Origin: Ischnura elegans
Lineage: Eukaryota; Arthropoda; Insecta; Odonata; Coenagrionidae
Reading direction: 5' to 3'
DNA length: 64,000 bases
Assembly (NCBI RefSeq): GCF_921293095.1
Contig: NC_060251.1
Location: forward strand, 87,902,566 to 87,966,565
The position numbers and the translations under genes are program-made. Shown here piece by piece: positions 1-64,000 of the stretch; position 1 is the first letter of the stretch, and every line of letters begins with the position of its first letter. The notes beneath the pieces were generated by a model, which saw only the letters and a program-made list of their open reading frames with translations, did no database searches and was not told where the DNA came from.

Positions 1-100
1 GCTGTGAAACAAGTTGAATTAATCATTTATTGCAATGTTTCATCACTAACAATAGATTTTTTCCCTGATTTATTTTTCACATTTATAATTTTTCCATCAG

Positions 101-2135
101 GACCGTATGCAGGACAGTTTTTATAACACCGGGGACTTCTTTCAAGAGAGTGGTGTACCTCGTACAGATGTATTCACCCTTCCTAGGAGATCATATTCTT
201 TTCTTAACACTGCTGGTTGGGGAATAGCTGTACTTTGCCCTATGACCTACGTTCTGTTGGGTTTACTCACCTCGGGCTCAACCATCCAATTTGCCTTAGG
301 TGTAGGCATCATTGCCATCTGTAAGTATGCCTATTTATTCATTTTTAAAATTTATTTTTCTCATGTCTTTTTTGTTTGTTGATGACTAACCAAAATGAAA
401 TTGCTAGTGATAGCAACATACCATTGGGAATCAGAACAGTGACTGGTTTCGCTACCATGGCAAGCACTTGGGTCACAGATAATATTTTTTATTACTTTTC
501 TTATTGGGTCAAAGGTAGTCTCTTTTGGGACAAAACTGAAGTCTACCTTTGAACTTGTGGAGCATATTTGTTGTATGCTATGTCATTGAGTGTAAAGAAA
601 TTTAAACAGCATTCTTAATTTGAAAATTTGAGCGAAGAAAATTTGCACAAATTAATCATGCAATATGCTTCCATGTTGGCTTCCTTGGCTTGTCAGTGGT
701 CATTCTTAGCACTGTTGTAAAATTAAAAGAAAGCAGAAAAGTTTCTATGGAGAAACTTCACAGAAATACAGTATGTACCAGAGGTTTTGGGCGGGTATAG
801 GTGTTTTAGATAAATTTAGTGATTGAATTCTACTCAGGTGATTGTGCAGGAACTGATTTCCATGTTTGGCTGCCGTGGCATACTTCTGGATCAGAAAACA
901 GTACTGTTGTGAAGGATACATGTTATAATCTCCAATATGTGCATTCCATATTGTACATAAGAGCAAAACTAACTGGGAATGTTAACTAATTGTTACACCC
1001 CCATTCCAATCATAATTTGTATGCTTATTATTCTGTGGGGATGTTCATCTTCTGTTCAATCATTGTTCATCTTAAGTTCATGAGGATATGTTCCATTTCC
1101 TCGTGAACTGCAGTGCCAAGCATCTGGCAGAGGGTTATTTTCCCGCAACTTTTAAATTTGGGGGAAAATAACCCTCACCAGCCAATCATGCAATGTATGC
1201 CCATGTTTTCTGGCTTGTCAATGGTCATTCCCAGCACATGATTGTCTAGCTGAGATGACACCAAGTTTTTCTAGAGCTGATTCAGGTTTGCCAGTTGAAG
1301 ATGTTTTATGAAACTGGGTTACTTAAGGCAATTATTATTTTCTACATTGTTGAATCAGTTAACACTCACTATCTGGGGTGTACTATCCTGCAGTAGGATT
1401 GCGACCAGTAAATTTAAGTATTAAGTATGTATGAGGTATTCTGGCAGTACCCCCTCCCTTCATTGACTTCTCTCTTCAATTCACAATACGGCCTATTCCC
1501 TCTCATTCTATCTAAAAAATCCTATTCTCCTCCTTCCTCTCCCTTGTTTATCCAACATTCTAATCTCTAACATCTAATATAAAGAAATGCAAAAAACTTG
1601 ATAATGCCACATAAATTTAATACTGTATGACCTAGGTGGCATGTCATCATCTGATGCATTTGCATCACACTTTAAAGTTTTTTGCATTTCATTATGTTAA
1701 GTAGATACCATGAAGTCATGCCTGAAACAAAGAATTACTCTTAACACCTTTTTCAACATCCCCTCGCTGCTCAGTACTTGTTCCATCCATACCTTGTCTC
1801 TCTTCCATATCTCACCTAGAAGATGCCTCTCCTCACCCACCATGTCAAGCACTTAGTCGTTCCTCTTCCTCTCTGTCCACTTCACCTTTTCCATTCTTCT
1901 CAATAAAAATTAAATTCCTTTGATATAGCTCTTTGTGTTATGTCAGGGGAAAGACTTTTTTTAAGTCTTATTTTTCAATTAGTTGATCAGCAGATTAAGA
2001 GATACACCACACAATTTTTTCATTCAATTTTCAGTTTTCTTCCTCCTTTACAAATTGATTGGGATGACCAAGATCAGTAAAGCTTCTTCGTATGGGATGC
2101 AGGACAAGAGGAGCCCATCCAAAAAGACTGAATGA
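101..2135 (+). CDS. Agpat3: 1-acyl-sn-glycerol-3-phosphate acyltransferase, AGPAT3/4 type (last two exons, 5' partial)
   Basis: Two terminal coding exons, 101-320 and 2035-2135, joined in phase 1 (ATC T|gtaagt ... ttttcag|TT). The first opens in frame with DRMQDSFYNTGDFF, which matches the KDxFxxxYYxTGxF block near the C-terminus of AGPAT3/4. A hydrophobic stretch ending SGSTIQFALGVGIIAI follows, continuing into FFFLLYKLIGMTKISK in the last exon. The end, ISKASSYG and then a basic tail ending KKTE, matches the conserved TEIxKGSAYG terminus of this family, where the protein closes with membrane segments. Enzymes of the family acylate lysophosphatidic acid to phosphatidic acid in the ER/Golgi membrane. 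The catalytic HX4D exons lie upstream of the window. Family assignment is firm; AGPAT3 versus AGPAT4 cannot be decided from the tail. The gene is convergent with gdl. Confidence 0.85.
653..1237. repeat. degenerate direct repeat pair in AGPAT intron
   Basis: Two units of about 55-60 bp at 653-712 and 1183-1237 share AATCATGCAAT, then CCATGTT, then GGCTTGTCA, TGGTCATTC and AGCAC in the same order. Their origin is unknown. Confidence 0.6.
1130..1176. repeat. perfect 15-bp inverted repeat (hairpin)
   Basis: GAGGGTTATTTTCCC at 1130-1144 is answered by its exact complement at 1162-1176, with a 17-nt AT-rich spacer. It sits just before the second unit of the direct repeat. Confidence 0.75.
1745..1905 (-). 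mobile_element. RTE-like LINE fragment, C-terminal region
   Basis: Read on the minus strand, this segment gives pieces such as [28 protein letters not shown] and VWMEQVLSSEGM. They match the region after the RT domain of the LINE at 27175-30413 ([25 protein letters not shown]). A related scrap lies at 33120-33350. It is a 5'-truncated, decayed insertion. Confidence 0.6.
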
Positions 2136-5100
2136 CTGATTATGTGGAACTCAAGGGTGGAATGGAAAATATTTGCTTACAAATTCAAGTGTTTGAAGTT
2201 TTTATAGTTATTTCTGTTGTATTTCATCTAGCTCCCATTGCAGATGTTAATCCCTTTAAATGGGTTTGTTGATATCTTGGCGAATTGTTTTTCTTCTAGA
2301 GTAGTTACTTTTCTGGTGTCTCCTAATTAGGTATTTTATTTCCCTGCAAGTATTTATTTTACTGGTTTAAGATCGAAAATGAATGTCAAGGCAAACAATC
2401 ATTCCATTCGTAAATGAGTCAAAAGGAAGAGGATGATCCTGTGAAACTGGCAGAGCCACCTCATTTGCTAATTTTGTATGGCAAAGCAGGAGGAAGTTGA
2501 ACTACATAGTTAGGAGAGCTATAGAGTTAAGGGAAAACATATTTTTACTCGAAAGACATTATCTTTTGTAACATGCTTTCTTACATACTGAAAGAGAAAG
2601 TGTTTTGGAATGAAACTCAAGCCATAATGGCAAACCAACACATTTATGAGGACCTGTTTCTCATTTGTATTCTTACTTTCTAATGGTGGTGTTGGTGAAA
2701 AAAATCTATTTTCTTTGGGGGAAACTATCACTCGTTGCCTCCAGGTTCGTTAGTCCTAAGTTTGTGGCAAAAGAATAGAAATACAAAGTATTTTCCCATA
2801 GCTTGTAATTATCATTACCATTGTTTGTTCATAAGAAAAATTTATTTGTGAAGCACAAATGTATTTAATTATTCAGAAGTGGAGCACTTACATTACCATT
2901 ACCAGTACCTTGAAGCTCTTAGTCATTATTTTTATACTTTAACTAACATGTTGGTAATTAAATATTGAAAATGAATTTTGTAATCTTCTGAAAGGTTCTA
3001 AAGGGGCTGTGGTAATATTTTATTCACAAATTTGTGAATCATCTAAAGCAGCATTTTTGTGCTTAAATTTATAAAGAACAAAGTATGCATTTAGTCTATT
3101 GTTTTCTTGCTGCTTTAGTCGGGAGCAGAGATGCTTCGATACCTAAACAGGTACATTAGTGTGGGTTTATGGGGTAAGTGGAGTTCTATTTTAAAGCACC
3201 ATTGCACTTGCATTTTCAAAAATTGAATTTTTAAAAGAAAGGTTGCGTTGATTTCCATTCTGCTTGTTTGTTTTCTGTGAAGTGATTCTCTCTACGCATG
3301 AAACAAAATTAGTACAGGGAATATTTTTGATTTGCACCATTTCACTATTTAAAACATTGCCATTGTTGAAGATCAGTTATTCACGGCATTTGTTAACATT
3401 TTGTACGTACCGATGGCATCCTTTTACTCTAGGGGTAATTTAATCTCCAGCGCCATTCCATCAGGTCAGATTGTGCAATCTTATCTAATTGTGGCAGTGC
3501 CTCCTTTTTTCCCCTGTTATCCCTCCTCTCCAGGCACGTGGGGCATAGAAGTCTCGGGCTTCAGTTCCCTAGACGGAAGAGGTGTATCCCCACTGGCCCG
3601 ACCTGGGTATCTGGTTACTTTGATCACTCTTGCCTCACTGTGAGTGATTTGTCCAACTGACTTAAGTTGTGTACGCTGTTGGAAGGGTTATGACTGGAAG
3701 ATTTCATGTCCCTTTATCTCCACATAACTGCCTATGTTGCAAATTATTTATACAGGATTATCAGGTTGGAAATTTTAAAATGACAGTTTTTATCGCATGT
3801 AGCTTTAATACCTCTCTTACACTGTTTTGTTGTCTACATCTTTAGAATTTGCCGTTAAATGTCTCTCTATCTGGGCCCCACTTCCCTTGTAACATGGTGA
3901 ACATCTTAAGTGTTAGTTTTTCTCAAGCCTGTATGTCAGTTTGTTCTCTGTTTATTGGCATACTTAATATACCTGTTGTTCACTTAATGAGTATTGTGGT
4001 TCCTGCAAATGTGTATAGACTGAACAAGTTATCAGAAGTTGTTAATTGTTTTGTGTGAGCTATTAGTTTCCAAGGGCATTTAATGTTGGTGAATAGGTTT
4101 ACCTTCCCTTCTAAATAGATACCAGAAAGCTCTATCTTATGTTTGGGCAAAGATGTAAAACTTTATTTTGGACATAATTCAGTAATTAACCACAGCTACT
4201 GCTCATTGGTGTATTTTTTTCACAATTCTCTACTGCCATGCAGTGGCATGTAATAGGTGTAGAAAATGTTATTGTGCCTTCATTCCACAGAAATGTGTGT
4301 TGTCTGGGAGTTGGTTTTGTACTACATCCATTGATGTCATTAATTTGTCTTGGTTTGTGCAAATATGTGAACCACATTGAATAATGCAGTTACAAATCAC
4401 AAGTATTTTTATTTTCGAACATGTGGGTATACTGTAGCAGTGCAACTCTGGTACAATTTTTTCACTCCAGAGTTGCATTATGTGTTAATTGTCATGGGTG
4501 GAAATTTAAATGAGACATTTTAGTGACTGTCATATTTGAGCCCTTCTTAGTGCTTTTATCATTAAGTCTCACTAAAATCATTAAATTTACCTTCAATTTC
4601 ATGCTGTAGTACATTTTATAGCACATTTTAATTTTAACGACCATAATCAAGTACTTCATTTGTACTGGGCACAATTTTCAATGTTGTTCTAAAATATTGA
4701 AATTCTTCATCAATTTGACGTGTTTGGTTTCAAAAGATATCATTCTTTCCTTGGTATTGACATTTGGATGTAGGTTTGTGCAGTAACTTTCTGTTTTCTA
4801 AGTTTCTTAACTTACGTTGCTTGAATAGCAAACTTTTATAAAAGTTTTAACCATAGGGAGCAAATGTATGGTAGCTGTAACAAGTTATTTGCTGAAATTG
4901 GAATGGATATTTTCATCATTAAATAGTATGTGAAGCCGTTTGAGATGTACGTACAAATTTGTAACTGGGAGTCATGTTTCTGTAAAACAATGACGGATTA
5001 TTTTGTGACTTTTGTGTACTGTGTTAGAAAAATAATTAAATGACATTGCGTGAGCCCTTACACTCATGCAGTCATAAAAAAATTGTTCATTAGTATTGAC

Positions 5101-5768
5101 TTCTTTATTTATTGCTTAAATTTATTTATTTTTCTGTTAATGACACTCGTAGATAATTTTAATGTTATAGGTAGATCTTTTTGCTCTATGGAATTGGCAT
5201 TTACATCATTGAAGTGCCATCATTGTGTGATTAAATTGGTGGATGAGTGCTATTCACCTTTCATCACACTTCTTCAGGGTCAATTTCATAATTTTGCACT
5301 GGTGGCAGCCTTTCGAGTCTTTGATTGGAAATGTTTTATTGTTCAGGTTTGGAGACTAGTACTGAGGGCCATACTGGCCACAAAAACATGCCTCTACTTC
5401 TTCATTCTTTCCCCCCTCTGTAAATGTAATAGATTGGAAAATTATCTGTAGCCCTGAAGGAGGAAACCAAAATGGAAAGTTAAGAAAGATTGATTATCAT
5501 TTTCTCAGTAGCGCTAATCATCGTTTCTATTATATTTTTTCTTTGAATCTTTTTGCCCATCTCATAAAAATATGCACTTGATTCCTGGCGGAAATATATA
5601 CATGGAATTCATTTTTGCGTGTAACCTTGGAAGAGGTAAGGCATAAAATCATAATAATACATAACCCCTATTCATCATCATCAATAACAGATGCGTCTTA
5701 CTGAAAAATATGAATCAATTTATTTACAAAACACTTAAATAATTCATCCACTTCATTTGCATTCTAAT
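2136..5768. other. AGPAT 3' UTR and convergent intergenic region
   Basis: No coding exon is recognised in 3.6 kb. The start presumably holds the AGPAT 3' UTR; no single polyadenylation site can be chosen among many AT-rich candidates. Open frames at 3401-3643, 3849-4058 and 5050-5451 have no recognisable motifs and look like chance. Confidence 0.6.
5719..5724 (-). terminator. probable polyadenylation signal of gdl
   Basis: AATAAA on the minus strand, 45 nt past the gdl stop codon and the first such hexamer downstream of it. Confidence 0.5.
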
Positions 5769-8700
5769 CTATTGAGGTAATTTCATCCTGCTAAGACGAA
5801 ATATGAAGTCCAAGAGGTGCATTTGAACCTTCACTTCCAAAGGGTTATTTGTCACATAAAATCCAGGAACTCCAGCCTTCTCCAGAGTCACCTGCTGGTC
5901 ACTCACCTGAGAAATACCACAAAACGTAGATATAGGCAACTTACAAAATTCATAATTTTCAGTAAATGTCGAAGAGGAAATAAATAAACCATAACATGAA
6001 TGCACACATCACATGCCCCCCCAGACGTATAATGATCTGATGAGATTTTCAATACAAATATCAATTAATTTATGTTTTAATTTGAATGTTATAAATAACT
6101 TTTATATTAAAATTAAGAGAATATTTTGTATAGTTATTGTTGCAAGTAGTTTTTAATCCCAAATATTACTATTAGAAATAGTAGAAGATCATTTGCCTGT
6201 CAGACCCTGGTGCCCCCCACCGTAAAAAAATCCTGGATCTGCCCTTGAATCTATAGTATGCATAACCTTTAAGAGCCATCATTTTACATGCATAGATGAC
6301 ATTAAAAGAAATTGCTGACAGAGCTTCAGCCCAAAGATTGAGTTTGAGAAGTACATATTTCAAGGATTGGAAGATGTGCAAAATATCCTATGGGGACTAT
6401 TTCGAAGGTGATAATGATCAAAATTAACTACAGTACACTCCCGATTATCCGGGCTAATGATGGGGAGAGACGAATAATCGGAAAACACGGATAATCCAAA
6501 CTTTCTCTTAAATGTCTTGTAATGTTCATAATTTACGTAAAACAAACAATATATTATTATTTATGCAATTATTCTGTTACTTAAAGAGTTCTTCCCGGAC
6601 TCATTGACCCGGACTTTGGAGTGCTTTCTTCGCCAGTTCGCGATCTTTTTAGCGGCGATAACATGGTTGTACTTGTATTATTAATGCTCCATGTAAGACC
6701 TGGTTTCGAAAACCACACATCCGTGGCTGTGTGATCGTGGATACAGAAAAGTGGTTTGCAAGAATGCTTCAAAGCTACTGCTGGACGTCGGAAACTACCT
6801 TGTTAAGCACCATGCCACCTAGTCGCGTCTCGCACAAGTTGTCCACTTGCAACTGGTGCGGGATGTGTATCCGTGATCACAGAGCACGGTCATGCACTGC
6901 GAGGCTTGGAAAACAGGAACACGGAGCTCCCGTGAATTCAGCTAGTGCACGATCGCTTTCGTTTTACAGGGTTTGTCCCAAAAGTAATGAGCCTTTTTTC
7001 AAAAAAATTAATTTATTGATCAAACATATAATACAACTTAATACACTTCAAAATAGTCTCCTCCCGCGTCTATACGCCTTTGCCAACGTGTTTTCTATGC
7101 ATTGTAGGCCCTCTGGAACTCGCTTTGCGGAATGCTGTTAAGGCACCTCGTCGTGGTTTTTTAAATGTTGTCTAGAGTCTCCAGATGCTTTCCTTTCAGC
7201 TCCCTTTTTACCCTAGGAAACAATAAGAAGTCTGCCGGGGCTATAGGGGGGCTGTGGCACCATTGAAACATCGATCCGGGTCAGATAGGAGTTGACTACG
7301 AAGGCGGTGTGACTCGGCGCGTTGTCATGGTGGAGTCTCCATGACGACCGGATCTCTGGCCGGACGCGGGTAACTCTATGAACAATTCGATGAACATCTG
7401 TTTTCAGCAAATTTAATTGCTCTACCATCAAACGAACACTCATTCGGTGGTCTTTGTTCAGCAAATCTCGCACACGAGTGACATTATCGTCCGTTCGCGA
7501 TGTTGATGGACGCCCAGAACGGGCCTCGTCGGCCACTTCTTCCCGGCCTTCCTTGAACGACTTGTGCCACTTTTTGACCTGCGAGTACAACAAGCAATCA
7601 TCCTTGAAGGCCTCAGTGAGCGAATCAAATGTTTCATTCGCCGTCATTTGAAGTTTGACACAAAACTTTATCGCATAGCGTTGCTCCGAAGTTCTCTCCA
7701 TCCTAACCACGACGAGGCACTGCGCGGAGGTTTACTAAAAATGAAGTCCTACCGTTCTGAAAGCTCGTATGCAACTAAAAGAGGCGTCGCTGACAAGCTT
7801 AGAGTCCCTCCCACCACTTCCAACCGGTCGCACAGGTGGCGTTGTACAGTCGCGTGGCAAAAAAAATGAAGCTCATTACTTTTGGGACAAACCCTGTACG
7901 CGGGAGATTCTTACGGAAATATTAAGCCTGGTGTATCCTCGCATTAATGAAGTACTTCAGATGATTTTGCGTCCGATTTTTTTTTTAACATCACGGAAAA
8001 TATTGAGCGAGAGTGAAAATCATGCACTGATAATTCGCAACCCGGATAAACCGCAGCCGGATAATCGGGAGTTTGCTGTACATTATAACACTAACGAAAA
8101 AATATTACGACTTGCTATTGCTAAATAACATTCAAAAAGTATCTTTCGGTGTCCAAATATTATTTCTACATTCCCAGAAATTATCCAGACAATTGTTGGC
8201 ACTTAAGTACAAAGCATTATTCTTTGCATCAAAATTAATTTTTTTTAATCTTGAGAGGTAAAGTCAGGAATCCTGAAATACTAATGGTAAAATTTAACCC
8301 TCTTAGTGCTATCCTTGTTCCTGGGGTGCTGGCAAGAATTGCAGAGGGTATTTTAATAAAATGTAACAACTAGGAAAAAAAACATTAAAAACTAATTTAT
8401 TACATATCCATACCCTGCTTTATTTAATTGATGAGATTTAACTGATTAATATTGACAAAATATGTTTGTGCTTACTGAAATATAAATCTAATATAATAAG
8501 TTATCGCAAATTAAATAATAGACTACGCATGAGCTGATACATTGGCCCGCTGCACTAAAAGGTTTAATCTAGTATGTCAGTTTCCTTATGTCTGAATGGA
8601 TATTTGTAAATAAGAAAAAATCAAGTGTTAAAGTAAAAAGAACCCTAAGTACAGGGGTGGAATGATTTCTCAAGGGCCATGGTTGCACAGTGGTCAAAGG

Positions 8701-11700
8701 GTCCTAAATGGGGCAAAAAAAAGAGTATGAAGCAGTATGGAACACGTTGATAGGGTTAATATGTGAAAACTAAACAAAATAGGGAGTAAGATGGAACCCC
8801 ATTCCTGATGCATCTTGATAATAGCAATGTTGATTGTGTTGAAGAATGAAAGAAGAAAGATAGATGGGCCAAAATTGCTGCACTGATCTCACATGCTCTT
8901 TTCATTTTACAGTTCACATACTTGCAAGGTATAACCCTACAAACACAAAAAAGATCAAATCTGTATTTTAGGGAGATTTCATAATACATCAAATCTAGAT
9001 TTCCAAATCCTTTTTAAATACGGATTAAATCTGTTTCCGAAGTTTTAGCGGCGCTAGCGTCGATGACGTGATTTTGCAAAATGGCCGAAACATTAGTGTG
9101 ATGAACTGTGAAAGTGTGTTTTGTTATTGTTACTAAATGACTGGTTTTGACCGACACGAGCTGCATATGGTTTATTTGCTCCATTATCTGTTATATTTTT
9201 CCTTAATATCCATCGATTGCATAAGTATCGTATTTGCACCTCACAGTAACCTGGATCTTCCGTATGTAGTGAACTTTATCATTCAATATACATGCATAGT
9301 TTTTTTAAACCATATTCCATTACGTTGGTGCACATTTATCTATTACGTTGGTTCATTATGAGCTTCATTTTATGACTGTATCGTAATGTTTCAATTTGTA
9401 AAGTGCCTCTGAAAATAGTAACGAGGGATGGTCTTGTCAACAAAAACGACGACGAGGAGAAATTTTTCGTTTCTCAATGTTATTCGGTGGGCTTATTGAA
9501 CCCTGAAGTCTGAACTCCGTTTCCATAATTCCCTTCAGATTCCTTCTTTTGAACCTGGTTTCTCCATTAACTGTTTTCTTACTAAGCCCATGGTTGAACT
9601 GTGCTTTTAGTGTCCTCAGGTATGTTAACTTCAATGGCTTTGTTATTATGCACTTGTTTTCTAACTGAACCTTGCAATATAAAAATTTTATCATTTCTCT
9701 CCCTAAAAATTCACTAGAGTGACCGTTATTGGGCCCATGGTTAAACTGTGACTTCAATGGGCTCACTTATATTGACTTAAATGGCTTTGTTTTTATGAAT
9801 CTGCTTTCTATCTTAACCTTGTATTATAAGCATTTAACTCTGCCGTGAGTGTCGTCGTGTTTGTTGATTTCAATGCCTTTGTTTTTATTGATCTGCTTTC
9901 TCCCTGAACTAGTACTTTAAACATTTATTTTATATTGACTGCAAAGCCTTTCACTTTATCCACCTGCCACTTTTCTATGTAGTATATTGTGTTTATCTTT
10001 CCTCCCTTTCTGGCTGTGGCAGGCCAGTGCAAGGGGCAGGAGGAGGCAAATGATGCTCAACATCAATTAGATTCATAGTAATTTGGAATTCATATATAAT
10101 GATAATAAAAAATACTTGTGATTTTTTAATAAAGCATCAATTACTCTATCTCATGTTTTTTAATCCATATTATTAACCTTTTTCCTCAAGTCAGTGTATT
10201 ATTGCGAAGTGGTTACTTAATGTATTTTTCCACCTAAAAATCTATGACATTGATAAGGGCACATTAAAAGCTAGTTGAATTAATAAATTATTAATTTCAC
10301 TTTAATTTGAAATGCTTGGAATTTGTATGTGATATAAATAGATATTTGTACCTTTTTAATAAAATATCAATTATTATGAGTCATGTTTTCTCAATCCAAA
10401 TAAACAATCTTTTTCCTTCAAGTCAGTTTATTATCGCATAGTGGTTAGTTAATTTTTAAAGATTTTGCTTATTGGGTGCTTGATGATATAATTATTGTTG
10501 GAGCTAAGGGGTGAGATAAGTAGAGATCTTATTGTGGTGGTCAGAGGGTTTTCCCTTCAGGGAAGCTTCCTCAATATATTTCATTAATTGTAACGCAAAG
10601 GTTCCTTGATAGAAGTTCAAATGAAAAGCAGTACTATAATGTATCCCTGGAAAATCTAGATACTGAAATCTGGATTTAATCCCTGAAAAATCTGTATTGT
10701 GGGGCAAGATATTTCATGTATTAAATCTAGATATAATATGAGAAAAAGAGGACATAGCAACACCTTTGCAACAGATTAAATCTAGATATAATTGAGATTT
10801 CGTGGATTTCAAAATACGTGTTTAATACAGATTTAATCCTTTCTGTGTTTGTAGGGAAGGAAAATGGAGGGTGCTGGAAGAGCTTAGGGCATCCCGAGGC
10901 TGTCCTGAGCCTTTGGCCTTGGGGCCCCACGCATTGACCTCACAATTTTTAAGAGATGTTTTATTCATGCAGGCTAGATGCCATCAAAAAAGGGGACCCT
11001 AGAAATGGGCCATCCACTACACATGAAATTACTAAGTTGGAACGTCTTGCTTTGCCTCTGATTAACTAGGTACTACTTAATGAAAAACAAAGCCATGATG
11101 CATCAGTGAAAATATTATGCTTTCTATGCAGTCTAACGCAAGCCCACTGAACACCAGTCATCCGACTCTGAATCAGTAGAATTTCCCAAAAATTCTTAAT
11201 ATGTACTTGATTTAACCTGATAGGATATCAGACTTAGAGCTCACTTGCTGTGTGCAAAAAATGGAATGACTACACAGGATGTGATAGATGAGGTCCAAGG
11301 AATATAGAAGGTGCTGAAAGAACCCTAAGCTTCCCAAGTCTATCCTTGGCCTTTGGCCCTCCAGTATGGACAGCATGATTTTTAAGTTGTTTTATCCACG
11401 CCGGTTAAATTTCATAAGTAAAGAGGACCCTGGAAACGTGACACATATGAAATTTCTTAATCTGAAGACACGTTTCACCACTGATTAACTATTGCTAGGT
11501 ATCCTAGACTTTAGCGAACGCGAAATTTTTGCGATTTTTGGCACATTCTCCGTTTTTACGCATATTTTAATGTTTTTGAAATTTTCAACATTTTTCCACG
11601 ACTTTGAAAGGGTTTTTGATCATTTCGCCACTTTCTAAATTTCAAACAAGCTAAAAGAGCCTTTATATTCTTTCAAACAAATCCGCGATTAAATTTGAAG

Positions 11701-14700
11701 CAAAGAATTTAAAGTACGGACTCTCGACGCCGCCAATGAGTCCTTTTCCCCGACCAACTAAACATTGCTTGTTCTGACAAGTGACGCGAAAGAGAGCTCA
11801 CAAAACGACCGATAGTACGCTGAAGACACGGGTGCTGTGAGCACTACCCATCGATGCGAACTGGACCCGGCCGCTACCTACGCGAAACACCCTGGATGCG
11901 TGAGCGATTTGGTAGGGCACCCTCGTATGGGGCCAAAATGGGGCAACACGCCCTTAGCCCCTTAGCACAACGGATTGCTCATTTTGATTGGTTCAGGGAT
12001 TGCTTCAGCAGCGAGTGCTCAGACAAGAATGCTCCGAAAAACGACTCCGCCCTCGTAGCGAACGCGTTCAGGGCCGTGGCTAATACCAGCTAATACTGTT
12101 ACACTCTGGAAGCGCACAACCCCCGACTGCGTCCAAAAAAGGTGGTATGGTGGCGTATTTGGAATCAAATGCACACGTGCTGCAATATTTTTTAACGAAT
12201 ATCGAGTATTTTAATTCGTGATTCAAACGATTCTTCAAGATGGCCGGGGTGCGCTACAATATCCGAAGCACTTCTTTCCGGCAGTCCTCCATTGTGTCTG
12301 AAATTCGTTTGCGAGAAATGTCTTGCCTTTTGTTAAAGATCAAGAGTTTAACACGTGGGTTAAAAGTGACTTTCATATCTATAAGTGTCAGATTGATTGT
12401 CGACGCGTTCACTTCGTGAAAATTCATCGATGTTAATATGATGTAATCAGCTGTAGTAATTTTTCACACCTTTTAATTTGCTCAACCGGTTTCAATGTTT
12501 TCACATCACAAAGGGCTGCCTCATCGGACGAAGATGAGAGAGAGCCCTTTATAATGATGTGAAAACATTGAAACCGGTTGAGCAAATTAAACAATGTGGA
12601 AAATTACCATACAGCTGATTGTATCATTGCTAAGTGTGTAACTTTTGCGCTTGGAATACCGAAATTCGTTAACATATTTATATATTTGTGCTGACGAGTA
12701 TGCTGGTGAAGGATTTTATGTGCTTGATAGACACAACCAAATTGTCATTGGCAAATTCTGCAGTACCAGATTTGATTGGATCATGAAGATTTCTGACAGA
12801 AGCATTAGCCACAGATCTTCACAAATGCAAGGAGTCCCAAAGAAGCTGGACCATCGGCATGACAGGTTTCACAGAAAAACACTGTAGATAAATCAAAGAC
12901 AACCAAGCAAGATAAAGAACAGTTCAATAATGACTTAACAGAAGGATTAATAAAGGCCAAAAGACTATTTGAAAAAATAGAAAATCTTGCTCTAAGAGGT
13001 TTCCTCAACTGAAACTGCCCAGGTAAGTTTTTCTTGGGAATTAAAAGAACTCGTAAAAGATAAGCCAGTTTGCATAATATGAGACAAAACTACTGATGGA
13101 ACTGGGAAATTCATCTTCATTGTGATAATAAAGCCACTTAATTTCTCATGTAAGCAGTGTTTAAGTATAAGTAGGTGGAGTTAGGGTTTTGGAGAATGCA
13201 AGTGGTGCTGTATATGCCAGAGCAATACTGAAAGTGGTTACTGAAGTTACGAAGACTGAGTCATTAATTTTGAAAATATAGTAGCAATGGCTACATATTC
13301 TGCTAGGTATATGCTTGCATGTGTTGACTCTTTTAATTTTTTTAATGGTATTTTCATGTGAGGGTTGCGAAAAACTCAAGGTTTAAGTTGTTTTTTTTAT
13401 AAAATCATTTCCTAATCCGAAATATTACATTTAGGAGCTGTAAAATAACAGCATATGGCATACAAGAATACCAAATAGAAAGAGGCTAAATAGTTGAGAA
13501 ATACACACAAAATATTTTTCCATGGAATCACATTCGACAGCCTCAGCTCTACTCGGGCACGGGTCCCTGGCAGAAAATACACATCCTGAGGTGTACACGG
13601 GCTTGAGCTTCATAGAGTTAATGATACCATTTAATAAAGAAATCGTACATATACAGTGTTGTACCCACAAGCTCAATTTGGTAGCCAGCATATGGTCTAC
13701 GAAACTTCAGCGTATGATGTTGCATAGACCATAACAACAGCAAAAGCCCTGACGAAGGTGGACGACACGACCATCGAAACATCGGCAGAGATGGAGAACC
13801 TCATCCGGTGGGAAACCCGCAACAACTTCAGCAGCTCAACATGTGTTACACTATGCTAACTTTTGTTCTTGAAGAGCATTGATACCTGTCACACCTAAGG
13901 ACCAAGTACCCTAATGGAGAAAACAGTGCCAACTAATTCCCTATCCCTGCATGAACAAGATGGACAAGCTGGGATAAATCAGAAGAACACATTAAAGGAT
14001 ACTGTGAGGACTTAAAAGAATTTTGCTCAACTTTGGATGAAAACATCCATGCTGTCACCTATTTTAAAAAGTTTACTAAAGTGGATATCCAAGTAATTAA
14101 AGCAATGGCAATATTCCCTTCTGAACACTTTATAAAGGTATTACACATATGATTGTTGTTTCAGAGGGAAATTTGCAGGACCACCTTCGATCTCTGGCAG
14201 CCATCACCAGTTGGCTATACCAGATGTGCCCGAAAAGTATCCTACCTGTGTTCATATGTTCGCCCCAGAGGGCTCGAGCTGCCTATGTGGGGTATGAGTG
14301 TAACCAGTTGTCCTTCAAGACCTCCCTGAATGCCGTAGATATTACGTGGATGCCATAGGTGGTGTGCAGTAAGAATTTATGTCCAACGTTTTTTTCAGTT
14401 CATTGAATTAGCTCATGACGAATAAGGGCAGAAAGAAGAGATAAATGATTTTTGCATCAAGTTTTACTTCAATTTTGGCAAGAGTTGTATGGAGACAATT
14501 GAAATGACACAGAAGGCCTTTGGGGTCTAAAGTATGGACATTATACAGATAAAGGAGTGGTACAGGTGGTTTTAAAATGGCCGCACATCTGTTGACAGTC
14601 ATTCTGGCTGACTTTTGCTGACAATAACAATGGAAAACATCCAGCTTGTGGGACTTGCAACTGAAAGTGATTGTCGATTGACTCTTCGTGAACTAGAAAA

Positions 14701-17700
14701 TGATCTCAGAATACCTAAAACTACAATTTTGGGAAATTTTGAACAAGATTTTAGGAATGACTTGTGGGTGTAGGAAATCTATATAAACTGAATTTTGGTC
14801 CATTTTTATACCAATAAGTGAAGCTTTTGTTAACCATAATCTAGGAGCCCCAACTATTACTTAACTAATGACAAAATTATCATCCATCGGTAATAATATT
14901 TTGATTTCTCTGCATTCTAAGGCAAGGCCACTAAATATCAGTTATCCAACTCTGGTTCAGTAGAATTTAAAATTTCGAACATGTACTTGAATTACCCTAA
15001 TAGGATATCTATCTGTGAAATCATTTTCTACGCTACTGAGGAAAAAGTGGAATGAGTGCATGGAATATGATAGAGACAGGCGTGAGGTCACTAGACTACA
15101 TGTTTGGTCTTAGATTTACTGACCATAATTTCAAATATATCCTCATGAAGGTATGTATACACTTATACTTATTATCTTACAGTACGTGTTCGAAATCCCT
15201 CTCACGGGCACAAATAAAAGTAAAACCTGAAATACTCATAGTGGCAGTCAAAACAGCACCATTTTTATTTCACAGCATATTGGAGCACATTAAAAAAATT
15301 GGATGGTTTAACTGCTCTGCCTTTTGGTGATAATTCTGAAAATATGAAGTAATGTTTTTGAGCTACAAATATCTGTTAATTAACAACTGTTGACATCATT
15401 TTGGCTAACATAACAACGCAAGGGGAATGAAAGACATTACTATGGAAGCTATGTACTTGGATAGACAAGGGGTCAAAATTTCATTCAAATATATTATTTG
15501 GTTACTGAGTTATGAATTTTTACCCTGTGCCCTGCACTCTGGAATTTGACTCCCACTAACGCCACTTCTGAGCAAACATCTCAAATTTCGACTCCTCATA
15601 TCTTGCAAACTATGATAGTGAGAGGGGAAATATTGTACATGGGTCATTAGATAGGTGATAGTAGCTAGTGACAAAAATTTCATTAAAATCCGAGTCAGTG
15701 GGTGTCATTTTGAAAATTTCTGGGAGATTTGACGTGGAATGACCCAAGTGCTATTCAGACCTCTCAAAAATTGCTCAGCTCATTTACAGACTCTGGTGTT
15801 GCACATTTTTTTTTTTGAAATGCTGCGTTAGTTTCTTATTTCCCACTGAGTATCATATAGTACTTGGTCATTCGAGCTGTTCAACATTTTGACAAACCTA
15901 CAGTAATAGTGAGATTCACTGTAAAGGAATCAATATAAGGGGACTTTGACAAGCCAAAGCCAGAAAATTTTTTCACAAGATGGATGTTTCACTTGGTGGG
16001 ACAGTGTCTTTATAGCAGTGGCAACAGGATTTCCTGTGATGCAGCACATTAAAAATTAGAAAATGAGACACGTAAAATCTTGTTTGAATACAAACAAGAG
16101 TGATTTTTCTTATTGATCTGCTGTACATGTACTTTAGAATTACCCTCTAAAACATAGGAAGTAGCCTGCTAGTCGCAGACAAGTTCATGGCAAGCAAGAA
16201 TTTGCAGGAATTCTTATCATATAGCAGAACACACAGCTTAGGACAAGCAAATTCTATATTACCTTATGCTGTGCGTTATTCAGGGCTACCCCATGTGCTA
16301 GAGGTATTTCTCACCTCTCTTGTGGATTTAGACTTTCCAGTAAAGTACGATTTCCAATGAATGGCTAGGTGCGCTAGTAATACCATAGAGTAAGTATATA
16401 TAGAGAGCTCACCACACGTACAAAAATCGTATACGTTTTTGGTGTAGTTCTAGAGCGATTAACCAGATGTCACTAGAAGAATTTTGGCAATTTTTTTAAT
16501 TTGCTCGTTCCACAAGTCTAAAAATATATCCTGAAGCAGAAAGGGTTGCTACATTAAGTGGAGACATTAATTATTCGATTTTGTTTATAACAATTGTTAT
16601 AAAAAATATTTTCTCAAATGTCGGCTAGTTACTTGACTTTTCCGAGTTTATATTCCTAATCCATTTTCCGGCAGACTGTTCTTAGTATAAAGTTGAAACT
16701 TGCAGGAAATGTTCATAGCACATTTTTTTCCATACTAGTAAACTTTAATTTGTTCATAACTCAGTTTCAACGTTGTTATGTGTGTTTACATATCTTTCGG
16801 ACGAAAAATTTGGAATTTTGCAGGGTAAAAATCAATCGCCTGCTAACTTTCGTATCTTACAATATAGGTCCATATATGCTGCGTATGAAATTTGGACAAA
16901 ACTATAAATTTATTTTTGGTGAAAGAGTTGTAACTTTATCTCAATTACAAAGGGAGTTATGCATTTTTAATGGCCGCACCTCGTCAGGCTTTCCTTACTG
17001 GCCTGGGTCTACGCAGAAAGCTCTCGCCTCCTAAGGAGTTCGTTTTGCCATCAGATAGGTTGGCGAGGCGAGGGTTTTGTTCTGACGAGGAAGAGATTTT
17101 CCGTGAGGGAAGATCTTTTCGCTTCAAGAGACAATATAAATCTTATTGATGGTCATCGCATCGTTGAACGATCAACATATCGAATGAAATACATTTCGCT
17201 TAGTGTGCTTCAGAACTTCAGATAGGAAATACCTCACTTTGGTGAAGTGTAAATGCTATTTACAACACCAAGTGCCGGAATATTACAATAAAAAGTGAAT
17301 GCAAGATTGGATCTCTACACTGAACAACAATGCACTGTTTGCCTTTCGCTAACGGTCATAGCCTCTTCACCACAGTTGGTAACTAAGCTTAAAAGTATTT
17401 GGTAATGAATTCTTAAGCGCGCAGCTTCAAACGAACACAAAGAGGTATGGATCAGCAGTAGCATTTTTGGGAATAGGGGTGGTCGGTGACCTTGATTTGT
17501 TTGCTCGATAGCGGGATGAGTAATGGCCCATTCTGTTACCACGTCGAAAATGGAAAGGTTTCTTTCGGCTGTACCAGTTTTCTACTTCAGGTCTTACGTA
17601 TGGGGCCGGGGATCATCTAATGCATGTTTTTGTCTTTCCTTGAGACCTAATTCTGATCATAGTTGTGATAATCGTCGTCTCGTCAATAACAAGACGCATT

Positions 17701-20700
17701 GTCGTTTGAGGAAAGTTTTGTTTTAAGCGTTAGCATTTAGTTGAGGTTCTTAAAAGTAAAACAAATAGCGGCTGCAATTGGGCCCGGGTTCACTCATTGC
17801 TTAAATTCTTGCCTCATTATATGAATGAATCCCTTCTCCCAAAGGCCGAAAAACTAAATATCCAAAGATGCATTTTACGCGGTGAGCATTTATATAGCAA
17901 TATCGAATGGAGTATTTTTGGCATATTCCAATTGTAAGTTGCTGCGGCCCTAGAAAAATATGGCGATTCAAAACTATCCGCCCTCCCCTTTTTCGGAATT
18001 AAACCTCCTATTATGCAGTTTTGTGTATCGAAACTGCAAGCAAAATTTGCTTCGTAGGCCACATGGGGAATCCTAATTCGTAGGCTAAAATATGTTATCG
18101 CGTTAGAATCTTGAGTTATCCATTCATTAATTGTTATAAAACATTTGATTCTATGTATATTAGATATTGATTGCTTTTCGTACACATTTTAACAGTCCAA
18201 AACCTATTTTTTTTTGTCTTTGATAACAAGTTATTCATTTAAATACAGATTTTCAACACTAATACAGGATTTGTTATAATCATGCAACAAAAAGTAGGTT
18301 CGAAGATTTTCGCGGCATTGATCAGATTATCTCTGCATTCTCCTCGGGTTTCCACCGCGTCCGTTGGCTTTTGTCGAAACTGTTCTCGCCAAAAGGCAAC
18401 GGACGCGGTGGAAACCCGAAGAGAAGGCAGAGATCATGCAACATAAAGTTTTAAGTCCAAACTTCGAACTCCAACTGACCTGTTGACGAGCCTTTCCGGA
18501 GGTACTTCCTCTGAGTGGCTGAAATGTCATCTATCAATGATTTTCCCGAGGTGTAACCCTCATTTTCCTCCATTGTTGGGGACTTATGTCCCGACGAGTA
18601 GAAACTAGTGATGTGTTTATAGAAGGTTAAAAAACTTCCATCTGATGTAAAAACATTTCGACGGAGTCGACGTACAAGTAGCCCTCCGGCGCGAGAATGT
18701 AGGAAAATAAAATTGTGCAATATATATAATTATATTACCTTTGCTAATCCAAGTACATCTCACCGTATGAAAGTTAATCACAACCAAGTTGATTTTGATC
18801 AATCAATTAGAAGGTAAACGAAGAAGATTTTATTATTTCCAAAGCAGAAAAAAGGAACAGTATGCTAGTCCGTAATAAGGTCTCATGCATCGCCAAATGT
18901 GATGATGTGTTGGAGGATACCTCATTCGTGATTCTCCCCCGTGATCCAACGGATACATTCCAAAAAAGTGTTAAAAAAGCTTTATCTTCCAGCTGTAATT
19001 TTATAAATTAGCCCCTAAATTAAATATCATCTTTAGGCAATTGCCTGGGTTTTCACCAAAATATAATATTAATAGACCCATCATTTTGTCACAGAAACTT
19101 CAACACCTCATACGTCATCATCCAACTCCAAGCTAGTTTAATTTGACTTAAAAAATCTATTTACTTCTGTACCTGTACAAACAACTTTCTTACTTATTGA
19201 GAGACCACAGTATTAAAATCAGTGTGTCTTGTGAACTTCATTGTCGAATGGAACAGCTTGCCAGCCAAAATTATTTTTTGTACAATAAGAATATTTATCA
19301 CCAAACAGACGGCCTTGCGATGTGGTATTCCCTTTCACCTGTAATAGCCGAAATATTTACGGACAATTCAAAACGCCAATTATTTGATTCGGGCATTCTA
19401 TCTCATCTAACATCTTCTGGTACAGCTATGTTGACTACATCATTTGCCGCTGGACCGGAATTGTCAGACAATTAGATAATTTTCTGAATCTTTTAAAATC
19501 CTCGACATCCTAATATTACCTTCGTAGTAGAAATAGAATCCAAAAAGCACCTAAACTTTCTCGATCTCTCCATATCCATAGTTGATGACAAACATGAATT
19601 TGGTTTATACAGAACCCCTTGTTATGGTGATATAATCATTCCGAGTTACTGATGCCATCCAATCTCCCAAAAGTTATCCTCCTTTCATTCTATGTTACAT
19701 AGATTGGTCAATCAACCTTTAAATGCAGTCAATTTCAATTGTGAACTTTCCACAATTAAATCAATTGCAATTTCAAATGGCTACAGCTTTGATACTTAAA
19801 CTATAATCCTTCAGAGAAAGTTGAAAACGCGAGCTATTTCACAGCTTTGCTCCCTTCCCCCATCACAGAGAATTCTAAAAATTGGTACCGGTCATTTTTT
19901 GTGGGAGACCTTTCCAACAGGCTCGCAAACAAATTCCCCAAAAATAAATTCAATGTTTCTTTTTACAACCCTTGCACTCTCGGTGAAGCGCTGTGTCGTA
20001 ACAAAGACAAAATAGAACCCATCCATCAATCCGGCATTTACAAAGTTAATTGTGAATCATGCCACTTGAGTTTCATTGGTCGAACAGGCAGAAGTTTTAT
20101 TATGAGAATGAAAGAACATAGAAGGTGCAGGAAACTGGGATGAAACGTCACTTATCGCCAAACATTTGGTACAGACTTTTCATTCTTGTCATTTTCAACC
20201 AGAATTTTCTCCACCCCTTCAGTAACGGCACAAGGCTTGATGTTTTAGAGCAGTTTGAAATAGTAAAAATTTATACAAATATTCTTATTAGATATTAGAT
20301 GTTCCCGTGGACATACCCCGTTAAGACGGTCTAAGGCGGTACGGAAAAATATCTCGAATTCATACGAATGAAGATATTTTCCGGTGACTGATCCTGACAT
20401 CGAACCCTTTTATTAGCACATTAGGAACTGACTGAACAAATGTCGGGGCCTTAAAGATCTTTCGCAGGAGGTTCGTGATCTTGGTCTTGCTAGAGTCTCA
20501 AAATTCTGCGAGCGAATGCGAAGAGAGGGATGGGTGGGATTGGGAAGAATCTGATGATCTTCCCTTCCTTCGATGAATCTGATCTTCCCTACCTTCGATG
20601 CTTGGGGGACTGACAGAGTTTGGAAGACGGGGAGCGGGAAGGAAAGGGGATAGGTGAGGTGACCTTGAAGAAAAAGACCCTCTCGCCTCTGGCTAGCTAC

Positions 20701-22386
20701 TCTCGTGCCACCTTCCTGCTTTTTGAGAATTAAAACTGCCGATACGATTTCCTCCTATGCTGTGAGCCCTCTATAATATACTTACTCTATGGTAATACTC
20801 TCCATGGAGAAGAATATGGTGACCACAATGCTGGGGTTCAATACCAGTGCGACTGATATAAATTCTGTTGCGGGAAGGAGCTGCAAATGTACTTATTTTC
20901 TTGGTGGTGAATGTATAAATTTTACTTTCCACATATTTCATTGAGGGGGTTGGGGTATGAAGAGGAAGGGAAGGAAGTGATGGTAGAGGGGGGAGTACAT
21001 TGATGATCTTCTGCACCACACGCCACCACTTTAAAGGGGGTTGCTTTATGAACAACTCACTTAAGACTACACCCAAAAAAATTCCAAGGTGGGTCATGCT
21101 GTATACCTAGTTCATAGGGTGTTTGGTCTCTCTTTAATTCCTCAGGAACTGAAGTTTTACCTCTCATTTCAATAGATTTAAAAAAATCTCCATAGATATG
21201 AAGTTCATGTGAAATTTAACATTTGAATTCATGTTTTACCTTTTGATCCAGTTGTAAAACTATTTTCATATCTGCCACTCTCAATTCATCTGTATGTTTC
21301 TTTTTTACTGTTTCCAAGAGAGGTCCCTGAACTTCAGGGGCATTGTTCGTGATCAAATCTTGAATTTCCACTGAAAGAGTACAAGGATAATTAATAGATT
21401 ATGAATGTACGAAAGTAATAAAAAAGGAAAAATCATCCAGTTACAGAAAATTGTATCCAAAAGGAGGTAGGTACAATGTACAAAATAGAAGTACAAAGGT
21501 TTCTTATTCACTAGTGTCTGAATATAAAAGATCTAATCTGTCAACATGGAAACTTCTGCAAATTTCACACGTAAAATTGATTAATTATTATCACAGTTCC
21601 TTCATGAATATTGAACATTAGCATTATATTTTACAAATAACTTTCTTAGATAATCTTCGGCCTCAAAATGGATGCTTAAGGTAATCTTACTAACTTCGCT
21701 GTTTGTTGATAATCTGTAACCTTTGCTGGAATAGATGCTTCTCTGTGACGTGCTGAATTTCCATCAAACCTTTGACAATTTCAAATACTGTATCATTCAG
21801 CAAGGAGTTTGCTAGTCCGGAGAGCAGTTCATAAGGGACTCTCTGTTGGTACTTTCTGTAAAAATAAAAAAAACAATTGATTTTATAGACCCAAAAGAGG
21901 GAAAGGCTACTTCCAGCAATGTACCATGGAAGGAGGATCCTCTTCCATGGTACATGATCCTTCTTCCATGGTTTTACATAGCCATAGCATTGTGAATTAT
22001 TAAGGCTCTATAGTTATCTGCGAGGAAAATATTTGGAGGCCTTCACATTTTGGAGAAAAATAGAAAAGATAAATCGGAGCTACAGAGTCAGAAATGAAGC
22101 ATAAAAGTGGGAAATAGATGTTTGTTAACTGAAAATGAACGTGTTCGTGTTGGGGGATTTTAAGGGAATGTGTTGGTGTTGTGGCTGTAGAGTTGGCTTC
22201 CAATTTATTGAGCTTAGACTCGAATCGCTGTGGTGAGGGAAATTTGTCGGAGGATAAACTCAAAGGTAGCCGTGTGATAACTTACGGAGGTAATTCCCTA
22301 GCCATATTCTGCAACTGATCTAGGAGGAAATATAATTTCCTCTGCAAATCTTCAGGCTTTTGAAAAGCCTCATACGATTCTTCCAT
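5769..22386 (-). CDS. gdl: gdl / DGCR6 family protein (complete, 4 exons)
   Basis: Minus-strand exons 22386-22286, 21855-21695, 21370-21240 and 5906-5769 join in phases 2, 1 and 0 and give 176 aa. The start [14 protein letters not shown] leads into [19 protein letters not shown]; exon 2 has [19 protein letters not shown] and [19 protein letters not shown]; exon 3 ends KIVLQLDQK; exon 4 reads [18 protein letters not shown] then [17 protein letters not shown]. These are the hallmark blocks of Drosophila gdl and vertebrate DGCR6, and length and order agree with the family. The protein is mostly helical, with coiled-coil-like stretches in the middle. The molecular function is not settled; the Drosophila gene is named for gonadal expression. 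The gene is head to head with SerRS (370 bp apart). Intron 3 (5907-21239) is unusually long because of nested transposons. Confidence 0.93.
6431..8078. mobile_element. pogo/Tigger-like non-autonomous element, family A copy 1, split by a mariner
   Basis: Both ends carry the inverted repeat CAG...ACTCCCGATTATCCGG (left at 6431, right ending at 8078), and TA flanks both sides (6429-6430, 8079-8080), as expected for pogo/Tigger. Subtracting the mariner at 6967-7896 leaves about 0.7 kb, too short for a transposase, and no transposase reading is visible. The inner sequence is shared with copies at 39971-41126 and 46816-47060. It lies in gdl intron 3. Confidence 0.8.
6967..7896 (-). mobile_element. 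mariner element, internally deleted
   Basis: Termini CAGGGTTTGTCCCAAAAGT and its complement lie at 6967 and ending 7896, flanked by TA on both sides. The minus-strand frame 7710-7213 encodes the N-terminal helix-turn-helix region ([43 protein letters not shown]). It then jumps at about residue 115 to [16 protein letters not shown] and PYSPG from the second half of the catalytic domain, so the first catalytic aspartate region is deleted while the frame stays open. At 930 bp it is shorter than the usual ~1.3 kb. It cannot be autonomous. Confidence 0.9.
8079..8934. other. unassigned part of gdl intron 3
   Basis: AT-rich sequence with no exon, element end or motif that I recognise. Confidence 0.5.
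8935..10856. mobile_element. 1.9-kb inverted-repeat element with internal tandem repeats, family unknown
   Basis: The left end CCCTACAAACACA (8935) and right end TGTGTTTGTAGGG (to 10856) are inverted copies. The similarity continues inward through AAATCTGTATT, and AAATCTAGAT motifs recur just inside both ends. No transposase frame is seen, so it is non-autonomous. The middle has degenerate repeats of roughly 100 bp (about 9590-9980, each with a variant of CAATGGCTTTGTT) and a near-duplicate block (about 10083-10225 and 10313-10460, sharing CAAGTCAGT and ATAGTGGTTA-like ends). A clear target duplication could not be read. Confidence 0.65.
10857..11480. repeat. tandem degenerate repeat units
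   Basis: The stretch 10857-11010 (GGTGCTGGAAGAGC, CCTTTGGCC, TTTTATTCATGC, GGGGACCCT) is repeated at about 11300-11420 (GGTGCTGAAAGAACC, CCTTTGGCC, GTTTTATCCACGC, GAGGACCCT). The intervening 11090-11280 has a relative at 14880-15060. It is a dispersed repeat of unknown class. Confidence 0.6.
11690..12340. other. GC-rich, CpG-containing block in an AT-rich intron
   Basis: Base composition changes sharply from the flanks, with many CG dinucleotides. An 80-codon open frame at 11854-12093 has no recognisable motif. It directly precedes the foldback and hAT remains, so it may be the end region of a transposon. No host function can be supported. Confidence 0.4.
12445..12620. repeat. foldback element, copy 1 (ACCGGTTTC family)
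   Basis: A 176-bp imperfect palindrome. Left arm AATCAGCTGTA ... TTTAATTTGCTCAACCGG ... AAAGGGCT is answered by AGCCCTTT ... CCGGTTGAGCAAATTAAA ... TACAGCTGATT. Arms are about 75 bp with a short centre. It resembles the foldback at 46347-46511 in size and in the ACCGGTTTC(A/G) arm core. Confidence 0.8.
12645..14100 (+). pseudogene. decayed hAT transposase (ZBED/CGGBP1-like N-terminus)
   Basis: Scattered plus-strand readings in several frames match hAT transposases in the right order. A BED-like finger stretch comes first ([23 protein letters not shown], 12700-12790). Then [20 protein letters not shown] (about 12930-12990), DKPVCII and [19 protein letters not shown] (about 13050-13130), and [20 protein letters not shown] (about 13640-13700), a conserved hAT block. 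Many stops and frame changes are present, and an unrelated segment with a hammerhead-like motif interrupts it from about 13700. It lies in gdl intron 3. It is an old plain DNA transposon; its ends were not found, though the GC-rich block and foldback upstream may belong to it. Confidence 0.65.
13691..13800 (+). ncRNA. hammerhead-ribozyme-like motif (degenerate candidate)
   Basis: CTGACGA at 13749-13755 fits the conserved CUGANGA box. GGTGG (13757-13761) pairs with CCATC (13771-13775) as stem II, followed at once by GAAA (13776-13779). CATC (13780-13783) then pairs with GATG (13790-13793) as stem III. The uridine expected before the cleavage site is missing (G at 13794) and no stem I is clear, so activity is doubtful. 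Just upstream, TATGGTCTA (13691) and TAGACCATA (ending 13732) form a separate 9-bp hairpin. Penelope-like elements are known to carry hammerhead motifs; this may be such an end sequence. Confidence 0.35.
14420..14790 (+). pseudogene. decayed mariner transposase, N-terminal part
   Basis: Plus-strand readings give [35 protein letters not shown] and NGRTSVDS, then [19 protein letters not shown] and [14 protein letters not shown]. They match, in order, the two helix-turn-helix modules of mariner transposases (IKFCFKLGKS, WFKRFKDGRTS, RRLTIREIAEEL). In-frame stops and a missing catalytic half show it is an old fragment, not related closely to the mariner at 6967-7896. Confidence 0.6.
14800..15060. 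repeat. dispersed repeat, relative of 11090-11280
   Basis: Shares with 11090-11280 the order ATTCTAAGGCAAG/AGTCTAACGCAAG, CCACTAAATATCAGT, TTCAGTAGAATTT, ATGTACTTGAATTA and TAGGATATC. Class unknown. Confidence 0.55.
15061..17040. other. unassigned part of gdl intron 3 with a dispersed repeat
   Basis: No coding exon recognised. The part at about 15665-15745 (AAAATCCGAGTCAGTGGGTG, then TTTGACGTGGAATGACCC) recurs at about 37975-38035 in a SerRS intron, so at least this portion belongs to a repeat family. The rest is AT-rich with no clear structure. Confidence 0.5.
17041..18328. other. unassigned part of gdl intron 3, coding-like but unrecognised
   Basis: Two minus-strand frames (17542-17315, 75 aa; 18185-17817, 122 aa) are longer than the AT content alone would suggest, but I see no family motif, splice signal or start context. 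They are probably parts of an unknown repeat. Confidence 0.35.
18329..18434. repeat. long imperfect hairpin
   Basis: Arms of about 44 bp (ATCTCTGC ... GGGTTTCCACCGCGTCCG ... and its complement ending GCAGAGAT) differ at only about four positions and surround an 18-nt loop (TTGTCGAAACTG...). The flanks share ATCATGCAACA (18272 and 18432 areas), which may be a duplication made on insertion. Confidence 0.75.
18435..19196. other. unassigned part of gdl intron 3
   Basis: No recognisable exon, element end or RNA; open frames here (for example 18720-18451 minus) have no motif. Confidence 0.45.
19197..20290 (+). mobile_element. Penelope-like retroelement fossil (RT C-terminal part and GIY-YIG endonuclease)
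   Basis: The reading [19 protein letters not shown] corresponds to the RT motif around DGLAMGSPLSPVLA typical of Penelope-like elements. Further on come [10 protein letters not shown] and LYRTPC. Near 20030-20130 lies [20 protein letters not shown] with EHRR, the signature of the GIY-YIG endonuclease that such elements carry after the RT, and the end resembles [13 protein letters not shown]. The element is 5'-truncated, broken and old. It lies in gdl intron 3 on the opposite strand to the gene. Confidence 0.8.
20291..21239. other. unassigned end of gdl intron 3
   Basis: No exon or element recognised between the Penelope-like fossil and gdl exon 3; the 108-aa minus-strand frame at 21097-20771 has no motif. 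Confidence 0.5.
21919..21955. repeat. perfect 14-bp hairpin in gdl intron 1
   Basis: ATGTACCATGGAAG (21919-21932) and its exact complement (21942-21955) flank a 9-nt loop; a third, partial copy of CTTCCATGGT follows at about 21963. It is 64 bp upstream of the exon 2 acceptor. Confidence 0.75.
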
Positions 22387-22756
22387 TTTCACTTTTGTGA
22401 GAACTTAGTTACATAATTCCGAAATACTATACAGCAGTAAGCATGATGATTGTTGAATAAACGCGCACTTGAAAAAAACGTAAACAAACAATACGATTTT
22501 CGCGCTGCGTTTATTTGGGTGCTGCCAGATCGTCAGTTATTATTTTTCATATGACGGTCGTTGATCGCAATTTGTGTGGATGAATGTCCACGTTTGTTTG
22601 GTTGCGTCAACCTGAGGGATCAATGGGTCGTGTTGGGTCAAAGCTTGACTGAAGTTTGCCAGAACTATTGTTGAATTTATTTGTCGCCTTTTTCCCTTGA
22701 TCCTTTTAACAGTTTGTGTGTAGTTCATCACTAGCCGGCCGAAGTTCCTTTACACC
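22387..22756. promoter_or_regulatory. bidirectional gdl-SerRS promoter region
   Basis: Only 370 bp separate the two divergent start codons. The stretch is less AT-rich than the introns, with clustered CG near 22500 and 22735, and shows no TATA box at a convincing place. It must hold both 5' UTRs and the core promoters of two housekeeping-type genes, so shared control is likely; no specific factor site could be named. Confidence 0.6.
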
Positions 22757-25700
22757 ATGGTGTTGGATATCGAGCTTTTTCGTCCAGAGAAAGGTGGAGA
22801 TCTTAACTATGTTCGGGAAAATCAAAAAAGGAGGTTCAAAGACGTCGGTTTGGTTGAAAATGTAATAGAGAAAGACAATAAATGGAGACAGCGTAAGTAT
22901 CCTTTTATAGCATTGTCGATTTGTTGTGAATCATATTACCTTTTCGGTTCCCAGTACTTTTCTAACCTCCTTGTGCCATCGTGCAGAGGTTTTCCGACGT
23001 TAATGAGAATGCTGTGTGAACTGATCGCCGTACAGAATTTGCACCTAATTGGAAGTAGTGAAATTAAATATCCGTTTTCGTTTACCGTGTATTTTCAGAT
23101 CGCCATAAAGCTGATGGATGGAATAAATTGAAGAACATATGTAGCAAAGAAATTGGCGAGAAAATGAAGGTAATAATCTCAAAATGAATTCGGGAAGACC
23201 CTCTTCTCTGTGTCTACTGTCAACTCAGGTCTAGACTTTTTTCCCTGTAATGGAATGTTGAGTATTGGAACAGTAATGCTTCTCTGGTGAAACTGCTCCT
23301 GAAACATGAATTTTGCTTTTTAGATGCCAAGTATGAGTTTTCTATGACATGGTTGTGTTTACCTCCGCACATTTTCGATACAATTTAGTGGGAAGTATGG
23401 CGTTATTCATGGCCTTCTTTGAGGCTCTTCTTCACATTTTCCCATGGCATAAATGTGGGAAAATGTTTATGCGTACAGTAGTTTTGGTACCCCCTTCCCT
23501 ACATATATTCACCATTTCCTCAGGCAACAGGTTAGACAGTGCACTAGCTCCTTTCAGTATGCTTGGTGGGAGGTTAACACGTTGAATATAGCCAATTTCT
23601 AGACTAGCAATGAAACTTCCCACCCCATCATGCCGGTTATAGTGATTGGTTACTAAACGACTGAATCCCAGAGGCTAAGGGTAACTACACGAAGTTGTTT
23701 TTGGCATGAACTGTGCCTGAAATTATGGTCATCATGGCCAAAATGCCTAAACGTAGAGTGAAATTTATTTTACGTTAATTAAAAATAATATCTCTATGTG
23801 ACGTGAATAAATAATATGTAATTGGTGAAGAAAATGCTTATGGGATCACAGGAAACATTGACTAAAACATCTTAGTGGTCAACATGTTAAAAACTAGCAT
23901 TCCTCTTATTAATACGTTGCGGACCGGGTACATATTTAATTCCAATCTCATCGGGTAGGACCGGGCATTTAAAGCAGCTTTAACCTAAATGACACTGATA
24001 CACCAAAACCCTCATAAAATGTTTATTTTTTAACATATTTTAATAAAATTTGGTGCATTTTACTTACCAGAGGTGTTAGTACTTAGTTTTTGAATGGTAT
24101 TTGGTGAAACATGCTCCTTTGTGCGGGGGAACCTTGCAGAATCCACAGATATACCGAGTTTCCTTCCTAAGTTTATTAGCAGAATAAACTCGACACATCC
24201 GCGATGGATATTTCTTCTTCCCATACCCCACTATCTTCTCTAGAGTGTGTTTCATCATTCCCCCTGCTAGCCTTGCCAGACTATCCTGCCGAGGCGCTTG
24301 CTGAGTCGGCCTTTCTATCCCGCCCTCTGTGTCATCATCGCTGGAAGATGCACTTCCTCCCTCCTCACATATAGCCCAGCCCTTGGCTACTTCCAAAACA
24401 AATTTTTTGAAGGTCAAACGGGTAGAAGTGTTCAATGTTTTGCATACCACAAAATAATTAAATAGGGCACAATTGATCAACCATAACACCACTTTTTTTG
24501 TGCACTTCATTGTTTTTCTTAGTACTGAAAAGTAAACCAAGTACATATCAGCTTTATCTACACCTCCCATGTACTTATTGTACTCCAAAATACAAATCGG
24601 TTTTTTCTGTATCTGTCCCGTCCATCTGTTTCGCTTTCCTTCGCCCATACTCGAGTTATGGATTGTGGAAATCATCCTCACCTCTCTCTTGTCATTCCAC
24701 GCAAGCAGCAGAACTTCCCCCCGTCTACAGAATGTGTAGTCACCTTTCTTCATACTTTTTATTTCATGCCTAAATTCAGTGGGAAGCCCCCTGTTGGAAT
24801 GGATGGTTCCACAAACTTGAGTTCTTTTCGTTAGAAGATTTTCAGCTATTTGTACGCTATTGTAATAATTATCTAGGAACACATGATGCCAACAGTGTAA
24901 ATACGGATCTAGAAGGGTCACTATGGTTTCCTCTAATTTTTTTCCTTTAGCTGTATATATTTATATGTTGCAAATATAACCACTTTCACTCTCACACACC
25001 ATTCACACCAATAATCCGTACTTCACCAATTTCCCTGGATTGTATGTTCTAAATCTCAATCTTCCCCTCCAAGGTATTACTCCTTTGTCTAGAGAGAGAT
25101 CACGTTTAGGCATATACACAGTTTTAAATTTTTCTAAGAAATATGATAGTACATATTGGTCTAATTTTATGTAACCTATCGGAAGATTCAGAATTTGATT
25201 CGTTATCACTGAAATGCCAATAATTCCAAATTTGTTCAAATCTGTTCCTGCTGAGCAAATTACTAAAAATGGGTGTATTGATAAATTCATCAGTGCTCCA
25301 ATATTCCTTGATTGAATCTTTCCTGACTTTTCCCATCAAAATTATGATTGCTAAAAAAACTTTCATCTCTCCCACCGTTACATTTTTCCACTTCCCAGTT
25401 TTCTGGGAAGACTTGTATCTGCCTTCGTTCTACATTCGATACAAATTGATCTCATTACAAATCATTTCGAGAAGATCATCCCCAAAAAACATTTTTGCCA
25501 CTTCTAAAACACATTCACAATTATCAGGAGCATTGATGATTCCTACCACTCCCTGAAAATCTTCGAAACTTCTTGGAAGGTCAATTTTATTCCATGTCAC
25601 CGAGGTGTCTTTCACTAAACTACCGTCGCTATCACTTGCATCCGAGTCACTGTCATCAGTGTAAACTAACTGTGCAGCTTTTCTTTTAGGTTGTCTTCCA

Positions 25701-28700
25701 CCAATATCAAAACCAATTTCACTATCTGAGCTCTCACACTCGTCTACACAATCATCTGGCACATCTGATAATGCATCAACACAAAGTTCTTCGTATATAT
25801 GTATCCTTCTCCGTCATTCCGCAAGCACCACCACTAGTTGGTCACGCCATTACTATAGATGAGGTCTTGTTTTTGGAGTAATTTTTCGGTTGACAAGATA
25901 CGCAGGAATTATTGCTGGAAATTAATGAAATTTACGTAGGCTATGTATGCATGCACTTTCACAGGGTAAACGTAAACCAACTTTCATCCAAGGAAATGAT
26001 TCCTCACTAAAAAACGTGACTTCAGATCTCTAACGAAGAGAGTAAAAAACTCAAGAACGTTCCAAAGGAGGACTAATATGCATTCTAGGCAAAGGGAAAC
26101 ATTAGAGACTAACAAAGATAAGCGTTGTGGCCATCTGGTCCTTTTCTATCGAGGACCGAAAGATAGAGTCCCGCTGAAATGACCCTCATAGTCCTTGGCC
26201 CTCGAGACTCGTTGATGTGTTTACGTTGAGCGCTGGAGATAGGATGTCTTGTGAGAATCTAGATCATGGTGCGTATAAAAGACAGCCTAATGCACCCAGA
26301 GGTGAAATATGCATTAATTACTTTGCTCCATACATTATAACGTATGGCGCAAAGTAGGCGATGAGAGAATTACCGACAATAGATTTTGTTAGAGCCAAAT
26401 GAAAAGGACCGAAGAAATCCAACCAAAATTATTCCTTATCATCTAAAATATTATAATTTGTAATTTCAGAACATTGTTGAATTTAGAGAGATGCTGTTAT
26501 AGAAAAATGAATGTTTAATCGAGTTTTTTTCACAGGTTACGGCTTAGTGACATTTTGTTCCTATACATTAGTAATCTCTAAAAGTGGATTACGTTCATCG
26601 AAAAAATATTAACAAGTTTATAATTCGAATGGGATAAAACTAATCTAAATCAATGAAAGCACATTCTGAAATACACCAGAAGCAAAAGCGAACATAAGTG
26701 GACATAAGTAACTAATATAAAAAGAAGCAGAGTAAGTTTTATTATCACATGTGAAAACACTGAAATCTCTGTGGCCGGTCCTCAGCGTTCGGCACGCAAA
26801 ACACGGAGATCTCCGTGACCGGTCCGCAACATGTTAAGGTCAAACTTTGTATCATTGTCCAGCGATATTCCTTTTGGGTTAATTTCCACATTCTATATGA
26901 AAATGCCAATGTTTGAACCTGATGCTAGAGACTTCCTGTGGGCTAATGATCTCCCTTAATTGCACGTCGAGTGAATATATCATCATGGAGGTTGGAAGGG
27001 ATTGAGAAGGTTGAAGAAGAGTTTGAAGGGTGTGTTGTTTCTTGGAAGTTTAATTCTTTGTGTGATCATGAAATGAAATTACACTGTAATTTCTCATTAC
27101 ATGTTTTGGACCAAAATCCTGACATCCCTTGATTTCAAACTTTTTAGATTTGAGGTCCTGCACTGGAAATTTTCACTTAATGTATATAATTCCTTTCCCT
27201 TGAGCTACAACCTTGTCGTGGTGGAAAGGCTTGCACATCTGGAGCTGCTCTGGCTGGATTAATTCTAAATTATTGCCAGTAGGACCACCTATGCTAGATA
27301 GGTCGAAGGGTTGGAGCCAGACAAAAGGTAGTCCATGTGATGGTGTCACGTAAAAAACACTGTTGGAATGAAAGTAGGAAACCCCAGCTACTATCTCTTC
27401 CCTGAAAACATGAAGTACAACCAAGTGAGCCTCGGAATCTCATTGACCGGGACCCGTCTGCTAAGGGCGAGTGTCGTTCAAGGCAGCGAGGTCAGCAAGG
27501 TCCTCGGGGTCGTCAACATGAGAAATCCTTGCAGGGACTTTTTATCATCAGCAATGAAGAAAGAAGAAAAGAAGACCAAGAAGATGGAGAAGAAGAAGTC
27601 CGCTATAAATGCAGGGACGTGGGATGTGAGGAAGGGGAGGTGGGGAAGTTAGAAAATATTAAAAGGGAAATGGATAAAGGGAGGATAGATATCTTAGGAG
27701 TATGTGAGGTGAGGTGGAGGGATGGGGGGACTATTGGAGTGATGGTTATAGGGTTATATATAGTGGTGGGGAGGAAAGCCAGTGAGGGGTAGATTTAGTA
27801 TTAAACAGGAAGATGGGCAAGCATGTGGTAGGTATAGAACAGGTAAGTGATAGGATTCTGGTGGTAGGAATTGAGGCATGGCCCACCAACCTTGTGGTGG
27901 TTCAAGTTTACATGCCCACTAGTTATCATAGGGAGGAAGAAGTAGATGAGGTGTATGAACAGCTCGAGGAAATAATTAGAGAAACCCTGGGTAAGAAAAA
28001 ATCTGGTAGTGATGGGGGACTGGAGCTCCTCAGTTGGGGAGGGGAGGGATGGACACGAAAGAGGAGAATTTGGACTAGGAATGGGCAATGACAGGGGAGA
28101 GAAAGCAGCAGAATTTTGCAGGATAAACAAATTATTCATCACAAACACATGGTTTAATCATCATAAAGGGCGAAGGTAACCAAGGAAAAGTCCAGGGGAT
28201 GTGGGGAGATATCAGGTAGACTATGTTATGGTAAGGTAGAGGCTTAGGAATAGTGTGAGAAACTCGCATAGCTTCCCCGCAGGGAATGCAGATATAGACC
28301 ACAACCTAGTGCTCATGAAATGCAACGTAAGATTCGAAAGGCTATGAAAGCCAGGAAGGTGAGGAAATGGAATGTAGAAGAGCTGAAGGTGAGTATGAGG
28401 AGAGAATATCAGGAACTTGCTGAAAATAGCATCCGGGAGATTGAAATTACAAAGACTGTTGCTGAAAGATGGGATAATATTAAAACAGGATTAGTCAGCT
28501 GAAAAGTCCATTAGCTACGTTGACAGTAGAAGGATAAAGAAGTTTTTGGATTATGGAGGAAATGGTCAAAGAAATGGAGGAGAGAAGGAAGTGGAAGAAC
28601 ATGGATGCAGAGCAGGGGAAAAGAATGTATAGGAATGGTAATGGAGTGAAACTATAAGGTGAATGGAGGTTTGGTGGAAAAGTCAGTGAGAGGAAATGGA

Positions 28701-31700
28701 AAAGTTTCAGAAGGGAGGAGGGGTAGGTGCGTTGTATACCAAAGTTAAGTCACTATCAGGCAGCAAAAGAGGAAAAGCCATGTCTAAAATTTAGGCTAAA
28801 GGTGGGAGGTTGATGATGGAAGAAACAGGCCGGAGATATTGACTTCAGAGGAGGAAAGTGCAATGGAGAGGAACAATCTTGGGCCAGGGATCGAGAAACT
28901 TGAATCAGAAATCAAGAGAGCATATATAGAAGGCTAAGAGATGTGAAGACTAGTAAAGCAGTGGGCGTGGACAATATCCCGTGTGAGCTCCTGAAGAATC
29001 TAGGGAAGGATAGTTAGAAAAGATTTTTGATCTAGTACGCAGGATCTATGAGGAGGGATGTTGGCTGGAGGATTCCATGAAGACAGTTATAACTCCGCTA
29101 CTGGAAAAGAAGAAAGCTGTGGAATTCAGATTATAGGACTATTAGCCTAATAATGCGTGTGTCGAAAGTGGTAATGAGGATATTGAACAGACGAATGGAG
29201 GCGAGGGGAAATGAGTATTTGGGCAAAGAGCAATTTGGTTTTAGAAAAGGGAAGTTAACTCGTGATGCAATAGCAATGATGAGGTCCCTGGTGGTGAGGA
29301 ACCTAGAATATGACCAAGACGTGGATTTTGAAATAGCATTTGATAGGATAAACTGGGTAAAGTAAATGGATATACTCAGGAGAATAGGTGTAGATTGTAG
29401 GGATTGGCGACTGATTCGTAAAATGTACATGACCCAGACTGCGCAGTTGAGAGTAGCGGATGGAGAATTTGGGTGGGCGAGCATAGGCCAGGGAGTGAGA
29501 CAACGTTGTCCTTTATCGCCACTGCTTTTTAACATATACGCTGAGGATATGGTAAGAGAAGCGTGGAACGAGTTGGAAGCTGGAGTGAAAGTGAGAGGGA
29601 TGATGTTTAAATTGGTAAGGTTCGCAGATGATCAGGTGCTGATTAGTCAGCGGGGGCACTGCAGGCTCTAGTGGATGGGAGGTACACTAGCGGTGCGACG
29701 AGTATTAATGGGATGACTATTAATCACAAGAAGACCAAGGTTATGCAGTTTTGTAAAGCATTGCAAGCAAGGAATGTGAGACTCAAGATAAAAGTAGGGG
29801 GGGAAAAACTTGAGCTGGTAGAGCAATTCAACTATATGGGCAGTACATTAGATGAAAATGGACATAGTGGTAAGGACATCAAGAAGAGAATTGATTTAGG
29901 TAGTTAAGGAGGCATTCATGAAAAGGTAGGAGCTTATGAGAGGATTGCTGTTTAAGAGTTTAAAGAATAGATTAGTGAAGAGTTTGGAGTGTAGTGCTCT
30001 ATGGTGCAAAATACGTGGGTACTTAGGAAGGAGGACAAGATAAGACTGGAGGCTTTTGGCATGTGGGTGTGCATAGAAGGGAGAAAGTGAAGTGGACAGA
30101 GAGAAAGAGAATCTACGAAGTGCTGTACATAGTTGGTGAGGAGAGGCAGATTTTAGATGAGATTTGGAAGAGACAGAAGGTATGGATAGAGGGAGTACTT
30201 AAGCAGGGAGTGCATATTGAAGACAGTGTTAGAGGGTAGAATGTTAGGTAAACAAGGGAGCGGAAGGAAGAGAATAGGATTGTTTTAGATATAATCAGAG
30301 TGAGTAAGCCTAATAGTGAACTGAAGACGGAAGTGCTTGAAGGTGGGGGAGGCTCCCAGAAGGCTTCTCAAGTATACAGACCTATATTAATTGGTAGAAT
30401 ACTTAAATGATAATGCATTCAATTTATCATTGTTTTAGGAGTAACTTTATTGAAACAGCTAGAAATTACTTTTGGAGTGTAAAGTGTTGTTTTATCTTTT
30501 GACAGCATCTTAATACTTGAATGAATGAGTAACTTTTGTAGTTTACAGGGCCTAATATTTTAATTGCATCATAATCTTCAAGGAAGTCATTTAATTTCAG
30601 GCTGGAAGGAAAGGAAGTCAAAAGCCTGTAAAATCTAACAATAGTGCAGATTCAAGAGAGTGGTTTTCTGCAAATGGAAAAATAAATTTATCTGTTTTGA
30701 ATGACAAATTAGCTAACCAAAGTTATTTAGTGGGACATTGTCCCACAGTGGAGGATGTTACAGCATTTAATGCCTTAACAGAGCCTCCTTCCACTCAATA
30801 TCCTCATGCTGTGAGATGGTTCAGGCACATAAAGAGCTTTGGTGATGACATGTCTTCATTTCCAAAGCAGGTGAGGAAGTCATCATTGACACATGTCTGA
30901 TATATTTTGTCTCCTACCACTTTCTAGTTAATTTGCACAGTATCTTCACTTCATTTATTATTTTTTGCTTTTCAAGAATGCTTTGCATCCCTTGGAATGC
31001 CCTAGGCTTCAATGAATAACAAGTACATAAGGCTAATCAGCCTGTTTCCCTTGGAAATGTGCTGACCCATTGGCTTTAAAATTGGAAATTGTAATCGATT
31101 CCCCATTTGCATTTGTTAATTATTTATTCCATTCAAAAAATTAAAGGATTTACTGCTACCAATGAAGTATCAACATTATCCTTATGCAAAAATGGCGATT
31201 TAATGTAGAAGTAGTGTGTTTATTTCCTCACTAAAAATCATATAATATTTAGGAAACAATTCAAGTGCTGTAGATACCTAGCCAATGATTCAAGCACATG
31301 CAGCATTTTTGCTTTGAAATATTATTTTTTCTGTGAGAGTTTGAATCAGAGTACGTATTGGCATGTTTTGCTTAGGTGTTAGGTTAGGTTTGCATGAAAT
31401 TTTTAGGCAAGGAATTATACCTTCCTCAGTGCTTACCATCTTTTTGATTCCCACGGTATCCCAACAGTTTCACACTGTATCCCATCATCATCCCAGCATG
31501 TATGCAGTGGGAGCCAATAAGATGATCAACCCTTCATTCTAGCTCCAAGGAAGCCTACACCTCAACATATATATTTATTCCAAATTCAGTCTTTGTTTTC
31601 TCTTAGCTCGAACGCCTACTACAGCAGACTCTCGTTAATACGAACAACGTTATTACGAAGCAATTAGTTGGTCCCGATGAAAAGGCCTATCCAATCCATA

Positions 31701-34700
31701 GTAAAAGAAACGTTATTACGAAATTACGAACCTCAGCCCCGGTCCCGGCGGTTACAAAATGAAATTATGAACTTCCACGAAAAAGCAACGGCATTTAGGT
31801 GGATATACACTACGCTACGTTATCATCATTGATCAACGTTTAAGTTCTCTTCTTATTCTGTGCCCAAGAGCGCCAATTTTGGTTCTTTTTTCAGTAGGAG
31901 ATACTTCAATTGCACGCAACATCATATTATAAGCTTCGTTCCTGGGAAATTATGTTGACCCATTCATTAACTTTCGTAAATTGGGCGTACAGTTAGTCCT
32001 CTTCCTAAGCACATTGGATTTATGAACTTTCAGAGATACGATCATTAGAAAAATTCAAGCGCCCCCGAAATTTCAAATTTAGTGCCTTTGGAGATTGCCG
32101 ATGCGACACGACGTGGCGTAGAGGAACTCGCACTTTGGGCATAATCTGAACTAAGTATCATTTAGTCCAGTGTGAAATCAGGAACTGTTCAGCGTTTCGC
32201 TCACTGTTTCTTCCCATGGCAATTTTTTCGGCCCCGGCTATGATGCAAGGTAGATCAGTTCGTCATAATCGCAAGTTGACGTGCGATTGTGATGCATTGT
32301 TGCATTCTGCAGGATAACCACTCTCCTCGATTCCTAGTATAGGTTACCAACTTAGGAGCAAGTTCTGGGAATGCATCTTCTTCGGTTATCTAGGATTTGA
32401 GCATAATTTAATAGCGTATATTATACTCTGAAGATTATTAGTGTGGGAGATTGAAGAGACAAGAGATTTTGACAAAGTACGTTTTTTTTTTCGATGATTC
32501 CTAAAAGAAACGTTCATCCGAACTTCGTTATGACGAACCCGTCCGTTTTTCGGTCCCGTGAACTTCGTAATAACGAGTCTACTGTATGTGTTTTTTTTTG
32601 CTTGTTTTGTTTTGATTGTATTAGTTGATGCATTACATAGTAAAATGTTTTGTAAGGAATGAGAATTTCTTGATAGCTGCACTGTCCTGTTACATGTATC
32701 CCTAAAATTTTTGTGAAGCTTCCTCTTTCCCAATTCACCGCTTTAATTTGGACATGAAGTCAGACTGTGCCCTATCTTTTTAAAGTGAATTCATTTTCAA
32801 TCCTTGGCATGTTCTGAGTGGCATGATGAACTACAGATATTGACCAGAAATTAGAGCAATCTTTTTAAAACAAAATTTCCCGGTCTACTGTTACTTGGTG
32901 GAAATTATGAGATGCAGATTTTAATTTATATATATTAAGTAAATTATTTGTATAAGGGGGGTAGAGGAAAATTTTCTCGCGGCATGAAATTGATTATTAT
33001 TATTAAAGCATTCTACCAATTAAGGTAGGTTTCCATGGAGTACTCAAGAGCGCAGAGTGCAGCATCACTACCAGCCTATGATAACATCACCTATCTCATG
33101 TGAAAGACTTTTCTCTAAGACTGGTAAAATCTCATCTAGAAGTTACCTCTCCTCACCCACCATGCCAAGCATTTCATCGTTCCTCCTCCTCTCCATCCAC
33201 TTCACCTTATCCATTCTTTGCCACACCCTTATCTCGAATGCGTCCAGTCTTATCTCGTCCTCCTTTGTCCTGTTCCGTGCCCAGCACTTCGTAATTTGCC
33301 CTCCTCTCTGTCCACCTCACCTTCTCCATTTATCTCCACATCCAAATTTCAAAATAATAATTAAAACATTGATTAATTTGTTTAATCAATGTTACTTAAT
33401 CAGTGTCCTGCTTCTTCAAAAAATTTGATTGACATAGGCAAAGATTTTTGTGTATTTAATGACTCTGCATCACTCATTATCTTTTTGGGCTGAGATAACT
33501 ATTTATAATAGCATATATTCTTCTGTAATAGTTACAGGTTATTCTCCTTGTGGCAATATAGATTTTCACAGTTTTTTGAGCACTGATTAGGTGTTATGTG
33601 GAGGGATTTTCACGTGAACCAATCCATCGGTTGGAAAGGTCATTTAGTCATGGCTTCTGCCATTATGAACGGGCTGTTGCCAACACCAGGTTTCAAATGA
33701 TTCTAGCTGTTAGTCTTCTCACGCACATTTCTTAACATAGAAAAAAATTTAAGTAACTCCTGGAAATACTTCCGTAGAAATGTTCTTAAAACCAATTACT
33801 TGGTTAGCTTGATTCTGTGATAACAATTGTTAGCTTCGGAACCTTCAGATTAGTTTATAAAAGGACAAGAATATTGATGTGTTTCTACTGAGAGAATAAC
33901 TTCTAAGAATCTCTACATTTCTGGAGCAGCAATATGTATATGAATAAAAATCTGTTGTTAATCATGCACTCTTTTTCCTTGGGTTAGTACAGTTTGTATC
34001 CCTTATTTATTGATCTGTGGATGATATATCTTTGTATTTTCACATTAAAAATTAGTATTTATATATTCTTTAAAATGTTTTTTTTGTCTCATTAAAATCT
34101 AGGAAAATCAAATTGCTACATTCATTAGTTTTGTAGTGAAGAAAAATAGAAATATAATTTCTAGTGTTTAGGTATGAATGGGTACTCAATGCATTCCAAA
34201 CTTGTTTGGAAAACTGTCTTTAAATACAAGTATTGCATTGTAGTCAAACTAGTGCATGAAAAATGAGAAATTCTCAAATGAAGTTCTTTAAAAAAATAAA
34301 CCTCATTACTTTATATCAATGTCGATTTAGTTTTTTTCACAGACTTGATAGTTATTGAACTCAGAGTTTATACAAAACTCTGTTAAATTAGTGTGGAAAG
34401 AATCCCATAAAATGTATTTGTGATTTTGATTAAATTGTGTAATTGAACTCAATACCTAAAATTCAATTTAAAATGTTTGTTTCAGAAAAAACAACACAGC
34501 CCCGATGAAGATGATGTACTTCCAGCGGAAGTGGTGAGCAACCTAGAATCGTTGAATGCCGAGAAGATGAAAACCTTAACAGTTGCTCAGATAAAGAAAA
34601 TAAGAGTCCTTGTAGATGAAGAAATGGTGAAGAATGAAGCAATCATGCAACAGCTTGAACAGGAGAGGAATGCTGCTCTAAGAGAAATAGGAAATCATCT

Positions 34701-37700
34701 TCATAAGTCTGTTCCTATTAGTAATGATGAGGTTAGTATGGATTATGGTTTTGAAATAGTATGTATTATTTTGCAATATAATTGGCGAAAGCAGTGTAGA
34801 ATGTATTAGTGGGTAATACATGAGATTTTGTGGCACTTGAATGGTGTTCATGAATGTTTTATACTCTTTTGTACATGTCGTACATTCCTGCTAGTGATTT
34901 ATGCTCAACTATCCAAGAAAATTCTATGGGTATGATAATAGTAAAATAGTGTTGTTCATCACAATTCTGACCAAATGAAATTAACCCAATATGATGCCTG
35001 TTGTAAAGGTTAATGTGAAAAAAATGAAAGTGATTCCGTGAAAAGTTGTGTGTATGTTAAATCAATCTGTTTTTGTATTTCTATTCCAGGATGAGAATGG
35101 AGTAGAAAGAACATTCGGAGACTGTACAACAAGGAAGAAGTATTCTCATGTTGATCTGATCCACATGATTGATGGAATGGATGGTGATAGGGGTGCAAGC
35201 GTATCTGGTGGAAGAGGATACTATTTAATGGTTTGTGGCTTTGTAAAAATATCTATGTGCATATTTTTTTTTAAATTTTGTTTTCAGTCGGAAAATTTAT
35301 TTTTTCCACATTTCAAACTTTTTACCCATGAAGATGAATAGTTTTTCTATTTATTGACGACATTGGTAATAAATTTGCTGTTTCAAAAATATCAGCACAC
35401 TGTGTAAATAAGTATTTACAGTAGACTCTCATTCATACGAACAACGTTATTACGAAGTTCTTGTTGTTACGGAGCAGTAAGTTGGTCCCGACGAAAATGC
35501 CTTTTCAAGCAATAGGAAAAGAAATGTTATTACGAAGTTTTCATTTTTAAGAAATTACGAACCTCAGTCCCAGTCCCGGCGGTTAAAAAATATAATTTAT
35601 TGCGAAGTTCCATGAATAAGCAATGGCATTTAGGTGGATATACACTACGCTAAGTTTTAATAATCACACCACATTTAAGTTCTTCTCGTGTGCCGTGCCC
35701 AAGAGTGCCAAGCTTGTCGTCCCTTCCGGCTTCATTCTTCACAGAACCGTTTTGTTTACAAGTGAAGTAGGCATTTTCCTTTCTTACCTGACAACCTTGC
35801 CCCCTAACCCGATCTAGACCATTCTCCCTGTCATCGGTCAACTCTCTTCACCGTGACAGTAGGTTTATCAACTTACCAACTAGGTCTTGGAACATATTTA
35901 GTTCGTTATCGAGGACTTACTATACTCGGGAATATATCAACCCTCGATTGCATCATGCCACATTCTTCTATTGAGAAACTGAAACGAATTTTCCTGTTTA
36001 TATTCATTTTCGCATAATTTAATCACGTTTATTATATACTGTTTTATTTTTTTCAACGATTCCTAAAAGAAACGTTCGTATGGACTTTGTTATTACGAAC
36101 CTCCAGTTTTTCGATCCCTTGAACTTTTTTATTTTTATTTATTTATTTATTTATTTATTTCATCACCAAAAACGGCACAAAGGCCTTTACATTGGCTGTT
36201 CCTAAATAAATAATATATAAAAGATAACAAACAATAGCACAGTAAATGAAAAGTAACAGTAAACAAAATTTTTAAACGTGAGAAGGGGCACTATTGATTA
36301 GACAATGGTGAATTATTGAGATGGTATTTTAAGGTGGCTTTGTAACTAGTAGCAGAGGAAAATGGGTCCAGGGAAGGGATTTTCGAAGCGATGGAGTTAA
36401 ACAAGGAGGGGATTCGGAAGAACAGAGAGGGTTGAGAGATGGAGAGACGGAATCGCGGAATGTGAAGCAGAGAGTTGTTTTGTAAGGGGCGAGGAGGAAT
36501 ATGAAATCAGAAAAGAGGGAGAATTTCGTTTGTCCGTAGAGAACCACTAAAGACTTTATGTAGAAACATGAGATCTGATAAGAAACGGCGGCTTGTTATG
36601 TTAGGTATCCTGAGGGAGGAAAGGATAGCGTCACGGGCGTAATATCTGAGTGTGGGGATTCGATGGCGGACTACTGCAAGAAAGAAGTTTAAAGGACGGT
36701 TGAGCAAGCTTAGAGTAGTGGGGCAGGCGGTAGACCAGACTGGTGAGCAGTATTCAAGTATGGGGAGAATACAACCGAAAAAAACTGTTCTTAATGCGGT
36801 AGGGTCGTGAAGGTCTGTTAGTCTATAAAGCATACCAACAATGGCCATTGCTCTCCTCACGATCAGCGAAATATGATCATGAAATTTTAATTTATCGTCA
36901 AAAATCACACCTAGGTCGCAGTGGGAGGTTACAAGGGGGATAGGCTTATTTAAAAGGCAGTAGGAGTGCTTCAGGGGATTGTTTTTCAACGTGAATGTCA
37001 TCATCACCGATTTGGAGGGGTTGACCCGCATCAGCCAAGTCGAGCACCAATCGGTGATAAAATTGAGTGCCGATTGAAGGGAATGTGAGTCGGTGGGGCG
37101 ATCCACTCTTTTAAAAATCTTGCAATCGTCCGCGTACAACAGAACATTGCAGCCAAAAGGCACATTCATGAAGTTTTTTGTCAATACAAAATGGAGAAAT
37201 TTAACATGTATTGACATGCATCCTGTATTTTGATGTGTTTTATAAATCAAGTTTTCCCCAGCAATGATGGGTAAGTGCTATGAATTCCTTAAAATATTCT
37301 ATTTCAAAAATATATTTTTCTTATCGGGTGAAAAACAACCTGCACATAAAAAATGTTTTAATTTTTGAACGTATTATGTACTAGATACATGTTGTAAATA
37401 TTTTCTTATATATAGAAAACAGTTAACACAAGCATTTCACCACACTTGAAGGAGGGCCCAAGACTGACTACCAGAGTCGTGAAAAGGGATTTTTTTTGCA
37501 TAAAATTTTTTTTAACAACAAAGCAAGCAAAAAGCCATGAATTTTATTTTTACAGGTGGTGGGTCATGCCTTAAGGAATATTAGAAAAAATAATTCAGCT
37601 TGATTCAGATATTGCCTCAGGTCAAAATTTGATGTTTTATAGAACCATGTTTTTGACGCAAAATTTTCTAAAATCTTATGAAACATACGAGTTTAGAGAA

Positions 37701-40700
37701 TTTCCAATATTCCTTAGGATATTTTTCAATTAGTTTTTGGAATCCTCATGACTTCTTTAGTAAACCTGCAAATTTTCATAAGAATCGGATGAAAACTATG
37801 GCTGAGACAAATTATTTCCCTCTGGAGGTACAAGTGCCTCTGGAGACCGCATTCATTGAAAAACTGCAGTTTCACCCAAACTTCAAATGGCCGTGAAAAA
37901 AAAACTATTAGAGATAGCCAAGAAATATTTTACACTGTTTCATTCCTGCATGGAAGGATGAAAATTGGCAAGTTTCATCAAAATCCGAGTCGGTGGGTGT
38001 CATGCCTGGATGAACTGACATGGAATGACCCCACTACTAGAAATATTTCCATTGCAGGACACAGAGGCAGGGATTCTGTGTGACCTTAATAACGAGAGTA
38101 TACTGTACCTAAATTTATTATTCTCAACTATTATTTTGATCACACTAATATCATTGACGATGTCCATGGGACATTGACAAGGTCTGGGATGGGCTGGAAT
38201 ATTAGTCGTCAAAATTAGCATTTTTCTTTCATTTTCTCCTCATAGACTTCAGGGGAGTGATAATAAAAAGTGGTTGCGTTTTTTGTGTAATTACTCCCCT
38301 AGGTCTATCTAAAACAATGGATATTCATTTTATGATAACAGCTTATTATGCAGTCATGCTCTCTAAAGCCATCTTCTGAACATTGAAGAGAGGCATATTG
38401 ATAGCTGAAGTATTTAACCCTTAAGCAGTGGTGCTGGCAATTTTTCTTGCGTAACATTTTGCTTGTGCACATGATTGACAGCATTCCTTAGTCTTCTTAA
38501 AATTATTTTGACTGAGTATGAATCACATTTCACCTGTCCAGGACTAAAATCGCCACAACCAATATGTCTCCTGAACCTCATTCTTGGTGGTGCATCAATT
38601 GTGCTGGTTAATCTTGTATAGCAGTGTGGTTATTGGATTGAAAAATGTGTTGTTGTGATAAGTATAACTTAGAAATTGTTTCCATGTGTATGGATAGTCT
38701 ATCATCTGATACAGATTTTTTAAATATTCAAGTTTGATTTTTCTATTTGTCATTAAAGTTGTATATAATAATAAATTTAATAGGTACATATATCAATTTC
38801 CCGGGCTTAATATTTTGTATTTAGTTGTACAGCTTTACTTGAAAAATCAAATTATCTCATAAATCACAAACAAAAGTCTGGATAAGTCCTCTCGCAGAAA
38901 AATAGGGAGCAAAGATATGTACGACCGAGCATCAGTGTTCACCATTAAATGAATCTCATTATTTTCTCATGTCAGCAAGGATTGTTACATTATGTTTGCT
39001 TAAAGTTATACCATATTTGTCTGAATATAGCCCCCCCTTTTTTTTCCAATAATGCCCGTGGTAAAAGTAAAGGGGAAACTAAATTCAAACCCATTTTTTG
39101 AATTTTTTTCCGAAACTCAAACCTCAAAATTAGGGGGGGGGAACATACTCGGAGAAATAGGGTACCTCTTTAGAAATAAGTGTATTTAAAGATATTTTTA
39201 CAGTATTAGCACTGTTGCAGTGAGTGCATCGGAGTGAATGCTTGAGGGTTAAGATAAACACTTTATACAAAATCTTAATAATATGGTAGGAGTCATGGGA
39301 AATACTTTTTTGCTGAAATTTGTTATGGCCCTCAACTCCTTCATTACTTTTTTCATGGGGCAGTCTTGAGGTGCCTCTTAATATTTGTTTCCTTTATTAT
39401 TAAGTTATTGCATGAATCTGAGACTGTCTTCCATTTTGGTATTGATGCCACTATTGAGGGAAAAGTGTCCACCAATCAGAATTCATGCCCTACGGATACC
39501 CTTAAAATTTTGAATGCTTCTGAATTATGTTTGCTGTCATTATTTATTGCCATTTTGCTAGACTGGCTCACAAATTTTTATAAACTGATTTCCTCAGTTC
39601 TTTATCTTTAGCCCTCAAATTATCATCCAAAATGGGTCTATGTACTAATTTGAGCTCCAATTTTTTGTGAGTAGTCTTTTAATTGTGATTTAATATAACT
39701 CTCATGAATGTTGTACTGTGGATTTCGCTTGTTCATTTTTCTCTAATTTATTTCAGGGGCCTGCTGTATTTTTGGAACAAGCACTTATTCAGTTGTCTCT
39801 AAAAATTTTATATGGAAAGAAATATAAACCTCTCTACACACCTTTTTTCATGAAAAAGGATGTGATGCAAGAAGTTGCCCAGCTCTCTCAATTTGATGAA
39901 GAACTTTACAAGGTAAGGATAATTTTTTAGAAATGTAACCTCTACATGGTAAGCGTTTGTCTTGCGTATTCAGCGTAATCCCGATTATCCGGGCTAATGT
40001 TGAGGAGAGGGGGCACTAATAATCGGAAAACACAATTAATCCCCTAACTTCTGCTTTAATTTCATTTAATTTTCAAAATTCATGTAAATCAAACTATTTT
40101 TTATTATTTATGCTCCTTGTCTGTTATTTTAGGTTGCTTTTCGGAATCATTCGTGTTTTTCTTTTCCCGACTGCAATTTGTTTAGCGGCGATAAAACGAT
40201 TGTACTCATATTCCTACTGCTCCATATGATATCTGGTTTCCGAAATCCACGCACCTGTATCTGTAAGATCACGGATTCAGAAAATTGGTTTGCACGAATG
40301 CTTCAAAACTGCTCTGCAGCTTCTAGCAGCAGAAACTACACTGTCAGGTATCACGCTGTTTAGTTGTCTCTCGTGCAAGTTGCCGGGTATGCAACTGCTG
40401 CAGGATGCGGATCCATGATCTTTGAGTGTAATCGCACACTACGATGCTTGGAAAAAAGGAGCTCGCAACTACTGTGAAGGCAACGGGTGTGCGATGTAAC
40501 CATTGTGCAGCAGTGGTTATAGGAAACCAGGACTTTAGGCAGTTTGTCTATGCAGGCGAGTGCCTGGCTATGACTCATGCTATCTCTACTTCCACTTCCT
40601 CTGCTGCCTTCACTTATTCTATTCCCTTCCTCTCCAGTTTGACCATGACTAGTCAGGGTGTAAGTACGTCTGAATGCGACGAAATCTCCGGTTCCTTTGG

Positions 40701-43700
40701 GCCATATTCGACCAAAAGCGAGGCCACGGCAATGATTGCACATTTGTAATATGAAATATACATTTATAGGTCATAGATGACATTTATCTTAATTTAAGAA
40801 TGGTTAAGCATCGAAGAATCCTCTGAAAATTAATCAAGAGTTTTTTCCCTCGCCGCTGATCATCATCTGCAAGCTTGAGCAGACATCCAATTAAACTTGG
40901 AACAATCCTTGTCAAAGTAAATAAAATAATTCCCTTATGCGAAGAGGATTCTAATAGAAATAATAAGCCCGGTATAGCTTTGCATTAAAATGCAAATATC
41001 CTTGTGCTTTTGTGTCCGATTAATTTTTATTATAAAGATCGCGGAAAACATCAAAGAAGTGTAAAACTCATGCACGGGTTAGCTGCAGTACGGATAACCC
41101 ACAGCGGGATAATCGGTAGTCTGCTGTATGTGACCATTAGCTCAATCTTTGTACTCAAATGCTCACTTACTGTAAATGGCTGTTTAGTTGCATCGTCATG
41201 CCTATGATAGATGAGATATGGTATTGACCTAATTTCATGTTGCCTCATACCCATTTTCTATTGTGTTGGACAAGAAATAAATTGATGTGTATATAGAATT
41301 TTTTTCTGAGGAAGCTAGGGAAGTAATGGTATTATTTTACTAGCATTGGTACTATTAGGAGTACATTATATTTTTACATTTAATATAATCCAGGTTGTGG
41401 GGAAAGAAGCCAGTAAAGAGGATGCCAGTGATACTGGGGAGAAGTATCTGATTGCTACATCAGAGCAACCTATTGCAGCATTCCATCGTGGGGAGTGGAT
41501 TCCAGAATCCAGTTTACCTATCCGCTATGCTGGGCTTTCAACATGTTTTCGGCAGGAAGTGGGCTCACATGGAAGAGACACTCGTGGTATTTTCAGAGTC
41601 CATCAGTTTGAAAAGGTATGTTTCAAGAGTCAAACAAAAATTGCATGTGTTGTAGGATATTTAGTACTCAAGGGTCGGTTTGTTTCATCAGCTATAGGTT
41701 CCCGCAGTTTTTGGGCTTAGACTCACAATTGGTACGGAGGCCAATAAGAATCAGGACAGGAATAATTTGTACAAAATCCAATTTGAAAGCTTTTCATGGG
41801 CATAATTTGCAATACAGACTTAATATAGAGCAATGTTATGCATATGATCATATTATTATTATTACATGAATTGTATAAGTCGACCATAATGTCGGGTGGT
41901 AACATAAAATCAGGAAGCACATAATACAGAGAAAAAGAACCAGAATATATATCCATGATAAAAATAACACCCTAATTCTAATCACATACAACTAAGAATT
42001 TAACATTATCCCAATAAAACAATTTTAAAACAATCCATTAAATACATTAATTCTAATATAATACAACTAAAAAATAAGCATTGACCCAACTTCAAACTCT
42101 CTTTTTGAACCATTATTTACTAAATCAATAGGTCAGTGCTTCACACTTCTTCCTAAAAATTTTGGCATTTGAAGGGAAGATCTTAAAAATCACTTCAGGT
42201 AGGTCATTCCACTCTTTAATTCCTCTATGCAGGAAGGATTTTCTCAAAATGTCTGTTTTCTGTTTTTTCAATTGAATTTTAAATTTATGGTCTTTCCTTC
42301 CTATGTAGCAGGGTGAGCCCAGCTTTAGACCTAATTCTTTCCAACCCTGCTCTTTTGTGAATGCTTTGTATACCCCGCATAGCCTATTAATGGTTCTTCT
42401 CACTTTTAGAGGTTTCCATCCTAAGCTCCCTAGCATTGCTGATACACTTTTCCCTCTTCCATGTTTTCCTAGAGTGTACCTGGCTGCCTTTCGCTGAACC
42501 CTTTCAAGCTTAGAAGATTCATTGTTAAAGTGGGGATCCCACACAGAAGTTGCATATTCAAGTTCAGGACGAACCATGGTCCTGTAGGCCATTTCTTTAG
42601 TTTCTCTTTTGCTCTCTTTTATATTCCGCATGACCCAATGCAGGGTTTTAAATGATCTCCCTATCACCTGATCGATATGCACTCCCCAATCAAGATTAGA
42701 TGTGAAATTAACCCCCAAGTATTTTAAGTCCCTAACTTTGGAAATATTTTCCCCGAGTAAGCTGTATGACCGATTCTCCGTGTTTCTCCTTCTCGTGAAT
42801 GTAATTTGCTTGCATTTTCCCGTATTCACATCCATTTTGTTGGAGATTATCCATGAAGATATTTTTTTCAGGTCATTTTGAAGGATACACGGGTCTTCCC
42901 TGGCTTTGATACTTCGGTAGCTTATGCAATCATCTGCGAAAAGTCGTATATTGGAGTCAACTCCCACATGGATGTCATTAATATAAATTAGAAACAATAG
43001 CGGACCTAATACGCTTCCTTGCGGGACCCCTGATGTTACCGCTATCTCCATAGAATAACCTTCACCTACTCTTACCCTCTGAGATCTACCTTTCAAAAAT
43101 TCCCTAATCCATACTTTAATCCTATCATCTATCTGTAGCCTACTAATTTTCTCTATCAATTGAGCGTGTGGCACTGTATCAAAAGCTTTTTTGAAGTCAA
43201 TGATCACCGCATCAATTTCACTGCCTTGATCCAGGACTTCAGCAATGTCTTGCGATAACCCTAGTAACTGGGTCTCACAAGAAAAGCCCTTCCTGAACCC
43301 GTGTTGATACTTGAATAGCCAATCATTTGTGGCCCAAAATTCGCGCAAGTACCTAGCGATAACTTTTTCAATTAATTTACACACTACTGACGTTAGGCTT
43401 ACTGGTCTATAATTATCTACTTTAGTTTTATCACCCCCCTTAAAAATAGGTATGACGGTTGCCATTTTCCATTTGGAAGGTAAGTCCCCATTATTTAGTG
43501 TGACTAAAACAAGTCTTCTAATGTAAGGAACTATTGCTTCATCCCCTAATTTTAATGCATCCATGGACACATTATCAGGACCCATTGATTTATTTCTCTG
43601 CTGTTTCCGTATTAGTTTTAAAATTTCATTATCTGTCACGCTTATATAGTCGAATTTATTTTGTCCACGGCTAGATAATAATAATGAGGGTTCACAATGT

Positions 43701-46700
43701 TCGGTGTTAGAGTTTGAATCAAAATTACCATCCCTATCCTTATAGCTCCTAGCGTACCACTTATTTAGTTCGTTTGCTTTGTCTTTGTCATTTAAAATAA
43801 CTTTCCCACCTTCACTCACGATCATAGATATGTCGTTATTAATATCTTTTTTCCTTCTAATATATTTGAAAAATTTATTAGTATTTTTCTGGCTTAGCAT
43901 ATTTACCAGATAGCTCTCCCGGGCTTCCCTTTTTTCAATATTAAATCTTTTAATTATATTTTTATAAGTTTCAAGGTTTTTAGGGCTTATATTTCTTTGT
44001 TTATACACACGCCTTGCCTTCCTTTTCAGTCTTCTTATATTTACATTATAATACTCTGGATCGCTGTTATGTTTAAGCCTTCTCCTAGGAACGAATTTTT
44101 CTATACACTCGAGCAAAATATTCTTAAAAGAATCCCAAATTTCATCCAAAGTAGCACCTTGACCCACCCATTTTGGAAAATATTCTCTTAGCATGTTTTT
44201 AAAAGCTGTCACATTTCCTTTCTTATAGTTCCAGATGAATTTTTCAACTTTTTTCTTTGACTTAGTGGGTGACAATTCTAGCTCAATAGAAACCGCCGAG
44301 TGATCACTTATACCCGGTATTATCTCAAAGCTTTGCACACCCTTAAATGGCCTTATAAGGAACACATCTAATATTTTACTTCCTCTCGTTGGTCCCTTCA
44401 CAAGCTGCTCGAATCCCTCTTCATAAACTAGTCTATTTACAAGTTTTTGAACCTTGCCATTGCCTTTAGCATTACCATCCCAATTGGCATTTGGCAGATT
44501 AAGATCCCCTGCTATGAGGATTTGTTTGTTCGGTTTTTCGGCGCATGCATCCGCCAAAGCCTCTAGTATACTCATATCCTCATCCGGTTTTCTGTAAAGT
44601 CCAATTAAATTTAAGGTTTTTCCTTTTTCCTTCGTGTATATATTTACACTCAGCATTTCGAAATCTGCCCTTACCCATTCTAGGCTACTCAATAAGTTAG
44701 ACTTGACGCAAATGAATACCCCCCCTCCCCTGTCAGTCCTGTCCCTCCTGTATACATTGAACTCATCTGGAAATATTTCTTTCGAGTTGATATCTTCTCT
44801 AAGCCACAACTCAGTGCCTACTACACAGTCAGGATTACACAATTCAATTAGCGACTGAAATTCAATAATTTTGTTTCTTATGCTGCGGCAGTTAACCTGA
44901 AGATATATATGGGTTAATTTGGTGCCTTATTGTTGGTAGCTTGGAGATCAAGGGTGTTTAACGTCAGGGTTTTCAGAATTTTTCTCCCAATGGTTTTTAG
45001 TCTCCTACCTCCGTGCAAATATCAGATCTTGAGTTCTTCTGGAACTTGTATCCATCTGTGGGTCAATCACACAAGGGACGTAATGTGCCACAGGTATGCT
45101 TTCCATGTTACCATGATCAGTTTATCTCACCCGTTCAAATACTTACCAAAATGTGGCGACTACCTGCAGTACATCTACGGAGGAGACCTCCAGCCCAGAG
45201 GCCATCTATTCTCTGACCCATCATTCTTTGATATGGTTACCTTTCTCAATACCTGTCAGTAATGAATGATGAATTGAAACTATCAAGTTTATGCAAACAA
45301 AGTATACAGCTGACTTACTGAAGTGTATGGTTTTCTGGTGTGTGCAAATTGACTGCAAAATATCAGCACAGGCAACCCACATATCTTCATCCCATAGCAA
45401 ATTTCTGGCTACGCACCATGAGTCCACTGTAGCTGCTACATTTCTGATTTCCATCTTCAATCTATACTAGCTCTGTGCTCATCCTGCTGCAACGCAACCT
45501 GTGAAACATCCGTTTATTGAACCCCTTAACCCTTTCGCTGCTGTGAACATACCTTTTCATCCTCCCTACAATGCGCTCAGCACTTACGCCACATGTGATG
45601 GGTAGGTTTCCGGAGAGTGAACAGCAGTGAGAGGGTTAAAATAAAGATCCCAACAAATTTATTATATGGTTAAAAGAATCAAGACATACCTCATAATAGT
45701 GAATAAAAATGGTATTCCCGATATATATGTTGATTCTGCGTTGTTCACAGGGTACAATGTACTTATATTTCTCATAGGTTGAACAGTTTTGCCTTACCTC
45801 TCCTCTGGAAGATAAGTCCTGGGAAATGATGGATGAGATGATTGCAAATGCTGAGGATTTTTATCAGAAGCTGGGAATTCCATACAGAATTGTAAATATT
45901 GTTTCTGGTGCTCTGAATAATGCTGCCTCAAAAAAATTAGATCTGGAAGCTTGGTTTCCTGGTTCAGGTGAATATGATAACTTAAAATTTTTTTATATGA
46001 TAATTTTTAATATAAATTTTTTTTATGTACAATAGGATTATTATAATATGTATTTTATTGTGGTTTTGGACTATTATAGTTCCCTCTATGTCTTGTTGAA
46101 AATGGTAAACCATTTAAAATTTGTTAACATATTGTAGGTTAAGACATTAAACTCTCAGTATTGGGAATAAAAATTTGGTATTCGAGCCTTTTATGCATAA
46201 TATTCTCAAAAATACAATATGGAACTTGCATATATTTCAGATATCTATCTAACAACAATCTAACAACCCCAAATATATTTTAAAATATATGTTTGTGTGT
46301 CACGGTAAATTTAAAAAATAATTTTTGACGTTATTTTCGATATTTTATGCACAAAGGTTAAGAAAAAAACTGCTGTTTCACAAAATAAAATATATTTGCG
46401 ACCGGTTTCGATACAGCGTATCATCATTGATACGCTGTATCGAAACCGGTCGCAAATATATTTTATTTTATTTTGTGAAACAGCGAAGTCTTTTCCTTAA
46501 CCTTTGTGCATCATGAAGGAGTTTCACCATGTTACGCCAACCACCATCGCATTGATATTTTATGCTTTAAAGTTTAAGAGAATTTTCAAACTCAAGAGAG
46601 AATCAAAAACACCTGATGATTGATTGGTAGAAAAAAGATGTCTTCATTCAGTATGCTGCAGACGAATACTTGAATACAAGCGATGGCGTGGTTATGATTT

Positions 46701-49291
46701 GTTGCTTTAACACATTTAATGCGGGCCTGATTTTCATTAAGTCATCAAAATTGGCCGTAAAAGGTAAGAAAGAAAAATAGAGGGAGGTTTCCGCACCTTA
46801 ACTTCTGTTCAAATACAGCAGACTGCCGATTATCCGGCTGCAGTTTATCCGGGTTGCGGAATATCCATGCAGGAGTTTCACTCTCGTTTAATTTTTCTGC
46901 GGTCTTTATAAAAAAATAAAATCGGATGCAAAATCATCGTAATTACTGCATTAATACTAGGATACACCAGGCTTATTAGTTTTATTAGATTCCCCTTCGT
47001 AAAGCAGAAGCAATCGCACGCTAGCTGTATTCACGGGAGCACTAAGTTAAGCTACCGACGCGTCATTCTTCCCTGTGGATATTTTCGGACACTACCGGAC
47101 AAGATGTTGCTGGACTGCTGAGCATATGATGCCACAAGCAGTCCAAATCGTATCATAAAAAAATCATATATTTTAGCTGCAGGGATATTATCTGATCTAT
47201 TTTTCTGCCATCAAAAGCCATAGATTGCGTAAAGATGACGATACGGTTATTCTTAGACTGATTCTAGCAACCGAGAACCCTATGAGTGAGGTTCTTGCTT
47301 TTAACTTTAGAAAAACATTGCCTTGATGGCGACAGCAAGCTCTTTCAGATTGGATTTTAAGGAAGGCCAGGCTGTTAATTTTTTCAATGTTGTAGCGATA
47401 ATATATTTGGGGGCTTTTCTCACGAGATATCTTGTACTCTCGAGACGAGCTCTTTTTAAGCTCTCATCATCATTTTCACAGTGGTCATCATTTTTGCGGT
47501 TGTTGTAACTTAAAAATTCCATGTCGAAATCCCCTGGCTGATTCCCTTCTCATATCATCCAAATCTTCAAAATATCATCAAAAACAAATTTCTCTTAAGT
47601 TATAACTGGGGAAAGAACAATACTGCACATTCTTCAGGGAAGTTTGGGTTTGACTTTCCCTCAAACACCCTTTGCAGCTCATCATTCCCTCTCTATCAAG
47701 GCCAACTGTTCTAGTCTGACAAACTTTAAAATTGCTTATCCACACACTTCTTTTGCTTCTTCCTCCACAGTTTCTAAATCAAGGGCCGCGGAACTTTCCT
47801 CTTTTGAATCAACTTGTTTTGAAAATCAAGCAATTGTGTAGCATAAAACCTAAGAATGCTATTATTCATTGTTAGTTACCACCTCTGGATTGCATGTATT
47901 CCACTGATCACTACTTTCTGCATCTACAACTTCCTTTATAATGCATCTTCTATCCATTCTCACAGCAGATACCCTATGTTTAAGGGAAAGCACTGGCCTC
48001 CTTGGCTGGCAGTTGAATGTGTGGGGAACTACTTTACTCCTCATTTTTATATTTCCTCCCATGATTTTAAACACATATCGAAATTTTTTGGGTGTTTTTG
48101 CACAGTGCACCACTTGCAGTTTTTCCTTTTTCAGCCATTTTCTCATTTTAATGCAATATGGCTCTTCTGAACCTGCAGCTACAACGTTATTGGGTTTGGA
48201 TCTACGACTCCTCCTGAATTTTGACGTCACGGTGTAAGGATAATGGGGGTGGTATTTTTTCCTCCACGAAGTTTGGAAGATTTTTGGGAGTCATTTTTTA
48301 AATTATGAACTGAATTTTGAGCGGAAAAAAGTCTTTTGCAGTAGCAAGTATTTATTGCAGAATATCAGAGTACTGTCTAATAATTGTATATAATTTCTCT
48401 ATTGGATGTGTAATTACATTTATTCTCTTTATTATGTAAGCACTTTTGCCGTATTCTTATAATTTAAAGAAATAAGTTTCTGGGTGCAATATACCATAGC
48501 TTTGTTGTTATTAAACTTAAATTTTCAACTGCATATTACTGTGATAAACTCAAGTGATGTAAATATGGAAATGTTATTAATGCATTTTTTGTTTACTCTA
48601 AAAATAAGGCCGAGTGCTTATTTTTCTATTTCATCTTCCTTATAAAAAAATGTTTGCTCCTTCTTTTGTCTTTACAGGAGCCTATAGGGAGCTTGTTTCT
48701 TGCAGTAATTGTTTGGATTATCAGGCAAGGAGGCTCTTAGTGAGATATGGTCAGACCAAGAAAATGGGAGCCCAGGTATGTCAAGTGCATTTTACTCTCT
48801 ACTATTTGCAGTGTGGTGTACATTCATAAGGTAATTAACGGACTTTATAATAGTATGATTTATTTTGTTTTTCAGACTTCTTATGTTCACATGCTGAATG
48901 CTACTATGTGTGCTACCACCAGGGTTATTTGTGCCATCCTTGAAGTACACCAAACGGAAACTGGCATTCTTGTCCCAGAATTGCTTAGACCATACATGCC
49001 TCCAGGTTAGTAAAGTATCTCTCTTCTGATTCATGTACATTATGTTTCCCTTGTATTTCAAGGCCTTAATTATTAATTTTGTAAAATAACAAAATTTCTC
49101 TCTAATTTTATGATATGGTGGCGTGATGTTTTCGGAATTTTGGAAAAGATCTCACTTGTCTTGTTTCTTCTTTCTTAGGCTATGAGAATGAGATTCCATT
49201 TGTGAAGCCTGCCCCCATTGATGAGATTGAAACCAAGAAACAGAAGAAGCAAAAAGATGGAATGAAAAAGGACGAAGTCAGAGAGCAGTAG
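22757..49291 (+). CDS. SerRS: cytosolic seryl-tRNA synthetase (complete, 10 constitutive exons plus one optional exon)
   Basis: Charges tRNA-Ser with serine in the cytosol. Exons: 22757-22892, 23099-23169, 34486-34731, 35090-35230, 39757-39912, 41394-41615, 45778-45967, 48678-48775, 48876-49005, 49179-49291; all junctions are GT-AG and keep frame, giving 500 aa, the usual insect length. [15 protein letters not shown] is the eukaryotic SerRS start. Residues 70-151 hold the second arm of the tRNA-binding coiled coil ([30 protein letters not shown]). The class II core follows: [20 protein letters not shown], the TSEQ loop (272-275), motif 2 [16 protein letters not shown] (from 302), motif 3 [17 protein letters not shown] (R436). 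The C-terminus [10 protein letters not shown] plus a lysine-rich tail is the animal UNE-S/NLS-type extension. The large introns carry many transposons; a GST-C-like exon at 30601-30870 lies in intron 2. Catalytic residues seen are intact. Confidence 0.97.
23170..23908. other. start of SerRS intron 2
   Basis: No exon recognised; the 78-aa frame at 23349-23585 and its antisense have no motif. A short palindrome TTTTCCCATGGCATAAATG...GGGAAAA lies at about 23437-23464. Confidence 0.5.
23913..26833 (-). mobile_element. piggyBac-family transposon with TTAA duplications, transposase disrupted
   Basis: TTAA stands at both borders (23909-23912, 26834-26837), the diagnostic piggyBac target duplication. 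The inverted ends are TACGTTGCGGACCGG and CATGTTGCGGACCGG. The minus-strand transposase is spread over open pieces 25762-25430 (acidic N-terminus), 25375-25003 ([24 protein letters not shown], then [15 protein letters not shown] with the first catalytic D) and 24921-24076 (FLDNYYNS with the second [10 protein letters not shown] with the third). The C-terminal Cys-rich domain is present ([18 protein letters not shown]). One stop near 25427 and frame or stop changes near 25150 and 24930-25000 interrupt it, so about three breaks; the last 281 codons are open. It lies antisense in SerRS intron 2. Confidence 0.92.
26838..27174. other. gap between piggyBac and LINE in SerRS intron 2
   Basis: No feature recognised in about 340 bp. 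Confidence 0.5.
27175..30413 (+). mobile_element. RTE/BovB-like LINE, nearly full length but decayed
   Basis: From about 27210 the 5' region CCTTGTCGTGGTGGAAAGG is typical of this clade. An APE-type endonuclease reading follows ([60 protein letters not shown]; 27600-28050). Next is the RT region ([62 protein letters not shown]; 29150-29670), then the thumb/C-terminal region ([13 protein letters not shown], about 30080) and a 3' end like ATACTTAAATGATAATG. The stretch 28090-29130 is badly broken. Many stops and frameshifts; DNA is inert. It lies in sense in SerRS intron 2, ending about 190 bp before the optional GST-C exon. Confidence 0.85.
30601..30870 (+). CDS. SerRS: optional SerRS exon encoding an EF-1B beta / GST-C-like domain
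   Basis: Acceptor ttaatttcag and donor CAG|gtgagg frame 270 nt (90 codons) without a stop; both ends are phase 0, like the flanking exon 2/exon 3 junction. The translation begins [20 protein letters not shown]. Its core [20 protein letters not shown], then [14 protein letters not shown] and [15 protein letters not shown], matches the GST-C fold of EF-1 beta (LNDYLADKSYIEGYVPSQ, ADVAVFEA, HALRWYNHIKSYE) and the optional domain of human CysRS (ARWFRHIE). Inserted after SerRS residue 69, in the variable loop of the N-terminal arm, it would give a 590-aa form. There is no start or stop, so it is not a separate gene. By analogy it should bind EF-1 gamma or other GST-like partners. Inclusion level is unknown. 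Confidence 0.85.
30871..31621. other. SerRS intron 2 after the optional exon
   Basis: No further exon recognised; AT-rich. Confidence 0.5.
31622..32584. mobile_element. TIR element with TTATTACGAA motifs, family B copy 1
   Basis: Left end CAGCAGACTCTCGTTAATAC and right end (complement) CAGTAGACTCGTTATTACGA are inverted, flanked by TA (31620-31621, 32585-32586). ACGTTATTACGAA repeats occur within both ends. Pogo/Tigger-like by termini and TA target, 963 bp, with no transposase frame, so non-autonomous. Copy 2 lies at 35419-38105. Confidence 0.8.
32587..34485. other. end of SerRS intron 2 with a LINE scrap
   Basis: Around 33120-33350, minus-strand reading gives KVRWTERR-like pieces and close DNA similarity to 1790-1900 (CTAGAAG, CCTCTCCTCACCCACCATG, CACTTCACC), so it is an RTE-like LINE remnant. 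The rest shows no exon. Confidence 0.55.
36126..37200 (-). mobile_element. 5'-truncated non-LTR retrotransposon (RT fragment)
   Basis: Minus-strand frame 37250-36507 carries the RT active-site motif [14 protein letters not shown], then [32 protein letters not shown] and [13 protein letters not shown], a normal order for RT, thumb and connector of I/Jockey/CR1-group LINEs. The 3' end runs into a tail of AAAT repeats (seen as ATTT repeats at 36130-36160), the LINE tail rather than an independent microsatellite. The element starts inside the RT domain, at about 37170-37200. The clade is not certain. Confidence 0.8.
37201..38083. repeat. dispersed repeat in SerRS intron 4
   Basis: Contains TCATCAAAATCCGAGTCGG and GACATGGAATGACCCC, a pair also seen at 15665-15745. 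It seems to be a second insertion in family B copy 2. No coding content recognised. Confidence 0.5.
38106..39010. other. unassigned part of SerRS intron 4
   Basis: No exon or element recognised. Confidence 0.5.
39011..39162. mobile_element. small MITE with C-tract and G-tract
   Basis: About 150 bp between TA dinucleotides. Ends CCATATTTGTCTGAATA and (complement) CCCTATTTCTCCGAGTA are inverted, followed inside by a C-run at one end and a G-run at the other. It is non-autonomous; transposase family unknown. Confidence 0.65.
39971..41126. mobile_element. pogo/Tigger-like non-autonomous element, family A copy 2
   Basis: Ends CAGCGTAATCCCGATTATCC and (complement) CAGCAGACTACCGATTATCC. Inner blocks such as TTTAGCGGCGATAA, GCTCCATATGATATCTGG and TTTGCACGAATGCTTCAAA match copy 1 at 6431-8078. 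Flanking dinucleotides are TT and TA, so the duplication has decayed. It lies in SerRS intron 5; the 127-codon frame inside has no transposase motif. Confidence 0.78.
41851..44935 (-). mobile_element. CR1/L2-like LINE with a long open endonuclease-RT frame
   Basis: A 905-codon minus-strand frame (44842-42125), extended in frame upstream to about 44926 through [10 protein letters not shown], covers an APE-type endonuclease ([46 protein letters not shown]) and an RT ([57 protein letters not shown]). A connector with [12 protein letters not shown] follows. The 3' end has a short TAA/TAATA tail at about 41851-41863. The first ORF and the very start of the endonuclease are missing, so it is 5'-truncated; the kept part has no break, which suggests a young insertion. 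It is antisense in SerRS intron 6. Confidence 0.88.
44936..45777. other. unassigned end of SerRS intron 6
   Basis: An open plus-strand frame at 44930-45262 has no recognisable domain or splice context. A polyadenylation-like or exon signal is not evident. Confidence 0.45.
46347..46511. repeat. foldback element, copy 2 (ACCGGTTTC family)
   Basis: A nearly perfect 165-bp palindrome: ATGCACAAAGGTTAAG ... GCGACCGGTTTCGATACAGC meets its complement at a centre near 46429 (TGATACGCTGTATCGAAACC ... CTTAACCTTTGTGCAT). Only a few differences separate the arms. It lies in SerRS intron 7; a transcript through it would form a very stable hairpin. Confidence 0.88.
46816..47060. mobile_element. pogo/Tigger-like element, family A copy 3 (one end only)
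   Basis: Starts CAGCAGACTGCCGATTATCC after TA and follows the right end of the element at 6431-8078 in inverted orientation (TTTATCCGGGTTGCG, ATCGGATGCAAAATCATC, GGATACACCAGGCTTA, GAATTCACGGGAGC-like). The other end is missing or too diverged. Confidence 0.72.
47307..48230 (-). pseudogene. decayed coding sequence of unknown origin in SerRS intron 7
   Basis: Minus-strand frames 48230-47862 (122 aa; basic start [15 protein letters not shown], later [19 protein letters not shown]) and 47522-47307 (71 aa; [20 protein letters not shown]) are linked by a stretch with acidic, coding-like readings ([20 protein letters not shown]) broken by stops. The phrase with VVPHTF recalls, weakly, the end of THAP domains, but the zinc ligands are not seen. 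It may be a dead transposon or retrocopy; I do not recognise the family. Confidence 0.35.
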
Positions 49292-49476
49292 AGAAAAGAC
49301 GTTGCTGTATTCCATGAATGCAATTCTTGGTAGCAAATACGCAATTCTTGTACATTGCGGGCATCACCAATAATTGTGTAATTCTGTGATACCAGCATGT
49401 TAAATGGCATTTAAAACAAAGGCCTTAAAATGATTTTAATTTAAAGTTTCTATTTAATACAATTTTTGAAGAAGGT

Positions 49477-49482
49477 AATAAA
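49477..49482 (+). terminator. probable polyadenylation signal of SerRS
   Basis: AATAAA 186 nt after the SerRS stop codon, the first plus-strand hexamer there. Confidence 0.5.
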
Positions 49483-51647
49483 TGTGACTTCGTATGATAA
49501 ATTGTCATTTTATTCCTATCTGTTAAAAAATATGCCATGTGAGTACATATGTATTCCGTTTTTTGATCCATTTTATTCTGAAGCCTAATTATTTCATCAG
49601 ACTTCAGTTTTACGCATGTAGGAAAAATATATTGGGAAAGCTTCTGCTGAACCAGTATTATAACTGGGATCCTCTTACCCCTCCCCCCTTGTTCAATGCC
49701 TAATTTTGTCAAACCTGCCTGATAAACCTCCATAAATGCAAATGTTTCAGCCTGCCCCCAAAACTTCTCTCTGCTACTAAATATTTATTTTCCAGCGGGC
49801 TATAACCATGTGATGGTAAGGCTTGTCCTATAAGGGGAAGGTTGGAACATTCCTTTTTTTTAGTTAATATGTGTTTACTTTGTGCTTGGTGATCATCCCA
49901 AATAAAAAAAATTCAACTTGATCTGTTTATGCTTTCAGGCTTCATTTTTCAGTCAGATTTACAAATTTTTCATTGTGGTTTCTGGATTCCTCTGGAATTA
50001 TCTCATGTCCAATTTCTTGAATATTGATTTAAATTTGTGATTCAGTGTATTATAATCTTTCAGAAATATTTATTAGTGCACCAAAATTGGCAAAAAGAAC
50101 ACAGGATACACAGAAGTGTTGCCTATCATGGATAGGCAGTAGCCGCTGTGTATAATATTTTAACTTGACAAACTATCAGGCCAGTAAATGCAGGTGGTGG
50201 CAGGGAGACTCCTATATGCATCATTGAAGTAGCCCCTCCATTTAGTCGGGATAAAAATGCATTAAATCTGCCTGTACTAACCCTCTATCATGATTTCAAC
50301 ATACTTACCTGTCTCCTTTAACTACATCTTATGATCAGGATACACTTACAGCTGCAATAGCTTCCTAAAGCACTATTCGCCTCATCTCTCCTATCGAGAT
50401 TTTTTAGATTAGTACATTTTCTAGGAACAACTTCACGAAGAGGATATAATGGAACCATAATTCATTATTTAATTTTATAAGCAGTGAAAATCTCATTTTT
50501 CATAGTTTTATCCTGCTGAAATTGATATTTTTTTACTCTTATGTATTTTGAGAGTGGTATGCCCTTGATGTTTGTAAGATAATATGTACTATATAGATCG
50601 CCATTCGTGTTATTATTCCTCTTGTACCTAAAAGCCAATATACAAAGAATTCTACTATGCTTTGGCTGCAATGCATTTATCATCTCGCTTAGATGTATGA
50701 GCAGCTTGTGATGAGGATTTTGATGATATTGGATCATAAATAGGGGAGGGGGGGCAAGCCAAGTTGTGACATTTTATCATGGAAAAGGTGAAAGAAACCA
50801 ACATTACAGGAAAAATTTAATAGCGCTTTATTAGTTTATGAGATTATTTCCTTGAAAAAAAGTTCTATGTTAGTTGTATATCTTATATTAATACTTATCA
50901 TTGTTCATCGGTTGTAAGAAAATTAATGGCTAACATGCCTCGCGCGAGATTGCAATCCTTGTGAAGGGAATGTAACAACACTGCATTATTTCACGAAAAA
51001 ATTGTGATGAAATATTTTTTTACAAATACAAGAATGAAATCTGAACAAGTATTCAATAATTAGGCATTAATTTATATAATGGACATGATTCGCCGGTTCG
51101 TTATGGGTTTGAATATTTAGAGGGAAACATCGGTGAGTGGCGCTGACGTCATTCACGAATCAGCTGATTGGGAATCAAGTGGTTTTCGAAACGCGTTTGT
51201 TTGTTTTATGTTGATCATGTTGATGGTAGGATTGGAACCTAATGGAATTGGGAGGGAATTTCTAAGTTCTCTCATCTCCGAAATGTATTTTGATAAGTTG
51301 TCTTCCTTTTTTTCTGGTTTGTTTTCTCATCTTTAATTTTGGGACATCGTGTTATTAATCCGTTTTCAGGGAGGGCGTAATCGCGTAATCCTCTATTATT
51401 CAAATTTCTTGGCTATGATGTGATGATGTTGACATGTTTTGACTCTGAAGTTTTGTTTTAGCCTAAAGTTAGTATGGTTCGTAAGTTATGAAGAGAGAAA
51501 TATCTACGTACATGAGCTAGATCATCGGCAGGATACATGGAGATGGAGTAGTCATGCATTCGTGACTATTAATCACGACTTCCCTTGTCCACACATTTTG
51601 GCGTGACACAGTATATGGAAATGCCCCACTTTTCAAATCCATTATAA
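49483..51647. other. SerRS-Ostm1 intergenic region
   Basis: No exon recognised in 2.2 kb. The last 600 bp are less AT-rich and contain the TGACGTCA palindrome and should hold the Ostm1 promoter and 5' UTR. The frame at 51133-51336 has no motif. Confidence 0.55.
51144..51151. promoter_or_regulatory. CRE-like palindrome TGACGTCA upstream of Ostm1
   Basis: A perfect ATF/CREB-type site 497 bp before the Ostm1 start codon, followed by CAGCTG. It may be part of the promoter; an 8-bp match alone is weak. Confidence 0.35.
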
Positions 51648-54600
51648 ATGGAGTTCGAAGTGTTATTTAACGTTAGCTCACTGCTGTGGGTCGCTCTTCA
51701 CATCATTCTTCTTCAACCTGCGTCACCTCATGGAGTGTCTGACATGTAGGTTCCTAATTCCCTCTTTCTCTGTAAACACATACCTATTTATGATACTTTG
51801 TTACCTAGATTTTTTATTCTCGCTTTCAGAATAAATGAAAAGAATACGACCTGCGCCGATATTCAAACAAAGTTTGCATTGGCTGCGCAAGAATTTACCT
51901 ATTGTTCCATTAGTAATGCTAGACCCATAACATTTTGTGAAAAATGTGTTGCATCGTACCTGAATGTTTCGATGGCTCACCAGGAAATTTTGAAGGTGAG
52001 GCATTCGAGCTACTAACCGAGTGGTTGCTGACTTTTGTATTAGCAATTAAATAATTTTTCTTGTAGGGAAAGGATAATAGTATCAATTGCCGGGATCAAT
52101 TAATCAACGTTGATCGTCTACAAATTATAGAGACTCTGAATGCTAATATAGAGAAACTGTGGTCCAGAGGAGAATGCAACCGTAAGTGTTATCCTCTTGT
52201 TCGCACTACTAATGACCTATTTAATACTAATGATGATTATTACTTCTTAACTCCATGGTTGTAATATTTATGCTGTCATTGTTCCAGGTTGCTTCGAGGA
52301 GAGTGCTAATGGGTCCACGACCTCCAATCTTAATAATGTTACCAAGACATTCCAGATGATGAATTCAGTCGTCGCTAAGTGCATCAAAGACAACCAGCCC
52401 AAAGACAAACCAGATATTTGTGTAATATGTCGTGATTCGTATGAGAAGTTGAACGAGTTTTACAACGAATTGAAAATATCTGAAAAAAGTCCTTCACGCA
52501 TATGCATGGATATTGTTGATTCTGTAAGTTGAATGTGGACATGTTTCTGTGTTATATATCCATCCACAGTAAGTTTAATATCAGAAGGCTTATTATATTA
52601 TTATCATATGACCCCTCATGGAAATTGTCAGTTGATGACCACTGAGAACATAAATAGACTCCATGACTATAAACATTGATTTCTGTCGGTGGGCACTTGT
52701 ATTTCTCCTGCTTCTCATAGTCATGGAAATTTTTTTCTTGTGTGGCCAGGCAGAAACCAAATTAAGCCAAATTTTAGTCTAATGATCAAATAGATCAAGT
52801 TGAATCTTAGGGCCATATTCTCAGTCGACTCTGTATAGGGCCAACGATATGTCATCAGCCTCTACATAAGCCGATCTTGCCCAACATACGCCATAACAAG
52901 CCCTACATATGGCCGTTCTTGGAACTAAATGGCCCTTACTTGATGTAGGGTACCAGCCCTATACCCTACAAAAACATGGTGACCATAATAATGCATATCA
53001 AGGAGAAAAGCTCTCATGAACCATTTTAAAATGTACACGAGTAAAGGTGAGAGGTAATAATACTACCAAATTATACCCATCATGTCAAATCAATAATAAA
53101 ATTGGCAAAAGTGTAACGAGTGCAATGTGTCTGCAAATATATATTAATATTGTTCATATTTGGCCCTTGGTATGCTTTTGAGAAACCAGTACTTCGTTTA
53201 TGTATAAACATAGAAAGCATATTTTTAATTGTCTCATCATCATCACTGGTCAACAATCCTAGGATTGGTTTGACGCAGCTCTCCACTCAGTTCTCCTATC
53301 AGCTAATCTTTTCACACCTACGTATTTCTTCTCTTTCACATCTCTCTTTACTTGTTCCATATATTTTGTTTGAGGTCTTCCTTTTCCATTCTTGTCTTCC
53401 ACTTGTCCTTAGACGATTGTCTTCATCAGGCCATCATGTCTCAAGATGTGGCCTATAAGGTTGTTCCGTCTTCTTATTAAGGTTTTCATGAGGCTTCTCT
53501 TCTCTCCTACCCTTCTTGGGACTTCCTCCTTACTAACTCGGTCGATCCATTTGATTTTCATCATTCTTCTGTAGCACCACATTTCAAAGGCCTCTATCCT
53601 TGCTTTCTCCGCTGCGGTCATTGTCCATGCCTCACTTCCGTATAGGAGCATACTCCAGATGTAGGTTCTTATAAATTGTTTCTTTACATCCATATTTAAG
53701 TTTCCCGCTGTAAGCAGGTCTCTCTTTTGGTGGAACGCTCTCTTCGCCTGGGCTATTCTGCTGATAATTTCTTTCTTGCTTCTCCCGTCACTAGTTATCT
53801 TGCTTCCCAAATAACAGAAATCATCCACCTCTATCAGTTTTTGCCTCCCTATTTTAATGTTGGTCTTGACTTCTTCTCTTCTGCTGCATACTAAGATCTT
53901 GGTTTTCTTCGTGCTTATTTTCAGTTCATATCTACTCATTACCCTACCCATATTAACCAGAATATTTTTCAAATCCTTCTCTGTTTCTGCTATAACAGCT
54001 ATGTCATCGGCAAATCTTAGCATGCTAATTTTTTCTCCATGGATATTGTCTCATAATAAACTTAACTATGGAAGGTAAAAGCAAGTGACAAACCTTGATG
54101 GTGTAACGTAAGTTCCCACTTAAATAATCATATTTACCTCGCACTTATCATTATCTAATACAGACCGCTTTTGTATTAATTTAAAGACAATATGGTTCTA
54201 CTTTTGGCTCGATATGAGAGTATTTGTAGCAATAATAATGCACTGACACGACCTGGTGGAAGATTCCGATTGTTTCTATACCTTGAGCTGTTGCCCTAAC
54301 AGTACACCCGAAAATTATCAGATGTCTTTTCTTAGTTTCATAGTTAGGTCCCAATATGCAACCAGAGTGGAAAATTGGCACTGTGCCATAATGTACGTCA
54401 TGACCTACGTCATCTTAGAGAACTTGACGATTGAATCACCCCACACCACTTATATAGGGTCGACTGAGAAATTCATGTAGGAGCTTATTGTTATGAAGGG
54501 ATGGATATGTAGGGTCGACTAAGAATATGGGCCCTTGAGTCAAGCCAGCATGGAGGAAAGATTGATAGGGGTTAATAAGGGGCTTCTCTTATAATTAATG

Positions 54601-57059
54601 GGAAAGCCTGAAAATTTGGAATAGTGTAGTAGATAGCATAAGACAGTAAGCATAAAGAAAGAACATATCGATGGCTAAGTTCTAACAACACGTATCTCAA
54701 AAATAGCAACTTTGCAGGAGAGCAAAAAAAACGATTCATTTAATTTACTTGCACACTGAAATTAAAAACCAAAAGTTCATAAAATGAAAAAGAAGCATTC
54801 ATTTGCAAATAAAGAGTCGTTCTTTGCTTGTATTTTTATTTTTTTAATGTTATTACACGTTGTTTAAGATACCTGTCTCAAACTGGCCGAATTTTATACA
54901 TGTGTTGTTAGAACTTAGCCCTGGATATACTCTTCAGGTTCAGAATCACCTCTCTGATGAGTTTCACTTTTCATAACACTCCAAAAGATTGAAATGTGGG
55001 AGATGTCTTGGCACCAATTTTATATGTACATTTAGGTATTCAGCTGGTAAGTTTGCATCGAGAAGTTGTGTGAATTACCCTAACCTGTTCCTCCTCCAAA
55101 TTCACCCCTTAAAACCTATCGTGCCTAACATGTGGGAGATAGGGGTGTGATAGGGGAGAAAATGAGAGAGAGAGATGGAAAGGGGACATTAATTAATTAT
55201 GTGAGATGATTTCAGTGATTTTTGGATCCCCCCTTTCCCTGCAGTGAGACATTTTGAGATTTGGCTCGACCCCTTCCCCCAACCTCTAATCTCACGTGAG
55301 AAAGTGCAAAATGCACATTTTTAGTGTTAATCTATGCTTGTTTATTTAGGATTTATTTTGAAAAATTGTTTCATTATTTTTATTCAACAAGTTCCCTGTC
55401 GTGGACTTGTAGACGAATTCACACATTGAGCTGACATGTTTTTCTTTCCTTTTAATACTTGGATGCTTTCCATTTGAGTTTTGGTGTGCATTCGGCTATG
55501 CACGCCGTGTCGTTTAGCGTCATATAAGTGGCACCAAAGTAGCTGTGACTGATGGCGTCCCATGAGAGGCCAAAAGAAAGGCTCATTCTGCGGCCATAAT
55601 GACCAAAGCGGCGTGAAGACGAAGTACATGTTACGGTCATTATGATCAAAGCGGTGCAGAGTGTATTAAGATGTTTAAGACTAGTATTTAATATTACTAA
55701 GAACATACATGCTATATACATGATTATTCATGCTATAAACTCTCTTGTTCAGCACTTCTTGAGCTTGTGACAAAATGAAAGAGAATATTGCCTTCCATGT
55801 AATGGACACCATGTACATAACAAAAGTAAACAAATAATTAGCTAATGGAAAAAAAAATTCCTATTTTTGACTGCCTGAATCCAGAATAAAATGTCTTAAG
55901 TCATTCTAAAATGCTATTATTGCTGAAATAATAGTCTTGTACAATAAAAGCTGATTCCTTGTAGCATTCTGGCAGAAGAGGTAGACAGTCTGGTAGTTTG
56001 GTATTCCCTGTGATGTAATATATTTGAACAAGTTTATGACATCTAGTATTTTGGGATTGAAAATTTATATGCTAAGGTCCCTGGATGTTGAATCAGTATC
56101 TGATCAGTTGAATTCACCAGTTACAGCCGTTGGGATAAAAACTATGGGTCATAAATCTGAATGATTTTGATGTTTGGAAATTAATATTTATGTTTTGATC
56201 AAATATATGTATTTGATTCAATTCTAAAGTGCCTTGCAAAAAAAGTATGCCCACTCAAATTTTGACAGTGGAGAATGTTTTTATGGTTCATGTTATGGTC
56301 ACAAGTAGAAGAATGGTAAACTTATAACAGAAGAGTTCACCATGTGAATTCCTCATGATTCATGCATTTTAAATCAAACTAATTCAGTGGCAAATTTCTG
56401 TGCATTTGTTAATGCCTAAACATTTTTTTCCCAGTGAATTCCTGAATTGGGGAAAAAATGGAGACAAGTCATTAAATTAGTAAATTGGGTTTAACAAACT
56501 AAGACTTCAGAATTTAAAGATTTTTCTAAAGATATTTATAATCTGTATATTAATGACATAAATGATAGTATGGCTATTGGAACAAAAAAAGTTACATATT
56601 ATTCATGTTTTCTAAGTCATGAAAACATTACTAACTGTGGCACCCTCTCTTCAATCCTTGCACTGGGTATTATTTTAGTTATTTACTCAGTGAAAAATAA
56701 CATTGGATTTGGATTTTATTTCTGTACAAATATACTATGTACATATTTAGTGTTTCATCAAAATGGATTTTTAATGTGTTTTTGATATCTGGATTAGGAA
56801 AAAAAGCATTTATTACTGGGTATATAATTAATTAAACTATATACATACATCTGAATAACCTGATTGAAGGTATTTATAAACATTCAATGAATTACAGATG
56901 AATGCATCCCGTAGAGAGTGGAGTGAAGACTTGGGCTGCCGGGATAGCCCAGGAACTGATGTACCAGTCATAGTGGCAGCATCCCTCATGAGTGTGGTCC
57001 CAATTGTTTTTTATGTCACCTTATGGAAATGGTCAACGAGAGCTACTAGAATTACATAG
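51648..57059 (+). CDS. Ostm1: OSTM1, osteopetrosis-associated transmembrane protein 1 (complete, 5 exons)
   Basis: Exons 51648-51745, 51830-51995, 52067-52181, 52288-52523 and 56898-57059 join in phases 2, 0, 1, 0 and give 258 aa. An N-terminal signal peptide (VSSLLWVALHIILLQPAS) leads into a luminal domain rich in cysteines and N-glycosylation sites (NTT, NVS, NGS, NVT, NAS). Family marks are FCEKCVASYLNV, NIEKLWSRGECN, ICVICRDSYEKLNEFYNEL and ICMDIVDSMNASRREWSEDL. A single membrane segment lies at about 227-247 (VPVIVAASLMSVVPIVFYV), with an 11-aa cytosolic tail. In vertebrates OSTM1 is the beta subunit of the lysosomal Cl-/H+ exchanger ClC-7 and stabilises it. The start is chosen because it gives the signal peptide and has an upstream promoter-like region. 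Intron 4 (4.4 kb) carries transposons. Confidence 0.93.
52810..54534. mobile_element. inverted-repeat element in Ostm1 intron 4, split by an RTE tail
   Basis: Left GGGCCATATTCTCAGTCGAC and right (complement) GGGCCCATATTCTTAGTCGA are inverted ends. Motifs such as GTCGACCCTA and CCTACAT recur inside both. Without the LINE tail at 53235-54045 it is about 0.9 kb and non-coding. Family unknown; a clean target duplication was not read. Confidence 0.7.
53235..54045 (-). mobile_element. RTE/BovB-like LINE 3' fragment, copy 1
   Basis: Minus-strand frame 54023-53409 starts in the RT active site (MLRFADDIAVIAETEKDL) and runs through KISTKKTKILVCSRREEV, YLGSKITSDGRSKKEI, LYGSEAWTMTAAEKARIEAF, WCYRRMMKIKWIDRVS and RRNNLIGHILRHDGLMKTIV without a break. 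The 3' end is a short ATG/TGATGA tail at 53235. It is 5'-truncated and fairly young. A second copy starts at 63171. Confidence 0.85.
54535..56897. other. remainder of Ostm1 intron 4
   Basis: No exon recognised. Around 55560-55660 two related pieces, CGGCCATAATGACCAAAGCG and CGGTCATTATGATCAAAGCG, form a short imperfect direct repeat. The plus-strand frame at 56570-56785 has no motif. Confidence 0.5.
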
Positions 57060-58150
57060 TGTAAGTGGAAGTAGTAAGAATTTTTATTCAGTTTATTTGA
57101 GTGACTAGAATTACTTAGTGTAAGTTGAAGTAGTAAGAATTCTTTTCAATTTATTTTATTGGCAAACCTGATACACTAAAACCTCTTCTGAATACTCAGC
57201 TTGATCCTCTTCTGCACCTCCATTCTGTGAATATCATAAACTTATGACAGGTGATAGTTATCACAGGGGAGAATTGACAGCTAGTGAGGTCAAGTGAGGT
57301 ATAAGAAAAAAATATAACTGTGAACTTCCGGCTTGACTTTGTGAAATCTCTCCATATTGGAAATAAAAGAGTGAAACTTTGTCAGATTCACTTTGACAGG
57401 TCTGAAGATGTAACTACGTTACGGAACCTGGGTCGTGCCCATATTAATATGATTCGCGATTCCAGCCAAGGGAGACACCACCTGGCGGAGAACGCTCGCA
57501 ACAGAGGAACGATGGTCATGACGGGGCAGTGCTATGAAGAATAGTGTATATAAGACCTTAACACTGTTTTATTGAGTAGTTACGGGGTGATACCTACTTT
57601 TTGGTTTCAAAGAAATTACTACCGTTACTTGAGGTTAAATATTCGTTAATTCTACGACCCTGTAATAACTGCAGCACAAGTTGATTTGTTTAAAAGCGAG
57701 GCGACGGCTGTTGTTCCTGCACGTAGGTAGGAGCAGAAAGCTCTTGTTTAGGACGATTTTAATGGAGATACGCTGGGTTTACATGCTACAGCTATTATTA
57801 TAGTGTTATTTCAATTGAAAATCGTTCATGTGTCAGGTTACGCTGAATAAAAGTAGAAAAATATCCAATGCATCAAAGTACCCGATATCCGTGATCGCGG
57901 TTTTTGAGATTTTAAGTATAACATACTCAATATCTACATTGCCATTATTATGAGCGGGATGGTATTTGCCCGTTTTATTCTGATAAATGCTTTTTTTCTT
58001 CTGTGCGCGATGTGCTAATGAACGATTGACCTAAAGTTGCTGAGTAAAGTAATTCAAGATGACGTTAAGTATCAATAGCAAGGAGGATGAACCTACTGTA
58101 CCATTGAAAGAACGATTTTTAACAGCGTATCACGATGCAAATTAGTAATA
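57060..58150. other. downstream of Ostm1, with a dispersed repeat
   Basis: About 57340-57395 (CATATTGGAAATAAAAGAG, GTGAAACTTTGTCAGATTC) resembles, in inverted orientation, 63085-63150. An AATAAA at 57362-57367 may serve Ostm1 but lies in this repeat. No gene recognised; the 74-codon frame at 57320-57544 is part of the repeat. Confidence 0.5.
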
Positions 58151-61100
58151 CAGTGGAACCCCGATTTATCGTTCCCGCATTCATCGTTTTCCCGCATTCA
58201 TCGTTCGCCGCTCCTGGTCCCAAATTAAGTTCCATAAAGACAATGTAATTTTTTCCCGCATCTATCGTTCCCCGAAGTATCGTTTTCCCGCATTTATCGT
58301 TTGAAGATCGCGGTCCCGTCGAATAATTTTCCCGCATTCATCGTTTGATAAAAATGAGACGAAGTGTTTACTACGTGTTATTTATGGCTAATTACGACAG
58401 ACACATAGTTTGAATCTTCCCCAGGACATTGAAATGCGATAGGGAGAAGCAGAGTGCCGTGGGATAGTTACATAAGCGCATTTCCCAAGATTCGGTATCC
58501 CCCCTCCCCGGTTGAAGCTTTCTTCTTCTCCGAAAAAAAAAAAGGTCCCAGCTCGATCAGGGATCGTATTACGACGACCTTAGCTTCGAAAGAAAATATC
58601 AAGTTACTCGAGAACAAAAGAAACCTTTTTCACGCCTCCCCCTCTCTCGACCGCTAACTTTTTTTTAGCCGACTCGCTTCAAAGGTGGAGGTCAACTGCT
58701 GCATGAATCACCTATTAGCCCAAAAGGTATCTAAAAATCAATTTCGGCAATTGGTATTATACTTTTATTATATTGAGATATTAGTTATGTGCACGTAATT
58801 TAGTAAAGATTGATACCAAACACGACGTATTTCTAACGTTATTTAAGCATTTTAAGCAAGGAAATAGTTGGAATAATACGATGGTGATTTCTGGCGAATA
58901 TGTACCGATATCCTCGCAGCTGATAGTGAGCTTCACGGAAGTTGATGCGATTTTTTTCGAAAACAATTACGAGTCTGGTTACAATTTACGAGTTATGCTA
59001 CAAGTTTCAATTGTCTGAGTTGCTAACGAAGCGATGTCTTCTCAGGATATTTTGTTTCTCTCGACTAGCAATCTGAATTCATCTGCTCATCTAGAGCTAC
59101 GCTACTTATTGTTAGAAATGAGTGGGTAAGTTGCCTTCTCTATAGGATAAAAAATTTAATTGCGCAGTCATATGGTCATGCTTCACCCTCTGCAGTAAGC
59201 TCTGCCTACGCCGTACGCGATAGCATTAGTGCCGAACTTCACCTCGTACGAGTGGTTCCGTACTTTCCGGGGTGGGTTGACTTAAAACTAGCGAGTGTTT
59301 TCCGTGTGGGTTCAATGGAGTCCGGTTTCATTTTTATTAGTTTTATTCTTATTCGTCTTCGGACCATGGCCCTTCCGAAGATACAAGTGAGAACTTTAAA
59401 AGATGGACTCAAAATAATTGATGATGAAGAAAAAAATCCGGGCTAGAATGCGTGAATATTGCAGAACGCCTCGGTTTGTCCGGTAGCACATCACGGCAGG
59501 GGTGGGGGTAGAGCGAGATCCCAGGTGAAAACAAGAAGTGGGATGAAGCCGAGGATCAGGTGGGCGTGCCGCTGACGATTAACGCCACATTGCCTCAATC
59601 ATATTAAAAATTTCATTGCTAGAAAGGAACATTTCCAATAATAAACTATTTTTGGCCTTCTTGATCCATCTCATAACCAATCACTGCGACGGCGAAATCA
59701 GTTGTTTGAGGCATAACACGCACATTTCTCGCGTAAATACGTGTACTTGAAATGGCATTTGATGGATAAGAATGTTTACAGTGAAATAGCAGTGAAAATT
59801 CCGAGTTGAGTTCAAAAATTTTTTAGCAAGGCGGCTTGTTCCCTTAGGATATTAGAAAGAGAGATAAGTCGAATCAACAATATGACCTAAGTTTTTCGAT
59901 AAAGTAATAATATTCCTGAAATCAGCTGAAATCTCGTTTGAATCCATTAACACATTCAGTGCGGATGACATATATATATGTCATGAGGGCTTTTCCACTC
60001 AGGCGGATGACATAAATGTATGTCTTCGGGAGTACGTTTTTCCGCTGGTCACTAGGGTGCTCCGAGCGTGCCTAGCGTTACTTTTTCACCCTCCCGCAGT
60101 TCGGGATTGACCTTACACCATTGCGGAAGTGTCCGTTTCTAGTTCTACGTGTTCCTTCATTTTTAGTGTTTTTTTGTTTACTTTACTGCTGTTTTTGGAA
60201 CAATTTGGCAGGTTGAGATTTTTCTTTTCATTTCCTTCGTCTCTTTTTCATCATTCTTATCGTAAATATCATTATCATGTCTTACATATGGATTATTCTT
60301 TTAAATTTGCTTTTTTTTTACCTTTATTTTTAATTTATTCATATTTTATGTGCTATCACAAAAATTATGATTAGACTAACTTTTTTATTGAAGATATTTA
60401 TCCCCGTTTCATACTCACTACATTATAAAAAAAATGATCTTAGTGCGGTGCTTCAGTTAATGATGTTATATTTGAATTTCTTTTGCTAGGAACATTTTTT
60501 ATTAATGCAAATTACGTTTATCCTGGGTGATTTTCTTTGGGTCTTTTTCCTACTTTTACTGCATATTTTCTCATTCGTTTCCCTAGGTCAATTACCAATC
60601 CTCTATTCATTTCTATTTTATTTCATTTTCTGAGTTATTCATACGTGTTGGGTTTGTTGCGGATTTTCTTCCTTTTCATAAAAAATAACATATTAATGGC
60701 GTATGCAACACTGCATTACATTATATACAGTATTGGTCTGTATTTTTTTACTTGTTTATTTGTTTCCTTAGCTTTGTAAACGAAATTGCGGAAAAAAATA
60801 GACTCAGAGGTATTTTAAGCATTACGGCATTTTACCATTATTTATTCCCTTGAAATAGTATTTTTATCTTATTTTTTAATTTATTCATATCTTATGTACA
60901 ACCACAAAAAATATTATCAGACTTAGTTTTTGTTAATAACGTGTATTCCCGTCTCAAAACTTACTATTTTATTCAAAAATGTTTCCATGCGGTCCAAAAG
61001 GTCGTATTTTATACTTTATTAATAATTTTAAAATAATTATTGCAAATTACGTTTTTTTACATAATTTGGGTTTTTTTCCTAATTTTACGGCATATTTTCT

Positions 61101-62347
61101 CAGTCATTGCTCCGCATCAATTACTTGTCCTCTGATCATTATGGTGTTTTCATTTTGTAGGTCATTAATACATTCTAGTGTTAGGTACAGATACAGTCTT
61201 AATTTTCATAAAAACTAAGGTATTAATCACATATGCAACACTCCATTACACAAATTGTACTATTTTGCTGGATAATTTTTAAGGCTCAAGGTTGGAGTCC
61301 CTCCCTACCAGCGGCACTCCCAGAGATTATTTCAACTTGCAAATGATATTTTCTTTGAAATAATCCTCTCATAGACGGAGAAAAATGCTGTAAGCATTTT
61401 CCTCCAAAATCCTTCACCAAGGGCCTTCACTAAGGGCATAATGGATTGGAAGCTGTTAGACAGGGAGAACTGGAAACTTGGCTGGGCCTTCTTCTCCACA
61501 TGGGCGCAATTAGGGTTAACACGATTTTTAACTATTGGAGGTCAGAATTAGTGTGAGTACCGATATTCGAGAGAAAATGTGCCGTGATAGGTTTTTAGGA
61601 ATGATGCAGGCTCTTCATTTCTCCGCTAACCGTGAAGGCATCCGAAGGACAGTGACTGCAATTTGCCCAGAATGTGAAGGTCAACCAAGGCCTTGCTTTC
61701 AAATATATCATAAACATTTGTGAGAATTTTTATTGAAATGTTTCAATTTTGCAATAACTCTGAGGTAACATAGATTTTAAAAAATGTTTATCCCATAAAT
61801 TTATATTTTTCTTGCCGTTCATTGTGTGTTCTACTTCTGTGACTTGAAAAAATTAAATCTACGGCCGTTGAAACAAAAAAAATACACGTAAAGACTAATT
61901 CCAAGATATTTCCGCCATTAACCTAAGGAATCAATGGTAGAAGAAGTATTATAAACGGAAATATGAAAAGTTCACTCCTTCATACAAGGAAAATTGCATG
62001 TGTGTAATGCGGGTTGCGTGAATTGTCAATTACTGGTGACGGGTGGCATACATGTATGTCATTAGGGTTTTTTACTAATTGCTTGAAATAGAAACAAAAA
62101 AAATTGCAAATTCTGTTGTATTACTTCCAAGACCACCGTTATGAAGCAAAATCAACCTTCCGTCACTGGAGGTTTCGGTGAAAATATCATCCGCATTGAA
62201 TGTGTTAATGAATGTCATAATTCGCAAAAATCCAGCGGATCCTGGGACATAGGCAACCCGGACAACCATTCCCGCATTTATCGTTTTCCCGCATTCATCG
62301 TTCTTTTCATCCATCCCCCTGAAAAACGACAGATCGAGGTTCCACTG
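58151..62347 (+). mobile_element. pogo/Tigger-like element with transposase remnant, split by a piggyBac
   Basis: Ends CAGTGGAACCCCGATTTATC (58151) and, complement, CAGTGGAACCTCGATCTGTC (to 62347) are inverted and flanked by TA. Inside both ends CCCGCATTCATCGTT is repeated (three to four times at left, twice at right). Plus-strand 59366-59445 reads MALPKIQVRTLKDGLKIIDD then EEKNPG, the first helix-turn-helix of a CENP-B/pogo transposase. It is followed after a frame change by VAERLGLSGSTS; the rest of the transposase is gone. Subtracting the nested piggyBac leaves about 1.9 kb. Confidence 0.82.
59951..62204 (+). mobile_element. deleted piggyBac-family element nested in the pogo-like element
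   Basis: TTAA at both borders (59947-59950, 62205-62208) and inverted ends CACATTCAGTGCGGATGA / CACATTCAATGCGGATGA. Just inside lie repeats of GGATGACATA...TATGTCAT. A plus-strand frame at 61535-61723 reads CRDRFLGMMQALHFS joined directly to TVTAICPECEGQPRPCFQIYHK: an N-proximal piggyBac motif followed by the C-terminal Cys-rich domain, so the catalytic middle has been deleted in frame. The rest is AT-rich filler. It is non-autonomous and not closely related to the piggyBac at 23913-26833. Confidence 0.85.
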
Positions 62348-63170
62348 TATATGCAATGTTGGTAAACATTATTTGCTTATTTTGATGTATTCCAGGCGTA
62401 AATTCAGCAGCAGTAGTAGAACTATCGTCTCCATGATTTAACTAAGAACAGCGAATAAACGATGATGTGAATCAACAGTAAAGATCTTTAAGGCGTCCTC
62501 AAATTTCTAAATCATAACAAACAATTTCATTTCCCAATTTTAAATCATATCACATAACTATTTAGTTCATTTCTTATCCGGGATTATGATAATAATATAG
62601 GTGAACACAGCAATCCACATCAGTGAAGCAGACGGCTGTGGCACCCAAAAATAACACGAAAACTGCCTGAAATGGATTATGGTTCCATGTATTGAAGCGG
62701 CAGGTTGTGTATGAAATACTACTAAGTTCTTTTGAAGTGTATTACATGGAAATAGCAAGGAAGTAACGCAACACGATTTGGATGAATGCAAGTCAAGAAT
62801 AAAACTTGACTCGTAATGTTTAGGTACTACAATATAAACACCTTTAGTTACGTCGTCAAGTAGTTTTCTTCAGTTTTAGATCATCTCACGGACAAAAGAG
62901 GCCGAGAACTGCACCGTACGAAGGTTTAAAAGAATATTTCGATCTTATTAGCTCTTGATATTATGGTTTATGTTCTCTCTGTACGCCAATGCTTTATGAT
63001 TGTTTTGATTTTACCATCACTCTGGCGGCCATATTGGAAATTGACGTCACTGACAGCAGCGCCGCCATCGGTCATTTGAGTCTCGAATAGTGAACCTGAC
63101 AAAGTTTTACTCCTTTTATTACTATTCTCTACTATTTCCAATATAAGGAAAAAGCTTAGTGAAAACACAT
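62348..63170. other. unassigned intergenic region
   Basis: No gene recognised. Around 63020-63110 is a short GC-rich patch (GGCGGCCATATTGG, TTGACGTCA) next to the repeat also seen near 57360. Confidence 0.5.
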
Positions 63171-63815
63171 TCATCATCATCATCATCACTGGTCAACCAC
63201 CCTAAGATTGGTTTGACACAGCTCTCCACTAATTTCTCCAATCAGTTAATCTTTTCACAACTACGTTTTTCTACTCTTTCATATCCTTTTCCTGTTCCAT
63301 ATACATATTTTGTTAGAGGTCTTCCTTTTTTGTTCAACTAACCATCCACTTGTCCCTCGACGATTGTCTTCATCAGGCAATCATGTATCAAGATGTGGTC
63401 TATATGGTTGTTCCGTCTTCTTATTAATGTTCTCATGAGGCTTATCTTCACTCCTACTCTTCGTAGGACTTCCTCATTACTAACTTGATCAATCCATTTG
63501 ATCTTCATCATTCTTTTGTAGCACCACCTTTTGAAGGCCTCTATACTTGCTTTCTCCACTGCTGTCATTGTCCATGCCTCACTTCCGTATAGGGGTATAC
63601 TCCAAATGTAGGTTCTTTTGAATTGTTTCTTTACTTCCATGTTTAAGTTTCCTGCTGAAAGCAGGTCTCCTTTTGGTGGAATGCTCTCTTCGCTTGGGCT
63701 ATTCTGATGATAATTTCCTTTTTCCTTCTCCTATCGTTAGTTATCCTGCTTTTCAATTAACAGAATTCATCCACCTCTACCAGTTTTCTCTTCCCCATTT
63801 TAATGTTAAGTCTTG
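63171..63815 (-). mobile_element. RTE/BovB-like LINE 3' fragment, copy 2
   Basis: Same 3' end as copy 1 (ATCATCATCAC tail, then ACTGGTCAACCACCCTAAG, TTTGACACAGCTCTCCACT). Minus-strand frame 63640-63338 reads MEVKKQFKRTYIWS, LYGSEAWTMTAVEKASIEAF, WCYKRMMKIKWIDQVS, RRNNHIDHILIHDCLMKTIV. Upstream of it, at about 63650-63815, the copy is broken. It is older than copy 1. Confidence 0.8.
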
Positions 63816-64000
63816 AAAACACATCAATGAGGAATAAATAAACATCACCCAACAATACCTGCCTCCGAAGGCCCTTTTTGGTGACATCTTGGCTGGAATA
63901 TTTGGGCAGCACACAAGCAAACGGATACTGCAGTAAGACATCACGAGGAGAACTGTATTAGCAAAGGTGTTCATCAAAAGGAAAGAGCTAATTAAAGAAT
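63816..64000. other. window end
   Basis: No feature recognised. Confidence 0.5.

Follow-up and report, generated by a model that had tools for sequence, protein, structure and literature searches.

Does the gene for cytoplasmic seryl-tRNA synthetase (SerRS) of Ischnura elegans hold an additional exon and, if so, what would the extra domain do for the enzyme? The question arises from an open stretch in an intron of this gene, for which a preliminary description of the sequence had proposed a phase-0 exon encoding a domain like the GST-C fold of EF-1 beta. We examined it in the whole stretch of DNA analysed, of 64,000 nucleotides (hereafter the window).

A symmetric cassette exon in the SerRS gene

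A complete cytoplasmic SerRS coding sequence, with the class II core and the N-terminal arm, is present in the window. Its exons were assembled with a human SerRS sequence as a ruler, giving 10 coding exons plus the cassette, with GT-AG borders in every intron of the model (Table 1). The cassette (30601-30870, forward strand) comprises 270 nt, or 90 stop-free codons, in phase 0 at both ends, and its splice borders read ...tttaatttcag/GCTGGA...AAGCAG/gtgagg. It inserts between SerRS codons 69 and 70; the upstream exon ends at 23169 (K69) and the downstream exon starts at 34486 (K70, in the numbering of the skipped form). Coordinates, frame, splice sites, symmetric phase and the 69/70 junction thus all agree with those first described. 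Both the form including the exon (590 aa) and the form skipping it (500 aa) are open to a single stop at 49289-49291. A phase-neutral exon with two open products is what marks optional-exon synthetases of the CysRS kind, and the locus displays both. The skipped product is identical to the public Ischnura elegans 'serine--tRNA ligase, cytoplasmic isoform X2' (P0002 in our protein set), which bears PF00587 and PF02403. The label 'X2' implies at least one other isoform.

Table 1. Positions of the SerRS coding exons and of the cassette exon in the window.
Feature	Position	Strand	Basis
Cytoplasmic SerRS coding span	22757..49291	+	GT-AG exon model, one stop; skipped form = P0002
SerRS coding exon 1 (ATG)	22757..22892	+	exon model
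SerRS coding exon 2, ends with K69, donor for both forms	23099..23169	+	exon model
Cassette exon, symmetric phase 0, 90 codons	30601..30870	+	open frame, Pfam, profiles, fold model
SerRS exon after the cassette; opens with the stretch aligned to human 69/70 onward and reaches the second arm helix	34486..34731	+	exon model; helices from the Cloeon model
SerRS coding exon	35090..35230	+	exon model
SerRS coding exon	39757..39912	+	exon model
SerRS coding exon	41394..41615	+	exon model
SerRS coding exon	45778..45967	+	exon model
SerRS coding exon	48678..48775	+	exon model
SerRS coding exon	48876..49005	+	exon model
Last SerRS coding exon, with stop	49179..49291	+	exon model

An EF-1B beta-type GST-C domain encoded by the exon

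The exon frame scored 76.8 bits (E 1.3e-22) with a profile built from 27 further long SerRS inserts, of which 26 belong to named organisms and one has a transcript label only (the window sequence was left out). The runner-up among 2119 six-frame stop-to-stop segments reached 6.6 bits, which rules out a chance open frame. Separate profiles of insect (16 sequences), crustacean-type (11) and C-terminal-type (7) domains, run over the 2119 segments, gave the exon frame 84.5, 53.2 and 47.4 bits and the next best segments 7.6, 7.7 and 7.6 bits, respectively. Human EF-1 beta matched the exon product as a single sequence at E 1e-13. It was reached by the insert profile at 7.9e-24, with the next match at 8.6e-7, and the insect-insert profile scored it (85.8 bits) about equally with the window exon (85.1 bits).

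The model of the exon product (pLDDT 85.0) consists of a low-confidence linker at residues 1-20 or so, followed by a domain at about 28-88 whose helices (30-39, 50-58 and 68-86) form the GST-C helical fold without the thioredoxin half. Its best fold match is PDB 5dqs chain D (5dqs_D), by title an EF-1 beta domain complexed with EF-1 gamma; the VIA-align fold rows under rank 1 had middling Z values and were not taken to exclude any family. Sequence match, insert profile, structure model and fold search therefore bear out the earlier assignment, for which a structure prediction of the 90-aa segment had been proposed as a check, and we assign the exon product to the EF-1B beta type of GST-C module. 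Closest to it by both sequence and fold is the domain at the N-terminus of EF-1 beta (eEF1B alpha; 5dqs chain D), with only the GST-C half shared. That domain heads its own protein, whereas here it is an insert in SerRS.

Two related identities were rejected. A catalytic glutathione transferase does not fit, as there is no thioredoxin-like half and about 60-65 of the 90 codons belong to the GST-C part, flanked by SerRS arm. EF-1 beta continues into a nucleotide-exchange domain; the modelled protein has no exchange domain and its remainder is SerRS, so that it is not EF-1 beta itself. No Rfam family matched in the 64-kb window.

The placement of the domain was taken from a model of the long form of Cloeon (mean pLDDT 78.3), in which the domain helices (87-152) lie between arm helices 31-77 and 187-221, joined by weak linkers. 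According to the model, the tRNA-binding arm of SerRS carries the domain at its tip, directly before the Insertion I region. In the window, the linker ahead of the domain is encoded at 30601-30660.

The domain recurs in SerRSs of insects and crustaceans

Conservation in other arthropods had been named as a check on the exon. A search of the exon alone against whole SerRS yielded 11 candidates, all with E above 10. We attribute this to the exact-word step of the search, because long forms surfaced when whole SerRS was scored: 8 long relatives appeared among the best 120 matches listed for the whole long SerRS. A search profile joining the insert to a short SerRS block gave, on trial proteins, 300-356 bits for these 8 long forms, whose inserts had helped to build it, and at most 221 bits for short forms. 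The two protein listings each comprise the best 120 of about 7800-8000 scored. Short forms occupy the tail of the profile listing from about 221 bits, and long forms with very weak inserts, as well as groups such as chelicerates and myriapods, may lie beyond the best 120.

A match to the insert profile above 10 bits was found in 61 of the 199 proteins, namely the exon itself (P0001), 53 SerRSs with an N-terminal domain and seven with a C-terminal one. A clear gap separates the weakest of the 61 (26.4 bits) from the protein ranked after it (-1.7 bits). Given the listings, the domain is present N-terminally in at least 53 other SerRSs; 8 of these (and the window exon) helped to build the profile and the other 45 are independent of it. 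An organism is named for 26 of the 53, in each case an insect or a crustacean and never a holometabolous insect; the other 27 are unnamed or carry a transcript or function label only. The insects include mayflies (Cloeon, Ephemera), cockroaches (Diploptera, Periplaneta, Blattella), Timema, Anabrus, Schistocerca, Gryllus, Frankliniella, Homalodisca, Clastoptera, Ranatra, Laodelphax, Lygus and Planococcus. The crustaceans are Daphnia, Amphibalanus, Cherax, Macrobrachium, Chionoecetes, Eriocheir, Scylla, Penaeus, Homarus and Idotea. The domain is thus kept in distant arthropods, contrary to the lack of conservation that would have spoken against the exon; a feature private to Ischnura elegans is ruled out, and the exon is, from these comparisons, an old and conserved feature of arthropod SerRS.

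A single insertion site and a conserved core

In 49 of the 53 long SerRSs the arm (reference residues 30-69) was found upstream of the domain, with the local alignment ending exactly at residue 69. In the remaining four (P0077, P0124, P0133 and P0142), the N-terminus is short or odd and no arm match lies upstream of the domain. Whole-length alignments place the opening of the gap less precisely, from reference residue 70 to 94, owing to poor conservation of the sequence that follows the insert. Since sequence cross tests do not separate SerRS inserts from EF-1 beta, a single origin of the insert rests on this shared site.

Six core residues were followed among the 53 long SerRSs: D, R and W are kept in all 53, S in 52, H in 40 and Y in 39, and all six are together in 38 (and in every member of a set of 31 SerRSs). 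Most losses of Y and H belong to one group of 13 rows, made up of Planococcus citri (P0164) and 12 others, whose core reads SF and RW..T or RW..N. Because Y and H are missing there, docking is possibly altered, and the docking partner may have changed in this group. A Timema sequence (P0009, 732 aa) has two further insertions, probably annotation errors.

Isoforms, losses and duplicates

Of the 53 long rows, 11 carry isoform labels. Some annotations call long forms 'isoform X1', and X2 or X3 is the label on short rows from Ischnura, Hetaerina, Neocloeon and Zootermopsis. These names hint at both forms, and the exon is probably optional, being either included or skipped. The labels alone prove nothing, because ant and bumblebee rows (P0034, P0119) are labelled isoform X1 yet are without the domain. 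The X1 forms of Ischnura and Hetaerina were absent among the matches listed and may hide in 90% clusters represented by X2. The long and short rows of Timema have nearly the same core, as would be expected of splice forms, although one carries a genus-level name and the other the name Timema bartmani. In Diploptera punctata, long (P0005) and short (P0015) rows differ in core, locus name and contig, as if the isoforms had been split between two genes.

Among the matches listed, none of the rows with holometabolan names, which make up the short end of both listings, has the domain. Absence from Holometabola is likely, with the reservation that 90% clusters can hide isoforms and that the best 120 were listed; the domain would be dispensable there, because the listed holometabolan rows are without it. 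In a tree of the SerRS core with the insert removed (quick method, LG+G4; 29 of 95 inner branches open), long and short rows are mixed roughly by taxon, as expected if one old trait had been subject to losses and hidden isoforms.

A related domain at the C-terminus of WHEP-bearing SerRSs

Seven WHEP SerRSs (P0156, P0165, P0166, P0167, P0168, P0174 and P0184) carry a related C-terminal domain of about 70 residues. These domains score 41.6-50.0 bits with the insert profile, 46.6-57.7 bits with the insect profile and 42.0-55.5 bits with the crustacean profile. In the reverse test, a C-terminal-type profile gave the SerRS inserts 35.2-61.8 bits; the window exon received 47.8 bits from it, and human EF-1 beta, at 42.7 bits, fell within the same range. 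WHEP was called by Pfam in all five of the seven that were scanned and by precomputed label in all seven. Pfam called no EF-1 beta-like C-terminal domain in those five, and the assignment is made by the profiles. The seven come from marine or metagenomic sources without species names, and they stand apart on a long branch of the core tree, where the program issued a long-branch warning for this C-terminal outgroup. Their sources and the tree point to protist hosts. The same kind of domain thus lies C-terminally, after WHEP, in these enzymes and as an N-terminal arm insert in arthropod SerRS, and the C-terminal one is apparently an independent second gain.

Comparison with known systems

Kim and colleagues are said to have described, in 2000, a long isoform of human CysRS made by an optional in-phase exon, the GST-C-type domain of which reportedly binds EF-1 gamma. 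That exon is, like the present one, in phase and of GST-C type, and it is optional, as the present one probably is; but CysRS is a class I enzyme with another insertion place, whereas SerRS is a class II enzyme with the domain inside its tRNA-binding arm. The likeness drawn here is one of description. Because the domain lies inside the SerRS arm, a gain independent of CysRS is very likely. The GST-like domains of ValRS, MetRS, GluRS/GluProRS and AIMP2/AIMP3 are appended docking modules as well, in other hosts and at other places.

In the literature consulted, GST-type domains are named for Cys-, Glu- (GluPro-), Met- and ValRS, and none was seen for SerRS (PMC4394549, PMC11580382, PMC10452860, PMC7373986, PMC10817482, PMC7160314, PMC11479938), including a predicted cGST domain at residues 1-213 of ValRS (PMC10452860). 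Table 2 of AARS Online gives GST domains to CysRS, GluRS-E, MetRS and ValRS only, and has SerRS among neither the WHEP nor the GST holders (PMC11580382). No GST-C or EF-1-like insert of SerRS was found described in the open-access literature searched, and one may be in print elsewhere. As far as seen, the kind of domain is known, and its host enzyme and place are new.

A proposed handle for EF-1 gamma and its alternatives

From the observed exon, its phase, its domain identity and its one site in insects and crustaceans, we infer binding to EF-1 gamma, optional splicing in vivo and an effect on tRNA handover. The reading we favour, and consider probable by a modest measure, is that the exon encodes an EF-1B beta-type handle. 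Its inclusion would give SerRS a GST-C handle at the tip of the tRNA arm; the handle would bind the GST-like domain of EF-1 gamma in the manner of the EF-1 beta N-terminus; a fraction of the SerRS would then be tied to the EF-1B/EF-1A machinery, allowing direct handover of Ser-tRNA, and skipping of the exon would yield free SerRS. We prefer EF-1 gamma as partner because the closest structure is an EF-1 beta domain in complex with EF-1 gamma and only the docking half has been kept.

The main alternative, which we regard as distinctly possible, if improbable, is docking of SerRS on the multisynthetase complex of arthropods, with the domain pairing with a GST-like domain of MetRS, GluProRS, AIMP2 or AIMP3. 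Arc1p docks synthetases and is not known to dock EF-1, and the best Pfam family for the exon is its namesake Arc1p_N_like (PF21972; 1.4e-6, 29 bits against a cut-off of 27). This family matches 8 of 9 SerRS inserts at E up to 0.01; in a scan of whole proteins, P0005 and P0006 fell under the cut-off, P0152 exceeded it and P0129 had no match. In the sequence list of the insert profile, EF-1 beta is followed by p43, AIMP3 and, lower down, Arc1p, with ordinary glutathione transferases interspersed, and in the fold list by entries of yeast Arc1p/GluRS, Plasmodium GluRS, p43, AIMP2 and AIMP3. Nor are the core residues specific to EF-1, aligned p43 showing six of six and human AIMP3 five of six, and the choice of partner is therefore unreadable from them. 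GST-homology domains are among those that hold the multisynthetase complex together (PMC7373986).

It is less likely still that the arm-tip domain mainly alters the handling of tRNA-Ser/tRNA-Sec or partners such as METTL6, with the basic linker touching tRNA and the likeness to EF-1 reflecting descent only. The domain interrupts the helical arm immediately ahead of Insertion I, which in eukaryotic SerRS corresponds to human G75-N97, in the tRNA-binding domain (PMC10817482), and in human SerRS the stalk grips the long variable arm, with METTL6 beside it (PMC11479938). Among the 35 long forms anchored by pattern (18 of the 53 were not anchored), 24 are net basic over the 16 residues that follow the arm element, compared with one of 120 anchored rows of 481-519 aa lacking the N-terminal insert. 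However, this linker is neutral or acidic in 11 of the 35, five of them decapods, and a loop touching tRNA needs no protein-docking fold.

We think it very improbable that the exon is a relic or non-functional, rarely or never spliced in, with the predicted isoforms being annotation artefacts. Such a view could draw on the listed holometabolan rows that are without the domain and on the weakness of isoform labels by themselves (P0034, P0119). But selection is hard to avoid as an explanation for a domain that is open and in phase and keeps D, R and W without exception, and all six core residues in most long forms, across insects and crustaceans, and some long rows are of transcript or metagenome origin (eukprot, merc, jgi, lgn). 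The notion that the exon is part of a separate transcription unit lying within the SerRS intron, for which the long flanking introns (7.4 kb to the left, 3.6 kb to the right) might speak, is rejected, since the domain is joined to SerRS in at least 53 proteins, 49 of them directly after arm residue 69, and its phase fits on both sides.

The EF-1 gamma reading can be extended, more tentatively, into a history. An ancestral pancrustacean optional exon may have placed SerRS in a 'heavy' EF-1 complex, where it would compete with EF-1 beta on EF-1 gamma and channel Ser-tRNA to EF-1A depending on tissue or state. The module would have been regained C-terminally in a protist-like lineage, lost in the ancestry of Holometabola and split into two genes in at least one cockroach. 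If true, a conserved and probably optional exon in a large part of the arthropods would bring SerRS into the small set of synthetases linked to EF-1, and the apparent absence in Holometabola would explain why work on flies has not met the SerRS domain. Repeated use of the EF-1B module (CysRS, arthropod SerRS and C-terminal SerRS) would point to a recurrent link between synthetases and elongation, and two natural SerRS isoforms would provide a direct test bed for aminoacyl-tRNA channelling.

Other features in the window

Several mobile-element frames, all on the reverse strand, were seen around and within the SerRS gene. Pieces of a DDE_Tnp_1_7 transposase, which we take to be piggyBac-like, lie at 24079-24960 and 25127-25429 in the intron to the left of the cassette. 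A LINE-like frame of 933 codons with endonuclease and reverse transcriptase domains occupies 42128-44926, within a SerRS intron. Outside the gene, a frame with a Mariner/Mos1-like helix-turn-helix is found at 7216-7731 and a reverse-transcriptase fragment at 53412-54050. On the forward strand, an open frame at 89-379 has a weak match to Acyltransf_C (0.0003, under the cut-off) and is perhaps the end of a neighbouring acyltransferase gene.
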